From assembly GCA_026125285.1 (NCBI GenBank), contig JAHCLO010000007.1:1-64000 (forward strand): a DNA stretch of 64,000 nt. The letters are read 5' to 3'. Source of the stretch: Verrucomicrobiia bacterium. Lineage in GTDB: Bacteria > Verrucomicrobiota > Verrucomicrobiia > Limisphaerales > JADLHS01. The notes beneath the pieces were generated by a model that was given only the letters and a program-made list of their open reading frames with translations, searched no databases and was not told the DNA's origin. Positions 1 to 64,000 of the stretch are shown in pieces (the stretch's first letter is position 1; the number at the start of each line of letters is the position of its first letter). A program made the translations under genes and the position numbers.

Positions 1-18
1 TTTTGGCGGGACAGCCGC

Positions 19-948
19 TCAATTGGAGCGATATTCCGACAGGCGGTCAACTCGGCGTGCCATCTCGCTCGTGTATTGGCGACCGAGAGTCTCCCTGTGG
101 CAATGAATCCACTCGGTTAACTTGGTTGCGCCCAGTGGAGGAGTATCCACACAGAGCCGACTTTCCATCAGCCCTCGTATCTCCTGGCGCGTGATCACAA
201 CATCATGCACGATCAAACCGACAAGGCGACAGGCCCAGTAACCAAGCTCAGGCGGAACTCCGACAACAGGCCGCTTCAAACCCAGTGATCGCCTGACTGT
301 TTCCACCAATTCACGATACGTGAACGTTTCTGGTCCTATGGCGTTGACGATTTCACTCCGGTCACTGGCGGCTTTTTCAACGGCAGCAGATGCCAAGTCG
401 TCCACGTAAATCGGCTGGAGCTTGTATTGGCCAGTTCCGAACACGCCAAATACCGGAAGGTGGCGCAGCGACCAAGCGATGTTATTGATCAGAACGTCCT
501 CCTTCCCGAACAAAACGGTTGGACGCAGGATGCAGTACGAGACACCCGCGGAAACAAGGTTTGATTCAAGTTCAGCCTTGCCGCGAAAGTACGGCAAGTC
601 GGAAGCACTGTCCGGATTGGTGATGCTTACGTGAACGATCCGACGAACTCCAGCGTCCTTCGCCGCCTGGAACAATATCTTCGTATTGGCAACTGCTTGA
701 TGATGGGTAAACAGTCGGTGATCGAATCGCACCCAGTAGGTGTTGATCAGCACTTCCGTGCCTCGAAGGGATTCGGTCAAACGCTCAGGCGCGTCAAAGT
801 GGAATGGGAATGCGCGCAACTTCTCCCCGAAAAGGTTGTTCCGATTCGGGGAATTTGTCAGGGTGATCACGCTGTGGCCCGCCTGAAGCAATCGCTGCGC
901 AATGTAGCGGCCCGAGTAGCCGAAAGCTCCTGTAACAGCGATGCGCAT
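19..948 (-). CDS. NAD(P)-binding Rossmann-fold epimerase-like protein (atypical SDR, NmrA/NDUFA9-like)
   Basis: The 309-residue protein opens with a Rossmann nucleotide-binding strand and glycine-rich loop (GAFGYSGRYIA, about residues 7-17). This is the pattern of atypical short-chain dehydrogenases related to NmrA and the complex I NDUFA9 subunit. A later segment (YCILRPTVLFG) matches the conserved region that follows the active-site helix in these families. No signal peptide or membrane span is seen, so it is probably cytoplasmic. The substrate cannot be told from sequence. It lies alone at the window edge and its stop codon is inside the window, so it is complete. Confidence 0.8.
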   Translation of the reverse strand: MRIAVTGAFGYSGRYIAQRLLQAGHSVITLTNSPNRNNLFGEKLRAFPFHFDAPERLTESLRGTEVLINTYWVRFDHRLFTHHQAVANTKILFQAAKDAGVRRIVHVSITNPDSASDLPYFRGKAELESNLVSAGVSYCILRPTVLFGKEDVLINNIAWSLRHLPVFGVFGTGQYKLQPIYVDDLASAAVEKAASDRSEIVNAIGPETFTYRELVETVRRSLGLKRPVVGVPPELGYWACRLVGLIVHDVVITRQEIRGLMESRLCVDTPPLGATKLTEWIHCHRETLGRQYTSEMARRVDRLSEYRSN

Positions 949-997
949 GGTTCAGTTCCATCCAGACTGGTAGCCAACCCGGGAACACGAATGGCGC

Positions 998-1504
998 TCA
1001 GGATGATGCCTCACTCGTAGCGCGTTTCGATGCAGTGTCTCTAACCGGCATCGGCCGACTTTGCATATTCGAGCGTGTGCTTGGCCGGACGCGCCGCCAG
1101 GCAAATTCCAAAGCCAGCGCTCCAAGAGCGCCTGTAATTGCACAGGCCAGACTCGCACTGGCGACATACGCTTCATCCTCGCCGGTCATCAAAAACTGGC
1201 CAAAAAACCAACCCAATCCAGCACCTACCGCCGCCGCCAATGCAAACGCAGGCAGATGATGTTTCAGTCTCGCCAGAGCCCAGAAAATCGGGGAGGAGAG
1301 AAGCACCAGCAAAACAATTTTCGCGCCGTAAAAGAGATATGAAAACAGCACACCAAACCCGAAAGCGAGTATCCCGCCAAAGTGGATTGATGAACCCAAG
1401 CCAAGCGTCAAACAGAGAAAAAGCAGCGCGCCAATGGCGGGACTTGCAAGAACAACCGCTAGGTGGATCAAAGCCACCGCTGTGAGGCCGCGCGACGTGT
1501 TCAT
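998..1504 (-). CDS. small integral membrane protein, about four hydrophobic spans
   Basis: A 168-residue protein starting at MNTSRGLTAV. I chose this start because its ATG overlaps the stop of the upstream small gene by 4 bases (ATGA), an operon-like arrangement. Hydrophobic stretches rich in A, L and G occur at about residues 8-35, 37-65, 75-95 and 105-125, and the tail is polar and basic. I recognise no family. Its coupling to a small cysteine-rich gene fits, but does not prove, an effector/membrane-immunity pair. Confidence 0.55.
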   Translation of the reverse strand: MNTSRGLTAVALIHLAVVLASPAIGALLFLCLTLGLGSSIHFGGILAFGFGVLFSYLFYGAKIVLLVLLSSPIFWALARLKHHLPAFALAAAVGAGLGWFFGQFLMTGEDEAYVASASLACAITGALGALALEFAWRRVRPSTRSNMQSRPMPVRDTASKRATSEASS

Positions 1505-1818
1505 TTGGCTTCGTTCCAAGGGTCGTGGCATTTTGCCAGTACCAACAACAAATCGCCAGCCCCAACGCCCACTCCGCCTGGCGGCAGTCCTTTCCACGGA
1601 TAGAACCCGCACGACGCATAGCAAGCCACGTGCGCCGAAAGTCGGATCGTCGCGCGAACGCTGCACCACTTGTTTTTGTACGTTGCCCCCTCGACTGCGA
1701 CTAAACAGCGGGCTACGCACTGCGCCTTGTCACTCCAGTCATACTTCTCCATGAAACCATTACATACCTTCTCAGCGTGAGCCGGGTATGGGTCGGGTAT
1801 CAGCTTGCAATTGCACAT
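1501..1818 (-). CDS. small cysteine-rich protein of unknown function
   Basis: A 105-residue reading frame with nine cysteines. Its stop overlaps the next gene's start by 4 bases, the main reason to think it is real. An internal ATG (MEKYDWSDKA) is another possible start. There is no signal peptide and I recognise no domain. The composition, rich in C, W, A and G with a glycine-rich run near the end (GLPPGGVGVGAG), resembles C-terminal modules cut from larger polymorphic-toxin proteins. That is only a resemblance. A repeat and a transposase remnant lie just upstream. Confidence 0.35.
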   Translation of the reverse strand: MCNCKLIPDPYPAHAEKVCNGFMEKYDWSDKAQCVARCLVAVEGATYKNKWCSVRATIRLSAHVACYASCGFYPWKGLPPGGVGVGAGDLLLVLAKCHDPWNEAK

Positions 1819-1822
1819 GCAC

Positions 1823-1863
1823 GTAAAGGGGTCGTAAAGGGGTCGGTCATAAAGGGGTCGGTC
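1823..1863. repeat. short tandem repeat of an AAAGGGGTC-type unit
   Basis: Three near-copies of a GTAAAGGGGTC(GGTCAT) unit lie in tandem immediately downstream of the transposase remnant. Similar GGGGTC repeats are commonly seen beside REP-associated tyrosine transposase genes, so this is probably the decayed end of that element. Confidence 0.6.
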
Positions 1864-1878
1864 AAAAGTATTGTCATA

Positions 1879-2298
1879 TCACGTTTTGCCTTTTGGCTTG
1901 GTCCGATGTGGCTTCTTCCGATTCTGCCAATACAGCAAATGTTGTAAATGCCCGCGCGTGCCCATCTGCAACCGCCGGGCAATCCATTTCAATGACACCG
2001 TCGTCTCCTCCCGCAGCCGGCTTGCCAGGCGCACCTTGAATTGATCCCCTTTGCGCCGCTCCGGCAACGCCTTCTCCTCCCACCCCTGGCGCTTGAGTTC
2101 CTCCGCCACGATCCGCTCGGCCTTCGCTTCCGCCGATTCCCGCAGTTCCTCTCCGTAATGCCAGCCTCCGGCTTGTGCGCCCACCTGCGCCAACAGTTCC
2201 TCCTTGAGCGCCTTTTCTCCGAAAAACCAGCCCCGACGGATCGGCTTGTAGTCGCTTCGGTCCTCCGCCCCGCGCCGCGCCTCCAAAACTTCTTCCAA
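1879..2298 (-). pseudogene. C-terminal remnant of a REP-associated (Y1-type) transposase
   Basis: The encoded 139 residues match only the C-terminal accessory region that I associate with verrucomicrobial REP-associated transposase-like proteins. They comprise RRGWFFGEKALKEELL, then the EAKAERIVAEELKRQGW helix, then a helix-turn-helix-like TVSLKWIARRLQMGTRGHL near the end. The N-terminal HUH domain with its catalytic tyrosine is absent, and upstream frames are broken. This is therefore a dead fragment. The adjacent GGGGTC repeats support the assignment. Confidence 0.65.
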
Positions 2299-2339
2299 CC
2301 GTCTCCGAAAAGCCGGCTATTGTAAAGAATCGTCGCATC

Positions 2340-2440
2340 TTCGTCCTTTCAGGCAATTGGCCACGGTATGCCGACACCCCATCTGCAGGCGGCCCGCCAT
2401 CCAATCCAACGTCATCACGGTTTCGCATCTTGGCCCACAA
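2340..2440 (-). pseudogene. second, frameshifted remnant of a related transposase C-terminus
   Basis: Reading the minus strand gives TVMTLDWMAGRLQMG and, after a one-base frame change, CRHTVANCLK. This is the same terminal helix motif as in the fragment at 1879-2298, but diverged. It marks a second decayed copy. The surrounding 2299-2755 stretch holds nothing else I can recognise. Confidence 0.45.
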
Positions 2441-2755
2441 GCCCATTCCTGACTCAGTATGAAATCGCAAATCTTCACACGCACTCCAAGCGGAGCGGAA
2501 GAATTTCAGACCCAAGCCGTGTTCTCGATTCTCCCGCCCTGACTCAACGCCCGGATTCACGATCCTGCCAACCGCATCTTGGCAAGAGTGCAATCCATTT
2601 TGCTGGCATCCATGGTCGGTATGGATTGGCCGGGCAAAAAAGGTTCATGGGTTGCCAAAACTGGTGGAGCAGCAAAACCGGCACCCTGCCAGTCTGACAA
2701 CACGGACTGGCGATTATGCTCCGGGTAGGGAAAAGCTGGGGCCGGTTCGCGAATT

Positions 2756-3250
2756 GTGAATTCACTGGCAAGCTTGATTACGGAACATCCCTTTTTGACC
2801 GGGATGAGGCCGGCGCACTTGGACGTGTTGTCCGCGTGCGCCATGCAAACGCAGTTTGCCAAGGATCAATTGATCTTCCGCGAAGGCGATCTGGCCAACC
2901 GGTTTTATTTGATCGAGAGCGGCTCGATTGCCCTCGAATCGCACGCGGACGACGCGCACCGGGTCCTGATCCAGACGGTTGGCGGCGGTGAGGTTCTGGG
3001 GTGGTCGTGGTTGTTTCCGCCGTATTACTGGCACTTTGATGCGCGCACTTTGCAGCCGACCAAGGCGGTGTTTTTCTATGGCACGCGTTTGCGGACGCAG
3101 TGCGAGGAAGATCATGATTTCGGTTACGAACTGATCAAACGCATGGCGTCGGTGGCGATCCGCCGGCTGCAAGCGGCGCGCGAACAGATGGTGGAATTCT
3201 ACGGCCATTCGGAACGATACACCGCCGGAGGGCCGGGTAAATTTGGGTAG
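2756..3250 (+). CDS. cyclic nucleotide-binding domain protein
   Basis: A 164-residue protein consisting essentially of one cNMP-binding beta-barrel of the Crp/PKA-R type. The early helix HPFLTGMRPAHLDVL, the LIFREGDLANRFYLIESGSI strands and a GGGEVLGWSWLF turn correspond to that fold, followed by a long C-terminal helix. There is no DNA-binding helix-turn-helix, so it is shorter than CRP. It probably senses a ligand and acts on a partner. The start is GTG, and the next methionine is at residue 17. A PocR/AraC regulator gene follows on the same strand. Confidence 0.75.
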   Translation: MNSLASLITEHPFLTGMRPAHLDVLSACAMQTQFAKDQLIFREGDLANRFYLIESGSIALESHADDAHRVLIQTVGGGEVLGWSWLFPPYYWHFDARTLQPTKAVFFYGTRLRTQCEEDHDFGYELIKRMASVAIRRLQAAREQMVEFYGHSERYTAGGPGKFG

Positions 3251-3420
3251 GGCCAGCGAAGCAAGCAGTCAGAAATCGCAGGCGGGCTGGATACAACTCC
3301 AGCGGCAGCCGGGTCAAAGCAGTCTAAGGGATTCCCTTAGACTGGGTAGAGTGGTGTGCCAATCCACAATCGGGGGAAGTCTGGATTGTTACGGAAGGCG
3401 CATTAACTTAATTTGCTGCC

Positions 3421-4458
3421 ATGCAAACAACATTTGCTAGGCAGACCATCGAACCCACCACCGTCGCCACCTTGCCCGCCCGCGGCGGCGGGGCGATCAC
3501 CGGCACCCTGACTTCGGGAAACGGCGTGATTGCCCGGACGCGAGAGGGCGCCAAACCCAGAAGCCAGGCGATGAACGGAAATGGGACCAAGGGATTGATT
3601 GAGGCCCTGATGAATTCCAGGATTTATCAGGACTACGAACGCGCGTTCTCGGAAACCACCGGCCTCCCCATCACCTTGCGTCCGGTGGAAACCTGGCAAT
3701 TACCCCACCACGGCAAACGCAACGAAAGCCCGTTCTGCGATCTGATGGCCCAGAAAAGCCGCGCCTGCGCCGCGTGTTTGCAGGTTCAGGAGAAGCTTTG
3801 CGCCAGTTCCGTTCATGAAGCGCAAACCGTAGCCTGTCCCGTCGGCATGTGCGACACCGCCGTGCCGGTGCGCTTGGGCGACCGCCTGATCGGTTTCCTG
3901 CAAACGGGCCAAGTCTTCCGCAAGAAACCCTCCTCCGCACAATTTGACCGCACTGCCAAGCTCGTCGCCGAGTGGGGCGTGAACGTGGACCGCAAGAAAC
4001 TTGAATCCGCCTACTTCCGCACCCGGGTAGTTTCTTCCAAACAGCACGATTCGGTGGTCAAACTCCTGACAATTTTTGCCCAGCACTTGTCCATGTTGAG
4101 TAATCAGGTGTTGGTGCAGCACGAGAACGCCGAACCGCCCGTCATCCGGCGTGCCAAGGAATACATCCAGGAACATCAAGCCGAGGAAATCTCGCTGGGG
4201 CAGGTCGCCAAGGCGGTCAACACGAGCACCTTTTACTTCTGCAAAATGTTCAAGAAGATGACCGGCATCAATTTCACCGATTACCTGTCGCGCGTGCGGA
4301 TCGAGAAGTCCAAAAACCTGTTGCTCAATCCGAACCTGCGCGTGAGCGAAATCGCGTTCGAAGTGGGATTTCAATCGCTCACTCATTTCAATCGCGTGTT
4401 CAAAAAGGTCTTGGGCCAGACCCCCACGGAATATCGCGCACAACTCTTGGGATGCTAA
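3421..4458 (+). CDS. AraC-family transcriptional regulator with PocR sensory domain
   Basis: A 345-residue regulator. After a low-complexity leader (residues 1-50) comes a PocR-type ligand-binding domain, marked by the cysteine clusters FCDLMAQKSRACAACL and CPVGMCD. The C-terminal 100 residues are a double helix-turn-helix AraC domain (ISLGQVAKAVNTSTFYFCKM, then the second helix pair ending FNRVFKKVLGQTPTEYR). PocR domains are known to bind small hydrocarbon-type ligands. An internal ATG at 3571 (MNGNGTKGLI) just before the domain is a plausible alternative start. The gene stands alone, so its targets are unknown. Confidence 0.85.
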   Translation: MQTTFARQTIEPTTVATLPARGGGAITGTLTSGNGVIARTREGAKPRSQAMNGNGTKGLIEALMNSRIYQDYERAFSETTGLPITLRPVETWQLPHHGKRNESPFCDLMAQKSRACAACLQVQEKLCASSVHEAQTVACPVGMCDTAVPVRLGDRLIGFLQTGQVFRKKPSSAQFDRTAKLVAEWGVNVDRKKLESAYFRTRVVSSKQHDSVVKLLTIFAQHLSMLSNQVLVQHENAEPPVIRRAKEYIQEHQAEEISLGQVAKAVNTSTFYFCKMFKKMTGINFTDYLSRVRIEKSKNLLLNPNLRVSEIAFEVGFQSLTHFNRVFKKVLGQTPTEYRAQLLGC

Positions 4459-4662
4459 AGGCGGGAACGCGTCGGCTGGGGAGAGCGATTCGCGGAAAGT
4501 GATTCGTAACGCCCGCACAACAAAGGGACGAAAGGTTGGGGACTCCATCCTGCGCGGGTTTGTCAGCACTGGTTAACCGGTAGGATTCAAGCCCGGCTGT
4601 CAGGGGATCGGGAGGTTCTTTGCGATCGCCGCACGTTTGTGGAATAATTGGCCCGGCGGACA

Positions 4663-5166
4663 ATGCATACACTCGCACCACCGGATTCACATCATCTCAA
4701 CGCGGCTTTCGGCTGGCTGGGTCTGGGGTTGCGCACGGAAGCGCAGGCAGAACTGAACTTGATTTCACCCGAGCAGCAACGGCATCCCGACGTCCTCGAA
4801 CTGCGCTGGGATATTCACGCGACGGAGCGACGATGGGACGCCGCCCTGGACGTGGCGCGCACATTGATCGAACGCGCTCCGGAGCGTGTGTCGGGCTGGT
4901 TGCATCAGGCCTACGCCTTGCGGCGTGTGCCGGACGGCGGTTTGGAGAAAGCCTGGAGCGCCCTCAAGCTGGCGGCTGGGAAGTTCCCACAGGAGTCGTT
5001 GATTGCGTATAATCTCTCCTGTTACGCCTGTCAGATGCGGCAACTCGACGAGGCCCGTATGTGGCTTCAGCGCGCCATTCGGCTGGGCGGACGGGAACAC
5101 ATCAAGGAGTTGGCCTTGGATGATTCGGACTTGGAATCCTTGTGGCCGGAAATTCGTGAGCTGTGA
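4663..5166 (+). CDS. tetratricopeptide-repeat protein
   Basis: A 167-residue, all-helical protein with TPR-like helix pairs across its length, for example HPDVLELRWDIHATERRWDAA and LIAYNLSCYACQMRQLDEAR. There is no signal peptide or membrane span. I chose the ATG at 4663 (MHTLAPPDSHHLN) over an in-frame TTG 15 bases upstream. TPR proteins hold partner proteins; the partner is unknown here. It is convergent with rsmB. Confidence 0.7.
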   Translation: MHTLAPPDSHHLNAAFGWLGLGLRTEAQAELNLISPEQQRHPDVLELRWDIHATERRWDAALDVARTLIERAPERVSGWLHQAYALRRVPDGGLEKAWSALKLAAGKFPQESLIAYNLSCYACQMRQLDEARMWLQRAIRLGGREHIKELALDDSDLESLWPEIREL

Positions 5167-5232
5167 TGAGCATATCCGATGGTGACCGAATGTCGCAGTC
5201 GTTTCAGTGGCCATCCAATTGGTTGCTACCCA

Positions 5233-6579
5233 TCAGGTCCGCCGCAGTCTCGCCACAAAGGCTCCGTCCACCGCCTCGTTGAACGGCAGTAACTCGCGCT
5301 GGTGCTCCAGTTTGAACGCGCCTTGTTCCTGGAGGAATTGGGCCACCACGCCGCCATTTTCCTCCGGCTCCAAACTGCACGTACTGTAAACCAGCACGCC
5401 GCCCGGTTTCAGCAGAGCGGCGGTTTCGCCCAGCAGCTTCCTTTGGGTGGCGACGAGACGTTCGATTTCCTCGGGCCGGACGCGCCAGCGTAGGTCCACG
5501 CGCCGACGCATGACGCCGGTATTGGAGCAGGGAGCATCCAGAAGAACTTTATCAAAGTGCCGGCGGTTGCCGGGCCGCGCCAATGGGAGCGATGTCTCAG
5601 TCCCGGCTGGCCGCGTCGCGATGCCAATTTCATTGTCGAGCAGGACGGTTTCAACACACGTCACGCCCAGGCGGGCGCAGTTCTCGTGAACCAGCTTGAG
5701 CCGCTCAACCGCAACATCCGCGGCCACGATGTGGCCTTCGTTGCGCAACCGTTGCGCAATATACGTCGTCTTGCCACCAGGCGCCGCGCACGCATCGAGA
5801 ATCAACTCACCGGGCCGGGGATCAAGTTGCTGCACGGCGAGCAAAGTGCCGGGGTCTTGAATGTAGAATGCGCCTTGCTGGAAACTCGGCAGGCGCGACA
5901 ACGGTGGATGCGACCTCAGTTCGAACGCCAGATTCTCCTCGCACCAGTCGCGGCGGATGAAATCATACTCCACGTTTTCCGCGCGCCATTGCGCCACCAA
6001 CTTCGCGGCGTCCGTCCTGAGTGTGTTGACGCGGGCGCAGGTTGCGGGCGGGGTATTGTTCCATTCCAGCAATTGCCGCGTGCGCTCGTCGCCCCACCGC
6101 TGGCGCCATCTTTCCACGAGCCATTCCGGGTGGGAATAGCCCAGCGCCGGATGAGTGGTTTTGAGTTCGGCCAGCAACTGTTTTGTGGCCGCCAATTCCC
6201 GCAGATAGCCGCGCAAGACGGCGTTAACGAAGCCGGCTTGCGGGCCAAAACCAGCTTGCTTGGCCATCTCCACCGTTTCATGCACGGCGGCGTGTTCGGG
6301 GATGCGATCAAGCCAGAAAATCTGATAAAGCCCGAGTCGCAATGAATCCTGCAAAGCGGCTTTCTGCGTGCGGCCCTGGGTTTTACGGGCGATGAGCCAG
6401 TCGAGCGTGGCCTGCCAGCGGACGACGCCATAGACCAATTCCTGGCACAATCCGCGGTCGGCGGGCGTCAATTTTACCCCCGTAAGCGCGTTTTCGAGCA
6501 GATTTTCAACGAATTCAAGGCCCGCGCATCGGCGTTGCAGGACGCGTGCCGCAATTTGTCTTGGATTTTGACCGCTCAC
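5233..6579 (-). CDS. rsmB: 16S rRNA cytosine-967 C5-methyltransferase
   Basis: A 448-residue protein with the two-part layout of RsmB. The N-terminal NusB-like helical domain begins RQIAARVLQRRCAG. The C-terminal SAM-dependent methyltransferase domain has the SAM loop DACAAPGGKTTYIAQ, motif IV DAPCSNTGVMRRRVDLRW and the catalytic-cysteine motif YSTCSLEPEENG. Both cysteines of the m5C mechanism are present. The length is normal for the family. The gene is divergent from the GreA-like gene, with only 52 bases between them. Confidence 0.92.
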   Translation of the reverse strand: MSGQNPRQIAARVLQRRCAGLEFVENLLENALTGVKLTPADRGLCQELVYGVVRWQATLDWLIARKTQGRTQKAALQDSLRLGLYQIFWLDRIPEHAAVHETVEMAKQAGFGPQAGFVNAVLRGYLRELAATKQLLAELKTTHPALGYSHPEWLVERWRQRWGDERTRQLLEWNNTPPATCARVNTLRTDAAKLVAQWRAENVEYDFIRRDWCEENLAFELRSHPPLSRLPSFQQGAFYIQDPGTLLAVQQLDPRPGELILDACAAPGGKTTYIAQRLRNEGHIVAADVAVERLKLVHENCARLGVTCVETVLLDNEIGIATRPAGTETSLPLARPGNRRHFDKVLLDAPCSNTGVMRRRVDLRWRVRPEEIERLVATQRKLLGETAALLKPGGVLVYSTCSLEPEENGGVVAQFLQEQGAFKLEHQRELLPFNEAVDGAFVARLRRT

Positions 6580-6631
6580 TGAGTTTAATCATGCCATGCT
6601 GCTGACTGGACGCGAGAATTAACGGATTTAT

Positions 6632-8575
6632 ATGAGAGAAGAATTTGAGAAGATCGCGGTGGCCGGAAAGATCGAAGGCCGACATATCGAACCGTTGATT
6701 CATCTGACGACAAGCGGTTACTGCATGCATCGCAGTTGGGGTTTCGGACGGATCAAGACGGTGGACACGGTCTTTGCGCGCTTCACGATTGATTTCCCAA
6801 ACAAGCCGGGCCACACGATGGACCTGGCGTTCGCCGCCGAATCACTCCGCCCCATCTCCAAGGATCATGTGCTGGCGCGCAAAGCCGCCGATCTCGAGGG
6901 TTTGCGCCAGATGGCGGCGCTGAATCATCTCGATCTCATCAAGCTGGTGTTGAACAGCAACGGCGGAAAAGCCACGGTGGATCAAATCCAGCAGGCGCTG
7001 GTGCCGGATATCATCCGCGATGACTGGAAGAAGTGGTGGGAAACCGCCAAACGCGAGATGAAGAAGGATGGCCACTTCCAGGTGCCGCTCAAGAAAACCG
7101 AGCCGGTCGTATATCAGACCGAGGAGGTTTCATTGCAGGACCGGTTGCTCGGAGAATTCCGCGCGGCGAAAGGGTTGAAAGCCCGGGTTGCGGTGGCCAC
7201 CGAACTGGTCAAGAACAGCGACGACCTGACGGATAAACCGGCTGCGGCCGCCGAGGTGATTCCCGCGTTGAACGCCGAGATCGCCACGCATCAGCGCACG
7301 CAGCCAGCCGTGGCGCTGGAAGCGATCTTCGTCCGGGACGACTTGCGGGCCGCCGCGAACCTGCCCCCCGCCGAGGGCGAACTCACTGCGGCGCTCCTCT
7401 GGGCATCGGAGGCCAAGTTCGCGGTATTGATGGAAATGCTGCCGGCGGCCAAACACCGTCGTGCGCTGGAATCATTCAAAGCGACGAACCCGGAGCACTG
7501 GTCCGATGCCGTGCGCACGTCGCTCAATTCGGTTTCTGCCCGGCTGTGCCGGGAATTCGCCAGCTTGCTGATGCAGGAGGGCAAGACCGCCGAACTCAAA
7601 GAAACCCTGGCCCGGCTCATCAGCCAGCATAGCGCCAGCAGCGAGTTGCTGCTCTGGTTGGGCAAGGATCGCAGTGATACCTTCGCCGACATTCTGGGGC
7701 CAGAGGTGTTCCGCGCCATGCTCACCGCGATGGAACGCGACCAGTTCAACGAGAAACGCTCCAACCGCCTGCGCGAATTCGTGGTGGACGATCAGTCGCT
7801 GCTGGCGGACCTGACGGCGGCCGCCGATTTGGAGGTCATCAAGGACCTGACGCGCACCCTGCAACTTTCGTCGGTGTTTGACGACATGGACAAACGCTCG
7901 CTGCTCGCGCGACTGGTCAAAAGTCATCCGGCGGTGCAATCCCTCGTCACCGGTGAACAAACCAAGCAGGAAGCCACCCTCGTGGTGTCTTGGGAGAGTC
8001 TGGAACGCCGGAACAGCGAGTACCGCGAACTGGTGGACAAAAAGATTCCCGCCAACTCCAAGGAAATCGCCATCGCCCGCAGCTATGGTGACTTGAGTGA
8101 GAATCACGAGTTCAAGGCGGCCAAGGAAATGCAGGGCATCCTCAAGAAGCGCAAGGCGGAACTCGAAATCCTGCTCTCCCGGGCGCGCGGAACCGACTTC
8201 GCCAACGCCCGCACCGACGTGGTGAGTATCGGAACGGTTGTGACTGCCTTCGACTTGGAGGAGAACGTGGTTGAGACTTTTACGATTCTGGGCGCGTGGG
8301 ACTTCGACGCGGACAAGAACATCATCAGTTATCTCACCCCCGTGGGCCAGGCGCTGCTCAACCGCAGTGTTGGGGAGGTCGTCGAATTTGAACTGCACGG
8401 CGCACAGCACCGCCACCGCATTGACCGGATTGAACCTTACGCCGCGTCGGAGCTGCCGGCGCCCCCAACGATTGCGGAAAGCCGCAGCGCAGAACCACCG
8501 ACCCCGAACGCGCCCGCCGCCGAGTCGTCGCCAGTCGAAGCCAGTGGCGAGAATCCCGTCCCGTTCTCTGCTTAA
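6632..8575 (+). CDS. long GreA/GreB-family transcription elongation factor-like protein
   Basis: At 647 residues it is about four times the length of E. coli GreA. The last 180 residues carry the Gre pattern: a coiled-coil (YRELVDKKIPANSKEIAIAR, then YGDLSENHEFKAAKEMQ with the acidic tip D and E) and a C-terminal FKBP-like domain (VSIGTVVTAFDL to VGEVVEFELHGAQHRHRI). Residues 1-460 are mostly helical, with a conserved-looking SWGFGRIKTVD segment near residue 37. Long Gre proteins are known in related phyla. The role of the N-terminus is not known to me. The Gre domain implies rescue of backtracked RNA polymerase. Confidence 0.8.
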   Translation: MREEFEKIAVAGKIEGRHIEPLIHLTTSGYCMHRSWGFGRIKTVDTVFARFTIDFPNKPGHTMDLAFAAESLRPISKDHVLARKAADLEGLRQMAALNHLDLIKLVLNSNGGKATVDQIQQALVPDIIRDDWKKWWETAKREMKKDGHFQVPLKKTEPVVYQTEEVSLQDRLLGEFRAAKGLKARVAVATELVKNSDDLTDKPAAAAEVIPALNAEIATHQRTQPAVALEAIFVRDDLRAAANLPPAEGELTAALLWASEAKFAVLMEMLPAAKHRRALESFKATNPEHWSDAVRTSLNSVSARLCREFASLLMQEGKTAELKETLARLISQHSASSELLLWLGKDRSDTFADILGPEVFRAMLTAMERDQFNEKRSNRLREFVVDDQSLLADLTAAADLEVIKDLTRTLQLSSVFDDMDKRSLLARLVKSHPAVQSLVTGEQTKQEATLVVSWESLERRNSEYRELVDKKIPANSKEIAIARSYGDLSENHEFKAAKEMQGILKKRKAELEILLSRARGTDFANARTDVVSIGTVVTAFDLEENVVETFTILGAWDFDADKNIISYLTPVGQALLNRSVGEVVEFELHGAQHRHRIDRIEPYAASELPAPPTIAESRSAEPPTPNAPAAESSPVEASGENPVPFSA

Positions 8576-8600
8576 CAAGCGCCTTGGGTGCGGAGGACCA

Positions 8601-8620
8601 AGCGGCAGTCCCCTGCCGCT
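8601..8620. repeat. REP-like perfect hairpin between the GreA-like gene and argH
   Basis: AGCGGCAG, a 4-base loop, then CTGCCGCT. No T-tract follows, so this is more likely a small palindromic repeat than a terminator, although it lies just after the stop codon. Confidence 0.5.
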
Positions 8621-8709
8621 GCCGCCGGGCTGACCCAACTCCCTCAACGGGCTGCAATTGAGAGTGACTTATCGCAGCTTCCGGCGCACATTCGCTGCGC
8701 TTGAACCGT

Positions 8710-10122
8710 ATGAATAAACCCTCCCTCAAGTCTGCTCCGGTTTCGCGCGGCGGCCGTTTCGTCGGCCATCCGGCGGACGACGTTGCGCGCTTCTCTGAAT
8801 CCATCTCCTTTGACTGGCGGCTGTGGAAACACGACCTCCTCGGCTCAATGGCCCACGCCACCATGCTCCAGAAAATCGGCGTGCTCACCAAAGCCGAGGC
8901 CAAGGCCATCATCGCCGGGCTGGACAAGATCGGGAAGGAGATCAAGTCTGGCACGTTCAAGTGGAAGCCCGAACTCGAAGACGTTCACATGAACATCGAG
9001 TCCGCGCTCACCGAGCGCGTGCCCGCCGGCGCCAAACTCCACACCGCCCGCTCGCGCAATGACCAGGTCGCCCTCGACGTGCGCCTCTGGACGCGCGACG
9101 AAATCACTGCGTTGCTCGGCGAAATCGTCAGTTTGCAGCGTGCGCTCGTCGCCCTCGGCGAACACAATGCCGATGTCATCATCCCCGGCTACACGCACCT
9201 GCAACGCGCGCAGCCCGTCTATTTCGCGCATCATCTGCTCGCCTACGTCGAGATGCTCGAACGCGATTGCGAACGGCTCTGGGATTGTTACTCGCGCGTC
9301 AACGTCTGCCCGCTCGGCAGCGGCGCGATTGCGGGTTCAACCTTGAAACTGGATCGTGTGCTCGTCGCCAAACTGCTCGGCTTCGTGGACGCCGACGGCA
9401 AGGTTCAATTCACGCAAAACTCGATGGACGCCGTGAGCGACCGCGATTTCGCCATCGAATTCTGCGCCGCCGGCGCGGTGCTCGCCATGCACCTGTCGCG
9501 GCTCGCGGAGGACGTGATTCTCTGGGCCAGCGCGGAGTTCAACTTCATCAAAATCGCCGACGCCTACACCACCGGTTCGTCGCTCATGCCGCAGAAGAAA
9601 AATCCCGACGTGGCCGAGTTGACGCGCGGCAAGACCGGGCGCGTGTATGGTAATCTCATGTCCCTGCTCACGCTGCTCAAGGGCCTGCCCATGACCTACA
9701 ATCGCGATTTGCAGGAAGACAAGGAACGACTGTTCGACACCGCCGACACCGTGCGCGCCTGCGTGCGACTCATGTCCGCCATGCTGCAACACACCAGCGT
9801 GAACTCCTTCTCCTGCCTCGCCGCCGCGAGCGATCCCGCGTTGCTCGCGACCGACCTCGCCGATTACCTCGTGCAAAAAGGGATGCCGTTCCGCAAAGCC
9901 CATCACGTGGTGGGCGCAGTGGTGGCGTTGTGCGAAGGCTCGGGCAAACCGCTCAACAAACTCACCCTCGCCGACCTGCAATCCGTGGACAAAACCTTCG
10001 AGCGCGATGCGCTGGCGGTTTTCAACCTCGAAAAGGCGATGGCCAAACGCAATCTCCCCGGCGCGCCCGGCACAAAGGAAGTGGCGAGGCAGTTGGCAAG
10101 GTGGCGGAAGTTGTTGGGTTGA
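8710..10122 (+). CDS. argH: argininosuccinate lyase
   Basis: Catalyses the last step of arginine synthesis, splitting argininosuccinate into arginine and fumarate. The 470-residue protein has the fumarase/aspartase-superfamily motifs. HTARSRNDQVALDVRLW and PGYTHLQRAQPV form active-site loops. The signature GSSLMPQKKNPDVAEL carries the catalytic serine loop. The ATG at 8710 is preferred over an in-frame TTG three codons upstream. Its last 70 bases reappear, diverged, about 280 bases downstream (10329-10395). Confidence 0.95.
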   Translation: MNKPSLKSAPVSRGGRFVGHPADDVARFSESISFDWRLWKHDLLGSMAHATMLQKIGVLTKAEAKAIIAGLDKIGKEIKSGTFKWKPELEDVHMNIESALTERVPAGAKLHTARSRNDQVALDVRLWTRDEITALLGEIVSLQRALVALGEHNADVIIPGYTHLQRAQPVYFAHHLLAYVEMLERDCERLWDCYSRVNVCPLGSGAIAGSTLKLDRVLVAKLLGFVDADGKVQFTQNSMDAVSDRDFAIEFCAAGAVLAMHLSRLAEDVILWASAEFNFIKIADAYTTGSSLMPQKKNPDVAELTRGKTGRVYGNLMSLLTLLKGLPMTYNRDLQEDKERLFDTADTVRACVRLMSAMLQHTSVNSFSCLAAASDPALLATDLADYLVQKGMPFRKAHHVVGAVVALCEGSGKPLNKLTLADLQSVDKTFERDALAVFNLEKAMAKRNLPGAPGTKEVARQLARWRKLLG

Positions 10123-10184
10123 ACCACGGATGAACAGCAATCCGCAGATGACGCGGACTCGGGGGATTCATGCCCGCCCGGTTT

Positions 10185-10272
10185 AGCTCCGTAGGAGCGG
10201 AATCTTTGTAGAATCGCCACTGCCGAATCCCCAAGCCCCAGCGGGGCGGCATATTCCGCTCCTGACGGAGCT
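10185..10272. repeat. palindromic intergenic repeat (GAGCGG family)
   Basis: The ends AGCTCCGTAGGAGCGGAAT and ATTCCGCTCCTGACGGAGCT are inverted copies differing by one extra base. An inner CCCCAGCGGGG hairpin lies between them. This is a REP-like mobile palindrome inserted between argH and its duplicated tail. Confidence 0.75.
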
Positions 10273-10328
10273 CGGTTTTGTTTGGGTCACGTTTCTACAA
10301 ATATAACGCGCCGCTGGCGCTCAATCAG

Positions 10329-10395
10329 AATCTCCCCGCCGCGAAGGAAGTTGGCGAAACAGTTGGCGCGGTGGCAGAAGTTGTTGGGTGTGTGA
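10329..10395 (+). pseudogene. duplicated argH 3' tail
   Basis: This stretch aligns with the last 72 bases of argH (10051-10122). Both begin AATCTCCCCG and end GAAGTTGTTGGG, with GGCGA..CAGTTGGC..GGTGGC between. The copy has a small deletion after AATCTCCCC and one inserted T that shifts its frame, so it is non-coding debris. It is the simplest example in this window of a housekeeping gene followed by a second copy of its own end. Confidence 0.75.
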
Positions 10396-10497
10396 AAAGC
10401 GGTGGAGGGCCACCGCACTTCAAGACGCTGCGCGTTCGCCGGGCCGCTCTCGAACCGCGCGTCAGCGTCTTGGACTGCGCCAGCCCTCTGGCGCTTT
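10395..10497. repeat. long fold-back repeat (GGTGGAGGGCCACC / GCGTCTTG family)
   Basis: The left part, GCGGTGGAGGGCCACCGCA then AAGACGCT, is mirrored on the right by AGCGTCTTGGACTGCG and CCAGCCCTCTGGCGCTTT, so the unit can fold back on itself. The rest of the 10123-10663 gap contains no recognisable gene. Confidence 0.6.
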
Positions 10498-10663
10498 GGT
10501 ATCGCGCGACTGTGATGTAACGAGTTCAGCAGCAGTCGCAGTGAAACCGAAATTTTGTTCCCTCACCAAAAACCTGCTTGATCCTCGGCCCATCAACCGG
10601 CAATCGAACGGCTTCTCTTCGAGTTCGGCGTGCGCGTTTCGATCACCATGTGCCGTCCAGCGT

Positions 10664-11416
10664 TCAGGTGATCTCAATTCCAACCGGACAGTGGTCGCTG
10701 CCCATAATCTCGGGGCGGATGAAGGCGCGCTTCAAGCGCGGGCGCAAGGCGGCACTGACGAGGAAATAATCAATGCGCCAGCCAATGTTCCGCGCCCGGA
10801 CCCCCGGCATCTGGCTCCACCAGGTGTAGTGCCCGCCGCGTTGCTCAAATTCCCGAAAGGTGTCGAGGAATCCCGCCTTCACCAGGGCGTCGAATCCGGC
10901 GCGTTCTTCGGGGGTGAAGCCATGGTTGCCCACATTGGCTTTGGGATTCGCCAGGTCCAGTTCCGTGTGCGCGACGTTCAGGTCGCCGCAGAAAATCACC
11001 GGCTTCCGGCGTTCGAGTTTCTTCAGGTAGCGCAGGAAGACGCGATCCCATTGCTGGCGATAATCCAGCCGCGTGAGTTCGCGCTGCGAATTCGGCACGT
11101 AAACATTCACGAGAAAGAACTCGGCGAACTCGGCGGTCAGCACGCGGCCCTCCTGGTCGTGTTCGGTAAGACCAATGCCTTGGGTGACACTCAACGGGCG
11201 CACCTTGGTGAAGATCGCCGTGCCGGCGTAGCCCTTCTTCCGCGCCACGTTCCAGTAGGTCGTGTAACGGGCCGGCCACAACTGCTCGACATCATCCGGA
11301 CTGCATCTGGTTTCCTGGAGGCAAAGCACTGCGGGGTTCTCGGCATCGAGAAACTCCAGAAAGTTCTTTCGCAACACGGCGCGCAAGCCATTGACGTTCC
11401 AGGAAACAAATTTCAC
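10664..11416 (-). CDS. xth: exodeoxyribonuclease III
   Basis: An AP endonuclease/3'-5' exonuclease of base-excision repair. The 250 residues from the GTG start (VKFVSWNVNGLRAV) contain the ExoIII/APE motifs in order. These are WNVNG, LCLQETR (metal-binding Glu), NVYVPNSQ, FCGDLNVAH (catalytic Asp/Asn), WRIDYFLVS and GSDHCPVGIE (catalytic His). A longer frame to 11461 exists, but family members start at this WNVNG strand, so the GTG is preferred. Confidence 0.93.
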   Translation of the reverse strand: MKFVSWNVNGLRAVLRKNFLEFLDAENPAVLCLQETRCSPDDVEQLWPARYTTYWNVARKKGYAGTAIFTKVRPLSVTQGIGLTEHDQEGRVLTAEFAEFFLVNVYVPNSQRELTRLDYRQQWDRVFLRYLKKLERRKPVIFCGDLNVAHTELDLANPKANVGNHGFTPEERAGFDALVKAGFLDTFREFEQRGGHYTWWSQMPGVRARNIGWRIDYFLVSAALRPRLKRAFIRPEIMGSDHCPVGIEIT

Positions 11417-11576
11417 GGCGCGGAGATTATCCAACCCGGCCGGCAACGCCAGCCCCGTCAACGAGAGCGGGGTTCATAATGCGTCATTCGTATTCCGATC
11501 GCGCGCCCGCCGGGAATGGGGAAAACTGCGGGCTTGCCGAATCGCACCTCAAAGGCCATGTAATGCCGGTCAACGC

Positions 11577-12305
11577 ATGAACCGTTACTCCAGCTTGTTT
11601 ACACTGATGGTCCTGGTCTGGGGACCGTTGCCTTGGACCGCTCGGAGTAGCGAGCCGGAACCGTTGCCTGCGGTCGAGACGGTCCTGCAATGGGTGCTGG
11701 CCCGGGCAGGGCAGGAGAGCGAACCGGATCGCGAATTCAATCAAGCTTACCGTTACACTCACACGCGCGTCACTGAACAGCGCGACGGAAACGGTGGATT
11801 GAAGAAGCGCGAAGAAAAGACCAGCATCCGGCATCCCGGGCTTGAGGTTGGTCCGACGAACTCAAGCACTCGCGGTCGGGCCTACGAGAAGCGTGATTTT
11901 CCGCCCAGCGAAGAATTGGTGAAGCGGTTTGATTTCACGCTGTCCGGCCGGGAAGTGGTCAATGGACGGACGGCGTTGGTGCTGGATTTCAAACCCGCCA
12001 ATTCGCAGCCGGCGGCGCAGAATCTCCAGGAGCGGTTCATCAATCGAATCGCCGGGCAGGTGTGGGTGGACGAAACGGACCATGTCCTCGCCAAAGCCAA
12101 GCTGCGGCTCACGGAGAAGGTCAACGTCTTCGGCGGCCTGGTCGGCAACGTGACCCGCCTGGAGATTGCCTTCGATCGCGAGCGGACGGTCGAGGGGTTC
12201 TGGTTCACGCGGCGGTCGAATTGGCACCTGGCCGGACGCGAACTCTTCAGCCAGCGCACCATTGACTTTCAGGAGCACAAGACTGACGTGCAGAAGGTGG
12301 AATGA
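11577..12305 (+). CDS. exported protein resembling outer-membrane lipoprotein-sorting (LolA/LolB-like) proteins
   Basis: A 242-residue protein with an N-terminal signal sequence (MNRYSSLFTLMVLVWGPLPW, likely cleaved near residue 24). The mature part has a repeated beta pattern, including LTLSGREVVNGRTALVLDF-like strands and GQVWVDETDHVLAKAKLRL. This resembles the antiparallel half-barrel of periplasmic lipoprotein-carrier proteins. No lipobox is seen, so it would be soluble periplasmic or surface-associated. The ATG at 11577 begins the signal peptide; in-frame upstream sequence looks non-coding. The family assignment is tentative. Confidence 0.6.
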   Translation: MNRYSSLFTLMVLVWGPLPWTARSSEPEPLPAVETVLQWVLARAGQESEPDREFNQAYRYTHTRVTEQRDGNGGLKKREEKTSIRHPGLEVGPTNSSTRGRAYEKRDFPPSEELVKRFDFTLSGREVVNGRTALVLDFKPANSQPAAQNLQERFINRIAGQVWVDETDHVLAKAKLRLTEKVNVFGGLVGNVTRLEIAFDRERTVEGFWFTRRSNWHLAGRELFSQRTIDFQEHKTDVQKVE

Positions 12306-14918
<2,613 letters not shown>

Positions 14919-14942
14919 CCGCGGCCCTCTGCTGAAAGATCA

Positions 14943-14975
14943 CGACCCGCGGGCTTCACCTGCGGGTCGCTTTTT
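14943..14975 (+). terminator. rho-independent terminator of katG
   Basis: An 11-base-pair GC-rich stem (CGACCCGCGGG / CCTGCGGGTCG, one G-U pair) with a 5-base loop is followed by CTTTTT, starting 24 bases after the katG stop. The remainder up to 15239 shows no gene. Confidence 0.9.
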
Positions 14976-15239
14976 CTACGTCAGGTTCAAGTTCGTCGCG
15001 ACTTGGCCGCATTCAACTGCTGCCGCGCCGGCTTCTCCAACGTGCCCAACCGCTGGGCCAGAGTTCAGCAGTCGTCCGATCAAAGCATGCGTGAAGCTCG
15101 TCAATGACGCCGCGGAGGCCTCCGTTTTTGGGCAAAAGCCGGATGCGGTCACAAAACGACGCTTTCAATGCCGTCGAATACCGCCTCATCAAAATCTGTT
15201 CCGAGGTCGAGGTTGGCGCTATAGTCCGCTCGCCCAACT

Positions 15240-16646
15240 ATGAACCGTCAAAGCGTCAACGTGTTTTACTGGCTCACTCGCGCGCTGTTGCGCGCCGCCC
15301 TGGGGGCGTACTTCACCCGCATGGAACGCTTCCACGCGGAGCGCGTGCCGGCGACGGGGCCGGTGCTGTTTGTCTCGAACCACCCCAACTCGCTCACGGA
15401 TGCCTTCGTCATCGCGGCCTCGGTGCGGCGCAAGGTCCATTTCGTCGGCACGGTGCAGTTGTTTCGTTTGCCGCTGATGCGCTGGCTACTGTCGCGCTGC
15501 GGGGTGATCGCCATCAATCGCGTGGCGGATGATCCGCGCGCGATGCGCACGGTGCGGGACACTTTTGAGGCCTGTTATCAAGTGCTCGAACCCGGCGGGG
15601 CTATTGCCATTTTCCCCGAGGGCATCACGCACGATGATCCACAATTGAAAACGGTGAAAACCGGCGCGGCCCGGATGGCAGTGGAACTGAACGAACGGCA
15701 CGGCGGCAGATCGGGTCTGCAGATTGTGCCAGTGGGACTGACGTTCGCGGCCAAGGAACATTATCGCAGCGAAGTGCTCGTGAACTTCGGCGCGCCCATT
15801 GGCGTGAACGAGTTTCTCAGCGGTGTGGCCAACAGCCGCCCGGAGCGGATTCGCGCCCTCAACGCTGAAATCGAACGCCGGATTCAAGAGTTGATCCTCC
15901 ATCTGCCTCAACTCGAACGGGCGCGCGTGGTGAGCGCCGTCAAGCGGCTGTATCTCGACCGCCTATATTCTGGCAATCGCGTGATTCATGAACCGGTGAA
16001 GCCGCGCGCGGAGGAATTGTTGCTCACCCAGGCGATCGCGCAGGCGGTGGATTACATTTACGCGCATCAACCCAACCAGGCCGAGGTTTTTGTGCGCAAA
16101 CTTGATCTTTACGAGCGCTGGCTGCAACGGCTCGGGCTGGCGGATGAATCCGTGGCGCAACTTTCGGAAACGCGCCGCCTCGCGAAGTTGGGTCTCGTAT
16201 GGACGATAGTGGGCTTGGTGGCCGCGCCGGTGGCGGCGTACGGTTGGTTGCATCGCTGGCTGCCGTGGCGCGTGGTGTGCGCGATCATCCGGCAGCAGAC
16301 GCAGCAGGCGAAGAATCAAACACGCGTTTCCACCACGGCCATGGTAGGCGGGTTGTTTTGCTTCACGGCCTGCTATCTCGTTTACGTCGCGCTTTTCCAC
16401 GGGTGGATTGGCGGGCTGTGGACGGTGTGGTACGCGCTGTCGTTGCCGGTGTCAGGTTTGGTGGCGCATTACTACGCGCTAGGCTGGCGGCAGTTTATGA
16501 CCGGGACGCGCACCGCGGCGTTGCTCTTGCGCGGCCCGTTCGCGGCGCGGCGACTATTGGCCCGTCGCAAGGCCTTGATCGCGGAGATTGAAGCCGCCCG
16601 CTGGCAGGTGCCCGCCGAAGCGCTGGCGCCACAGCCCAAAGTGTGA
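15240..16646 (+). CDS. PlsC-type glycerolipid acyltransferase, membrane-bound
   Basis: A 468-residue protein whose first 220 residues are an acyltransferase domain. The catalytic histidine and aspartate are in SNHPNSLTD, spaced H-x5-D as in some fungal and bacterial GPAT-like enzymes rather than the usual H-x4-D. The substrate-binding block is IFPEGITHDDP. Two hydrophobic segments at about residues 318-340 and 372-405 (VGLVAAPVAAYGWL and FCFTACYLVYVALF) anchor the C-terminal part in the membrane. It probably acylates a glycerol-phosphate backbone in phospholipid synthesis. The exact substrate is not determinable. Confidence 0.85.
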   Translation: MNRQSVNVFYWLTRALLRAALGAYFTRMERFHAERVPATGPVLFVSNHPNSLTDAFVIAASVRRKVHFVGTVQLFRLPLMRWLLSRCGVIAINRVADDPRAMRTVRDTFEACYQVLEPGGAIAIFPEGITHDDPQLKTVKTGAARMAVELNERHGGRSGLQIVPVGLTFAAKEHYRSEVLVNFGAPIGVNEFLSGVANSRPERIRALNAEIERRIQELILHLPQLERARVVSAVKRLYLDRLYSGNRVIHEPVKPRAEELLLTQAIAQAVDYIYAHQPNQAEVFVRKLDLYERWLQRLGLADESVAQLSETRRLAKLGLVWTIVGLVAAPVAAYGWLHRWLPWRVVCAIIRQQTQQAKNQTRVSTTAMVGGLFCFTACYLVYVALFHGWIGGLWTVWYALSLPVSGLVAHYYALGWRQFMTGTRTAALLLRGPFAARRLLARRKALIAEIEAARWQVPAEALAPQPKV

Positions 16647-16689
16647 GCCTTGCGTTCACCGAGCGTGAGGCGAGATGGATGTCGGTAAC

Positions 16690-16707
16690 GCCGACTTTCC
16701 AGTCGGC
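16690..16707. repeat. small palindromic REP-like hairpin
   Basis: GCCGACT, TTCC loop, AGTCGGC. It lies in the 228-base space between the acyltransferase and the MORN gene; nothing else is recognisable there. Confidence 0.5.
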
Positions 16708-16874
16708 ACAGGGAGATCGGAAAACTGGCTTCACGCGCTTGCGCTCCATGGGTCGTGAGCAAGTACGAAAGCAACAGGAAACTTCCCAAGAACCGGCCTC
16801 TCCCCATTCCCTCTTCCCTCTTCCGCCCAATAGACACTCCAAGCCAAGATTTCAGCGGCGATTTTATCTGTCCT

Positions 16875-17549
16875 TCAGGTTAGCGCTTTCCTTAGATCAA
16901 ACACTGCAACTGTCTTTCGACGGCGAAATATCCCGGGCTTTATCGTGATCACTCCGTTTTCCATCATGGCCGGGTTCGCAGAGCCATCGGCACCGAAAAA
17001 CTTTCCTTTCGCATCGGCTGCTCCGAACCATTTTCCCTCAAACCTTGAGCCGTCGCTCAATTCGAGTTTGACCTTGCCTTTGGGAAGACCGTTGGCGAAA
17101 CGTCCTTCGATCTTTTCCCCGCTTTTGAAAGTCAGGACGCCTTCCCCCCACATCACACCGTTGGCAAACCGCCCGGCATAGAACCACTTTCCCGGTCGCG
17201 TCAGCGTGCCTTGCCCGCGCCACTTGCCAAATGACCATCGGCCTTCGTAGCGCAAACCATCAGTATGTGTGGCGGTTCCAATTCCGTGCCGCCAAAAGAG
17301 AAACTTGCGGCCCGTGTAAGTCTTGATCCTTCCCTGCGCGACCAGCGGGCGTGCTGCGATGGCAGCTTCGATCTCCTTCAACTCCCTCTGCGATATGCCG
17401 CTGGAGCGCTGGTTAAACCCAGTCTGGCTGTTCAGTGGTCTCTCCAGCAAGGCCGCGCGTTCGCGTTCGATGCGTCGCATCTCCTGAACTCGGGGATAAG
17501 GCGATGCCGGGTTTCCCACCAAAAAGTCTTCCCATTCGCGATCATTCAT
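16875..17549 (-). CDS. MORN-repeat protein
   Basis: A 224-residue protein. The start at MNDREWEDFL is chosen because an AGAAAGG ribosome-binding site sits just upstream. After a charged helical region (to about residue 85) there are several consecutive MORN-type repeats: GLRYEGRWSFGKWRGQGTL, WFYAGRFANGVMWGEG, KIEGRFANGLPKG and SRFEGKWFGAADAKG. MORN repeats form extended beta hairpins that bind proteins or lipids. There is no signal peptide, so it is likely cytoplasmic. The 275 bases between it and the next gene hold nothing recognisable. Confidence 0.75.
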   Translation of the reverse strand: MNDREWEDFLVGNPASPYPRVQEMRRIERERAALLERPLNSQTGFNQRSSGISQRELKEIEAAIAARPLVAQGRIKTYTGRKFLFWRHGIGTATHTDGLRYEGRWSFGKWRGQGTLTRPGKWFYAGRFANGVMWGEGVLTFKSGEKIEGRFANGLPKGKVKLELSDGSRFEGKWFGAADAKGKFFGADGSANPAMMENGVITIKPGIFRRRKTVAVFDLRKALT

Positions 17550-17824
17550 AATGAACCTTTCTCTTTGCAGCGACTTCGCCGTCTGTCTTGCGATCGGTGC
17601 TGTTGGACAGCAGCGACTCAGCGATTCTGGACATTGGGCATCCATCAACTTGGCCATTCAAGATTGCCCATGAACTGCGCGTGGGTGACATGCCGGTCAT
17701 TGAAGCAGAACCGCCATCGGGGAGTGCTTCATGCAACTCCCAGCAATTGCCGTGGTGATCGCGGGCTACTCTTGAACCCGCACATTGCATGCACCGTCTC
17801 ATCGGAAGCTGATCCAGCCCACGT

Positions 17825-20356
17825 TTACTGCTGCAGGGTCCGATAGTAACCAGATGCCACAGGCGGATCCATATCATGGAACTGCCCGGTTCCGTCTGGC
17901 GCAATCACGATCTGGTTGACATTCGTCCAAGGCCCCGTGACAGAAACCGCTCGCTGAACCAGCTGAGTTGTTCCAGCCAAACCCGAGAGGTTGAGATTCA
18001 CGTTACCGGGGGCGAACGCTGGTGGCTGGAGCAGGACGGGAGGGGGAGGTTCAAGCAGCACGAGGCCGCCGCGCACTTGGTTGTCAAACAGCAACCAACT
18101 ACCGCCAGCCAAGAGCTTCCCACCACCGGCATCAGCCAAAACAGGAATGCTTGGCGGCCCGCTCCCGGGAACAACGCTTGGCACCGTGAGCGACTGGTCA
18201 AGACTGCCATCGGTGTTAAGACGAGCGAAGTATCTGCGGGCTGTGCCCGAGAAGGCTGTAAAGGGCCCGGCTGCAACGACTCTGCCGTCCATCTGAATGT
18301 GAATGGACTCAACCGTGTTGTTGAAACCGCTGCCCACCGTGAAATTCGTATCGAGTGAACCGTCTGGATTCAAACGAGCGATGCGATTTCGACCCGCGCC
18401 GTTGAATGTTGTAAATCGGCCGCCAACAAGAATCTTGCCATCACCCAGAAGCACCAGTGCTTCAACTTCGTTGTTGAAGCCGCTGCCCGGGTCAAAAGAG
18501 GTGTCCAGTGTCCCGTCTGAATTGAGCCGTGCGATCCGATTGCGTCCCGTACCACCAACGGCTGTAAAGTCTCCGCCGATGATGATCTTTCCATCCGCCT
18601 GCAGGACCATCTCGTTTGCTGACGCTCCGCCTGTGAAGTTTGTGTCGAGTGAGGCGTCAGCGTTATAGCGATAAATGCCATCGAGGTCACTGCGTCGAGT
18701 TGAGACCAGTAGTTTTCCGTCGGGTTGTAGCAAAAGTGAAATGACATCCCAATGAGGATTGAAGGGCAAGGGCAAGTCGTAGTTGGTTTCAACGGTGCCG
18801 GTAGGCCCTAACCTCTTGATGAATCCCCAACCACCAGCGTAAGCGGAATAGCGACCGCCAACAATAACCTTGCCATCGGACTGAACTGCTGTCGCGGTGA
18901 CTACACTTGGACTGGAAGAATTCTGCAAGCTTTCGGTAAAGCCGCCGCCAGCCACGAAATGCGTGTCAACCGTACCATCAGCATTCAGCATTACGATGTT
19001 CGTCCTGTTGATTCCAGCGACGTGATTGAACAGCCCGCCCACGAGCAGCTTTCCGTCTCCAGCGGCTGACACAGAATAAACTTCTCCGGGTATTCGGATT
19101 TTCGATTCGAGGAAAGGAAAGTCAATTGAACCGTCACTCGTCATGCGAACCACGCCATTGACTGGAGTGTCCGCATAGGAAAGGAATCTCCCGGCAACTA
19201 AAAACTTCCCGTCCGGCTGAACTGCCACCGCGTGAGCCGGGCCGTACGGTGGGAAGCCGCTGCCCGCATTAAAGACTGAATCTAGAGTCCCGCTCGGATT
19301 TAACAAAGCAATCCCCACTCGTCCACCATCGCCCTGACCTTCCCCTACTAATAAAACTTGACCGTTGGGAAGGATCTCCATGTCTTCTACAGCGTAGAAG
19401 TCAAAAATGTCATCAGTGTCAGGATTGAAGGTGACATCGAGCGACGCATCGGTTTTCAACCTAGCCACTCCAGAGCGAATCTCGCTCCCGTATCCGGAGA
19501 AGCGGCCAACGGCAATGATTTTACCGTCTTCCTGCACCACCAGATCCCGCACCTCACCCGAACTCCCGAATCCGAAGGTGGGAGGAGCGAAGGTAACATC
19601 GAGGGTGCCGTTTGTGCTCAGACGGTAGATTCCGTCACGCGTTGTACCTCGATATGCGTTGTAGGTTGTTCCAACGACAATCTTTCCGTCGCTTTGCACA
19701 GCCAAGGAGAAAACCCGACCCTGTGGGTTCTTGCCCGATATGCTGTTTGGGTCAAAATCCGTCTCCAGAGTTCCGTCCTCATTCAGGCGAGCCACGCGAG
19801 AGCGGACGTTTCCGTCGAAGGAATTAAAATCTCCTCCTACAAAGATCGTTCCGTTGGTCTGGACCAATACAACCCGAACGGTGTCGTCGAAGCCGAAACC
19901 TGGATCAAACCCCAAGTCGAGGCTTCCATCGGAGTTCAGACGAGCAATGTGGCTGCGGCTCAATCCTCCCACGTGTGTGAACTCACCACCGATGACCAGC
20001 TTGCCATCCGATTGCAGGGCCAACGTAAGAACTGCGCCGTCCTGAACGGATGCAGGCAGCCATTTCGTGTCCAATGTGCCATCGGCGTTAAAACGGGCAA
20101 GATTGAGTCGGGTGGAGGCTTGGCTGACGGTGAAGTCTCCTCCCAAATAGAATTTCCCATCGGGAGACAGGACCATTGCGTAGGCGGTGCCTGCAGTCTC
20201 AATCACTCCTCCGAACGGACTACTTCTGATGCAAGTTCTTTCGCACCCGGGCGAGAAGTTACTTTGAGGTGACAACACTTCTGCATGCGTGCCCGTCATA
20301 AGCAAGATTGAGAGTAACGCTACTGGTTGACGAAAAGCTCTTTGTCTTTGGTGCAT
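17825..20356 (-). CDS. exported delta-60 repeat beta-propeller-like protein
   Basis: An 843-residue protein with a signal peptide (hydrophobic PVALLSILLMTG, cleavage after HA near residue 25). It then has about a dozen repeats of the delta-60 type. Each reads roughly ARLNSDGTLDTSFDPGSGF, a short variable part, then LQSDGKILVGGRF. Such arrays are typical of large exported verrucomicrobial and planctomycetal proteins. The C-terminal 70 residues (LNLSGLAGTTQLVQRA to SGYYRTLQQ) look like an Ig-like end domain. The start at 20356 fits the signal peptide. The function is unknown; it is probably surface-exposed. Confidence 0.85.
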   Translation of the reverse strand: MHQRQRAFRQPVALLSILLMTGTHAEVLSPQSNFSPGCERTCIRSSPFGGVIETAGTAYAMVLSPDGKFYLGGDFTVSQASTRLNLARFNADGTLDTKWLPASVQDGAVLTLALQSDGKLVIGGEFTHVGGLSRSHIARLNSDGSLDLGFDPGFGFDDTVRVVLVQTNGTIFVGGDFNSFDGNVRSRVARLNEDGTLETDFDPNSISGKNPQGRVFSLAVQSDGKIVVGTTYNAYRGTTRDGIYRLSTNGTLDVTFAPPTFGFGSSGEVRDLVVQEDGKIIAVGRFSGYGSEIRSGVARLKTDASLDVTFNPDTDDIFDFYAVEDMEILPNGQVLLVGEGQGDGGRVGIALLNPSGTLDSVFNAGSGFPPYGPAHAVAVQPDGKFLVAGRFLSYADTPVNGVVRMTSDGSIDFPFLESKIRIPGEVYSVSAAGDGKLLVGGLFNHVAGINRTNIVMLNADGTVDTHFVAGGGFTESLQNSSSPSVVTATAVQSDGKVIVGGRYSAYAGGWGFIKRLGPTGTVETNYDLPLPFNPHWDVISLLLQPDGKLLVSTRRSDLDGIYRYNADASLDTNFTGGASANEMVLQADGKIIIGGDFTAVGGTGRNRIARLNSDGTLDTSFDPGSGFNNEVEALVLLGDGKILVGGRFTTFNGAGRNRIARLNPDGSLDTNFTVGSGFNNTVESIHIQMDGRVVAAGPFTAFSGTARRYFARLNTDGSLDQSLTVPSVVPGSGPPSIPVLADAGGGKLLAGGSWLLFDNQVRGGLVLLEPPPPVLLQPPAFAPGNVNLNLSGLAGTTQLVQRAVSVTGPWTNVNQIVIAPDGTGQFHDMDPPVASGYYRTLQQ

Positions 20357-20623
20357 AATCAATCTTTTGTTGCGTGCCCCGCCGCTCGCCAAACTGAACG
20401 CCAGTTTGGGTGGGCAAGCGGAGCCACAAAATGCTTGTTGATATGAGTCAGCGTTCACTGGGCGTCATAGGAAGATCACATGCAGACGACATGGCTGTGA
20501 ATAGCACTTGCGTGCTATGCCAAGGATTGACGCGGAAACAGCGTCCTGGGGAGTTTCCCTGATTCCAGAATCACGCCTCGGTGGCCAGGAACCGTGTAGC
20601 GCAAAATGTCTTTCCGCAGTATC

Positions 20624-20640
20624 GCGGATTGGCAATCCGC
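20624..20640. repeat. short palindrome (GCGGATTG family)
   Basis: GCGGATTG-G-CAATCCGC, in the 501-base gap 20357-20857. Together with the neighbouring GGTAGGG element it makes this gap a cluster of REP-like repeats. No gene is seen in it. Confidence 0.5.
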
Positions 20641-20753
20641 CGGCGGGCCGGGGGGCTGCCAGCCTGCGCTACGGAGGCCGGTTCAAGGAAAGAATGTGCC
20701 TTGCGGACGGTAGCACCGCGACAAAGATGTTTCGTTACTTCGCACAGAGCGCA

Positions 20754-20830
20754 GGTAGGGGGCGTCACTCCGCGCGCAGTTCGGAAGCCCGTCTGCACGT
20801 GGCGGCGCGCACGGAGTGACGCGCCCTACC
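20754..20830. repeat. GGTAGGG-ended palindromic element
   Basis: The left end GGTAGGGGGCGTCACTCCG and right end CGGAGTGACGCGCCCTACC are inverted copies. The same family, with related GGTAGGGC ends, is found inside the trpE reading frame at 51585-51660. Confidence 0.75.
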
Positions 20831-20857
20831 ATGCTTCGGAATCTGTTTGTCCCATTA

Positions 20858-21520
20858 CTACACCCCGTCGAGCAAGTCCCGCCCACCGCGCAATTTGACC
20901 ATCGCGTCGGTGAACGAACTGACGCCGAGCTTTTCGTAGATGTTGCGGAAGTGGTTCTTCACCGTATTGACGGCGATGCCGAGCGACATCGAGATTTCGC
21001 CGTGTTGTCGGCCGCGGGCGGCCAGTCGAAGCACTTCCCACTCGCGCGCCGTCAGGCCGAATTCCGCCGGGGCGCTGCTGGCTTGACGCCGCTGAAAGTA
21101 TTCGACCACGCGGCGGGCCACGGCCGGGCTCATGATGGCCCCGCCGGCCAGAACGTCTTCGACGTTGGCGACGAGCTCCGACGTTGAACCGCCCTTCAGG
21201 ATGTAGCCGGACGCGCCGGCCTCCAGCGCGCTCACGATCTCTTCGGGGCTGTCCACCACGGTGAGCATGATGATGGGGACTTTGGGCAGAGCCTTTTTGA
21301 GCTGGGGAATCGCAGCAGTACCGGAGGTTCCCGGCAGCAGCAGGTCCAGCAGCACGATGTTCACCTGCGCGCCGGGAATGTTGCGCAGTGCCTGGGCCGC
21401 GTCAGCACATTCCGCCACCACCCGCCAGCCGGCCCGCGCGTTTAAGGCGCAGACGATCGCACGGCGGAATTCGGCGCGATCCTCGACGACTGCAATACGA
21501 ACTTCTGGATTCACTGACAA
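20858..21520 (-). CDS. NarL/FixJ-type response regulator
   Basis: A 220-residue two-domain regulator. The receiver domain (1-120) has the acidic pair near residues 13-14, phosphoacceptor Asp59 in IVLLDLLLPG, and the conserved Thr/Lys positions in IIMLTVVDS and GYILKGGS. A LuxR-type helix-turn-helix follows (LTAREWEVLRLAARG through NTVKNHFRNIYEKLGV). It lies 57 bases downstream of the propeller sensor kinase on the same strand, so the two form a two-component system. Confidence 0.93.
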   Translation of the reverse strand: MSVNPEVRIAVVEDRAEFRRAIVCALNARAGWRVVAECADAAQALRNIPGAQVNIVLLDLLLPGTSGTAAIPQLKKALPKVPIIMLTVVDSPEEIVSALEAGASGYILKGGSTSELVANVEDVLAGGAIMSPAVARRVVEYFQRRQASSAPAEFGLTAREWEVLRLAARGRQHGEISMSLGIAVNTVKNHFRNIYEKLGVSSFTDAMVKLRGGRDLLDGV

Positions 21521-21577
21521 CGTTGGAATTCAAGCAGAAACGGGGACTTGAAGCAAGCCAGCGCAAGCCGCGCGCGT

Positions 21578-24500
21578 TCATTTCGTGTGATTTAGCGGAA
21601 CGACGATTTCCACTTCCGTTCCTTGGCCGGGCGCAGACTTGATCTGGCATCGCCCGCCCAAACTCTCGCTGCGCAACTGAAAGTTACTGAGGCCGATATG
21701 TTCAGGCAACGGCCCGTGTGCGCCGCCGCTGGCAGGGCGATTTGGCACCGGGTCAAGCGCCGACAATTCAAACCCGCACCCGTCGTCGCACACCGTCAGC
21801 ACAAGTTGAGAGCCGTCAACTCGGAGACGGATCGTGACGTGCCTGGCCTGGGCGTGCTGAGTGATATTGCGCAGTGCCTCTTTGAACATGGCGGCCACCT
21901 CCTGGCGCAGGTGGCTCGCGATGGGGACGGCTGGAATCGTTTCGGACAAATCCAGATCCAGTTTCAATCCCGCTGTGCCAAGGTAGCGGCTGCCGAAGTT
22001 GCTGATGAAATCGGCCAGACTGGGCAGGGTGTCGTTGCCGGGGTGGACCGACCAGATCAGGTCGTTGAGTTCGCGGAGCGTTTCCCGCGCCCGCTGGTGG
22101 GCGGCATCGTTCTCCCCCGAAGCCAGGGCCACGCTCGCCAGTTGGGCGCCCAAATGATCGTGCATGTCCCGGGCAATGCGACGGCGTTCGGATTCGAGCG
22201 CCTGGACGCGCTCAACTCTGGAACGTCGGCGTTCACGTCGAGTTCGCCACAGGATCAATCCCGCGACGGTGGCGATCACCGCGCCTCCGGCTGAACCGTA
22301 AAATGTTCCCGTCTGCCAAAAGAAGGGAAGAATTGAGAAGGCGAAGGTTGCGTCGCGCTCACTCCAACTGCCTTCAGAATTGCACGCTTGAACGCGGAAC
22401 AGATATTTCCCCGGGCCGAGATTCGCATAGACCGCGCGGCGTGAGGTGCTCGATTCGCGCCAACCACGGTCAACACCCTCCAGGCGGTAACGCAGCCGCA
22501 CCTTCTGCGGCGCGCGCAGACTCGGGCTGGTAAAATGGATGTCCAGATGTCGGCCACTGCCGGGTGGAAGACGCGCCGCTTCGTCCGGCTGTAGGGTCTT
22601 GTCACCGGTGACGATGCTCTCGATGAAGACTTGTGGCGCAGGAATGTGGGTTGGGCAATCGGCGGGGTCCACGACCGATAGACCACTTCGCGTCGCGAAC
22701 CAGAGACGGCCATCCCGTCCCTTCGCGGCAACCGGCCTCGCGCCGTCTGAGATACCGAGACTCACCAAACCATCCTGAGCGTCGAAGTGGGCCACAGCGG
22801 GTTGCGCAGCCCGGTTCTCCAGCCATTGATCCAGCTCGCTTCGAGCGACACGTGAAATCCCCGCACCATGCGCCAGCCAAAGGCGCTGGAATTCATCTTC
22901 GAGAATCCCGTGAATTGGCCCTTGCGGAACACTCGATGCCGGCTCAAAGGCGAAACATCGTCCATTGCGGTAGAGGCACAGGCCGGATTCGGTGCCGATC
23001 CACAGTTGATCGTCTGCGTCGAGATGCAGGGAACGCACATCGTCGTGTGAAAGACCGTCCTGGCGGGTAAACACGCGAATGCCCTCGACGCCCAAACGAA
23101 TGAGACCCTTGCCTTTCGTTCCAACCCAGAGATGGTTCTCCTGATCTTCCTGCAATGCGAGGACATCTGTGTGGTCGAACGCTTCGATTCTTTCCGGAGG
23201 GACATTTTCGGTAACACGGTACAGCCCGTTGGCTGTGCCCAGCAGGACGGTGCCGTTTCGCAGCGCGTGGATGACCTGGACCTGTCCGACTTCGGAAAAT
23301 TGTGGATCAATCGGAAGGAGCAGGCGTGGGTCGTTTTCTGATAACGGCGGTTCGAAAACACCTCCTAAAGGAAAGCCGGCCCACATCTTTCCCGTGGGGA
23401 GAACGGCCGCAGTGTTGATGGGCGGGGGTTGCTCGCGCTGCAGATTGCGAACCTCGGAAAACCTGAGATTCCTGCCATCCCATCGGATGAAAGCTCGATC
23501 GTTCGCGAACCAAATGCTTCCGTCCGGACCTTCCGTTACCCACCGGATCGAGTTCCAACCTATATCCGGATGGAATGTCAGAGTGCTGAAAACCCTGGGG
23601 CGCAGCCGAAACAACCCTTGATGTCGTGTGCCAATCCATAACGCGCCTTCCGCATCCACCGTGATACAGAGCGAATCGCCAATTTCCTCGGCGAGGTGGG
23701 TCGCTTTCGTAACTCCCGGTTCCGATACGAGCCGGATCAATCCTGATCTGGAAGGTCTGGTTGCCCAAACGATGCCGTCTTTAGTTTCAGCAAACGAAGC
23801 CAGTGCGAGAAATCGAAAGGAGTTCTGATCCGCGTCGAGAATCCGTTTGGGTTGTGCGGTGGGCGACTCGATCCACCAGCCGCCATCGGAGGTTCCGACC
23901 CAGAGCTTTTTATCACGATCCACCAGCAGTCCGGCGACAGAGACGTGGTCACCGAGACGATGCCCCGCACGCTGGATCGGGCCAGTGACGTCTCCCTCGT
24001 TTAGATCAAGACAGTATAGTCCGCTCAGGCATCCCACCCATAACCGATCCTGCGGCCCTTCCGTTAGCGAGAGTACCCGGTCTTCGGATTCCAGTTTGAA
24101 CTTAGCCTCCCAGGCAATCGCCTGACCATCCCAGACACCAACCTTTTCCTTGGCGCCGAACCAGAATCCGCCGGCAGTCCGTGGCGTGAAGCACAGAATC
24201 TGTTTTTCTATCAGACTTTCCTGGCCGGCGAAACGAACAAAGCGATCCTCATCGCGGCACAGGAGTCCACCACGAGCTCCAATCCAAAGCCGCTTTTGTT
24301 CATCTTCATGGAGTGCGCGGATATTGGATCCGGTGTCCGCCATCTCCGGCACATTGCTTTCATCAAATACTGTGAAGCGCAGCCCATCGAAGCGCGCCAG
24401 CCCCGCCACCGTGCCGACCCAGAGATACCCATCGCTGGTTTGCAACAGGGCGTTGACCTTGTTGGCGGGCAGGCCGCCCTGTGTGGTCCAGTTATCAAGC

Positions 24501-24829
24501 TGGTATTGAGGACGGAACGGGCGCGGCGGAGCGCTGTCAGTCAAAGTCGGGGGTGTGCGCGGGCCGCCCGCCTGGCTCGCCAGCGAAGCCGGTGAAGGCA
24601 GATTGGTCTGGAAAACGATGTTGGTCACCAGTCCGCCGTAAGAAAATGATCTGATGCTCTCCCGCTGTATCTGGATGCCGTCCCGGAGTGTTCGATCCTC
24701 GCCGTACCAAAACAGCGATACTTGGAATGGAGCGTCATTGCTTTCCCATTTTAACGAGTGATCCACAGCGGCGAAGCCTGACGGGCGGGCATACGCCCAG
24801 ATCAAGGCAGCAAAAAGGCCGCAAGCCAT
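21578..24829 (-). CDS. two-component propeller sensor histidine kinase
   Basis: A 1083-residue membrane sensor. A signal peptide or anchor at MACGLFAALIWAYA is followed by two seven-bladed propeller-type repeat regions (repeats such as TSDGYLWVGTVAGLARFDG and EDEQKRLWIGARGGLL). Then come a Y_Y_Y domain (KVRLRYRLEGVDRGWRES) and one transmembrane span (YGSAGGAVIATVAGLILW). Next are a HisKA_3 domain with the phosphoacceptor histidine in ARDMHDHLGAQLAS and a HATPase domain with CDDGCGFEL. The start at 24829 is supported by an AGGAAG ribosome-binding site 9 bases upstream; the frame remains open to 25066. The partner is the adjacent NarL-type regulator. The ligand is unknown. Confidence 0.9.
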   Translation of the reverse strand: MACGLFAALIWAYARPSGFAAVDHSLKWESNDAPFQVSLFWYGEDRTLRDGIQIQRESIRSFSYGGLVTNIVFQTNLPSPASLASQAGGPRTPPTLTDSAPPRPFRPQYQLDNWTTQGGLPANKVNALLQTSDGYLWVGTVAGLARFDGLRFTVFDESNVPEMADTGSNIRALHEDEQKRLWIGARGGLLCRDEDRFVRFAGQESLIEKQILCFTPRTAGGFWFGAKEKVGVWDGQAIAWEAKFKLESEDRVLSLTEGPQDRLWVGCLSGLYCLDLNEGDVTGPIQRAGHRLGDHVSVAGLLVDRDKKLWVGTSDGGWWIESPTAQPKRILDADQNSFRFLALASFAETKDGIVWATRPSRSGLIRLVSEPGVTKATHLAEEIGDSLCITVDAEGALWIGTRHQGLFRLRPRVFSTLTFHPDIGWNSIRWVTEGPDGSIWFANDRAFIRWDGRNLRFSEVRNLQREQPPPINTAAVLPTGKMWAGFPLGGVFEPPLSENDPRLLLPIDPQFSEVGQVQVIHALRNGTVLLGTANGLYRVTENVPPERIEAFDHTDVLALQEDQENHLWVGTKGKGLIRLGVEGIRVFTRQDGLSHDDVRSLHLDADDQLWIGTESGLCLYRNGRCFAFEPASSVPQGPIHGILEDEFQRLWLAHGAGISRVARSELDQWLENRAAQPAVAHFDAQDGLVSLGISDGARPVAAKGRDGRLWFATRSGLSVVDPADCPTHIPAPQVFIESIVTGDKTLQPDEAARLPPGSGRHLDIHFTSPSLRAPQKVRLRYRLEGVDRGWRESSTSRRAVYANLGPGKYLFRVQACNSEGSWSERDATFAFSILPFFWQTGTFYGSAGGAVIATVAGLILWRTRRERRRSRVERVQALESERRRIARDMHDHLGAQLASVALASGENDAAHQRARETLRELNDLIWSVHPGNDTLPSLADFISNFGSRYLGTAGLKLDLDLSETIPAVPIASHLRQEVAAMFKEALRNITQHAQARHVTIRLRVDGSQLVLTVCDDGCGFELSALDPVPNRPASGGAHGPLPEHIGLSNFQLRSESLGGRCQIKSAPGQGTEVEIVVPLNHTK

Positions 24830-25298
24830 TGCGTGCAGCTTCCTCCGCGCACCAAATGAACAGGACCATGCGCCGTGCTGCTTCCACTTGTTTCTTGCGC
24901 CAAGCAATTGTTTCCTTTCCGGACTTGCCTTCGGATGAGTTTTTGCATCCATAACAAACCGCCAGCTTGAAATGGTCCGAGCATCTCCCATTGGCCCATA
25001 CAGGTGCTTTGCGATCGGGAATCTTAGCATCAAGATATGCGTGCGCGTATGCGGGAACAATCCCATTTAGCGTCCTTTCCTCAACCGGGGCGCATCCTGA
25101 CGGCGCTACCATTACTCGGCGAACGAGAGCTGGTCACAACGGTGGTCTTGGCGCGCTTTCTTCAGGATGGGTTACTGAGGCTAGTTTGGCTGGCAATGTT
25201 TGGCTTGATCACGGCCGATGATGGAGTCAGAGTTCCGCATCAACACCAGCAATATCATGCACACGTTCCTTCTCTCACCATCAGCTCCAGAAACCGTA
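24830..25298. other. divergent intergenic region
   Basis: About 470 bases between the chosen starts of the sensor kinase (minus) and the exported protein (plus). It must hold both promoters. Part may be coding if the kinase starts at 24952 or 25066, or the exported protein at 25218 or 25257. I see no clear operator or repeat. Confidence 0.4.
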
Positions 25299-26108
25299 AT
25301 GTTCCCTGCGCTCCGGGTACGTTTTAGGCGGACGGGGTTACTCGGGCTCCTCAGCCTGCTCTTGTGTTCACCAACCGTCTTTGCCCAAGTCGCGCTGAGT
25401 CCGGTGGCCATCGCAGGTTCGGACCTCGAAGCGTACGCAGCGTCCACCCCCTTCACCAACATGATCAACCACTCGGGAGTGACGGTGCCGTTTGTGAGCG
25501 GGGCCACCAATTTTGACGCCTATTTCGCGGACCCCGTGTCCGCCTACGCCAATGCCAATTATGTCAACAACTGGCAAAGCGAAGTGTCATTCGACCTGCC
25601 GCTCACCGGGTACGTGGATTTCGATCTTGGGGCGATGTACTCACTCAACAAGATGGCGATCTGGAATGTGACTGTCGAAAACGTGACGGTCACGGTTTTC
25701 GAGGAGTTGAACCGTCCCGGCCAGGTGACGGGGAATTTTACCCTGCCGAATCATTGGTACAATCCCTTCAGTTATTCGGTGAGTATTCTCGATTTCGGCG
25801 GGGTGTATCCGGGGCGGTACGTCCGTCTGACGATCAACTCGGCCTACAAGTATTCCGCCAGTGATAACTTCACTTATGCCATCATTGGGGAAGTGGTGAT
25901 GTCCGCGTCGCCACTGGTGCAGTTGCCGTCTCTGACGATAACACGCGACCAGAACGGAGGCGTTGTGGTCACGTTCACCGGCACCCTCCAGTCTGCCGCC
26001 AGCCTGAATGGAGATTTTGTTGATGTGCCGGGTAATCCACAAGGGACTTACACCATCCCAAAGGCAAGCCTGGGGGCCGCGGAATTTTTCCGGGCCCGGA
26101 ACGATTGA
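25299..26108 (+). CDS. exported protein with discoidin-like beta-sandwich
   Basis: A 269-residue secreted protein. The start MFPALRVRFRR is chosen because it gives a good signal peptide (GLLGLLSLLLCSPTVFAQ, cleavage after FAQ). In-frame ATGs at 25218 and 25257 are alternatives. The mature part contains VDFDLGAMYSLNKMAIWN and GRYVRLTINSAYKYS, the pattern of F5/8 type C (discoidin) carbohydrate-binding folds. The end (AASLNGDFVDVPG to FFRARND) resembles the C-terminal Ig-like tails of verrucomicrobial exported proteins. The family call is tentative. Confidence 0.55.
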   Translation: MFPALRVRFRRTGLLGLLSLLLCSPTVFAQVALSPVAIAGSDLEAYAASTPFTNMINHSGVTVPFVSGATNFDAYFADPVSAYANANYVNNWQSEVSFDLPLTGYVDFDLGAMYSLNKMAIWNVTVENVTVTVFEELNRPGQVTGNFTLPNHWYNPFSYSVSILDFGGVYPGRYVRLTINSAYKYSASDNFTYAIIGEVVMSASPLVQLPSLTITRDQNGGVVVTFTGTLQSAASLNGDFVDVPGNPQGTYTIPKASLGAAEFFRARND

Positions 26109-26298
26109 AGGCAAATGAAGCCGATCCATCCTTTTGGGAGTTCCTCCAGCCAGCGAGTGCGAGCGGTTCGCAAGCGGTCGAGCCAATTTGCGGCCTTTGC
26201 TCACCCGGCTTCTGGGATGGCGGGGAATCGCGCGTGTCCAGCGATGCGGTGAGACGTAAGCGTTGCCAAACGCCCGGCCCCATGCCTAATTTGATGCC

Positions 26299-28143
26299 AT
26301 GAAACGTCTGTTTTCAGTAGTGGTGCTGGCGCTGGTGGTGGCGGTGATGCCGGGGCACGCCCAATCCACCGATGAACAATACGTCCGCATCTACAATCTC
26401 ATGCAGCAAGGCGAGGCGCTGGAGAATCTCGGCGAAGCCGCCCGGGCGCTGGCCAAATACCGCGAGGCCCACACCGCGCTACAGGGATTGCAGCGGGGCA
26501 ACCCGCAATGGAAACCCAATGTCGTCAGTTTCCGCCTCAATTATCTCGCGGGCAGAATCGAAGGGCTGGCGGCCAAAGTGCAGGGAACTCTCCCAACGCC
26601 CTCCCTGGCGCCGGGTGAAACCGCGCCGCCCACGCGTCCTTCGTCCGTGCCACCCACCGTAACGCCGGAGATGGCCAATCGCCTGGCGGCGCTGGAATCC
26701 GAAGTGCAGCGATTGCACGCGGACAAATCGTTGCTGGAGCAGAAACTCAAGGAGGCACTGGCGACCCGGCCCGCCGCCGTGGATCCGCAGGAGCTGGCGA
26801 AAACACAGGAGCAGAATCAGGCCCTGCTCAAGGAGGTCGAATTGCTCAAGGCCAGCCTGGAACGGGATCCGCCCCGCCCGGCCGAAGGCGCTGACGCGCG
26901 CGTGCTGGAAGCGGCCAAACAGGCCCTGGCGGAGGCCAACCGCAAACTCGCCGAACAAACCGAAGCTACCGGCCGGTTGAGCCGGGAGAATGAATCCATG
27001 CAGACACGCCTGCGCACGTTGATGGCGAGCGCCGAAGCCGCCGACGCTTTGCGCGTCGAGAATGAGTTGCTGAAGAAACAGGTGGCCGAATTGCGGCCCG
27101 GCGCACCTGCCATCAGCCCCAGCGAGGACCTGGCTTCCCAACTCGCCGCCGCCGAGGCACGGCTGGCGGCAATGCAGTCGGATGCCGAGATTCTGCGGCT
27201 GGAAAAGACCGCGCTCCAGAATCGCGTGAAACAACTTTCCGGAGCGCCTGTGGCCACTTCTCTCATTCCACCGCCTGCGTCGGGCGACGAAGCGGACCGC
27301 ATCCGGCGGCTGGAATTGGAGCGCGACGAGATACAGCGCAAGCTCGACACGGCCAATCGCGAACTTTATGGCCGCCGGGGCCGGGAGGTTGCGGGCCGGG
27401 TGGATGAGCTTTCCAACGAAGTCGCCGCGCTCCGCGCGCGAGTGCAGGTTTTTGAAGCGCGCGCCGTGCCCTATACCGCGGAGGAACTGGCGTTGATGCA
27501 GCCGGCGCGTTCCGTGCTGGCCACGGCGGAGCCCGGCGCCGGCAAGCGGGCCTTGAGCGAACTGCCGGAAGCCGCCCGCCCGCTCGTGCTGGAAGCCCAA
27601 CGCCATTTCACCAATCGGGAATTTGACAAGGCCGAGGAGAAGTATCTCGAAATCCTCCGGCGCGATCCCCGCAACGTCAGCGCCTTGGGCAACCTGGCCG
27701 CCATTCAACTGGAGTTGAATCATCTGGCGGACGCGGAGCAGACGCTCAACCAGGCGTTGGTGGTTGCTCCGGATGATTCCCACAGCCTCGCAACGCTGGG
27801 CCTCTTGAAGTTTCGCCAGGAGAATTATGACGAAGCCTTGGACGTGCTGAACCGCGCGGCGAAGCTTGAACCGCAGAATCCTGAAATTCAGAATCTGATT
27901 GGCCTGTCGTTGAGCCACAAGGGACTGCGCGGTCCGGCGGAAACCGCCCTGCGCAAGGCCATCCAACTCAATCCCGGCTACAGCGCGGCGCACAACAATC
28001 TGGCGGTGATTTATCTCTCGCAACAGCCGCCCATGGTCGCGCTCGCACGCTGGCATTATCAAAGAGCGATAGCGGGCGGCCACCCGCGCAACGACGAACT
28101 CGAGCGATTGCTGGATCAGAAATCGGCGGACGCGACCAAGTAA
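26299..28143 (+). CDS. exported coiled-coil/TPR protein
   Basis: A 614-residue protein with a signal peptide (MKRLFSVVVLALVVAVMPGHA). Residues 120-400 are a long, heptad-rich coiled coil, broken by Pro-rich linkers (TLPTPSLAPGETAPPTRPSS). The C-terminal 190 residues hold about five TPR units (NREFDKAEEKYLEILRRDPR, HLADAEQTLNQALVVAPDD, NYDEALDVLNRAAKLEPQN, RGPAETALRKAIQLNPG). It probably acts as a periplasmic scaffold. There is no enzymatic motif. Confidence 0.8.
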   Translation: MKRLFSVVVLALVVAVMPGHAQSTDEQYVRIYNLMQQGEALENLGEAARALAKYREAHTALQGLQRGNPQWKPNVVSFRLNYLAGRIEGLAAKVQGTLPTPSLAPGETAPPTRPSSVPPTVTPEMANRLAALESEVQRLHADKSLLEQKLKEALATRPAAVDPQELAKTQEQNQALLKEVELLKASLERDPPRPAEGADARVLEAAKQALAEANRKLAEQTEATGRLSRENESMQTRLRTLMASAEAADALRVENELLKKQVAELRPGAPAISPSEDLASQLAAAEARLAAMQSDAEILRLEKTALQNRVKQLSGAPVATSLIPPPASGDEADRIRRLELERDEIQRKLDTANRELYGRRGREVAGRVDELSNEVAALRARVQVFEARAVPYTAEELALMQPARSVLATAEPGAGKRALSELPEAARPLVLEAQRHFTNREFDKAEEKYLEILRRDPRNVSALGNLAAIQLELNHLADAEQTLNQALVVAPDDSHSLATLGLLKFRQENYDEALDVLNRAAKLEPQNPEIQNLIGLSLSHKGLRGPAETALRKAIQLNPGYSAAHNNLAVIYLSQQPPMVALARWHYQRAIAGGHPRNDELERLLDQKSADATK

Positions 28144-28277
28144 GCGGCCAGACTCTGGCGGCTTCCAGGCAGAGTTCGTGACCTTGGCTGGTGCCGGAAG
28201 GGCTCACAATGAGATGCCGTCGTGTAGCGTCCATGATGATCGGGCGCATGGAATCCAGTTGAACTGGCCGCTGGAAT

Positions 28278-29576
28278 CTACTCGTGTCGTAGCGCCTCCA
28301 CCGGGTCCATCTGCGCGGCGCGAAGAGCGGGATAAATCCCAAAGACCACGCCCACGAGTGCCGAGATGCTGAACGCCAGCACGGGCGACCAGAGCGTAAT
28401 GATGGTTTTCATCCCCGCGGTCTGGGTGACGATGTAGGGAATCGAAACGCCCAGCAGAACGCCGATCACACCGCCGGCGCCGGCGAGCAACACGGTTTCC
28501 ACCAGGAATTGAGTGATGATGTCGCGTCGTCTGGCGCCCAACGCGCGGCGGATGCCAATTTCGCGGGTGCGCTCGGTGACACTGGCGAGCATGATGTTCA
28601 TGATGCCAATGCCGCCCACGAGCAGGGAAATCGCTGCGATGGAGCCGAGCACGATGTTGAAAATCCGTTTGGTGTGTTCCGCCTGCTTGAGCATTTCCAG
28701 CGGCACGTCAATGGCGTAGTCCTTTCGCTTGTGATTGCGCTCCAGGATGGTTTTGACGGCCTCGGCGACGCCCAGGACTTCCTCGAGCGAAGCGACTTTG
28801 ACGGTCGCTTCGTGGAGTTGAACGCGCTCGGCTTCAAACGCGCCCGCCCGCCGGCGCATCAGCACTTCTCCATAGCGCATCCGGGCGGTTTCCAGCGGGA
28901 TAAACATGCGTTGCGCGATGGGTTTGTCCGTCGCCGCCGTTTCACCGCTCTGCGGTTCGGCCCCGCGCGGCTCCATGATGCCGATGACCTGGTAATAGTT
29001 CGCGCCCACGCGCACGTGTTTGCCGAGCGGAGAATCCATCGGAAACAAACCGGGCACCATTTCGGCGCCCAGGACGCAAACGCTCGTTTGGGAATCCATG
29101 TCGAGGTCCGTGAAGAAACGCCCCTCGGCGACGCGGTGGTTGCGCATTTCGGGATACCACGGCACGGTGCCGACGACTTCGCAGTCCACGCGGCGGCTGA
29201 TGTTCCAGGCGTACTCGCGGATGTTGCGCGAGGGCAGCACCACGGTGACGCCGGGGATCGTCGCGCGGATGGCTTTCACGTCCTTGTAAGTGAGGCCGTA
29301 TTGCAGAACGATGCTCTGGCTGCCCTTGTCAGATACCTTCTGCTCCTCCGGCGGTTTGACACTTCGCAAAATGATGTTCTGGCTGCCCAGGCTCTTGATG
29401 CGTTCCTGGGCCTCAAAACTCGCGCCTTCGCCGATAGCCAGCATCGCAATTACGGAGCACACGCCGAACACAATGCCCAGCACGGTCAACAGTGACCGCA
29501 GACGGTGCAACCAAAGGCTTTTCACCCCCAGCCGCACGGCGCGCCGAAGTCGGGCAAGGGAAAGGGTGCGGATCAT
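28278..29576 (-). CDS. MacB-like ABC transporter permease
   Basis: A 432-residue permease with the MacB/FtsX topology. It has one N-terminal span ([19 protein letters not shown]), a 230-residue periplasmic domain, and three C-terminal spans ([56 protein letters not shown]). The [19 protein letters not shown] coupling segment is typical. It is the last gene of a tolC-macA-ATPase-permease operon, overlapping the ATPase gene by 4 bases. Its role is export driven by ATP through mechanotransmission. Confidence 0.93.
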
Positions 29577-30277
29577 AAGCGAGGGGCCGATTCGCTGCGC
29601 ACATCGCTCTCAATTTGGCCGTCGCGCAACCGGATGGCGCGCCGGGCATGTTGCGACACGCTGGTGTCGTGAGTGACCAGGATGAGCGTTTTGCCCTGGG
29701 CGTTCAGTTCGTCGAAGAGCTTCAGAATTTCCGCGCCGGACGTGGAATCAAGATTCCCGGTAGGTTCATCGGCCAGGATGACGAGCGGATCGTTCACCAG
29801 CGCGCGGGCGATGGCCACCCGCTGCTGCTGGCCGCCGGAGAGTTCAAACGGCTTGTGTTCAAGCCGGTCCTCCAATCCTACGCGCGCCGCCAGTCGCCGG
29901 GCAATCGCACGGCTCTCGTCCTCGGGCCGGTCCTGGTAGTAAAGCGGAATCTCAATGTTCTCCAGGACGGTGAGTTGCTGGATCAGATTGTAGCTCTGGA
30001 AAACAAACCCCAGCCGCGCGCCGCGCACGGAGGAAAGTTCATCATCATTCATCTGCGAAACGTCGTCGCCGCCCAACCAGTAACGCCCGGCGGTGGGCCG
30101 GTCCAAACAGCCGAGCAGATTGAGCAAGGTGGATTTGCCGCAGCCGGACGGTCCCATGATGCTGAGATAATCGCCGGCCTCGATGCCAAAGGTGACGCCC
30201 CGCAGGGCTGCCACCGTTACCGGTCCCATCCGGTAGTCTTTCCGGACATTGTCGAATTGAACAATCGGTGCGGACAC
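29573..30277 (-). CDS. MacB/LolD-type ABC transporter ATP-binding protein
   Basis: A 234-residue ATPase with all catalytic motifs: Walker [11 protein letters not shown]-loop, signature [15 protein letters not shown], Walker [13 protein letters not shown] and the switch histidine in VTHD. The length is typical for the separate ATPase of this exporter class. It overlaps the permease by 4 bases and starts 14 bases after the membrane-fusion gene, so these are co-translated partners. Confidence 0.95.
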
Positions 30278-30291
30278 AAAGGGTGAGGGCT

Positions 30292-32247
30292 TCAGGCTTT
30301 GCCGGTCTTGGTGGTGGTCGCCGTTGGCGCGGTGGGCTCCGGGGATTTCTGCTTATCCTCCTGGGTCGGGCTGCGTCCATTGCCAGTCTTTCCCGTCTCG
30401 GCACCGACCGGAGACCGTAGCAACACGCTTTCCCCTTCCGCTAAACCACTCTTGATCTCGATGAACTCGTCGTTAAACTCGCCCACCTCCACCACGCGTG
30501 GTTCCGGCTTGAAGCCCCGCGCCACGTAACACACGTGCTTGCCGTCAGCCGGCGACACCGCTTGCACCGGCACATAGACCACGTCGTCCAGCCGGTTCAC
30601 AAGGATTTCCACCTTGGCGCTCATGCCCGGCTTGACCCAGTCGTGCGTGCCGTCAATCGCAACGGTTGTCAGATAGACCTTCATATCCGGATTCATCCAG
30701 CGGTTCTGCGAGTCCGGCAACACGCCCACCTTGGTGACTTCGCCGGTGAGCACTTCGTCGGGGAACGCATCCACGGTGATCCGCGCCTTCAAACCACGTT
30801 GCACCTTCTTGATGTAACTCTCGTGAATTCGCACATTCACCGACATGCGGGTGGTGTCGGGAATCGTGATGATGGTCTGGCGTTCGCGGACGGCGGCGCC
30901 TTCGCGGATGCGTTCCTCGCCGCCGTAAAACACCATGTCATCGCGATTGGCGCCGTAAACCACCAGCCCGGCCTTTTGGGCCGGCAGCGTGCATTTTTCG
31001 AGTTGCTCGGCCAGGTCCTTCTTCTGGCGCGTTTGAACTCCATGCTGACCTTGGGCGGATTTCAGCTTCGCCCGGGCCTGGGCCAGCTTCGAGATGGCCA
31101 GGCGCCGCGCCTTGTCCAACTCCCGCACCGCCTCGGCGTATTTGGACAACGATTCCTCGGCGGACTTCGCAAATTCGTACTTGAGAAACAACGCGCGCGC
31201 CGTCTCGGCGGTCTGGACTTTCAAGCGGCTGTTCTCATACGCAATCTCGTCGCGCTGGAGGTCCGTCCGGGTGACAAATCCCTTGTCGAACAGGCGGGTC
31301 GTGCCCTCCAGGGTGGCCTTGGCCTGGCCGAGTTCCTTTTGGGCCACCTGCAAATCATCCTCGAACTTGCGCAACTTCTGTTTGGCTTCCCCGTCCCCCA
31401 ACACTTCAATGTCAGCATACTTCGCGAAATCAAACGCAAGCGTCGCGATGGGTACGGCGGGCGGTTCTTCGAGGTCGCCGGAAGCTGCCGCCGGCGGGGT
31501 GGCTGGCGGAGGTTGCGCCAGTCTGATGACCGACGACAACGCTGGACCGTCAGCGTGGACGAGCACAGGGCCGGCGACCTGCGTATTGGGACTACTCGGC
31601 GGCGTTTGTTGGCGAGGTGCCGCCGTGGTCGCTTCATCGGCGTGACGCGTGGTTTCGACGTTGTTGGTGCTGGCTGCGGCCAGGAGTTGGTCGAGCCCAA
31701 GCTGGGCGATGATCTCCGCCGTGACCGTGTCGCCCAGGAATTTGTCGAAATCCATGCGGGCAAAGCGGGCCTTCTGCTCCGCGGCCTTGATGTCGCTGGC
31801 GTTCTGGTTCAACTGAATCTCATAATTCTGCTCGGCGTCCGTGAGGCTCGCGACGGCGGATTGATACTGAATCTCCTGCTGCACCATCTGCTTTTCGATT
31901 TCGGATGAATCCAGTTCCACCAGCACTTTGTTGGTGCGCACGTCCTCCTCGGTGACGAGATAACCTTCTTCGACAATTTTCAGAATCTTCGTGCCTTGAT
32001 ACCCCACGCGGACTTCGCACTTGATCTCCTGGAACTCCAGCGCCTGCAGACTGCCGCCTTCCAGCACAGTGATGTCCAGCGGTCCGCGCTTCGCGGCGAA
32101 GGTTGGGATGGTGGCATCCGACTTGTGCCCGCCACGGAAGATGAGCACGGTGGCGAGGATCAGCGCGGCGATGCCGGCGAGGATCAGACCCCAGCGCAGG
32201 CGGGAGGGTCGGGGTGATGCGTTGGCAGTTTCAGCGGACTTTTGCAT
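30292..32247 (-). CDS. HlyD/MacA-type periplasmic adaptor, unusually long
   Basis: A 651-residue membrane-fusion protein that should bridge the ABC permease and the TolC-like channel. The N-terminal anchor (LILAGIAALILATVLIFR) is followed by the first lipoyl/barrel half (LDITVLEGGSLQALEF), a long coiled-coil hairpin and the second barrel half (VRIHESYIKKVQRGLKARI, PGMSAKVEIL). It is well over the usual 370-400 residues. The excess lies in the hairpin, including a Thr/Pro/Ala-rich stretch (TTRHADEATTAAPRQQTPPS). The start at 32247 overlaps the upstream gene by 17 bases. Confidence 0.88.
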   Translation of the reverse strand: MQKSAETANASPRPSRLRWGLILAGIAALILATVLIFRGGHKSDATIPTFAAKRGPLDITVLEGGSLQALEFQEIKCEVRVGYQGTKILKIVEEGYLVTEEDVRTNKVLVELDSSEIEKQMVQQEIQYQSAVASLTDAEQNYEIQLNQNASDIKAAEQKARFARMDFDKFLGDTVTAEIIAQLGLDQLLAAASTNNVETTRHADEATTAAPRQQTPPSSPNTQVAGPVLVHADGPALSSVIRLAQPPPATPPAAASGDLEEPPAVPIATLAFDFAKYADIEVLGDGEAKQKLRKFEDDLQVAQKELGQAKATLEGTTRLFDKGFVTRTDLQRDEIAYENSRLKVQTAETARALFLKYEFAKSAEESLSKYAEAVRELDKARRLAISKLAQARAKLKSAQGQHGVQTRQKKDLAEQLEKCTLPAQKAGLVVYGANRDDMVFYGGEERIREGAAVRERQTIITIPDTTRMSVNVRIHESYIKKVQRGLKARITVDAFPDEVLTGEVTKVGVLPDSQNRWMNPDMKVYLTTVAIDGTHDWVKPGMSAKVEILVNRLDDVVYVPVQAVSPADGKHVCYVARGFKPEPRVVEVGEFNDEFIEIKSGLAEGESVLLRSPVGAETGKTGNGRSPTQEDKQKSPEPTAPTATTTKTGKA

Positions 32248-33949
32248 GTTGTAGTTCCTCCCACTGACCGTTGTCCTTGATGTAGAGAATGCCCATGTTG
32301 TTCCAAAATTGCAGCCGGGCAATGGTGTGCGTGACGAGCGCCTGCGTGCGCTGGTTCTTCGAATCATTCAGCGCGTTCTGCGCGTCCACTTGATCCAGGG
32401 CATTGGCGCGACCGAGTTCGGCCCGGAGGTTCTGTTCCTCGACCCGCCGCTCGGCGAGTTTCACGCCGATTTCGCTGATCTCGTAGCTGCGTTTGGCTTG
32501 ATCCAACGTGCGCCAACTGTCGCGGACCTGGAGCTTGATTTCGTCTTCCTGTTGCTCCAGGGAACGCGCGGCACGATTGCGCGTGATGAGCGCCGTGCGA
32601 TACGAATTGCGCTCCGCCTTGCGGTCCAGGCCGGGATCAAGGTTCAACCCGGCGTTCCACCGGTAACGGTCATAATCCGGCACGGGAAACCCGGTGTTAT
32701 CGTTTGGATCGCTGCTGATGGCCACCGACGCCGTGAGGTCCACACGCGGTTTCAGCAAATTGGCCGCCAGATCCACCCGGCGCTCGGCATCTTCGAACTG
32801 GTCCTTCGTGTTCATGTAATCCAGCCGGGCGGCCAGTGCCACCTGAATGGAATTCTCCACGCTGATTTCGGGATGCCGGATTTGGAGCGCTTCGAGTTCA
32901 CCGTCGGCCAGCACGATGTTGGCATCCGTGTTCAGGCCGAGTTGCAGTTTGAAATTATCCAGCGCCTGGCGATAGCCGCGGATGGCGTTGATCCAGGCGC
33001 TCTCGGCGGAAAGTTCCTGTTGTTCGAGCCGGCCCAGATCGGCCTGGGTCACCCGGCCCTCCTGCGCCAGCGCCCGCGTGCGTTCGGCGTTCCGCCGCGA
33101 ACTTTGCAGGTTTAGAAAATTATTCCGCACCGTGTCGCGGTTGCCCAGCACCCCGTAGTACGCCGTGGCAATCTGCACGCTGAAATCCTTGCGGAACTGG
33201 GTGAACTCGCGCAGGTCGTAGAGCAATTGCCGCTCCGCCTGTATCAGCGCCTCGGTTTGCTGCTTGAAGCCGGCGTCGCGCAACATGGGGCGGAGAAACG
33301 TGGCGCTCAATTGCGACGACGTCGTCACGCGCGGATCGCCCGTGACAAAGCGCAGGAAGTCCGCCGTGAACGCGGTAGTAATGCGGCCCACGTCGCGCAG
33401 GAGCCAACTGGCGTTGATCGTGCCGGATGCGCCCACTCGGCTTTGTTCCACCAGACTGTCGCTGACGAGCACCTTGGGCTGGCCGGTGATCTCGTCAATG
33501 CCCACCGTGACGGCCTGTTCCGTCTGCACCGAGTAATTTGCGTTGCCGCTGCCCGAAAAGATCGGGGCAAATTGATGGCGCGCGAGGGACAGCGCCAGGG
33601 CCGAGAGGTAGAGCTGTTCCTTCCGTGATTGATAATTGCGGCTGTGCTGAACGGCCAGCGCCAGCGTTTCTTCCAGATTCAAAACGCGGGCGTCCCGCTC
33701 GCGCTCGCCATCCGCGCCGAGGAACTCCGGCGCGCGGTCCACCACCGGCAGACCATCAAGCGTTATGACATTCGTTTGCTCAATGGTGAAGGCCGAGTCC
33801 ATGTTCGGCACGGACGGCGACTTCTCCTGGATGAGACGATAGCCCTCCCGGTCGGCGGACTTCCGGTAGTAACCGGTGGTGCAGCCCGCCAGTACGAGCC
33901 AGCACAGCAACAATCCCCGCAACCAATGGCGACCGCTGGACTTGTTCAT
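32231..33949 (-). CDS. TolC-family outer-membrane efflux lipoprotein
   Basis: A 572-residue protein with a lipoprotein signal (LLLCWLVLAGC, lipidated Cys23). The double TolC domain has the repeat helices LNLEETLALAVQHSRNYQ and IQVALAARLDYMNTKDQFED. It forms the outer-membrane channel and alpha-barrel of the exporter. It is first in the four-gene operon, so the promoter should lie in the 331-base gap upstream (33950-34280). I see no gene there; a CGAAATAGTTTCG near-palindrome at 34071-34083 is the only notable feature. Confidence 0.9.
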   Translation of the reverse strand: MNKSSGRHWLRGLLLCWLVLAGCTTGYYRKSADREGYRLIQEKSPSVPNMDSAFTIEQTNVITLDGLPVVDRAPEFLGADGERERDARVLNLEETLALAVQHSRNYQSRKEQLYLSALALSLARHQFAPIFSGSGNANYSVQTEQAVTVGIDEITGQPKVLVSDSLVEQSRVGASGTINASWLLRDVGRITTAFTADFLRFVTGDPRVTTSSQLSATFLRPMLRDAGFKQQTEALIQAERQLLYDLREFTQFRKDFSVQIATAYYGVLGNRDTVRNNFLNLQSSRRNAERTRALAQEGRVTQADLGRLEQQELSAESAWINAIRGYRQALDNFKLQLGLNTDANIVLADGELEALQIRHPEISVENSIQVALAARLDYMNTKDQFEDAERRVDLAANLLKPRVDLTASVAISSDPNDNTGFPVPDYDRYRWNAGLNLDPGLDRKAERNSYRTALITRNRAARSLEQQEDEIKLQVRDSWRTLDQAKRSYEISEIGVKLAERRVEEQNLRAELGRANALDQVDAQNALNDSKNQRTQALVTHTIARLQFWNNMGILYIKDNGQWEELQHAKVR

Positions 33950-34280
33950 GCTTGTTTCCGATCTATCAATGGACCTGCGTCGGCACGGGATCGTTCATTC
34001 TTCGCGTCACATCTTCCAGGTTCCTTCGCCCGACACACTGGATCGTGCATCTTCAACAACCCCGCCGCGACGAAATAGTTTCGCCGGCGCTGATGCAAAC
34101 ACTTCACCTGGATTCGACCCGGCTGCCGCCAAAGGCTCACGCGGAAATTGGAATTGAATTCTTAAAGCTGTGGGCGTTCAACCCGTGCCAGAGGATCCAA
34201 CCCTGGTCACCCGGCACGTTCGCCGCTGTCACCAGCGAGGTTCCTGTGAAGTGCATCACAGTTGGCAGTCCTGCGCGACA

Positions 34281-35201
34281 CTATGCAAACAGGATGTTCT
34301 GCACAAACTGGGAAAGATGCTCCGGGCGCTTGCGATGTTTGCGCATCGCGACCACGAGCTGCCGTTCGAAACGGTCGGGCAAATGAACGCGAGCCAGGTT
34401 CTTCTTCTGACCGTAGATTGCCAGCGCCCGGATCGGCACACAGCTCACGCCCATGCCAAGCGACACCAAGTTGATGATCAGATCGAAGTTGTCGAGTTGC
34501 ATGGCTGGCTCAACTTTGAGGCCAAATCGCACCATCCATCTCCGCAGCGCCCCGCCCGTGTTGGTGGTTTCTTCCAACAGAAGCCATTGTTGCCCTCGCA
34601 GCCAGGCCAAACGCGCCGCTTTCGCTTCAGGGAGCGTATCGAATTCGCCCGCCAACGCTGCGGGAGCTATCAAGATGAAAGCGTCCACGAAACGATGGGT
34701 AACAGTTAACGTCTTTGGCAGGCGCAGCGGCGGACACAAGACTCCGAGATCGAGTTCATTCGCCTCGAGCGCGGTGAGAATGTCCTGACTCGGCTGGCTG
34801 ATCACGCGGTAGCTGGCCTGCAATCCCCGGCGCAAGTTCGCATGAATGAAGCCCGGAAGGTAGGCCGGCGAAATAGTGCGCGAAACCCCAATCCGAATCT
34901 CTTTTCGGGCGTTGGCATAGTCTTCTTTAAGCCGACGCAGTGATTGGTCCACGTCTCCCAGCAGCTTGATGGATTCGTGGAACAGAAATTCTCCGGCCTT
35001 GGTCACGCGCACGCTTCGGGTGGTGCGTGCCAGCAGATCAATTCCCAAGCTGTCTTCCATGCCCTGCATCTGGCGGGTGATGGCGCTCTGGGTCAGCCCG
35101 GCCAGTTCGGCCGCCTTCGTGAAACTACGATGTTTGACCACCAAATGAAACAGCGACAATTCGTAGAGATCGAATGGATGGGTGGCCAACAATTCATTCA
35201 T
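34281..35201 (-). CDS. LysR-family transcriptional regulator
   Basis: A 306-residue regulator. The N-terminal winged helix-turn-helix is SLFHLVVKHRSFTKAAELAG then LTQSAITRQMQGMEDSLG. A C-terminal periplasmic-binding-like effector domain follows (IRIGVSRTISPAYLPGF). The ATG at 35201 is preferred over a GTG three codons upstream because the GTG lies inside the candidate operator. It is transcribed away from a ferredoxin gene, the classic LysR arrangement, so that gene is the likely target. Confidence 0.9.
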   Translation of the reverse strand: MNELLATHPFDLYELSLFHLVVKHRSFTKAAELAGLTQSAITRQMQGMEDSLGIDLLARTTRSVRVTKAGEFLFHESIKLLGDVDQSLRRLKEDYANARKEIRIGVSRTISPAYLPGFIHANLRRGLQASYRVISQPSQDILTALEANELDLGVLCPPLRLPKTLTVTHRFVDAFILIAPAALAGEFDTLPEAKAARLAWLRGQQWLLLEETTNTGGALRRWMVRFGLKVEPAMQLDNFDLIINLVSLGMGVSCVPIRALAIYGQKKNLARVHLPDRFERQLVVAMRKHRKRPEHLSQFVQNILFA

Positions 35202-35205
35202 AATA

Positions 35206-35217
35206 TGCACTAGTGTA
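35206..35217. promoter_or_regulatory. candidate LysR operator in the divergent promoter region
   Basis: TGCACTAGTGTA contains a perfect 8-base palindrome (CACTAGTG), with matching T and A at the outer positions. It lies 5 bases upstream of the LysR start and 63 bases before the ferredoxin gene. An A/T-rich TATAATACT follows, a possible -10 box. This fits an autoregulating LysR site, but binding is inferred. Confidence 0.5.
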
Positions 35218-35280
35218 TAATACTAATGAATTTCACTCAATAGTGAGAATGCGGCAGCTTGGCGGTGAGAAAGGCAATCT

Positions 35281-35514
35281 ATGGCTGACAAACAACTGAA
35301 GACCCCTGAAAACGTCCCCGGCAAATACTACGTGGACAACACCTGCATTGACTGTGACTTGTGTCGCAACATCGCGCCCGGAACATTTGCCCGGCATGAT
35401 GAGGGCGGATATTCGTATGTGTTTAGGCAACCGGTGACGCCAGGGGAAATCACCCAAGCCGAAGAGGCTCGGGCTTCCTGTCCGACAGAGACGATCGGCA
35501 ACGATGGCGAGTGA
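35281..35514 (+). CDS. single-cluster [4Fe-4S] ferredoxin
   Basis: A 77-residue electron carrier with cysteines 22, 25 and 28 (CIDCDLC) and Cys67 followed by proline (SCPTETI). This is the ligand set of a monocluster 4Fe-4S ferredoxin. There is no signal peptide. It ends directly against the purL stop codon (convergent, no gap) and is divergent from the LysR gene, which probably controls it. Confidence 0.88.
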   Translation: MADKQLKTPENVPGKYYVDNTCIDCDLCRNIAPGTFARHDEGGYSYVFRQPVTPGEITQAEEARASCPTETIGNDGE

Positions 35515-38232
35515 TCACGCCATCGCGCGGGCGATGCTGTTCCACCAGGCGTCGTGCAGTTCGGGGAGCGGGGCGGAGAATTCGCCAGCCGCAGTTTTCA
35601 CCGTCAGCTTGTCGCCGCCGACTTTGCCGATCTGCACCGCGGGCACGCCCATGAGCTTGGCGCGTTCGACGACTTTCACGGCGTCGAGCGCTTTGCAACT
35701 GATGACGACGCGCGATTGCGTTTCGCCGAAGAGCAAGGCGTCCAATCGCACCGTAGCGGCGTCTCGGGGGAGCGCCGCAATCTTTTCATCCGATGAGTCA
35801 GCGGCACTCTGCCGAGATGCCGCTACGCCGGAGAGATCAATCGTCGCCCCGATCAGTCGCGGCGTGTCGCGGGCGATGAGCTGGCTGATGCAACTTTCCG
35901 CGAGCGCGACGGCGAGGCCGCCTTCGCTGCAATCGTGCGCGCTCTTCACGAGGCCGGATTGAATCAGGCCGAGGAGCGTGGTGTGCAGCGTCTTCGCCAC
36001 TTCGAGGTCGCAACGCGGCGGCGAACCGTTCTTGATGCCGTGGATAACCTGCAAATACGCGCTGCCGCCGAGGCCTTGCACCGGCGTGGCTTCCACCGCT
36101 TCGCCGAGGAGGATGATGGCGTCGCCTTCGTCCTTGAACCATTGGGTGGTCACGTGTTCGGGCTTTTCGATCAGTCCCACCACGGAGATGGTTGGGGTCG
36201 GATCAATCGGACCCGTCGGACTTTGGTTATACAACGAACAGTTTCCGCCCGTCACAGGCGCGTTGAACGCCTTGCAACCTTCGGCCAAGCCGCGCACGGA
36301 TTCCTTGATCTGCCAGAACAACTCGGGCTTGAGCGGGCTGGGCATGTTGAGGTTGTCCGTCGCGCCAAGCGGCAACGCGCCGGAGCAAGCGAGATTGCGA
36401 CACGCTTCGGCCACGGCGGCCTTCGCGCCTTCGTAGGGATCGAGATAAACGTAACCGCCGTTGCAGTCCACGGTCATGGCGATGAGTTTCTCAGGAAATG
36501 AATCCTCGGGGAGCGCGTGATCGGGGAGCACACGCGCCTCGCGTGTGGCCGACGACGCCTCGTCGTCGGCACAACGCGCGCCATCGCGCGTTGTGTCCTC
36601 GCGCGGCGGCGCGCTCGCCGCGGTTGACGAGGCGTCAACCGCCACAGCCGGGGCGGCTGTGCTCCCCGCCCGCGAAGCGCGTGCGCTCCCCAGCACCGGG
36701 ATCGAGTCTGCTTTGATGCGGATGACCGCGGCGTCGCTGCCGGGCAACACCACCGACCCGGCGCGCACTTGATGATCGTATTGGCGATAGACCCAGTTCT
36801 TCGAGGCGATGCTGGGGAAGGCAAGGAGTCGCTTGAGGGCGGCCGAAGCGTCCGTCACATCCCCCACGCCATCCAGCCGGAACGCTTGCACCTCTTTGAT
36901 GTAAGCCGGCTCAACCGCCTCGCGATGATAGACAGGCGACTCATCGGCAATTTTCTTCGCGGGAATATCCACGACGAGTTTGCCGCCGTGCCGCACCACC
37001 ATGTGGCCGGTGTCCGTGATGACGCCGATTTCGGACCACGGCAAATCCCACTTGTCGAAAATACGCTTCACTTCCTCTTCGCGGCCCTTGTGAATGACGA
37101 TGAGCATGCGCTCCTGCGATTCCGAAAGCATGAGTTCGTAGCTGCTCATGTTCGGCGCGCGTTGCGGAACTTTATCCAATTCGATCTCGATGCCCGTGCC
37201 GGCGCGCGCAGCCATTTCGCAGGTGGAACAGGTCAAACCCGCGGCGCCCATGTCCTGCATGCCGGCGACCGCGCCGGTGGCGAGCAGTTCGAGGCACGCT
37301 TCGCACACGAGTTTTTCCATGAACGGATCGCCGACCTGCACCGCGCCCCGCTGCTGCTCGGCGGATTCCTCGGTCAAATCCTGCGACGCAAACGCCGCGC
37401 CCGCGAGACCGTCGCGCCCCGTCGCCGGCCCAACGTAAAACACGGGATTGCCCACGCCCTTCGCCGCGCCGCGCGTGATCTGTTCATGCCGCAGCACGCC
37501 GAGGCAGAAGGCGTTCACGAGCGGATTGCCCGCGTAAGTTTTGTCGAAATAAACTTCGCCCGCGATGGTCGGGATGCCGAAGCAATTGCCGTAATGCGCG
37601 ATGCCGCTCACCACTCCGGCGAACAGGCGGCGGTTGGTTTTGATGTTTGCGTCTTCGACGACAGTGTCTTGCTCGCCCTCACCCCGGCCCTCTCCCCCGG
37701 GGAGAGGGTGATTCTTTGTTCCCGTCGCACTTAAATCCGAAAGTGCGCGGACTTGCCCAGCAGCGGAAACCGTTTCTCCCTCTCCTGGGGGAGAGGGCCG
37801 GGGTGAGGGCGGTCGTTCCTCTGTAATCGGCCCGAACCTTAAAGAATTCACCGCGCAGACCGGACGCGCGCCCATCGTGAAGATGTCGCGCACGATGCCG
37901 CCGACGCCGGTGGTCGCGCCCTGAAACGGCTCGACCGCGCTCGGATGGTTGTGCGACTCGATCTTGAACGCGATGGCGATGCCGTCGCCGATGTCAATGA
38001 TGCCGGCGTTTTCCTCGCCCGCGCCGACGAGGATCTTGGGCGACTTGGTGGGGAAAGTCTTGAGCAGCAGCTTGGTGTTTTTGTAGCTGCAATGCTCGCT
38101 CCACATCACGGAAAAGATGCCGAGCTCGGTGTAGGTCGGCACGCGGCCGAGGATTTCCCGGGCGTGGGCGTATTCTTCCGGCGTGAGGTTGTGCTTGGCA
38201 ACCAACTCTTGGGTGATGGCGGGTTCGGTCAC
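35515..38232 (-). CDS. purL: phosphoribosylformylglycinamidine synthase, large subunit (PurL), with two repeat-derived insertions
   Basis: ATP-dependent synthase of the fourth purine step, working with PurQ and PurS. Recognised by [54 protein letters not shown] and [10 protein letters not shown]. The GTG start ([15 protein letters not shown]) avoids overlap with the upstream gene. At 905 residues it is about 160 longer than small-type PurL. Much of the excess is two in-frame low-complexity segments (residues about 141-185 and 514-570) that coincide with palindromic REP-like repeats. All visible catalytic blocks are intact, so the enzyme is probably active. Confidence 0.93.
36523..36691. repeat. 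REP-like element inside purL, GGGGAGC family
   Basis: The ends GGGGAGCACACGCGC and GCGCGTGCGCTCCCC are inverted copies with one mismatch. The 169-base unit is translated in frame as an Ala/Ser/Arg-rich insert between the AAVIRIK and [12 protein letters not shown] blocks of PurL. Confidence 0.85.
37677..37809. repeat. REP-like element inside purL, CCCTCACCCCGG family
   Basis: Perfect 21-base inverted ends (CCCTCACCCCGGCCCTCTCC(C) and its complement) flank a 133-base unit. It is translated as a [12 protein letters not shown]...GGEGRGEG insert after NSLRFG in PurL. The same family occurs at 46305-46495 and, shorter, at 58241-58281. Confidence 0.92.
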
Positions 38233-38245
38233 GGGAAAAATAAAT

Positions 38246-38980
38246 TTAATTCCGGCTTTCGATGATTTCCTCAATTAAAGCCAATTTCTCTGGTGCAATC
38301 TTCCTCCAAACAGATTCCGTTCCGGCTTTGTTCGGAATACTCAGTCTAAAATTCTTTGAACGAAGGCGAATTGGAATGAATTCGATGACGGACTGGAAAT
38401 AATTTAGGAAATCAGAATCAACTTCCTCGAACGGAAAACGCGCATCAAAACTGAGACTGGAATTTCGACCAAGAAAAACGCCAAGCCCTGATATGGCTAG
38501 AACTTGATGCGTGCAATAGGACGGGTCTTGGTATGGCAGTGGTTCGCCTGTCTTCAAATCTTTCCAGACAAAATCGTAAAAAATCGTGAACTGGACTGGG
38601 CCAACGTAATACTTTGGCAACGGCTCATTGGCTGAGAGGAAACTGATCCCTGCATTCAGTTTTTCAACTGGCAGTTTCCACTCCCAACAAAACTCGACTC
38701 TTGCTCCACCACACCACTGCCGTCGCGTTCCTTCGCCAAAGGTAGCAGTTGCCGCCGTCACGAGCTTCTCGGATGAATACTCTGTTTCTGTTGGTGGATT
38801 CTCAAATACCGTCAGCGTTCCACTTCTTGCATCAAAATTTGCAGCACAGTGACTGAAGAAACGAGAAACAGAATCAAAAGCCAAAGCAACTTTCTTGGTT
38901 CGCAACGATGGAAAGCTCTGGTCTTTAGGCATCGTGCAGATCACCTGCCTTCTCAATAAATTTTTTGGCTCGCTGCTCAT
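38246..38980 (-). CDS. hypothetical protein in the split purine operon
   Basis: A 244-residue protein that I do not recognise. It has no signal peptide or membrane span and is rich in aromatic residues and predicted beta strands ([37 protein letters not shown]-like). The gene is visibly more A/T-rich than its neighbours, suggesting transfer. It starts 4 bases after the end of a duplicated purQ tail and ends just before purL, on the same strand. It may be cargo of the same kind as the toxin-antitoxin modules upstream. Confidence 0.6.
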
Positions 38981-38984
38981 TGAC

Positions 38985-39122
38985 TCATGCCGCTGCGGCG
39001 ATAATGTTGTTCTTCAACGCGGTGAAGATGCTTTCAAAAATCCATTTGCCGTCGTCGCTACCGAGCAGTGGTTCGCAGGCGCGTTCGGGATGCGGTATCA
39101 AATTGATTTCCAATTGCTCCAT
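38985..39122 (-). pseudogene. third copy of the purQ 3' tail (tail C)
   Basis: Encodes [19 protein letters not shown] and on to AAAA-stop, the last 38 or so residues of PurQ including the catalytic His-x-Glu motif. An upstream ATG (MEQLEINL) makes a 45-residue frame. By hand it has 5 mismatches in 84 bases against the real purQ, only one of them changing an amino acid. It starts one base after the higA-like stop. It cannot be a functional amidotransferase. It is probably the oldest end of purQ, displaced by insertions. Confidence 0.88.
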
Positions 39123-39123
39123 G

Positions 39124-39348
39124 TCACGCCAGTTCCGCCACATTATCGTCCTCGTATTTTTCAATGAGCACGCCGAGCACCTCCATCATGGACGCGAGCG
39201 GATGGCTTTCATCTTCGCCCACTTCATCCACGAGACGGTCGAGCTGCTTCACAAGCTGGCGGTATTCGCGGTCGTTGTGCGGCACGCGCAGGGCGGGTTC
39301 GACGTGTGGCCAGGCAGCAAAGGCTTTATTCAGTTGTGCGGTTGACAT
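39124..39348 (-). CDS. short HigA-like antitoxin
   Basis: A 74-residue acidic protein (REYRQLVKQLDRLVDEVGED, HPLASMMEVLGVLIEKYEDD) matching the N-terminal region of HigA-type antitoxins. The usual C-terminal helix-turn-helix is not present, so it is either a short natural form or cut at the junction with the purQ tail. It lies 1 base after the HigB-like toxin gene, the toxin-first order typical of higBA. Confidence 0.65.
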   Translation of the reverse strand: MSTAQLNKAFAAWPHVEPALRVPHNDREYRQLVKQLDRLVDEVGEDESHPLASMMEVLGVLIEKYEDDNVAELA

Positions 39349-39349
39349 A

Positions 39350-39643
39350 TTACTTTTTCACTTTCCATTTGCCCGCGTCGTATTCGGCATGGGTCAGCAC
39401 GGCGCGAATATACACCTTGCGCCGATTATAGTGAATCGCGGCAATCAAGCGAGCCTTGTTGCCGCCGATGTTGAAAACCGTCAGCCCGCCGACCTGATCC
39501 GCGTGCGGGAGCAACCAGCGCAACGCGGCAAAGTTCTCGGGATTATTCTGCTTCAGCACGCGATACCAATGCGCCAGCCCGCTTGTCGCCGTCGGGTGTT
39601 TCCCGGCAAATTCATTCAGGCGTTTGCGCGTAATGATGTGCAT
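39350..39643 (-). CDS. HigB-family mRNA interferase toxin
   Basis: A 97-residue basic protein (MHIITRKRLNEFAGKHP, LAHWYRVLKQNNPENFAAL, ARLIAAIHYNRRKVYIRAVL, HAEYDAGKWK). This is the full pattern of the HigB toxin family, related to RelE, which cleaves mRNA on ribosomes. It is paired with a short HigA-like antitoxin directly downstream. A truncated relative is present at 60171-60413. Confidence 0.85.
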   Translation of the reverse strand: MHIITRKRLNEFAGKHPTATSGLAHWYRVLKQNNPENFAALRWLLPHADQVGGLTVFNIGGNKARLIAAIHYNRRKVYIRAVLTHAEYDAGKWKVKK

Positions 39644-39652
39644 GGCGGCGGT

Positions 39653-39916
39653 TCAGTTGCGTGAACCTTTGATTCGCAGGCCGGAAAGTTTTGCGCGCAA
39701 CTCCAGCATGCGGCGGGTTTTGACGATTTCTTTTTCCAGCACGCGCGGGTCGGGCAGCGCCAGCTTGTATTGCGCGGCGAGCACTTGGTTCGTCAGGTTG
39801 CCCATCGAATAGCGCGCCGCGGCTTCGTCGCGTTCGGAACAGAGAATCAAACCGACGGGCGGGTTTTCGTCCTTCAACGTCAGGTCAACATCCACAAAGA
39901 CGTTCGCGTTTTTCAT
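39653..39916 (-). pseudogene. C-terminal remnant of a YhcG/DUF1016 nuclease
   Basis: The 87 residues from MKNANVFVDV contain DENPPVGLILCSERDEAAAR and LAAQYKLALPDPRVLEKEI. This is the C-terminal end of the PD-(D/E)XK YhcG-type nuclease family, normally about 350 residues. The N-terminal domain is missing, and the ATPase gene's 3' end abuts the break. It is a fragment left by recombination, with higB 9 bases downstream. Confidence 0.7.
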
Positions 39917-39935
39917 AGAGCGTTCGCCTTCGTTG

Positions 39936-41378
39936 TCATTTCGTCCAAAGCAAGCGCTCGGCTTGCCCGAGCAGGTAACAGAAAATGTGCGAGGGAATGT
40001 GAAGGAAGTTCGTTTCAATTCCATCAATCTTGCGCACGCCAAAGTCCGTGTCCTTCTTGGTTGCGACGTAGGCGGTCTTCAGCGATTGATTGCGGCAATA
40101 AACCGCCAGTCCATCTTTTGAACCGATGGAGGGCTTTTCCTGATACTTCACTTCAACCGCCAAATGGTAATTCGGGCTTTGAACGATGATGTCCACTTCA
40201 CGTTCGGTGGCGGCATCACGCCAATAGCTGATGCGCGGGGTGTCTAAATACGAGTACGCGTAGAGATGCCGTAGGATGGCGGTTTCAACCACCAGGCCCA
40301 TCTGGCTTGGATCTGACAGGATTTCTTCGCCGCGCAGCAGAACCGCGTTTCGCAGTGCGGCGTCCACCAGATAAACTTTGTAACGCGCCTTTAGAATGGC
40401 TTTCCCGCCCTTCATTGTCGGCGGAAGGCGATAAATCAAATTGGCCTGCTCCAGATTTTGCAGATAGTTCGAGACGGTCACGCTGGTTGTGCCTACGTCG
40501 CTGGCGCAGCCTTGGGTCGAGAAAAGTCCACCTGTGTGCAAGCACAGGTAAATGAAAATCCGCTCCAGTTCGTTGACGTTGCGGATGCGAAAGAGCGCGG
40601 TCATGTCGCGTTTCAAAACGCGCTCGACAACGTCTTCCCGCAACAATCGCTGGCACAATGAAAGATCAGTAAGTTTTGCGGTTTCGGGAAAACCGCCGAC
40701 CAGCAAATATCGCTGAAAGGAATCCTGAACGAGCCGAAAGGAACGGGCCAGTTCACCGAGTTGATTGGCATCCCAGTCGAAAAGATGCCGGGGAATCAAA
40801 TCGTCGGGAATGCCAGTCGGTGATTCTCCGCGAATCTGCAAGTATTCGTAAAAAGAAAGCGTCGGAACAGGAATGGTGAGCCAGCGCCCAACGCCGCTTT
40901 CGCTGACGTGAGTGCGATGAGCCAGCGCCGACGAGCCGGTGGCGACAATCCGGTATTCGGGATGGTGATCCACCAACTGCTTCAATTCCAAATCCCACTC
41001 TTTGGCGTATTGAACTTCATCCAACAGCAGCGTGGCTGGTTTTCCTTTCGGGTGAATATGCTCGTGATAGAGCTTCAGGACATTCGCCAGCGAATAAATT
41101 TTGATGAGCGGATGATCGAGGCTCAAATAAAGAATGCTTGAAGGCGAATCGCCTTTTTCCAGCAAGTGTGCTGCGAGTTGTTGAAGCACCGTTGTCTTGC
41201 CAACACGCCGTGGGCCGGAAAGCAAGATGGCGCGTTTCAGGCCTGCTTCACTCAATCGGCGGCGGCAGGATTCAAACGCCAGCCGCCGAAACTTCGCGAC
41301 GTTATGAGTCGGCTGACGCCACCAAGGATTAAATCCTTGGATGGCAGCCAACACTTCGTCGCGATTCAAAAAATCCAT
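39936..41378 (-). CDS. AAA+ ATPase with C-terminal DUF4143 domain
   Basis: A 480-residue protein (start at MDFLNRDEVLA). The N-terminal ATPase has Walker A LLSGPRRVGKTTVLQQL and Walker B ATLLLDEVQYAKEW with sensor VATGSSAL. A middle winged-helix region follows (TTSVTVSNYLQNLEQANLIY). The C-terminal DUF4143 part (SYWRDAATEREVDIIV, LAVEVKYQEK) has a D...ExK arrangement like PD-(D/E)XK nucleases. This family is abundant in accessory regions and its role is unresolved. It lies between two purQ tail copies, on the operon strand. Confidence 0.88.
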   Translation of the reverse strand: MDFLNRDEVLAAIQGFNPWWRQPTHNVAKFRRLAFESCRRRLSEAGLKRAILLSGPRRVGKTTVLQQLAAHLLEKGDSPSSILYLSLDHPLIKIYSLANVLKLYHEHIHPKGKPATLLLDEVQYAKEWDLELKQLVDHHPEYRIVATGSSALAHRTHVSESGVGRWLTIPVPTLSFYEYLQIRGESPTGIPDDLIPRHLFDWDANQLGELARSFRLVQDSFQRYLLVGGFPETAKLTDLSLCQRLLREDVVERVLKRDMTALFRIRNVNELERIFIYLCLHTGGLFSTQGCASDVGTTSVTVSNYLQNLEQANLIYRLPPTMKGGKAILKARYKVYLVDAALRNAVLLRGEEILSDPSQMGLVVETAILRHLYAYSYLDTPRISYWRDAATEREVDIIVQSPNYHLAVEVKYQEKPSIGSKDGLAVYCRNQSLKTAYVATKKDTDFGVRKIDGIETNFLHIPSHIFCYLLGQAERLLWTK

Positions 41379-41495
41379 GCTCAAAAGCCTATGCTTTGTA
41401 TTTTTTAGCCAAAAACAGCCAAAAAGTATATTCCGAACTATACATAAATTGAAAAAAAGTGGTGTTCGATGGCTGATTGCAATGCATTTCTGGAA

Positions 41496-41606
41496 TCATG
41501 CCGCAGCGACAGGCTGATCTTTCAGCGCGGTAAAAATACTTTCAAAAATCCATTTGCCGTCGTCGCTGCCGAGCAGCGGTTCGCAGGCGCGTTCGGGATG
41601 CGGCAT
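41496..41606 (-). pseudogene. second copy of the purQ 3' tail (tail B)
   Basis: An intact 36-codon frame from ATG to TGA reading [18 protein letters not shown] and ending QPVAAA. It aligns with the last 39 codons of purQ. By hand 8 of 87 bases differ, all but one synonymous, and the extreme C-terminus differs. It begins 17 bases after the hicB stop. The pattern suggests an allele from a related strain rather than a fresh duplication. It may or may not be translated. Confidence 0.9.
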
Positions 41607-41623
41607 TGTGAAGACAGGAGATC

Positions 41624-41839
41624 TCACGCCGCCACTTCCACTTCTCTCACTTCACTCGGTTGAGGAATCGCTTCCCCGCGTTCGCGCATGTCTTCGATGT
41701 GCATTTCCAAAGCTTCCTTCATCAAGGCGATGGTTTCGGCTTCGGTGTCGGCCGCCGCGACGCAGCCGGGGAAATCAGGCGCGTAGGCGCTGAAGTTGTT
41801 TGGCCCATGTTCGATGATGATGTTGTAGCGCATGGTCAT
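41624..41839 (-). CDS. hicB: HicB-type antitoxin
   Basis: A 71-residue protein with the HicB partial RNase-H-like fold (NIIIEHGPNNFSAYAPDFPG, then TEAETIALMKEALEMHIEDM). No DNA-binding domain is attached, as in short HicBs. It overlaps the hicA stop by 4 bases, so toxin and antitoxin are translationally coupled. It neutralises HicA. Confidence 0.92.
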   Translation of the reverse strand: MTMRYNIIIEHGPNNFSAYAPDFPGCVAAADTEAETIALMKEALEMHIEDMRERGEAIPQPSEVREVEVAA

Positions 41840-42021
41840 TTCAATCCTGCCTGTTTCAGAATACTATTCAGGGTCTTGGGGTGCAAATCCTGTCCGGGAT
41901 GACCGGCGACCGTCACCGTGCCGGGCTTCGACGCATGATGATATTGCCGGTGACTGCCGCGGGTGCGAACGAGAAACCAGCCGTCCGCTTCGATCTGCCG
42001 GATGATTTCTCGAATTTTCAT
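41836..42021 (-). CDS. hicA: HicA-type mRNA interferase toxin
   Basis: A 61-residue double-stranded-RNA-binding-fold toxin with the catalytic histidine in [11 protein letters not shown] and the [20 protein letters not shown] end. It starts only 6 bases after the purQ stop codon and should be transcribed with the purine operon. It is complete and paired with hicB. Confidence 0.93.
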
Positions 42022-42027
42022 CCCGGT

Positions 42028-42741
42028 TCACGCCGCCGCTGCCGCGACGGCTTTGTTCTTCAACGCGGCGAAGATGCTTTCAAAAATCCATTTGCCGTCA
42101 TCGCTGCCGAGCAGCGGTTCGCAGGCGCGTTCGGGGTGCGGCATCAGGCCGGCCACATTGCGCTTCTCGTTGCAGATGCCGGCGATGTTCAGTAGCGCAC
42201 CGTTCGGATTTGCGCTGTCGGTCAGGTTTCCGTTGGCGTCGCAATACTGCCAAAGGATTTGATTGTTGGCCTTGAGCTTTGCGAGCGTTTCTTCGTCGGC
42301 AAAGTAGCAGCCTTCGCCGTGGGCGATGGGAAGGCGAAGCAATTTCCCGGACGGAATCTGGTTGGTGAAGGGTGAAGCCGCCGTGGCGGTTTTCAGGAAG
42401 ATGAATTCGCAGTGGAACTGCAGATCGCGATTGCGGATGAGCGCGCCGGGGAGCAGGCCGGCTTCTGTGAGTACCTGAAATCCGTTGCAGATGCCGAGCA
42501 CCAGACCGCCGTTGTCGGCGAATTGTTTCACGGCTTGCATGACGGGGCTGAAGCGCGCGATTGCGCCGCAGCGCAAATAATCGCCGTAGCTGAAACCGCC
42601 GGGCACGATGACGCAATCGGCGTCGCCGAGGGAACTTTCCTTGTGCCAGAGCAGTCGTGCGGAATGGCCGAGGTGGCGGATGGCGTGGACGGCGTCCTGG
42701 TCGCAGTTGGAGGCGGGGAATTGGAGAACAGCGAAATTCAT
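42028..42741 (-). CDS. purQ: phosphoribosylformylglycinamidine synthase, glutaminase subunit
   Basis: Supplies ammonia from glutamine to PurL. The 237-residue class I amidotransferase has the nucleophile cysteine in [12 protein letters not shown] and the catalytic His/Glu in [11 protein letters not shown]. The start [14 protein letters not shown] is the family's normal start. Its 3' end, from the MPHPER motif onward, is repeated at 41496-41606 and 38985-39097, with accessory genes between. purS lies upstream and purL 3.8 kb downstream, all on one strand. Confidence 0.95.
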
Positions 42742-42742
42742 T

Positions 42743-42814
42743 TGCGTGATGCGTGATTCTTGATGCGTGAATCGTGTTGCGGAATTCCTTTCACGCATCA
42801 CGCATCACGCGTCA
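42743..42814. repeat. GCGTGAT tandem/inverted repeat between purS and purQ
   Basis: Tandem GCGTGAT units (TGCGTGATGCGTGATTC, TGATGCGTGAATCG) on one side face CACGCATCACGCATCACGC on the other, so the spacer can form a long hairpin. It separates two genes that must be made in stoichiometric amounts, and could affect read-through or mRNA stability. Confidence 0.7.
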
Positions 42815-42819
42815 TCTGG

Positions 42820-43062
42820 TCATTCGATTTCCAGCTTGTAGTCCTCAATCACCGGGTTGCTCAACAGCTTGCGCGCGGCGTCGTTGATGGCCTTGTGTGC
42901 CGCGTCGCGGTCGGTGCCGGGGGCAAGGTCAATCTCGATGTATTTGCCGATGTGGACGCCGGTGACGCCGGAGTAGCCCATGTGTTCCAGGGCTTTGCGG
43001 ACGGTGATGCCTTGCGGGTCAACGACCGCCTTCTTGGGTGTGATAATGATTTTGGCCTTCAT
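42820..43062 (-). CDS. purS: phosphoribosylformylglycinamidine synthase subunit PurS
   Basis: An 80-residue small subunit that links PurQ and PurL. It has the family pattern MKAKIIITPKKAVVDPQG, LEHMGYSGVTGVHIGKYIE and the final VIEDYKLEIE. The start at 43062 is the normal family start; the frame runs on upstream without meaning. It is first of the purSQL operon. Confidence 0.95.
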   Translation of the reverse strand: MKAKIIITPKKAVVDPQGITVRKALEHMGYSGVTGVHIGKYIEIDLAPGTDRDAAHKAINDAARKLLSNPVIEDYKLEIE

Positions 43063-43186
43063 GCGAAAACGGGTGGTTCTCCCGCCTGAATCTCCCGGAC
43101 ATGGTGGGCAACGGCGTCCGGCGAAACCAGCAGATTTTTCTCGGCGCGCTTTCCCTGCACAGCAGATTCTGTTACTTCTCCGCCCC

Positions 43187-44335
43187 GTGAAATTTGTCAC
43201 CCAGCTTGCTTGCATCCGCCGGGTCGCGACGGTGCTCGGCTGTCTGAGCCTGGTGGGAGTGACGTGGGCGCATGAGCCGGGCCTAAGCTCTGCGGTGGTG
43301 CGGCTGTTTTCGGACAAGCTGGAAGCCCAACTGACGTTCGCCCTCAAGGATGCCCATGATCTCGCGGGATTGGACGGCAATCAAGACGGTGAGATTTCCG
43401 AGGAGGAGTTTGCCGCCGGGCAGGAGCGCCTGGGCAAATTGGTGGCCGACGCGTTCGAGGTTCATTTCGACGACACGCCCGCCCATGCCAGCGACATCCG
43501 GTGTCAGATGGATGAAAACAACAACGCCGATGTGTTCCTGATTATTCCGGGGCACAAGTTTTCCCGCCTGACCATCCGTTCAAAGATGATTGCGGACCTG
43601 CGCCTCGATCACCGGCAGTATTTCTTGCTGCAGAACCCCGGCGGCATCGTGCTGGCGGAACGGTTGCTTGGTGCCAGTTCGGACACGGTGAAGATTCACG
43701 TGGATCCAGAGACGGCGGACAGCCTGTTCGATGAAGCACCGTACACTGACACGCCAGCCACTGTCGCTGAGGCTCAATCCTCGTTCCGTCAGTTTCTCGT
43801 CCTCGGCATCGAACACATTCTGGTGGGCTACGATCATTTGTTGTTTCTGCTGGCGCTGCTGATCGTCGCGCGGGACTGGCTGTCCTCGCTCAAGATCATC
43901 ACCTGCTTCACGATTGCCCACTCGATCACGCTGGCGCTGGCCACATTTGAACTGGTGCAGGTGGGCGGACGCTGGGTGGAGCCGCTGATCGCCGTTTCGA
44001 TCGCGTATGTCGGCCTGGAGAACATCTGGCGGCGCGGCGATCCGCACGGGCGCTGGCGGCTCACGTTCGCGTTCGGACTGATACACGGTTTCGGGTTTGC
44101 GTCGGTCCTCCAGGACATGAACGTGGCCGCACGTCCGGGCGGGGTGGCGATGCCGTTGTTCGCCTTCAATCTCGGGGTGGAGGTGGGTCAAATCATCATT
44201 GCGGCCGTGGTGCTGCCCATCTTTTGGAAGCTGCGGACCCATCCGGTCTTTGTGGCACGCTGGATACCCGTTTGCTCGGCAATCGTGGCGCTGGCTGGCG
44301 CTTGGTGGTTCATCGAGCGGGTGTGGTTGGGGTGA
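43187..44335 (+). CDS. HupE/UreJ-family membrane protein with EF-hand-bearing exported domain
   Basis: A 382-residue protein with a GTG start, chosen because it yields a signal peptide (RRVATVLGCLSLVGVTWA, then HEPG). An exported domain of about 170 residues contains an EF-hand-like loop (DGNQDGEISEEEF) that may bind calcium. The C-terminal 200 residues are the HupE/UreJ_2 membrane domain. It has the conserved GIEHILVGYDHLLFLLALL, TIAHSITLALA and FGLIHGFGFASVL histidine segments, with about six spans. HupE/UreJ proteins are linked to nickel uptake; this subfamily's role is uncertain. Confidence 0.82.
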   Translation: MKFVTQLACIRRVATVLGCLSLVGVTWAHEPGLSSAVVRLFSDKLEAQLTFALKDAHDLAGLDGNQDGEISEEEFAAGQERLGKLVADAFEVHFDDTPAHASDIRCQMDENNNADVFLIIPGHKFSRLTIRSKMIADLRLDHRQYFLLQNPGGIVLAERLLGASSDTVKIHVDPETADSLFDEAPYTDTPATVAEAQSSFRQFLVLGIEHILVGYDHLLFLLALLIVARDWLSSLKIITCFTIAHSITLALATFELVQVGGRWVEPLIAVSIAYVGLENIWRRGDPHGRWRLTFAFGLIHGFGFASVLQDMNVAARPGGVAMPLFAFNLGVEVGQIIIAAVVLPIFWKLRTHPVFVARWIPVCSAIVALAGAWWFIERVWLG

Positions 44336-44453
44336 GATGCAACTGACAAACACCCAAACGCCCAAATACCCAAATACCCAAGCAGCCAAAGAGAACTACC
44401 GATGGCTGGATTGAGAGCGTGGCCTGCTCGGCGATCTGAATCCGCCGCTGTGC

Positions 44454-44876
44454 TCAACGGGCCTGCCGCACACGAATGGTGTACCGCTTTGCCTGGTTGT
44501 TCATGGAAACAAACCGGACCTGCTCGGTTGCGTTCTCCGTCAGGATCAGTGCTTGAAAAGGAGTCTCGTCGCCGGTGCTGACCCCGTTCAAGTCTTTGAA
44601 AACGCAGTTGGCCTGCACTTCGATGCGGCGATTCTCACGGTTGCGGAATTGGGCAATGACCTCCAATCGGCCATCGTCGAGCGTGCGCGCCTGGATGCCG
44701 GTGGTGGTGACGGACCGTTGAACGCCGGGGTCCAGCAAGACGACCGGATCGGTGTTCTCGTAGGCCGGAGTCTTGGATTGTTGTGGCCGATACGGTCCTT
44801 TGTCGTAAGTGCTGCAACCGGCGATGAAGAGGGTGGCGGCGATGAGCGGGAGGAGGGTGGCGATGGTTTTTTTCAT
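44454..44876 (-). CDS. YcfL-like lipoprotein
   Basis: A 140-residue lipoprotein (signal LLPLIAATLFIAGC, lipidated Cys21). The C-terminal block FQALILTENATEQVRFVS with KRYTIRVRQAR is characteristic of YcfL (DUF1425). In E. coli ycfL sits next to lpoB. Here it is the last gene after an LpoB-like and a COG3014-like gene, overlapping the latter by 4 bases, so the cluster is conserved. It is probably periplasmic and linked to cell-envelope synthesis. Confidence 0.82.
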   Translation of the reverse strand: MKKTIATLLPLIAATLFIAGCSTYDKGPYRPQQSKTPAYENTDPVVLLDPGVQRSVTTTGIQARTLDDGRLEVIAQFRNRENRRIEVQANCVFKDLNGVSTGDETPFQALILTENATEQVRFVSMNNQAKRYTIRVRQAR

Positions 44877-46051
44877 AATGTTTGCGGTGTGGTTGATTGA
44901 TCGCTCACAAAGATCACCTTGTCATGGTTGGCATCGGTGATGTTCAGGGTGAGCGTCTTGGTGTTTTTCGGGTCCGGTTTCCCGGCGGCATTGAGAAATT
45001 CCACGGTAACGGTGTGCTGACCGGGCGACAGGTTCAGCGTGGCGAAACTGATAAACTGCGGAAGATTGTCCCACGTGCGTGTGTCCGCTTCCGGGGTGGT
45101 GCTGGCCGAAACAATCTTGCTGGCCAACCCCGCCAGTACGAGGCCCAGACCGACTTCGCCCGCGACGTTGTTCCGGCTGTGCTGACTGGCGACGATTGCG
45201 CCGCTGATGATGGCTGCGTCGCCAAAGGTGTCCGTGGCGGACTTGAACACTGCCTGATTGGCGAGCACGTGATCCATCACTCGACCGCCACGCGTGGTCG
45301 CCTGGAAATTCACGTCGTCACACGGTGCCACCGCCAGATTGACGCCGCCTGTCTGGATGCGCGCGGACACAAGTGGCGATGATCGCGCCCGGAAGCGCAA
45401 TTGCTCGCTATACTGACCGGTCGCGTATTTGAGCGGTCCCGGGCCGAACTCGACGATGAACAGCACGTTGGCGTTGCGGTTGTAGTCCGGCAGACTGATG
45501 TTCCGTGCGTTCGCTCGGGCCCGCCTGAGAGCATCCGAGCCGTCGCCGCCAAGTTTGGTGGTAGCCAGGCCATCGAGGTAATCGGGCAGAACCCAATCGC
45601 CGGCGAATTCCTTGGTCGCGGCATCGCTGTCCTCGAATTGCGCACTGCGGAAACAGGCGCGGGCGTTGTCCGGTTCACCGTCCATCCAGTAAATCACGCC
45701 GCGATAGAAATAGGCCATCGCGCGTTCGTACGGCTCGCCGATGAACGTCTTGCGCGATTCACGCGAGAAAAGGCTGCGCGATTTGCGCGCCTCGGAATCC
45801 GGTCCGTAAATACCGCCAAGGGTGAGCAATGCGTCATCCAGCAACGAGCGGGCAAGGTCGAATTTTCCCTGGCGCATGGCCGCGGCGGCGGTACGGTATT
45901 GCCAGAGGACTTTGTCACGCGGCGGACCTTCGGCAATCATCCTCGGCCCGTCGTCCAGAATATCGCCGGTCATCACGACACGATGTTTGGGCGTGCTGGC
46001 GCAGCCGGTGAGAAGCAGGAGCACCAGTAGTGGGAGAAATTTTGACGTCAG
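44873..46051 (-). CDS. COG3014-type lipoprotein, start codon apparently lost
   Basis: About 392 residues. A lipoprotein signal (TSKFLPLLVLLLLTGC) is followed by a TPR-like region (AMRQGKFDLARSLLDDALL, ERAMAYFYRGVIYWMDGEP) and a beta-rich C-terminus. No ATG, GTG or TTG precedes the signal in frame; only CTG (46049-46051) fits. The next in-frame ATG is far upstream at 46588, across two repeat elements. I infer that repeat insertion replaced the original 5' end, leaving either CTG initiation or a silent gene. It is the middle gene of the LpoB-like cluster. Confidence 0.65.
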   Translation of the reverse strand: MTSKFLPLLVLLLLTGCASTPKHRVVMTGDILDDGPRMIAEGPPRDKVLWQYRTAAAAMRQGKFDLARSLLDDALLTLGGIYGPDSEARKSRSLFSRESRKTFIGEPYERAMAYFYRGVIYWMDGEPDNARACFRSAQFEDSDAATKEFAGDWVLPDYLDGLATTKLGGDGSDALRRARANARNISLPDYNRNANVLFIVEFGPGPLKYATGQYSEQLRFRARSSPLVSARIQTGGVNLAVAPCDDVNFQATTRGGRVMDHVLANQAVFKSATDTFGDAAIISGAIVASQHSRNNVAGEVGLGLVLAGLASKIVSASTTPEADTRTWDNLPQFISFATLNLSPGQHTVTVEFLNAAGKPDPKNTKTLTLNITDANHDKVIFVSDQSTTPQTL

Positions 46052-46087
46052 GGTGCCGAGGCGTAGCGCTGCGAAGCCGCAACCAAA

Positions 46088-46160
46088 GGAGCGCGGACCG
46101 CCGAGTCCGCGCGTGGCTGGCGAGTGGATTGGACCCCGCGGACAAGGCTGTCCGCGCTCC
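46088..46160. repeat. GGAGCGCGGAC palindromic element
   Basis: Perfect 11-base inverted ends (GGAGCGCGGAC / GTCCGCGCTCC) lie 37 bases upstream of the lipoprotein signal codons. This is probably what disturbed that gene's start. Confidence 0.75.
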
Positions 46161-46304
46161 GCGAGAATCTTCGCTGGCCGCAATAAATTTGGAAACTTCC
46201 ACAGGCAACGCGCAAACTGAGAACCGACTATCGCTCCCCGCGTCTCTCTGTCTTGGCGTCTGCGAGTCGTTTCAAAGTCTCTAACGCAGTTTGCGGCTGG
46301 CCCA

Positions 46305-46495
46305 CCCTCACCCCGGCCCTCTCCCCCAGGAGAGGGAGAATTGTCTCGCAGTCGTAGTGAATCTCGGAAGCGTTCCGCAGCTGGTACGCTGTCATGCAAA
46401 TGGGCAGGATGCGGCGCAGGCACGAGAGGCGAACCCAACGAACGGGAGTGCCGATGGCTTCTCCCTCTCCATGGGGGAGAGGGCCGGGGTGAGGG
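46305..46495. repeat. CCCTCACCCCGG-family REP-like element
   Basis: The same perfect 21-base inverted ends as the element in purL, here 191 bases long with a different centre. It fills much of the 46052-46608 gap, which otherwise has no gene. Confidence 0.9.
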
Positions 46496-46608
46496 CGAGC
46501 GTGAGACTGGATTCTCCACGGGAATTCCCAAATTCAAAGCAGTCGGTTTGTCCTGCTGGCCGCTACAAACCAAAATGCTGTTGCTCATCGAGCAGCGGTG
46601 GCCGTTGG

Positions 46609-47235
46609 CTACCGATACGCCGCGTCCTCCAACCCCTGTTTTTTGATCTCCGCCGCATCCTCCCAGACGATGGCGCTGGTGCGCGCGTCAATCAATTGAA
46701 ACGCATACAGGATGTAATCGCTCGTGCCCGCCTTCGTGCGCGTGGACAGGCCCTGCAGCGTGCCAGTCAGGAAATAATTTGCGCCCAAAAATTCCTGCAC
46801 ATTTGGGTCGCTGCTGGATGTGACCGCGCCTTCGCGTTTGAGGTTGCGTTCGCGCTCCAGCGCCGCCATGCGGTCGCGCGCCAGGAAAGTCACCTTGCCT
46901 GCGGATTTCGAATTAAGTTGCGTGCGGATGCGCGTAAGGAAGAGGTCGCGATTGATAGGGAAGCGGGTTTGGTTATCCACGGGATCCAGCACCACAATCG
47001 GTGGCGTGGGTGCGTTGGCGATTTGCGGTATGCCCAGGATGCTGCGCGCCATCTTGTCCGTGACGGCCACGAGGTCCTGGGATTCGATGCCGGTGCCGGC
47101 AACGAAGCCCTGTTCGTCGGCGTTCATGCGCGTGACGGGCACGCCGGAAGGATTCTTGACGCCGCTGGACGCGCAACCCGCAACCAGCGCGGCGGTGGTG
47201 ATGGGCAGGATCAGTTTGATGATGGAGTGTTTCAT
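46609..47235 (-). CDS. LpoB-like penicillin-binding-protein activator lipoprotein
   Basis: A 208-residue lipoprotein (LILPITTAALVAGC, Cys21). The fold-defining segments DKMARSILGIPQI, INRDLFLTRIRTQLN, GANYFLTGTLQGLS and YILYAFQLIDARTSAIVWED match the LpoB family of outer-membrane activators of peptidoglycan synthases. Its genomic order, LpoB-like, COG3014-like, YcfL-like, mirrors known clusters. It is first of the three, though separated from the second by about 550 bases of repeats. Confidence 0.85.
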   Translation of the reverse strand: MKHSIIKLILPITTAALVAGCASSGVKNPSGVPVTRMNADEQGFVAGTGIESQDLVAVTDKMARSILGIPQIANAPTPPIVVLDPVDNQTRFPINRDLFLTRIRTQLNSKSAGKVTFLARDRMAALERERNLKREGAVTSSSDPNVQEFLGANYFLTGTLQGLSTRTKAGTSDYILYAFQLIDARTSAIVWEDAAEIKKQGLEDAAYR

Positions 47236-47276
47236 TTTGTTGGATTGTTGAAAGGGCCGTTGATTGATTTCGATCT

Positions 47277-47993
47277 TTAGAATGTGGGTGCGTCAGGCAC
47301 ACTCGGGGCGTCGGGAATCTGGTGCGGCGGCGTGGTCCAGTAATACGTGGTGTTGGCCGGGCCGCGCTTTGGAGCAGGTTTGCGGTGCGGCGTCGTCGGC
47401 AGTTGAGTTTGCGATTCTGGTCGTGGGGCGGATTCAGTTACACTCCTGCGCTCCCGGTTTCTCGCGGCGTGTTCGGCTGCACCGCCGAGAATCAGTCCTG
47501 CCGCGGCGCCGATGGCAGCACCTTCACCCGCCTGTTTGTTGCCGGCGCCAATCAATGCACCCGAGGCGGCGCCCAGCAACGTTCCGCCAACGGCATAATT
47601 AGGTCTGCCTGACTGATAGTAGCGCGTGGGCTGGTAGTAGCGTGTGGGCGCGTAATAAGGGGCGGGCGAAGAATGGAGGCAGGCCGAGTTCCCCCAGCCA
47701 TGGCGACCGTAGCCATAGCCAAAACTCACCGAAGTTGACGGATAATAAGCGTAGCCGGGCGAATCGTAGTAATGGTAGCGGCGCGATTCACCGACGATGG
47801 CGCCAGCGAGCAAACCCACACCCGCGCCAATGGCCGCGCCTTCGCCGGAGAAACCGTTGCGACAATCGCCACCAACGATCCCGCCAATCAGACCGCCCCA
47901 CAAAGCACCGCCCAACGATTCAGGCCCAAACAACTGTGCTCGCGCCGGGAAAAGCGACGCGAAGAGCAACAATGTCAGCAGATTCTTCTTCAT
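47277..47993 (-). CDS. exported glycine-zipper protein
   Basis: A 238-residue protein with a signal peptide (MKKNLLTLLLFASLFPARA). Two glycine-zipper segments (GALWGGLIGGIVGG... to GAAIGAGVGLLAGAIVG, and GTLLGAASGALIGAG... to GAAIGAAAGLILGG) flank a Tyr/Pro-rich linker with YYAPTRYYQPTRYYQ repeats. Such zippers pack in outer or inner membranes. The end is Pro/Thr-rich. The start at 47993 gives the signal peptide. Confidence 0.75.
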   Translation of the reverse strand: MKKNLLTLLLFASLFPARAQLFGPESLGGALWGGLIGGIVGGDCRNGFSGEGAAIGAGVGLLAGAIVGESRRYHYYDSPGYAYYPSTSVSFGYGYGRHGWGNSACLHSSPAPYYAPTRYYQPTRYYQSGRPNYAVGGTLLGAASGALIGAGNKQAGEGAAIGAAAGLILGGAAEHAARNRERRSVTESAPRPESQTQLPTTPHRKPAPKRGPANTTYYWTTPPHQIPDAPSVPDAPTF

Positions 47994-48101
47994 GATCCAC
48001 TCCCGTTTCGACGACCGGAGTTGGTCTTTATTCGTCAATACCGTAGCATGGCATTTGTTGCGGGTAAATCCTTGGCTCGAGCAAAGTTGAACTGCCGCCA
48101 G

Positions 48102-48120
48102 CGTGCTGCCGCGCCTCTGG
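48102..48120. repeat. partial CGTGCTGCCGCGC-family repeat
   Basis: CGTGCTGCCGCGCCTCTGG matches the left end of the full element at 61632-61710. It lies in the 296-base gap before hisF, which holds no gene. Confidence 0.55.
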
Positions 48121-48289
48121 CCGGTTGATCGAATCCACGAGGACTTGCCTGCTGAGGGGGCATGACAGAACGTTGACCGGCTTCGCATACCAGATGCTGG
48201 CCTTGGACACGACCGCCGGCCAACATAAGTCGGTCTCGCCGCTTCAAATTGATTGCTTCAACCGCCCCCAGCCGATTCAATGTCCCGCC

Positions 48290-49063
48290 ATGATGGCCAA
48301 ACGTGTCATTCCCTGCCTTGACGTTCACGACGGCAAAGTCACTCGCGGCATCCAATTCGGCGTTGCTGAGAGAGGCGGCCTGCGCAATGTCGGCGACCCT
48401 GTCGAACTCGCACTGCGCTACAACGAACAAGGCGCGGACGAGATGGTATTCTTCGACATCACCGCCACGGCGCATGGTCGCGGCACGATGGTGGACGTGA
48501 TCGAGCGCGCGGCGGATCAGTGCTTCATGCCCCTCACCGTGGGCGGCGGTATCAAGTCCGTGGACGACATGTACACCATGCTGCGGGCGGGCGCGGACAA
48601 GATCAGCATTAACTCCAGCGCACTGGCCCGGCCTGAACTGATTCGCGAAGGGGCAGAAAAATTTGGCAGTCAATGCATCGTTGTTTCGATTGACGCGAAA
48701 AAGACCGAGCCGGACAGATGGGAAGTATTCTCGCACGGCGGACGCAAAACCACCGGTTGGGACGCCGTGGAATGGGCCACGCGTGCCGTCGCGCTCGGCG
48801 CCGGTGAAATCGTGTTGAACTCAATTGACGCCGACGGCACGAAAGCCGGCTTTGATCTCGTCATCACGCGCCGCATCAGCGAATCCGTCAGTGTGCCGGT
48901 AGTGGCCAGCGGCGGCGCGGGCACGCTCGAACACATGGCGGAGGTGCTGCTCGCCGGCAAAGCCGACGCCGTCCTCGCCGCAAGCATTTTCCACTTCGGC
49001 GAATACACCGTTGGCGAGGTGAAACAGTTTTTGGCGAAGCAACATATTCCCGTTCGTCTTTGA
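48290..49063 (+). CDS. hisF: imidazole glycerol phosphate synthase subunit HisF
   Basis: Cyclase of histidine synthesis; it takes ammonia from HisH. The 257-residue TIM barrel has the catalytic aspartates in [11 protein letters not shown] and LNSIDADGT, and the phosphate loops TVGGGIKS and [12 protein letters not shown]. The [12 protein letters not shown] start matches family starts. The last 53 codons, from ASGGAG onward, are repeated at 49873-50037 after an inserted gene. hisI follows about 1.1 kb on. Confidence 0.95.
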
Positions 49064-49067
49064 ATCC

Positions 49068-49691
49068 ATGGATGCGCGCAAAATCAAATCCGCGCTGGCC
49101 GACATCACTGCCGAGCAAGACCCGACGCTCAAGAGCGCCAAGCTCGCGTCGCTGTGCAGCACTCTTTGGGCGGAGCGCGGTGTGGAACTGGTCGTGGTTG
49201 GCGGTTCGGCCATCGAGATTCTGACGGAAGGCGCCTATGCCTCCGGCGACCTCGACATGTGCCACGCCAACAAGGCGACATTGCCGGTGCGCGAACGCCT
49301 GGAAGTCATGGGCCGGCTCGGCGCGAAAGGTGGTCCGCGCAACTGGCAGGTCGCCGGAATGTATCTGGATTTGCTGGGCCCGGCGGAGAGCTTTGCGCAC
49401 ACACCGTTCCGTCGCATCGAAGGACCTTACGGCAGTTTTCTTCTGATGAAACCGGAGGACCTGCTTGTGGAGCGCGTCTTGATGTCCACTTACCCGGGCG
49501 AAAGCCCGGCCGCGCGCAAATGCGCCAGGATTCTGGTTTCCGTGGCCCTGCGCGGAGAAGTTGAAATGAATTGGGGCGAGGTCGGGCGGCTTGCGAACCT
49601 CCCTGAATATCGTAACCTTCCACAGTGCGCGAAACTGGTGCAAGAGGTCGCCGATGAACTCAAAATCGAAAGTCCCCTGCATCCCGATTGA
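49068..49691 (+). CDS. nucleotidyltransferase-fold protein (DUF6036/AbiEii-like)
   Basis: A 207-residue protein. LVVVGGSAIEILTEG then YASGDLDMCH gives the GG-S...D-x-D pattern of minimal nucleotidyltransferases, used by AbiEii-type toxins and related proteins. GSFLLMKPEDLLVERVLM resembles the following helix of that family. It begins 4 bases after the hisF stop. No certain antitoxin is adjacent. It lies between hisF and a second copy of the hisF tail, so I regard it as cargo. Confidence 0.65.
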   Translation: MDARKIKSALADITAEQDPTLKSAKLASLCSTLWAERGVELVVVGGSAIEILTEGAYASGDLDMCHANKATLPVRERLEVMGRLGAKGGPRNWQVAGMYLDLLGPAESFAHTPFRRIEGPYGSFLLMKPEDLLVERVLMSTYPGESPAARKCARILVSVALRGEVEMNWGEVGRLANLPEYRNLPQCAKLVQEVADELKIESPLHPD

Positions 49692-49863
49692 AGGCTCGCT
49701 CAGTTGGGAAGACTGGCTCAGAGGGCGGCGAGCCCGCCGTGAGAGTAGCCAACTCGTCGCGCCGGGTATCATCCGGCGCAAGAGCAGTTCCAGCGACCGA
49801 CGGCTGAAGAAACTCTTTAAGGGCGAACGGGGATTGCCCTTCACGCCCACCGCGGAACTTTAG
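49652..49863 (+). CDS. possible small basic protein
   Basis: A 70-codon frame (MNSKSKVPCIPIEG, SLSWEDWLRGRRARRESS) overlaps the end of the nucleotidyltransferase gene by 40 bases and stops just before the hisF tail copy. It is rich in Arg, Lys and Ser. I recognise no family. It could be a partner of the preceding gene or chance. Confidence 0.25.
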
Positions 49864-49866
49864 CGC

Positions 49867-50037
49867 ATGGAAGCCAGCGGCGGTGCGGGTACGCTTGAAC
49901 ACATGGCCGAGGTGCTGCTCGAGGGCAAAGCCGACGCCGTCCTCGCCGCAAGCATTTTCCACTTCGACGAATACACCGTTGGCGAGGTGAAACAGTTTCT
50001 GGCCCGCAAAGGCATCCCTGTCAGGTTGGAAGGATGA
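49867..50037 (+). pseudogene. duplicated hisF 3' tail
   Basis: An intact 56-codon frame ([20 protein letters not shown] and on to PVRLEG). By hand it differs from hisF in 7 of the first 126 bases, four of them silent third positions, and the last residues differ. It cannot form a TIM barrel. It is positioned just before hisI and is probably the original end of hisF, displaced by insertion of the preceding gene. Confidence 0.92.
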
Positions 50038-50159
50038 AGTGTTCGGCCGATTCTCGTGGTGGTTTCCATCCCAGGCTCCAGGATTTGCGTCACCCGGCGA
50101 CATTCGTTCCACTCTTTTCCATCGCAATTCACCCATCATAACACTAGATTCCCGACTGC

Positions 50160-50549
50160 ATGAGCTTCTACGAGAAACTGAAATTCGACGCGAATGGATT
50201 GATCCCGGCCATCATTCAGGAACAGAAGACAGGGCGCGTGGTGATGATGGCGTGGATGAATCGCGCCTCGCTGGAAAAGACCATTGAGACGGGCAAAACG
50301 CATTTCTGGAGCCGCTCCCGGCAGAAGTTCTGGATGAAAGGCGAGGAAAGCGGCAACACGCAAACCGTGAAGGACGTCGCGTTCGATTGTGACGGCGACA
50401 CGTTGCTGATCCAGGTGGAGCAGCACGGCCCGGCGTGCCACAAGGGTTTCCAGTCCTGTTTCTTTCGTTCCATCGAGGGGAAAGGTGAAACATTCAAGAC
50501 CACAGAACCGCAACTGCTCTCGCCCGAGCAGATGTACAAGAAGAAATGA
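50160..50549 (+). CDS. hisI: phosphoribosyl-AMP cyclohydrolase
   Basis: The third step of histidine synthesis. The 129-residue single-domain enzyme has [34 protein letters not shown] and the metal-binding [21 protein letters not shown] with the key Asp, Cys and His residues. No HisE domain is fused. It was presumably adjacent to hisF before the insertion. Confidence 0.95.
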
Positions 50550-50551
50550 CC

Positions 50552-50617
50552 GCGCTGCCGTGCAGCTTGCCGGCGGTTCACACTAATGGTACTGCGGGCG
50601 GGACGCACAGCAGCACG
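50552..50617. repeat. diverged CGCTGCCG/CAGCACG repeat
   Basis: CGCTGCCGTGCAG on the left and GCACAGCAGCACG on the right are degenerate inverted ends of the same family as 61632-61710. It occupies the short space before the next gene. Confidence 0.4.
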
Positions 50618-50625
50618 TTGATCTC

Positions 50626-51189
50626 ATGGACGAATCCATTCCTCTCGCCAGCCGCGACTACTTCATCTTCGTCGCGGTGTTGTTGTTTTCCCGGGGGATG
50701 GATTTTCTCAGCACGTGGATTGCCACCCCGCATTTGGTGTTGGAAGGAAATCCGATTGCCAAGTGGCTCGGTTGGAAATGGGGCGCGCTGGTAAACGTGG
50801 CGCTGGTCGGCTCGCTGGCTTTGTGGCCGCTCTCCGCGATCATCGTCAGCACCGCCAGTGTGCTTGTGGCCGCCCGCAATTTTCAATCTGCCTGGCTCAT
50901 GCGCTCCATGGGCGAGGAGACTTACCGGGAGTGGTATGTGCAGCGGATGAGCGAGACCCCGGTCACGCTCTATCTCTCCTGCCTGGCGGGAAACACATTG
51001 CTGCCCGCGGCTATTGGGGGAGCACTGATCCTCTTCAGCACCACACGGGATTATGTCTTGCTCGTGCCCTTGGGGATCGGCGTCGGCGCCATTGCCTATT
51101 CCGTCGCGGTGATCGTCTTCACCCTGCTGGCTCTTTGGCGCAACCGCCGGCGCCGAACGACCACCTTCGATGCGGAGGGAATGGAGTAA
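50626..51189 (+). CDS. small membrane protein, about four spans
   Basis: A 187-residue protein. Hydrophobic segments occur at about residues 10-25, 53-82, 115-137 and 143-168. The amphipathic SRGMDFLSTWIATP with NPIAKWLGWKWG resembles DUF5658-type proteins, but I am not sure. The C-terminus is basic (WRNRRRRTTTF), so probably cytoplasmic. It lies between hisI and trpE on the same strand. Confidence 0.6.
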   Translation: MDESIPLASRDYFIFVAVLLFSRGMDFLSTWIATPHLVLEGNPIAKWLGWKWGALVNVALVGSLALWPLSAIIVSTASVLVAARNFQSAWLMRSMGEETYREWYVQRMSETPVTLYLSCLAGNTLLPAAIGGALILFSTTRDYVLLVPLGIGVGAIAYSVAVIVFTLLALWRNRRRRTTTFDAEGME

Positions 51190-51308
51190 TCTAAGCGGTG
51201 GGCAAGCCGGGCCGCGGGTGATTGCCACGCCAAATGACCGCCGGGAGACATTCAGTTTTCTCCTGTCCCCCAACGGAAGATTTTCGTAACATCTGGGAAA
51301 CAATAGCT

Positions 51309-52877
51309 ATGATTACGCCATCATTGGACGAATTTCTAAAACTGGCGGAACAGGGCAACCTGATCCCTGTCACCGCGCGTATTCTTGCCGACATCGAAAC
51401 GCCGCTCTCGGCGTATCGCAAGATTCGCGGCCAAGGTGAATCGTTCCTGTTTGAGTCGGTGGAAGGCGGCGAGCATCTTGGGCGCTACTCGTTCGTCGGC
51501 TGCAATCCGCGGGCGGTCATCAAACAGACGGGGAATCGCGTTGAGGTGATGGAGGGAGGAAAAGTCATCGAATCATTCGAGGTAGGTAGGGCGGGCAGTC
51601 CTCTGCCCGCCGCCCCTGATAGCGATGAAGTACGGCGCGCACGAAGTGAGGTGCCCTACCAGGCGAAAGACGGCCTCGAAGTCGTCGAACGCGTGATGAA
51701 GAAATATCGCCCGGTCACCCTACCGGGCTTGCCGCGTTTCACCGGTGGCGCCATTGGCTATCTCGGCTACGAGTTCATTCACGACGTCGAACCCGTCGTC
51801 CCGCGCCCGCCCCATGATGAACTCGGCACGCCCACCATGTATTTCATCGTCGCGGATCAGTTGCTCGTGTTCGACCGCGTCGCGCAGACCATCACCGTGC
51901 TGGTGAACGCCGCGATTGATGAAGCCGCCAGTCCTTCTGAAGCGTATGAAAGTGCGTTGGAGGAAATCGAACGCCTGCTTTCCTTGCTGGAACAACCGTT
52001 GGAACACGTCCCCGTTTCCGTCCCATCCGAAGTCCCATCCGTCCCATTTCACTCAAACGTGGCAAAGGATAAGTTCTTGGCGAACGTTCAAGCTTCCAAG
52101 AAATTCATCACCGCCGGCGACATCATCCAGGTCGTCGGCTCGCAACGCTTCAGCGTCGAGACCAAGGCCTCGCCGGTGGACGTTTACCGCGCGGCGCGTT
52201 CGGTAAATCCTTCGCCCTACATGTTCCTGCTCGAACTGGACGGCTTTTCGCTCGTCGGCGCGTCACCGGAAATTCATGTGCGTTGCGAGGACCGCAAAGT
52301 TGAGATTCGCCCCATCGCCGGCACGCGGCAACGCGGCAAGACGCCGGACGAAGACGCCGCGTTGGAAAAGGAACTCCTCGCTGATCCGAAGGAACGCGCC
52401 GAACACGTCATGCTCGTGGACCTCGCCCGCAACGACATCGGGCGCGTGTGCGATTTCGGCAGCGTGCAGGTGCGCGACCTGATGATCATCGAACGTTACA
52501 GCCACGTCATGCACATCGTGTCGAGCGTCGAGGGCACACTCGCGGCGGACAAAACCAATTACGACCTGATGCGGGCAACGTTTCCGGCGGGCACGGTGAG
52601 CGGCGCGCCGAAGATTCGCGCCATGCAGATCATCGCCGACCTCGAAGGCACGACGCGCGGGCCGTATGCCGGATGCGTGGGCTACTTCAGCTTCAACGGC
52701 AATCTGGACACGTGCATCACCATCCGCACCGCGCTGCTCAAAGACGGCAAAGCCTATGTGCAAGCCGGCGGCGGCTGGGTGAACGATTCCGAACCCGAAG
52801 CGGAATTTCAGGAAACGGTGAACAAGAGCAAAGCCATGCTCAAAGCCGTGGCACTGGCGGAGACGTTTGGGAAATAA
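51309..52877 (+). CDS. trpE: anthranilate synthase component I, with a repeat-derived insert
   Basis: Converts chorismate to anthranilate for tryptophan. The 522 residues include the N-terminal regulatory region ([15 protein letters not shown]), [12 protein letters not shown], the catalytic [10 protein letters not shown]..., [39 protein letters not shown] and the final [15 protein letters not shown] and [17 protein letters not shown]. The start [13 protein letters not shown] is typical. A palindromic repeat is translated within it (residues about 93-118). Its last 90 bases recur at 59213-59300. Confidence 0.95.
51585..51660. repeat. GGTAGGGC-ended element inside trpE
   Basis: The ends GGTAGGGC and GCCCTACC are inverted copies around a 76-base unit. 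It is translated in frame as [20 protein letters not shown]-type sequence between VIESFE and [13 protein letters not shown]. Same family as 20754-20830. Confidence 0.85.
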
Positions 52878-52969
52878 TCCGCCTTGGACAGTTTTTGACC
52901 GAGTGCTCTGGAATACTTTGCGGTGAACATTGCGGAATGAACATGCTCTAGCTTAACTTGCGTTTGCCC

Positions 52970-55900
52970 ATGCTGCTGGAACAAGCAACTCGCGAACTCG
53001 GTTGGCCTGAACGTCGGCAGGTATTAAAGCCTTCCGGCGGCGGCAATCGCGTTCTCGCCCAATTGGCCCAGGAAAAAATCGGCCTTCCGCTTAAGCAGCT
53101 AGACGCGAGCGTTCAAGTTGGAATTCTATCACCCGCTCCAGCAACCAACAGCACCGAAGCGCCGTTGGCAATTGTCTGTGAGTTTTCCAAACGCCCCTCA
53201 GATCAGCAGTTGCAGTTCGCTCACAAGCTCGCGTGGAATTTTTGCCGCACGCGATTGTTGATCACGGCGGAGCGCGACCGGCTGCGCGCGTGGACGTGCT
53301 GCAAACCTCCGACCGCCGACCTCCAGAGCAAACTGGCTTTCGATTCAAAAGCAGACGGCGGGCAATCCAATCTTCCTTCACTTTCACAGACGGCAGCCAG
53401 CGCGCTGCACTGGGTGAATTTGATTTCGGGCGAGTTTTTTCGCCAGCGCCCGAAGCAATTTCGCGCCGAGGAGCGAGCGGACGCCCTGCTCTTGAGCAAC
53501 CTCCGATTTGTCCGCAAGGAGTTGCTCGACGCGAAACTTCCGAAGGATGTCTGCCATGACCTGCTCGCGCGCCTGATCTTCGTCCAGTTTCTGTTTCATC
53601 GTAAGGACAAAACCGGCAGGCCGTTCCTTGATGACAATCTGATGCAAGGGCGGTTGCAGGGAACGTTGTCAAAACCTCACGACGGACTCGAATCCATCCT
53701 GACCGACCTCGACGACACTTATGAATTGTTCAAGTGGCTGAACGGGAGATTCAACGGCGACCTTTTTCCCGGGAAAGGCAGTTCGGCGGCGGCGCGGGCG
53801 CGCGAGTGGGAGGAGGAAAAGGAGCAAATCAAGCCGAGGCATTTGAAATTGCTGACGGATTTTGTTTCCGGGCGGATGCAGATGGACAGACGCCAGCCCA
53901 CGCTGTGGCGTGAGTATTCCTTCGACACAATTCCACTGGAATTCATCAGCAGCGTCTATGAACAATTCGTCAGCGAAGACGCCGAGAAGGACAAAGCTTA
54001 CTACACGCCTGCCCATCTGGTGGACTTTGTGCTGGACGACGCGCTGCCGTGGGACGGCAAGGAGTGGGATTTGAAGATCCTCGATCCTTCGTGCGGCTCG
54101 GGAATCTTTTTGGTCAAAGCCTTCCAGCGCCTCGTCCGTCGCTGGCGCAACGCCCACCACGGCAAAGCGCCGAAAGTTCCCGACCTCAAGCCGATCTTGG
54201 AGAACAATCTGTTCGGGGTGGACATCAACCGTGACGCAATCCGCGTCGCATCATTCAGCCTCTACCTGGCAATGTGCGACGCGATTGACCCGCGCCACTA
54301 CTGGAAGCAGGTCGTGTTTCCGCGCTTGCGCGACCGCCGGCTCATCGCGCGCGATTTCTTTTTGGAAACCGAGCAGGGCTTTCGCACGGAGCAGGACGCC
54401 GGTTCGTTCGATCTGGTGATTGGGAACGCGCCCTGGGGGAAGAATTCGATTAAACACAGCGCCGTAGCCGCCGACTGGAGAGTGAAACACGAGTGGCCGG
54501 TCACTTACGGCGACATCGGCCCACTCTTCCTCGCCAAAGCCGCGAAGCTTCTGAAACCCGGTGGACAAGCGGCGATGCTTCAACCTGCTACAGTTCTGCT
54601 GTTCAACCGCTCCAAGCCAGCCGTTGAAGCCCGGAAGAAGCTGTTCGAGTCGGTCACGGTCGAGCAGGTCGTGAATCTGTCACCTCTGCGATTTACGTTG
54701 TTTCCCGAGGCAATTGGCCCGGCGTGCGTGCTTGCATTCAAGAACGAACCGCCCGCCGAGGGCGCAAAGCTCGAATACATCTGCCCAAAACCACTCAAGA
54801 CGAGCGAGGACAAGTATCGCGTTGTTATCGAACCGCAGGACATCCACACCGTGCCGGTTCACACCGCCGCCAACGATCCGTTTGTCTGGACCGCGTTGGC
54901 GTGGGGAAGTTGGCGCGACTTGGAGTTGTTGAAGCGGTTGCGCACAAACCCGAACCTAGAAAAATACAAAGCCGAAGGGAAAATTCACACGGGCGAGGGC
55001 ATCATTCGCGGAACTGACCAGAAACGGCACGCTTGGTTGCTGCACAGGCGAATTTTGGAAGCCAAAGATTTTCCTGAGGGCACATTCGTTCATTTGCACG
55101 CGAATCGGCTGAAGAAGAACGAAGACCCGATGGCAGAGCGGCCTCGCACGCCTCAAATTTTTCAGTCGCCACAACTGATCATCAAGCAGAGTTGGCTTGA
55201 AGGTCCGGGCCGTTTTCAAGCCGCTCTCGTGGATACGCCTCCCGAAGATGAGGGCGTGCTCTGCTCTGACAGTTACGTCACCGTTCACGCGCCACCAGAG
55301 CACCGCGAAATCCTAGAAGCCGCGTGGCTTGCACAAAACAGCAAGTGGGCAACGTATTATCAGTTGCTCACGAGCGGGAGATTCGGGGCATTCCTGCCGC
55401 AGCCGTTGGAAGATGAGTTGCGGAGTCTTCCGCTCCCTGAACCAAGTCCAGGCCTCTTAGATGGCATCAAATCGCTTGCGGACGCAGACAATCGCATCCG
55501 CGCTCTGATTCGTTTCAAAGAAAGCGAATGGACGTTAATCGAAGATTTGTTCGAGTTCACGCTCCCTGATTTCAAAGGAGACGCCCGTTCGCCCGGACGC
55601 CTGCCCACGCTCCGAAAACTTCACGGCCACAAAGGCACGGTGGAGTCCGACCTTCAAGGTTACGCCGGGCAATTCATCCGAGTGCTGAAAGCTGGGTTCG
55701 GTGATGAAAAGGACATTTGCACCACGATCTTTCAAGAACCGCTGGCGGCACGTTTGCCTGTGCGGCTACTGGCGATCCATTTGGACTGGCCGGGCCGGAA
55801 ACTTGTGGAGATTGCGCCGATGGATTCAGAAGCATTGCTCCAGAGGCTTGCCAAGCTTTACACCGAGTGCATGAAAGCACCGGGCAACGCGAGTGGGTTT

Positions 55901-56068
55901 CACTTCGAGCGAAGCGCGCGACTCTATGCCCCGCATCTAACGCCCGACGGCAAAGTGCCAACCGTGTTCTTGATCAAACCTGATCAACGCCGCCAGTGGA
56001 CGCGCTCGATGGCGATGCGCGACGCGGATGAAGTCGCCGCCGAAATCATGCAGGCGAAATGGAAGTGA
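52970..56068 (+). CDS. N6-adenine DNA methyltransferase of a type IIG/Eco57I-like system
   Basis: A 1032-residue protein. Central methyltransferase motifs are the SAM loop LDPSCGSGIFLVKAFQ, FGVDINRDAIRVASFSLY and the catalytic motif IGNAPWG (NAPW in place of the common NPPW/Y). The C-terminal half looks like a target-recognition region. The N-terminal 250 residues are helical with no clear nuclease motif; the next gene may supply cutting. An in-frame TTG at 52958 is an alternative start. It is the first gene after trpE in the island closed by the trpE tail copy. Confidence 0.85.
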   Translation: MLLEQATRELGWPERRQVLKPSGGGNRVLAQLAQEKIGLPLKQLDASVQVGILSPAPATNSTEAPLAIVCEFSKRPSDQQLQFAHKLAWNFCRTRLLITAERDRLRAWTCCKPPTADLQSKLAFDSKADGGQSNLPSLSQTAASALHWVNLISGEFFRQRPKQFRAEERADALLLSNLRFVRKELLDAKLPKDVCHDLLARLIFVQFLFHRKDKTGRPFLDDNLMQGRLQGTLSKPHDGLESILTDLDDTYELFKWLNGRFNGDLFPGKGSSAAARAREWEEEKEQIKPRHLKLLTDFVSGRMQMDRRQPTLWREYSFDTIPLEFISSVYEQFVSEDAEKDKAYYTPAHLVDFVLDDALPWDGKEWDLKILDPSCGSGIFLVKAFQRLVRRWRNAHHGKAPKVPDLKPILENNLFGVDINRDAIRVASFSLYLAMCDAIDPRHYWKQVVFPRLRDRRLIARDFFLETEQGFRTEQDAGSFDLVIGNAPWGKNSIKHSAVAADWRVKHEWPVTYGDIGPLFLAKAAKLLKPGGQAAMLQPATVLLFNRSKPAVEARKKLFESVTVEQVVNLSPLRFTLFPEAIGPACVLAFKNEPPAEGAKLEYICPKPLKTSEDKYRVVIEPQDIHTVPVHTAANDPFVWTALAWGSWRDLELLKRLRTNPNLEKYKAEGKIHTGEGIIRGTDQKRHAWLLHRRILEAKDFPEGTFVHLHANRLKKNEDPMAERPRTPQIFQSPQLIIKQSWLEGPGRFQAALVDTPPEDEGVLCSDSYVTVHAPPEHREILEAAWLAQNSKWATYYQLLTSGRFGAFLPQPLEDELRSLPLPEPSPGLLDGIKSLADADNRIRALIRFKESEWTLIEDLFEFTLPDFKGDARSPGRLPTLRKLHGHKGTVESDLQGYAGQFIRVLKAGFGDEKDICTTIFQEPLAARLPVRLLAIHLDWPGRKLVEIAPMDSEALLQRLAKLYTECMKAPGNASGFHFERSARLYAPHLTPDGKVPTVFLIKPDQRRQWTRSMAMRDADEVAAEIMQAKWK

Positions 56069-56077
56069 ACTTCTTGC

Positions 56078-56785
56078 ATGAGGCGACGCCAAACCATCAG
56101 CGATCAAGTCTGGTCCAAAGACGTCTCGTTCAATTCCCTCAAAGCGTGGCGCGCTGACGCCGCTGTCGTCATTCTCCGGCGCGTGTGGGCTGCATACGAC
56201 AATCTTGGCGCGGACGTTTTGAATAAGGTGAATTGGGACGCTGCGGAAGATGAACTCGAACGCAGCCTGACATTTTACCACAGCGTAAAGATTCAAGAGC
56301 TTCAAACCGGTGACGAGCCTTTCATCCTGATTCCCGAGACGCCGGAATTCGAAACCCGCAAACCTGCGCCCGCACGATCCGCAGCATACGACTTTGGATT
56401 CGTCATGCGCGGCGGCGATTGGTCAATGATCTGGCCGATTGAGGCCAAGGTTCTCAGGACCGACCGGAAGCTCTCCGGCTACCTGCGGGATTTGGATGAC
56501 AAATATCTGAAGTGCAAAGGTGCGCCGTTCTCGCATGAAGGCGCTTTGATTGGTTACTTGATTTCCGGAAGTCCCATTGTCGTATTTGATGGAATCGCGG
56601 CGCATATCGGACAACTGTTGTTCTCGCCTCACGAGTTCGCTGGCCGAAATCACCGCACCTCCACTCACAAGCGGGAAGTGCCGCACGGAAAGCCTTATTC
56701 AAAGGATTTCCTCTGCCATCATCTCGTCATGGAAGTCCGGGAATCCCTTCGCAACCAACAGTCCCTCACCTTGGCCACTCGCTGA
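56078..56785 (+). CDS. probable PD-(D/E)XK restriction endonuclease subunit
   Basis: A 235-residue protein beginning 9 bases after the methylase, so a two-gene operon. The segment YDFGFVMRGGDWSMIWPIEAKVL supplies an Asp followed by E-x-K, the core of PD-(D/E)XK nucleases. There is no signal peptide or membrane span. As partner of the methylase it would form a restriction-modification unit. The last 20 bases overlap a convergent fragment. Confidence 0.65.
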   Translation: MRRRQTISDQVWSKDVSFNSLKAWRADAAVVILRRVWAAYDNLGADVLNKVNWDAAEDELERSLTFYHSVKIQELQTGDEPFILIPETPEFETRKPAPARSAAYDFGFVMRGGDWSMIWPIEAKVLRTDRKLSGYLRDLDDKYLKCKGAPFSHEGALIGYLISGSPIVVFDGIAAHIGQLLFSPHEFAGRNHRTSTHKREVPHGKPYSKDFLCHHLVMEVRESLRNQQSLTLATR

Positions 56786-57383
56786 TGCGTGACCACGATT
56801 TCCGCAGCCAGCGCAGGTATTCTTGCGGTTTCGGCATCCGATTCGCGACGCTGACGCTGCCCAGTGATTTGTCCGGCCAGAGATGCAGTCGGTCGGCCAC
56901 GCCCACTTCGGCGGCCAGTCGTCCCACGGTTTGCAGCGCGTTCACGGCGTAATCCTGCCAGCGCTCGCGGGATTCAAACACATCGGTCTTCAAGGCCACA
57001 CCCAGTTCGTCGGCGTGGGTCTGGATGCGTTCCACGTTCTCGGCGCGGATGTTGATCGGTTCGTGAAAGATGGTAACGGATTTGATTTCGGCCACGGCCT
57101 GGAGCGTCGCGCGCAAATCCGTCTCGTCACATTCAGGATAGGTGGGCGCGACGGCCACATAGATGTTCAGTCCCGCTTCATGGGCGGCGCGGAGGGTGGC
57201 GAGGCGTTGCGATGGCGCGGGCGCTTTCGGTTCGTAAATCTTCGAGAGATCGTTGCGCAACGTTGGCAGGCTCATGCCGAACAGCAGGCGCGGGCCAAAG
57301 CTCTTGAATAAATCGAAATCCGCCCGGGCGAGGGGGCTGCGGGTGAGGATGCGGACGTTGAGCGTGGAGCGATCGCGAATCAA
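56766..57383 (-). pseudogene. C-terminal half of a spore-photoproduct-lyase-like radical SAM protein
   Basis: The 205 codons (LNVRILTRSPLARADFDLF, GMSLPTLRNDLSKIYEP, TIFHEPINIRAENVERI) match the C-terminal part of SplB-like radical SAM proteins. The N-terminal CxxxCxxC cluster domain is missing. The only available start is a TTG overlapping the stop of the HNH gene. It is a truncated gene. A 200-base part (57012-57212) is repeated at 58286-58504, on the other side of the HNH gene. Confidence 0.8.
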
Positions 57384-58231
57384 TTGGAGCGAACGGGACG
57401 AGTTGGCGCGCGTGGGCGAGGGAGAACCATCCGCACCGCGCGGAGCATTGCCCCACGTCCCTCATCCAAGCGATTTTCGTTCACGCGCCAAATTCCGGCT
57501 CGTCTCTTGGTATCAGGACACGGCGCAATCAAATATCGGTCCATCGCCCAATGATGATTCGGACATAACGCGACGCCGTTTGTCGGCTTGTCGTTTCGGC
57601 TGACGCGAAAAGGAATCAGGTGTGCGGCCTCCACCAGAGTTATCTGCGAATCGAGCACGACGCGAATTCCACAAGCCGCGCAACGATAATCGTAGATTTC
57701 GAGAATAGTTCGTCGAAATGCGCCATCACGTCCCGGAGGCAGTTCATCGCGCAAGGCGTCGGCTTTAGGAACGACTCGACTGGTAGCCACGAGTGCCGCC
57801 AGCTTTTCCCGCTCATCGGGGAAATAGCGAGCGATGAGAGCCTCGCGCAGTTGATGTCGAGCCACGGATTCGTGCAGCAAGTTCCAAAGTCCGTCAGCGA
57901 ACTTTGCGTGAGCAACGCGGCGACGCAATTCTGCCACACTCGGAGCGCCCGAAGCAGCGCCCTCCCGATAGATTTGGGTTTCGCCGGGCCGCGGCACGAG
58001 AAACCAGAACTTGTCACCGGAGAGATGGAAGAATGGATTTTGAATCGTGGGTTTGTCGTCATGCTTGGACACGACGGCAAAGTATCGCTTGAACGTGCTG
58101 ACGAGTTCTTCGTCCAGCAGGATGGCATTGTTCGTGATGACGCCACGATCCAACAAATCAATGACGCCAAGCAACAAAACAGGCTTGTGCGGCCGCTCAT
58201 ACGAGCCGCTTTTGTCACGGCGGAGAACCAA
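57380..58231 (-). CDS. HNH endonuclease of the McrA-like restriction type
   Basis: About 283 residues from a TTG (VLRRDKSGSYERPHKPVLLL). The N-terminal domain (RPHKPVLLLGVIDLLDRGVI, NPFFHLSGDKFWFLV) is the one typically found before HNH nuclease domains in restriction enzymes. The C-terminal HNH has CAACGIR, VEAAHLIPFRV and GVALCPNHHWAMDRY with the catalytic histidines. The frame stays open upstream through a repeat and a radical-SAM fragment to 58504, so the natural start may be lost or the protein chimeric. Confidence 0.75.
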   Translation of the reverse strand: MVLRRDKSGSYERPHKPVLLLGVIDLLDRGVITNNAILLDEELVSTFKRYFAVVSKHDDKPTIQNPFFHLSGDKFWFLVPRPGETQIYREGAASGAPSVAELRRRVAHAKFADGLWNLLHESVARHQLREALIARYFPDEREKLAALVATSRVVPKADALRDELPPGRDGAFRRTILEIYDYRCAACGIRVVLDSQITLVEAAHLIPFRVSRNDKPTNGVALCPNHHWAMDRYLIAPCPDTKRRAGIWRVNENRLDEGRGAMLRAVRMVLPRPRAPTRPVRSN

Positions 58232-58240
58232 GTTTCGACT

Positions 58241-58281
58241 CCTCTCCCCGGCCCTCTCCTCGTTCGAGGAGGAGAGGGTGA
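58241..58281. repeat. short CTCTCCCCGG-family element
   Basis: CTCTCCCCGGCCCTCTCCT faces AGGAGAGGGTGAG: a reduced member of the family found in purL and at 46305-46495. It lies exactly between the radical-SAM fragment and the HNH coding sequence. Confidence 0.75.
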
Positions 58282-58285
58282 GCAG

Positions 58286-58504
58286 ACCGAGCGCCCTCGC
58301 GTGGGCTTCGATTCGTTCCACGTTTTCGGCGCGGATGTTGATCGGTTCGTGAAAGATGGTGACGGGTTTGATTTCGGCCACGGCCTGGAGCGTTGCACGC
58401 AAATCCGCTTCGTCACACTCTGGATAGGTGGGCGCGAGGGCCACATAGCCGTTCAGGTCGGCTTTACGGGCAGCGCAAAGCGTGGCGAGGCGTTGCGACG
58501 GCAC
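58286..58504 (-). pseudogene. second fragment of the radical SAM gene
   Basis: Encodes SQRLATLCAARKADLNGYVA, TYPECDEADLRATLQAVAEI and FHEPINIRAENVERI, a diverged copy of codons 58-124 of the fragment at 56766-57383. Both ends are cut. It is in frame with the repeat and the HNH gene downstream, so a fused product is possible. Confidence 0.85.
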
Positions 58505-58561
58505 GGAAGCTGAACTGGTCTGTCGAGAACGAGCCTCATGGCACTGGTCAGCATCCGCGTC

Positions 58562-59161
58562 CTACTCTCCGTCGCCCAGTGCGCCCAGCCGCCGGCCCTG
58601 TTTTGAATCTGCGATCAGCCGGGCCAGCCGGCGTTGGCGGGTTTCCTTCTGCTTGGCGCTCATGACGAAGAAGCAAGCCAGGCGACGATACCCCGGTGGT
58701 TGTCGTTGGAAATAGTCCCACGCGGCTTGGTCGAACTTGAATTGCCGCTGCAAAGCCGGGGACAGTTCGCGGGGTGGGTTCTCGAAGGAGTACACGCCTG
58801 ACTTTTCAGGGCGGCGGGCGGCGAAGGCTTTCAGGCCCGCCAGGCTCATGCGTCCGGCGGTTTTCAATCTTTTGACGTGACGGATGTTGACGAGACTCCA
58901 ATTGCTCGTCGGTCTGCGCGGCGTGAACCGTTGCGTGAAACTCAGTTCGTCCACCCGCTTCCGAACGCCATCAATCCAACCAAAGCACAACGCTTCGTCC
59001 AAGGCCTCCGCGTAAGTGAGACCGCCTTGGCGCGAAGCTTTCAGGTAAAAACCGACCCATAATTCACTCGTGCTGGCATGATTCGCCTGCAGCCAGTTGC
59101 GGAAATCGGCGGCGGATTTGAAGTGTTTTGGTTTCACGGTCACGCGAGGGATTCTATTCAA
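58562..59161 (-). CDS. YdeI/OmpD-associated family protein
   Basis: A 199-residue cytoplasmic protein with the family blocks FRNWLQANHASTSELWVGFY, TYAEALDEALCFGWIDGV, TPRRPTSNWSLVNIRHVKRL and PPGYRRLACFFVMSAKQKETR (the C-terminal OmdA-like part). Family members have been tied to bacteriocin or peptide resistance; the biochemical role is unclear. It is complete and is the last gene before the trpE tail copy. Confidence 0.88.
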   Translation of the reverse strand: MNRIPRVTVKPKHFKSAADFRNWLQANHASTSELWVGFYLKASRQGGLTYAEALDEALCFGWIDGVRKRVDELSFTQRFTPRRPTSNWSLVNIRHVKRLKTAGRMSLAGLKAFAARRPEKSGVYSFENPPRELSPALQRQFKFDQAAWDYFQRQPPGYRRLACFFVMSAKQKETRQRRLARLIADSKQGRRLGALGDGE

Positions 59162-59212
59162 TTTGCATTGCAGGTGTCAGCAGTTGACTGGCCGGCCCAT
59201 CAGATTCCAACC

Positions 59213-59300
59213 GGAAGTGGAATCTCGGGAAACGGTGAACAAGAGCAAGGCCATGCTCCAGGCGGTGGCATTGGCGGAGACGTTTGCGAAAACGGCGTAG
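59213..59300 (+). pseudogene. duplicated trpE 3' tail
   Basis: Encodes [20 protein letters not shown] then ETFAKTA-stop, aligning with the last 30 codons of trpE (52785-52877). By hand 9 of 78 bases differ, and there is one small deletion at its left end. It lies 6.3 kb from trpE, on the same strand, closing the methylase/nuclease island. Confidence 0.9.
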
Positions 59301-59309
59301 CCACCAAGG

Positions 59310-59744
59310 TTACGAGGCGACCGTGTGATGGCTTTGAGTTCTTCTGGTAAAGCGTTCCTTGAGCCAGACCCCAGCAGCGATGAGCATGACGACTCCCAAC
59401 AGATCCAGGTGTTCGGTCGGCAGTCCTCGGAAGGAATCTGCCCACTGGATTATCGCTGCGGAAATCGCGAAGACCAAGGTCGCGACGGTGAGCGCGGTCA
59501 CGGCCAACGGAAGCAGCACTCGTTCAAACCACGGGAACGGTTCCGGTGTCAACGCAACCACCATCCGATCGGCGAAGTCTTTGGGCAGACTGAAGCCGGG
59601 CGTTTCGTCCAAAGCCGCAAAGACCGTCCGATAGGCAGCGAGGTCCGCCGACAAATCATGCGGCGGCTTGCCGGACAGAAGTTCACCGTTGCGTTCGTGC
59701 TCCAACGAGTCCTGGAGGTGGCGATTCCGTGTGTCTTCGTTCAT
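59310..59744 (-). CDS. probable anti-sigma factor-like membrane protein
   Basis: A 144-residue protein. The N-terminal 65 residues are acidic, soluble and helical (LQDSLEHERNGELLSG). Two membrane spans follow (LPLAVTALTVATLVFAISAAI, DLLGVVMLIAAGVWL). It overlaps the sigma-factor remnant by 4 bases, the usual sigma/anti-sigma coupling. No zinc-binding HxxxCxxC is seen. The assignment rests mainly on context. Confidence 0.6.
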   Translation of the reverse strand: MNEDTRNRHLQDSLEHERNGELLSGKPPHDLSADLAAYRTVFAALDETPGFSLPKDFADRMVVALTPEPFPWFERVLLPLAVTALTVATLVFAISAAIIQWADSFRGLPTEHLDLLGVVMLIAAGVWLKERFTRRTQSHHTVAS

Positions 59745-60187
59745 GGTACGTTTTCCTTTCCAAGTTTCCGGAGCAACCGGTCTTTCAACATCTGTCGGGC
59801 GCGAAACCGGTGACTCTTGCTCGTTCCTTCGGGCAGGGCGGTAACCTTCCCGATTTCCGCCACCGACATGTCGTCGAGGTGATAAAGCGTTACCACAGTC
59901 TTCAACAGGGGCGGCAGATCGTTCACACTCCGACGCACGAGGTCGAATGCCTCCTGGCTGGCCAGTGCGGCTGCGGGGGACGGGCCGGAAACGCCGCGCG
60001 CATTAGGGAAACGTTGATTTAATCCCCCCAGCTTGGAATTGTTGGCGACGGTGCGGCGTGGATTTTCTGAACTGCGTGCATGACGCACCAGACCACGTTT
60101 GGCCACACAGAGTTCGCCGCCAAGCAGAAGATCACCCGCCGTTAATAGTTCCTCGCCCGCATGGAAGTAGTCATCCCGCTGGGCCAA
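59741..60187 (-). pseudogene. truncated ECF-type sigma factor (region 4 only)
   Basis: Codons covering 59741-59959 encode AFDLVRRSVNDLPPLLKTVV, LYHLDDMSVAEIGKVTALPE and GTSKSHRFRARQMLKDRLL, a sigma-70 region 4 helix-turn-helix. Sequence before this in the frame does not look like a protein, and region 2 is absent. The 5' half has evidently been replaced, next to a HigB fragment. It is unlikely to work as a sigma factor. Confidence 0.7.
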
Positions 60188-60413
60188 GCTGCTGGCTGTA
60201 CTCGATCCCTACTACCCCGCACTCTGCTACGTTGATGCGTTCTCGGGCACGAACTACAACAAGCAGATCTGCCTGCGCAAACACCTGCCGCAGTTTGACA
60301 AAGTGCGCGGTATTGTTCCGTTTCAACTGGCGATACCAATGCGCAAATCCGGTCTTAGCCGATGGGTGCTTTCCGGCACATTCATTAAACTGTCTGCGAG
60401 TGACGATGTGCAT
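60171..60413 (-). pseudogene. truncated HigB-family toxin
   Basis: MHIVTRRQFNECAGKHP, GFAHWYRQLKRNNTAHFVKL matches the first half of the HigB at 39350-39643; after VFAQADL the similarity ends. The C-terminal catalytic part is missing and no antitoxin follows. It starts 23 bases after the end of the fumarate hydratase gene, on the same strand. Confidence 0.82.
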
Positions 60414-60436
60414 GACGCCTCAAGCCATTCGCCATC

Positions 60437-61315
60437 TCAATAAAGCCACTTCTGAATCTCCCCCTTCACCCCCAGCGTCACCCCTTGCCGCCGGTACGCC
60501 CAGCACATGTAGCTCACGCTCACGAAATACGACGCCGGCAGCCGGTTGGCCGCGCAGATTTTCACGCCCAGCAACGTCGTCTTGCCGCCAAAACCCATCG
60601 GGCCGATGCCCAGTTCGTTTGCGGTTTTCAACACGTCTTGCTCCAGTGCATCCAATTCGGGATTCGGATTGCGGTCTTCGAGCCGTCGCAGGAATTGCGT
60701 CTTGCTCAACTCGTAGCCCGTGGCGCGGTCGCCGCCGATGCACACGCCGAGGATGCCCGGCCCGCAGCCTTTGCCCTGCGCCTGCAACACCGCGTCCAGA
60801 ATCGCCTTGCGGCAGCCGTCGAGGTCACGGTTTGCCTTGAGCTTCTCGGCAGGCAACGAGTATTGCGCGCCGACGTTTTCGCAACCGCCTCCCTTGAGCA
60901 CAAGCCGCACACTGACTTCCGGCGCGCGATGCTGATGAAAATGAAAACTCGGCGCGCCCGGTCCGACGTTCGTGCCGTCGTTTTTGCCGGTGAGCGAATC
61001 CACGGAGTTCTGGCGGAGAAAACCTTTTTTCGTCGCGAGCGTCACCGCTTCGCGCGCGGTGTCGGCGAAGGTGATCTGGTCGTAGCCGACCGGGCAATCC
61101 ACGTAAAAGAGAATGCTGCCAGTGTCCTGGCAGATGGGCTGCGATTTGTTTTTCGCCAGCGCGATGTTCTGGTCCACTATCTTGAGGGCGTTCTGGGCGA
61201 GCGAATCCTTCTGCTCGTTTTCCAGCGAGGCGAGGATGGCCTTGTGGACGTCGTCGGGAATCTCGGCCGAGGTGCGGCGGATCAGTTCGATAAGGGAGTT
61301 CAACAGTTCACTCAT
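60437..61315 (-). CDS. fumarate hydratase class I, alpha (N-terminal) subunit
   Basis: A 292-residue subunit of an iron-sulphur hydro-lyase (fumarase/tartrate dehydratase type). The three cluster cysteines are expected in QPICQDTGSILFYV, LKGGGCENVGAQ and GCGPGILGVCIGG. The end (FGGKTTLLGVKICAANRLPA, YMCWAYRRQGV) is typical. The beta subunit gene is not adjacent, so it should be elsewhere. It interconverts fumarate and malate in the citric acid cycle. Confidence 0.9.
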   Translation of the reverse strand: MSELLNSLIELIRRTSAEIPDDVHKAILASLENEQKDSLAQNALKIVDQNIALAKNKSQPICQDTGSILFYVDCPVGYDQITFADTAREAVTLATKKGFLRQNSVDSLTGKNDGTNVGPGAPSFHFHQHRAPEVSVRLVLKGGGCENVGAQYSLPAEKLKANRDLDGCRKAILDAVLQAQGKGCGPGILGVCIGGDRATGYELSKTQFLRRLEDRNPNPELDALEQDVLKTANELGIGPMGFGGKTTLLGVKICAANRLPASYFVSVSYMCWAYRRQGVTLGVKGEIQKWLY

Positions 61316-61631
61316 AATGCAGGTCCAGCCTAGGGCTTTCGCACCACACCGTCAACCGAAGCACTGCAACGAAACCGTGCAGCCATGACTGCGGTCATTG
61401 TGGGTGAGGCTTAATTTGTCGCGGCAAATCGGGTTTGCGGCTCAGGGATTCTCCGGGTGGACTTGCCGACCGGTCGTCGGCGCGAGAATGGATTGATTGC
61501 TTCACGCCGCTTCACGGCCAGCATGGTTTGAACCGAGGATTTCGGTCGCTGCAAGGGCCGGGCTTGACCAGCACGCGGACGTAGCGGCGACCTTCCCTCG
61601 CGGGCTGAATCGTGCGGTAGGTTATGAACAA

Positions 61632-61710
61632 CGTGCTGCCGCGCCTCTGGCTGGCAGGTCAAGTTTATTGGTGGACAGTGAGAACTGCCGGGGGGACGCG
61701 CGGCAGCACG
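61632..61710. repeat. CGTGCTGCCGCGC palindromic element
   Basis: Perfect 13-base inverted ends (CGTGCTGCCGCGC / GCGCGGCAGCACG) around a 53-base centre. Partial relatives are at 48102-48120 and 50552-50617. Confidence 0.8.
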
Positions 61711-61850
61711 GTCAGGATTGTGGCAGATTGCGACCTCCGACATTGGAGGCGCAGCGGGGACACGTACCGTGGGGCAAGCTTTCCGGTCTGCCAGTTCACC
61801 GGACATTCCAATCCGGTGTCCCGACGGGTGACCGGAATGTCGCCCGAACC

Positions 61851-61870
61851 GGCAGACAAGAATGTCTGCC
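61851..61870. repeat. GGCAGACA palindrome
   Basis: GGCAGACA-AGAA-TGTCTGCC, a perfect 8-base hairpin without a T-tract; REP-like. Confidence 0.65.
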
Positions 61871-62082
61871 CTGCTACCGACCGGGGCATGGGAAGCAGCG
61901 ATCACCCAAACGGGCGGGCGAAAGCTGAACACGGACCAGACGGAACGAAAAAGAATACCGCCAAGGAGATTCGGGAGCTTCGACGGGCCTGCCCCGTGGC
62001 CGTAGGCTATTACGGGGGCTGGTTCAACAGCGGCTAGCTTCAACGCTCCTTCGTTTCGCTCAATCGGTCATAGTCTTGGAGG

Positions 62083-62361
62083 TTAGCCATTCCTTCTGCG
62101 GTTGGCATAAATGCTCCTCCGCTTCTGGTAGTCCGCTAGTGAGTCGAAGACGAGATAGTCTGAAACCATCTCCCAAGCAACTGCAGCTTGTCCACCCTTG
62201 AGCCAATCGTTTCGAGAACCACCGACTGGCACTTCGCCGACTAGAAACAACCTGCCGCCCTGCCGCTCCCAACGCGGGTAAGCCAATGAGCGACTGCCGT
62301 CTGTCGTCATCCAACTCAGAACAACGACCTTCTTAGTAAAATCTGGGAGTTTGCTTCTCAT
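62083..62361 (-). CDS. small hypothetical protein
   Basis: A 92-residue protein (MRSKLPDFTKKVVVLSWMTT, GGRLFLVGEVPVGGSRNDWL, WEMVSDYLVFDSLADYQKRR). It has a normal amino-acid balance, alternating beta strands and a helical end, and no signal or membrane span. I recognise no family. Plausible composition and a lack of competing frames are the evidence that it is real. Confidence 0.55.
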   Translation of the reverse strand: MRSKLPDFTKKVVVLSWMTTDGSRSLAYPRWERQGGRLFLVGEVPVGGSRNDWLKGGQAAVAWEMVSDYLVFDSLADYQKRRSIYANRRRNG

Positions 62362-62613
62362 AATGCTGTGCTCGTAGCGGCCTAGACATTATGGCCTTCG
62401 ATGAAAGCGAAAGCAGTTTCTGGTCTCCGGAAACGTGCCTGGCAATCCGCGGTGCGGATGGCGGAGCCACAATTTGTCTGACTCCCGCCCCAAACAAACA
62501 ATGATCGAAGATCAACGACCACCGGGGGTTGAGCGCGGATGGCAAGGTTGAGGTTCACGTTGTCCATCATTGCGAATCGAGCATGCGCCCGGGGCAGAGG
62601 CGACACCCTGGTT

Positions 62614-63342
62614 TCAGTCGGTCGCCGCCAACGTCATGTCCCGGGTGTAGTAGAGAATCCGTCCGCAGTTGGTGCAGGTGACGATCTCCTGCTCCTGCTG
62701 GCAGGTGACGAGGACCTGCGCCGGCAGTTTCATGTGACAACCGCCGCAGACGCCATGCTGCACGCCCACCACCACGTTCTCACCCTTGCTCTTGACGAGG
62801 CGTTCGTAGCGGCTGCGCACGCCGCTGTCCACGGCGGTGGCGAGTTCCTCGCGGTCGCTGCCCAGTTGCGCCAGTTCCCGCCGGAGGCTTTGTTCGCGTT
62901 CGCCCAATCGGGACACCTGTTCGTCCGCCAGTTTGCGGGCGTCCGCCGCTTCCCGGGTGAGTCGCACCACTTCCTGCTGCACCTGTTCGGCCTGCTCCAT
63001 CAGTTCGATTTCCTGGTCTTCGATCTTGGTGATGTCGGCCTTGCACATCTCGATTTCGTGGGCGAGCGCGCGGTATTCTTCATTCTTGCGCGTTTGAAGC
63101 TGCTGGTTGGCGTAGCGTTCGATCAATTGCTTCTTTGCCTCTACGTCCAGTTCGAGCCGCTTGCGTTCGGTTTCGATCTGTTTGACGCGCAGTTTGGCGG
63201 CTTCCAGCCGGGCCTGGGCATCGGCGCCCTTGGACTTCAATTCCTGTCGTTCGGGGTCAATATGAGCGAGTTCACCCTCAATCCGGCGGAGGCGGCGGTC
63301 ACGGTCCTGCAGAATCAACAACTTCTCAATGGCATCTAGCAT
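62614..63342 (-). CDS. C4-type zinc-ribbon coiled-coil protein (CT398-like)
   Basis: A 242-residue protein. Residues 1-175 form a long antiparallel coiled coil (ELAHIDPERQELKSKGADAQ, EYRALAHEIEMCKADITKIE). The C-terminal zinc ribbon has CGGCHMKLPAQ and VTCTNCGRILYY, giving four cysteines. This is the widespread family typified by Chlamydia CT398, proposed to act in nucleic-acid- or secretion-linked processes. It is complete. Confidence 0.88.
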   Translation of the reverse strand: MLDAIEKLLILQDRDRRLRRIEGELAHIDPERQELKSKGADAQARLEAAKLRVKQIETERKRLELDVEAKKQLIERYANQQLQTRKNEEYRALAHEIEMCKADITKIEDQEIELMEQAEQVQQEVVRLTREAADARKLADEQVSRLGEREQSLRRELAQLGSDREELATAVDSGVRSRYERLVKSKGENVVVGVQHGVCGGCHMKLPAQVLVTCQQEQEIVTCTNCGRILYYTRDMTLAATD

Positions 63343-63369
63343 CGGTTCTCTTTCGTTCAGGCACGCAGG

Positions 63370-63597
63370 CTATGCGGCAGTTTGGGGCAAGTCAATGAAG
63401 GCCTCCGGCAATTTGGATGGTCTGGGCGTCGGCGCTGGCGGTTTCTGCTGATTGCTTTGTGGTACAGCGGTCATTTCCGTTCGCAGAAGATCATGCATGA
63501 CAAACATCCCCGGCTTGCGTTGCCGCGCATTGTCCGATAAGGTAACCACGTTGACGCCGATTGCACCCAGAAGCAACCGTCTGAATTTAACAATCAA
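63370..63597 (-). CDS. possible small protein of uncertain reality
   Basis: A 75-codon frame (MIVKFRRLLLGAIGVNVV, PPAPTPRPSKLPEAFIDLP) in the 282-base space between the zinc-ribbon gene and the superoxide dismutase gene. The Pro-rich end looks coding-like, but there is no recognised family and it runs head-to-head with a well-supported gene 27 bases away. Confidence 0.2.
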   Translation of the reverse strand: MIVKFRRLLLGAIGVNVVTLSDNARQRKPGMFVMHDLLRTEMTAVPQSNQQKPPAPTPRPSKLPEAFIDLPQTAA

Positions 63598-63624
63598 ACA
63601 TCATTAACGGAGCACCAAGACTAT

Positions 63625-64000
63625 GGCACACGAATTACCTTCGCTTCCCTATCCCAAAGAAGCACTGGAGCCGCACATTGACGCGGCGACGATGGAAATC
63701 CACCACGGGCGGCATCACAAAGCCTACGTGGACAATCTGAACAAGGCGATCAGCGGCACGCCGCTGGAAAGCAAATCGTTGGATGCGCTCCTCAGCGATC
63801 TGGCCTCCGTTCCCGACAACATCCGCGTCGCGGTGCGCAACAACGGCGGTGGACATTGGAATCACTCGTTTTTCTGGAGGCTCATGGCGCCAAACGCGGG
63901 CGGCGCTCCGGCCGGCAAACTGGCCGAGGACATCAACGCCGCCTTTGGCTCGTTCGCCGACTTTCAGGCGAAGCTCGAGGTCGCCGGCATTGGCCGTTTC
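63625..64000 (+). CDS. iron/manganese superoxide dismutase (5' part, cut by window end)
   Basis: The first 125 codons of a Fe/Mn-[23 protein letters not shown] carries the first metal histidine, [14 protein letters not shown] the active-site His/Tyr, and [18 protein letters not shown] the second metal histidine and conserved Trp. A GGAG ribosome-binding site lies 10 bases upstream. The C-terminal domain with the remaining ligands lies outside the window, so metal preference cannot be judged. Confidence 0.95.

Follow-up and report, generated by a model that had tools for sequence, protein, structure and literature searches.

The question raised by this locus is how a piece of a HigB toxin gene came to lie directly behind the gene of the fumarase alpha subunit, and whether it arrived there in the same way as the intact higBA pair found at the purQ gene of the same contig. 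The window referred to throughout is the whole analysed stretch of 64,000 nucleotides (contig JAHCLO010000007.1, positions 1 to 64,000 of the forward strand) from a Verrucomicrobiia bacterium. Its fumarase locus consists of the following features.

60437..61315, minus strand: fumarate hydratase class I alpha subunit, 292 aa, intact; the putative insertion target (PF05681, E=6.1e-68; TIGR00722, 2.3e-63)
60414..60436, no strand: gap of 23 bp from the fumarase stop to the HigB start, with scant space for a promoter of its own
60264..60413, minus strand: N-terminal HigB fragment of 50 codons, without the 3' half of the toxin gene and without antitoxin, assigned by homology to the purQ-locus higB
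60219..60263, no strand: unassigned filler of 45 bp between the IS fragment and the HigB fragment, outside the IS and HigB alignments
about 60003..60218, plus strand: IS5-family fragment comprising the outer end and the N-terminal part of the transposase, with stops and a frameshift (tblastn; DNA match to genome G001)
59741..60001, minus strand: remnant of an ECF-type sigma factor gene, truncated at the IS end and reduced to region 4 (Sigma70_r4_2, 8.6e-12)

An earlier note on this DNA, made from the sequence alone, had placed the HigB frame 23 bases after the fumarate hydratase stop, which is exact, and the start codon of the fragment is kept (60413-60411). The same note had taken the fragment for a truncated relative of the purQ-locus HigB. 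Both parts of this claim hold, as the two proteins share 57 % identity over 49 aa (E=6.5e-18), the purQ-locus HigB is matched by the fragment in a whole-genome search at E=4.8e-14, and the DNA is 75 % identical over 119 bp (E=5e-15), a homology well beyond the level of chance. The HigB homology ends at 60264-60267, at codon 49-50, and does not extend down to 60171 as the note had it; no match to the antitoxin HigA at E<=1 was found in window positions 50001-64000. Since only part of the domain is left, the fragment scores 18.2 bits with the HigB_toxin model (PF09907), under the cut-off of 27, compared to 91.4 for the purQ-locus copy, and an NCBIfam profile search gave no match. Among HigB loci it is matched in 104 rows at E<=0.01, making it homologous to accepted PF09907 members, with only 51-63 % identity to these HigBs in the best 15 of the 104 matches. 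A functional higBA pair comprises a complete toxin gene followed by its antitoxin gene, neither of which is present here. What the locus holds is a dead HigB relic sitting directly behind a housekeeping 3' end.

The relic does not abut the sigma factor gene, contrary to the earlier description, as the 45 bp of filler and the IS5-family fragment intervene. Annotated IS5 family transposases are matched at E=4e-7 (tblastn, with a query of two frames joined and the stops omitted), and G001, a genome of the same genus, carries two copies with 74-76 % DNA identity to the IS fragment, the outer end of the element included, while a Pfam search of the short transposase pieces gave no match. Transposase homology and an element end of the IS5 family are both present, in a fragment only. 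Because the IS5 fragment covers about 60003-60218, the supposed sigma ORF (59741-60187) begins inside the IS in antisense orientation; its first 62 codons are antisense to the fragment and sigma factor sequence is left only from about 60001 downward. The absence of region 2 from this ORF was correctly noted, Pfam giving region 4 alone at residues 83-134, and NCBIfam sigma models match the remnant under their cut-offs. The comparison with intact orthologues that had been proposed as a check found none at E<=1e-8 among 28 genomes, the own genome included; the two G001 matches of the ORF are confined to its first half, most of which is IS sequence. With its 5' part lost at the IS5 end and its ORF start being antisense IS sequence, the sigma factor was rejected as a member of the module. 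IS insertion and deletion, in an order of events that we infer, is the simplest account of the HigB and sigma truncations, and the HigB relic was probably truncated by such an IS-associated deletion.

The window itself contains loci at which gene ends occur more than once.

42028..42801, minus strand: full purQ gene, the comparison locus, its name read from the sequence; 3' end at 42035-42146
41493..41606, minus strand: purQ 3' end remnant 1, which shares 91.9 % with the full gene over 86 bp and is 84.7 % identical to remnant 2
39350..39643, minus strand: intact higB of the purQ locus (PF09907, 4.3e-26)
39124..39348, minus strand: ORF of 74 aa in the higA position, so called because of where it lies and because it is conserved downstream of higB in relatives
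38989..39100, minus strand: purQ 3' end remnant 2, downstream of higBA, with 89 % identity to the full copy
49873..50003, plus strand: hisF 3' end remnant, 131 bp, 94 %, behind a 207-aa ORF at 49068-49691 (hisF: TIGR00735, 1.1e-109)

As the purQ 3' end is present in three copies (42035-42146, 41493-41606 and 38989-39100), two insertions are stacked there, and an AAA_14/DUF4143 protein, a YhcG_C piece and higBA lie between the remnants. The ORF in the higA position gave no Pfam or NCBIfam match at E<=0.01. The purQ-locus HigB also matches the PADLOC model PD-Lambda-2_A (3.4e-21); relative to this PF09907/PD-Lambda-2_A type the fumarase fragment is homologous to the N-terminal half, while the C-terminal half and the antitoxin are gone. 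The ATPase encoded at 39936-41384 matches the candidate defence model PDC-S01 (1e-57). At hisF, the other partner region of the repeated 3' end is 48905-49063, and the 207-aa ORF has a weak DUF2204 match under the cut-off.

Such duplications recur at HigB loci of other genomes. In a loose test a direct repeat shared by the 300 bp upstream of higB and the 500 bp downstream of higA was found at 26 of 107 loci compared to 8 of 395 control positions, or at 23 of 102 loci once five contigs present in duplicate are removed, and in a strict test, with the upstream copy being the 3' end of an open frame, at 13 of 102 HigB loci compared to 3 of 249 control gene ends. The controls of both tests were random draws from the same loci, and loci with short flanks as well as the five representing the same contig twice (included in the 107, absent from the 102) were left out before the counts. 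The duplicated target is purQ in four cases (L081, L082, L086 and L107), and others, named by eye from the translation, are an Lrp-like regulator (L109, 111 bp, 95.5 %), a D-2-hydroxyacid dehydrogenase (L110, 44 bp, 93.2 %) and a transporter (L178, 177 bp, 95.5 %). Duplications are found beyond Verrucomicrobia too, for example in Desulfotignum (L178) and Nitrospirota (L172). The weaker cases among the 13 loci are L111 with 34 bp at 82 %, L107 with only a short open frame in the upstream copy, L086, whose given frame differs from the purQ frame although the duplicated gene is purQ, and some loci whose upstream frames carry no assignment, such as L164. Intact higBA loci have 3-33 bases between the upstream stop and higB (L081, L082, L107, L109, L110 and G048). 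An automatic screen listed 12 gene-end pairs in 479 kb of the window's genome, some of them by eye in repeat-protein genes, 10 pairs in 676 kb flanking HigB genes from other phyla, and one in 110 kb of Verrucomicrobia and related loci; because it counts antisense frames and repeat proteins it served for leads only, and genome-wide enrichment was dropped as a statistic.

The fumarase site itself was followed through relatives by searching the alpha gene in 57 genomes and then in 293 genomes of the order, 227 of which gave a match. The 83 loci retained have a complete alpha gene and include the window; they are the best-matching ones fetched and thereby a non-random sample of fragmented draft genomes, in which one G270 stretch is masked as N and scars may have been missed where little flanking sequence was available (241 bp in G014 and 456 bp in G192, for example). 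The beta subunit gene follows alpha at once at 38 of the 83 loci, and a full-length beta gene lies more than 160 bp from alpha on the fetched stretch at 19 loci. The window's genome, which belongs to the same family as G003, carries its beta gene on a separate contig (C7, 97375-97917; alpha at 60437-61315), the two being adjacent in many relatives. An ancestral higBA-fumarase neighbourhood, named in the earlier note as the finding that would overturn its reading, was not seen: the pair occurs among the matches listed only in G000 and G048, and together with the frequent direct succession of alpha and beta this led us to reject it. G048, a genome of another family, carries HigBA intact in this position behind fumarase.

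The gaps between alpha and beta hold several toxin families, namely PIN in G260, a zeta-like toxin in G208, a PemK/MazF-like one in G268 and a ParE-like one in G159. The gap ORF of G013 resembles the PIN ORF of G003, G085 has a DUF2283 match and a DUF4258 match under its cut-off, and further contents, partly searched and named at most by eye, include a transporter-like ORF in G018, a fucosidase-like ORF in G266 and others. At 3 of the 83 loci a second alpha 3' end of 129-191 bp and 89-96 % identity lies behind a small module, the repeated sequence ending at most 12 bp from the alpha stop.

G004: alpha 3' end duplicate, 170 bp, 95.9 %, behind a zeta-toxin-like ORF
G003: alpha 3' end duplicate, 129 bp, 94.6 %, behind a PIN ORF
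G008: alpha 3' end duplicate, 191 bp, 89.0 %, behind a weakly NUDIX- and MazG-like pair, both under Pfam cut-offs

The remnant of the fumarase end that was to be sought downstream in relatives is thus present. Truncated beta 5' ends occur at 8 of the 83 loci, seven of them recognised by tblastn (G003 with three copies, G085, G102, G183, G193, G268 and G270) and that of G056 by DNA comparison and by eye, so that 10 of the 83 loci have an alpha or a beta scar. Most beta remnants open with the ATG and run for about 50-110 bp before giving way to other sequence, which at several loci is the start of the next module; of the two remnants in G268 one starts within the gene, and the break in G270 is masked. 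By eye, the module behind the 107-bp beta remnant of G183 and that behind the 66-bp one of G102 have similar starts, and DUF4258-like modules follow beta remnants of differing depth in G268 and G085. As similar modules follow unequal remnants in both pairs, separate insertions are favoured. The G183 and G102 modules look like PIN-type ORFs elsewhere, the G183 protein having no Pfam match at E<=0.01. A MazEF-like module has an identical breakpoint in G193 and G268, both of one genus (by eye). In G056 (L044), about 2.5 kb behind alpha, a short beta 5' scar lies beside a module, and the 13.7 kb fetched downstream contain no beta gene.

The long target duplication is seen at the fumarase site of relatives and at HigB loci elsewhere, and is absent from the window locus. 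A lax search within about 6-6.4 kb downstream gave best matches of 9-11 bp, upon which a hidden copy of the fumarase end in the window was rejected. Without such a copy a module of the same kind is not demonstrable at this place, and the earlier description of a failed or deleted module of that kind is supported for the HigB relic behind a housekeeping 3' end, and not for a copy of the fumarase end or for the sigma factor.

We consider it probable, at roughly 60 %, that the HigB fragment is the relic of a toxin-antitoxin module that inserted behind fumarase alpha by a process duplicating the gene end and was later truncated by an IS5-family element. A small toxin-antitoxin module would have inserted directly behind alpha, at the junction joining alpha to beta in many relatives. 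In the parent process, found intact in relatives, the insertion of a small module duplicates about 45-190 bp of the adjoining housekeeping gene end; the gene thereby remains complete, and its former end persists as a remnant beyond the module. Further rounds stack modules with gene-end remnants between them. At the window locus, IS5-family insertion and deletion would later have truncated the module together with the neighbouring sigma gene. In the likely mechanism, incoming DNA of a related cell would be held by homology within the gene end and be joined on its other side without homology, and only insertions leaving the gene whole would survive. Modules between two gene-end copies, variable copy length and stacking are all observed. 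The fumarase-HigB fragment would belong to this class by analogy, since the window locus has neither a fumarase-end copy nor an antitoxin; the wider gene-end pattern is supported in relatives, resting on draft genomes and on the mechanism proposed here.

The origin of the duplicated ends bears on how such modules arrive. In G003, G004, G183 and G085 the remnant is nearer to another species' gene than to the functional copy of its own genome, the G003 remnant being 98.4 % identical to G004 and 94.6 % to its own copy, whereas in G008, G268 and G270 it is nearest to the own functional copy, as a plain target duplication would predict. The seven informative fumarase cases therefore divide into four foreign-like and three own-like ones, each judged on 60-170 bp and a difference of a few bases; G102 was excluded because its remnant alignment ran on into flanking DNA. 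As four of the seven remnants are closer to other species, DNA from related cells with a one-sided homology anchor is tentatively favoured. A transposon-like insertion with a long target duplication, both copies being resident at birth, is a reading that we would entertain only tentatively. The duplication length varies, from about 44 to 191 bp, and the copies are nearest to each other in L082 and L086 as well as in the three own-like fumarase cases, both of which would suit it, but the four foreign-like remnants do not, and neither do the inserts themselves: the ends of five lack terminal inverted repeats, upon which a transposon with inverted ends was rejected, and no transposase could be made out by eye in the ORF lists of the compact inserts.

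Less probable, and in our view unlikely, is that the modules reside in cassettes for which a carried gene end serves as the address and which travel as circles or fragments when the repeated ends undergo homologous recombination. At purQ, four genomes of three families have one and the same junction of cassette and remnant behind higA (by eye), and four of six remnants have their nearest match in the second copy of their own genome; this, like the shared breakpoint of the MazEF-like module in G193 and G268, would agree with travelling cassettes. Both shared junctions, however, also fit common descent, similar modules carry remnants of unequal length (G183 and G102; G268 and G085), and new targets would require a step free of homology. 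With a junction common to four genomes and host-like remnants in four of six cases, a single old insertion at purQ with later gene conversion is possible. The least probable alternative is that an IS5-driven rearrangement carried the HigB piece to the end of the fumarase gene by chance, unrelated to modules inserting at gene ends: the adjoining IS5 fragment, the lack of both a fumarase-end copy and an antitoxin, and the low identity to other HigBs (51-63 % in the best 15 of 104 matches) would fit, but the start codon is kept at 23 bases past the stop, where intact higBA loci have 3-33, and G048 of another family has intact higBA at the same place.

Long target duplications upon insertion of restriction-modification systems were reportedly described by Nobusato in 2000 and Furuta in 2010. 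According to a review, the target duplications that some of these systems make on insertion are long, of the order of 100 bp, and variable (PMC3874152). The insertions discussed here are alike in being small, selfish-type units with a long, variable duplication of about 100 bp, and differ in that the cargo is mostly toxin-antitoxin-like, the end of a housekeeping gene is duplicated and rounds stack; the window case is in addition decayed, and its duplication is absent. Of the IS5 family, the transposase N-terminal part and outer end are present between HigB and sigma as a broken remnant, which would explain the truncation and not the arrival of the module. Integron cassette arrays likewise stack compact small modules, many of them toxin-antitoxin systems. 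The stacking is similar here, whereas what recurs between the modules is part of the fumarase beta gene. One homologous and one non-homologous junction, as expected of homology-facilitated illegitimate recombination in natural transformation, would produce the layout observed here. In the literature searched, including passages of PMC2654758, PMC3874152 and PMC3031569, we found no report of toxin-antitoxin modules duplicating housekeeping gene ends, which is not proof of absence.

More speculatively, toxin-antitoxin modules of this lineage, and perhaps of several phyla, could be mobile cassettes free of a recombinase that land at housekeeping gene ends, each arrival bringing or copying a fresh end, preserving the host gene in full and leaving the old end as a scar, with the window HigB as a late array stage broken by an IS. 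If this is true, arrays of fumarase alpha, module, beta 5' scar, module and beta are a readable record of successive invasions, and gene-end scars would show where, how often and in which order modules arrived. The spread of small toxin-antitoxin modules without a recombinase of their own is an old question, and such landing would account for modules just behind housekeeping stops with scant promoter space. The scars would also make the mechanism testable, because each of the two copies of an end could be assigned to the resident or to a foreign source. Annotators would have reason for caution where a truncated gene end lies near a toxin gene, since it may be the scar of an insertion.

Further repeats were seen in the same genome. 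In the window, a 208-bp repeat of 87 % identity (57013-57220 and 58299-58506) belongs to a weakly radical-SAM-like gene and lies beside an HNH endonuclease-like ORF, whose frame continues from the repeated piece, and a 90-bp sequence occurs twice on the plus strand with 88 % identity (52785-52874 and 59203-59291). Outside the window, the same contig (C67) carries the 5' end of a GDP-mannose dehydratase-like gene (named by eye) three times at 147172-149355, with a DUF2442 ORF (1.9e-17) between two of the copies, and, at 124926, 125862 and 127382, three copies of the 3' end of a gene with a sulfur-carrier-like GG tail (by eye).
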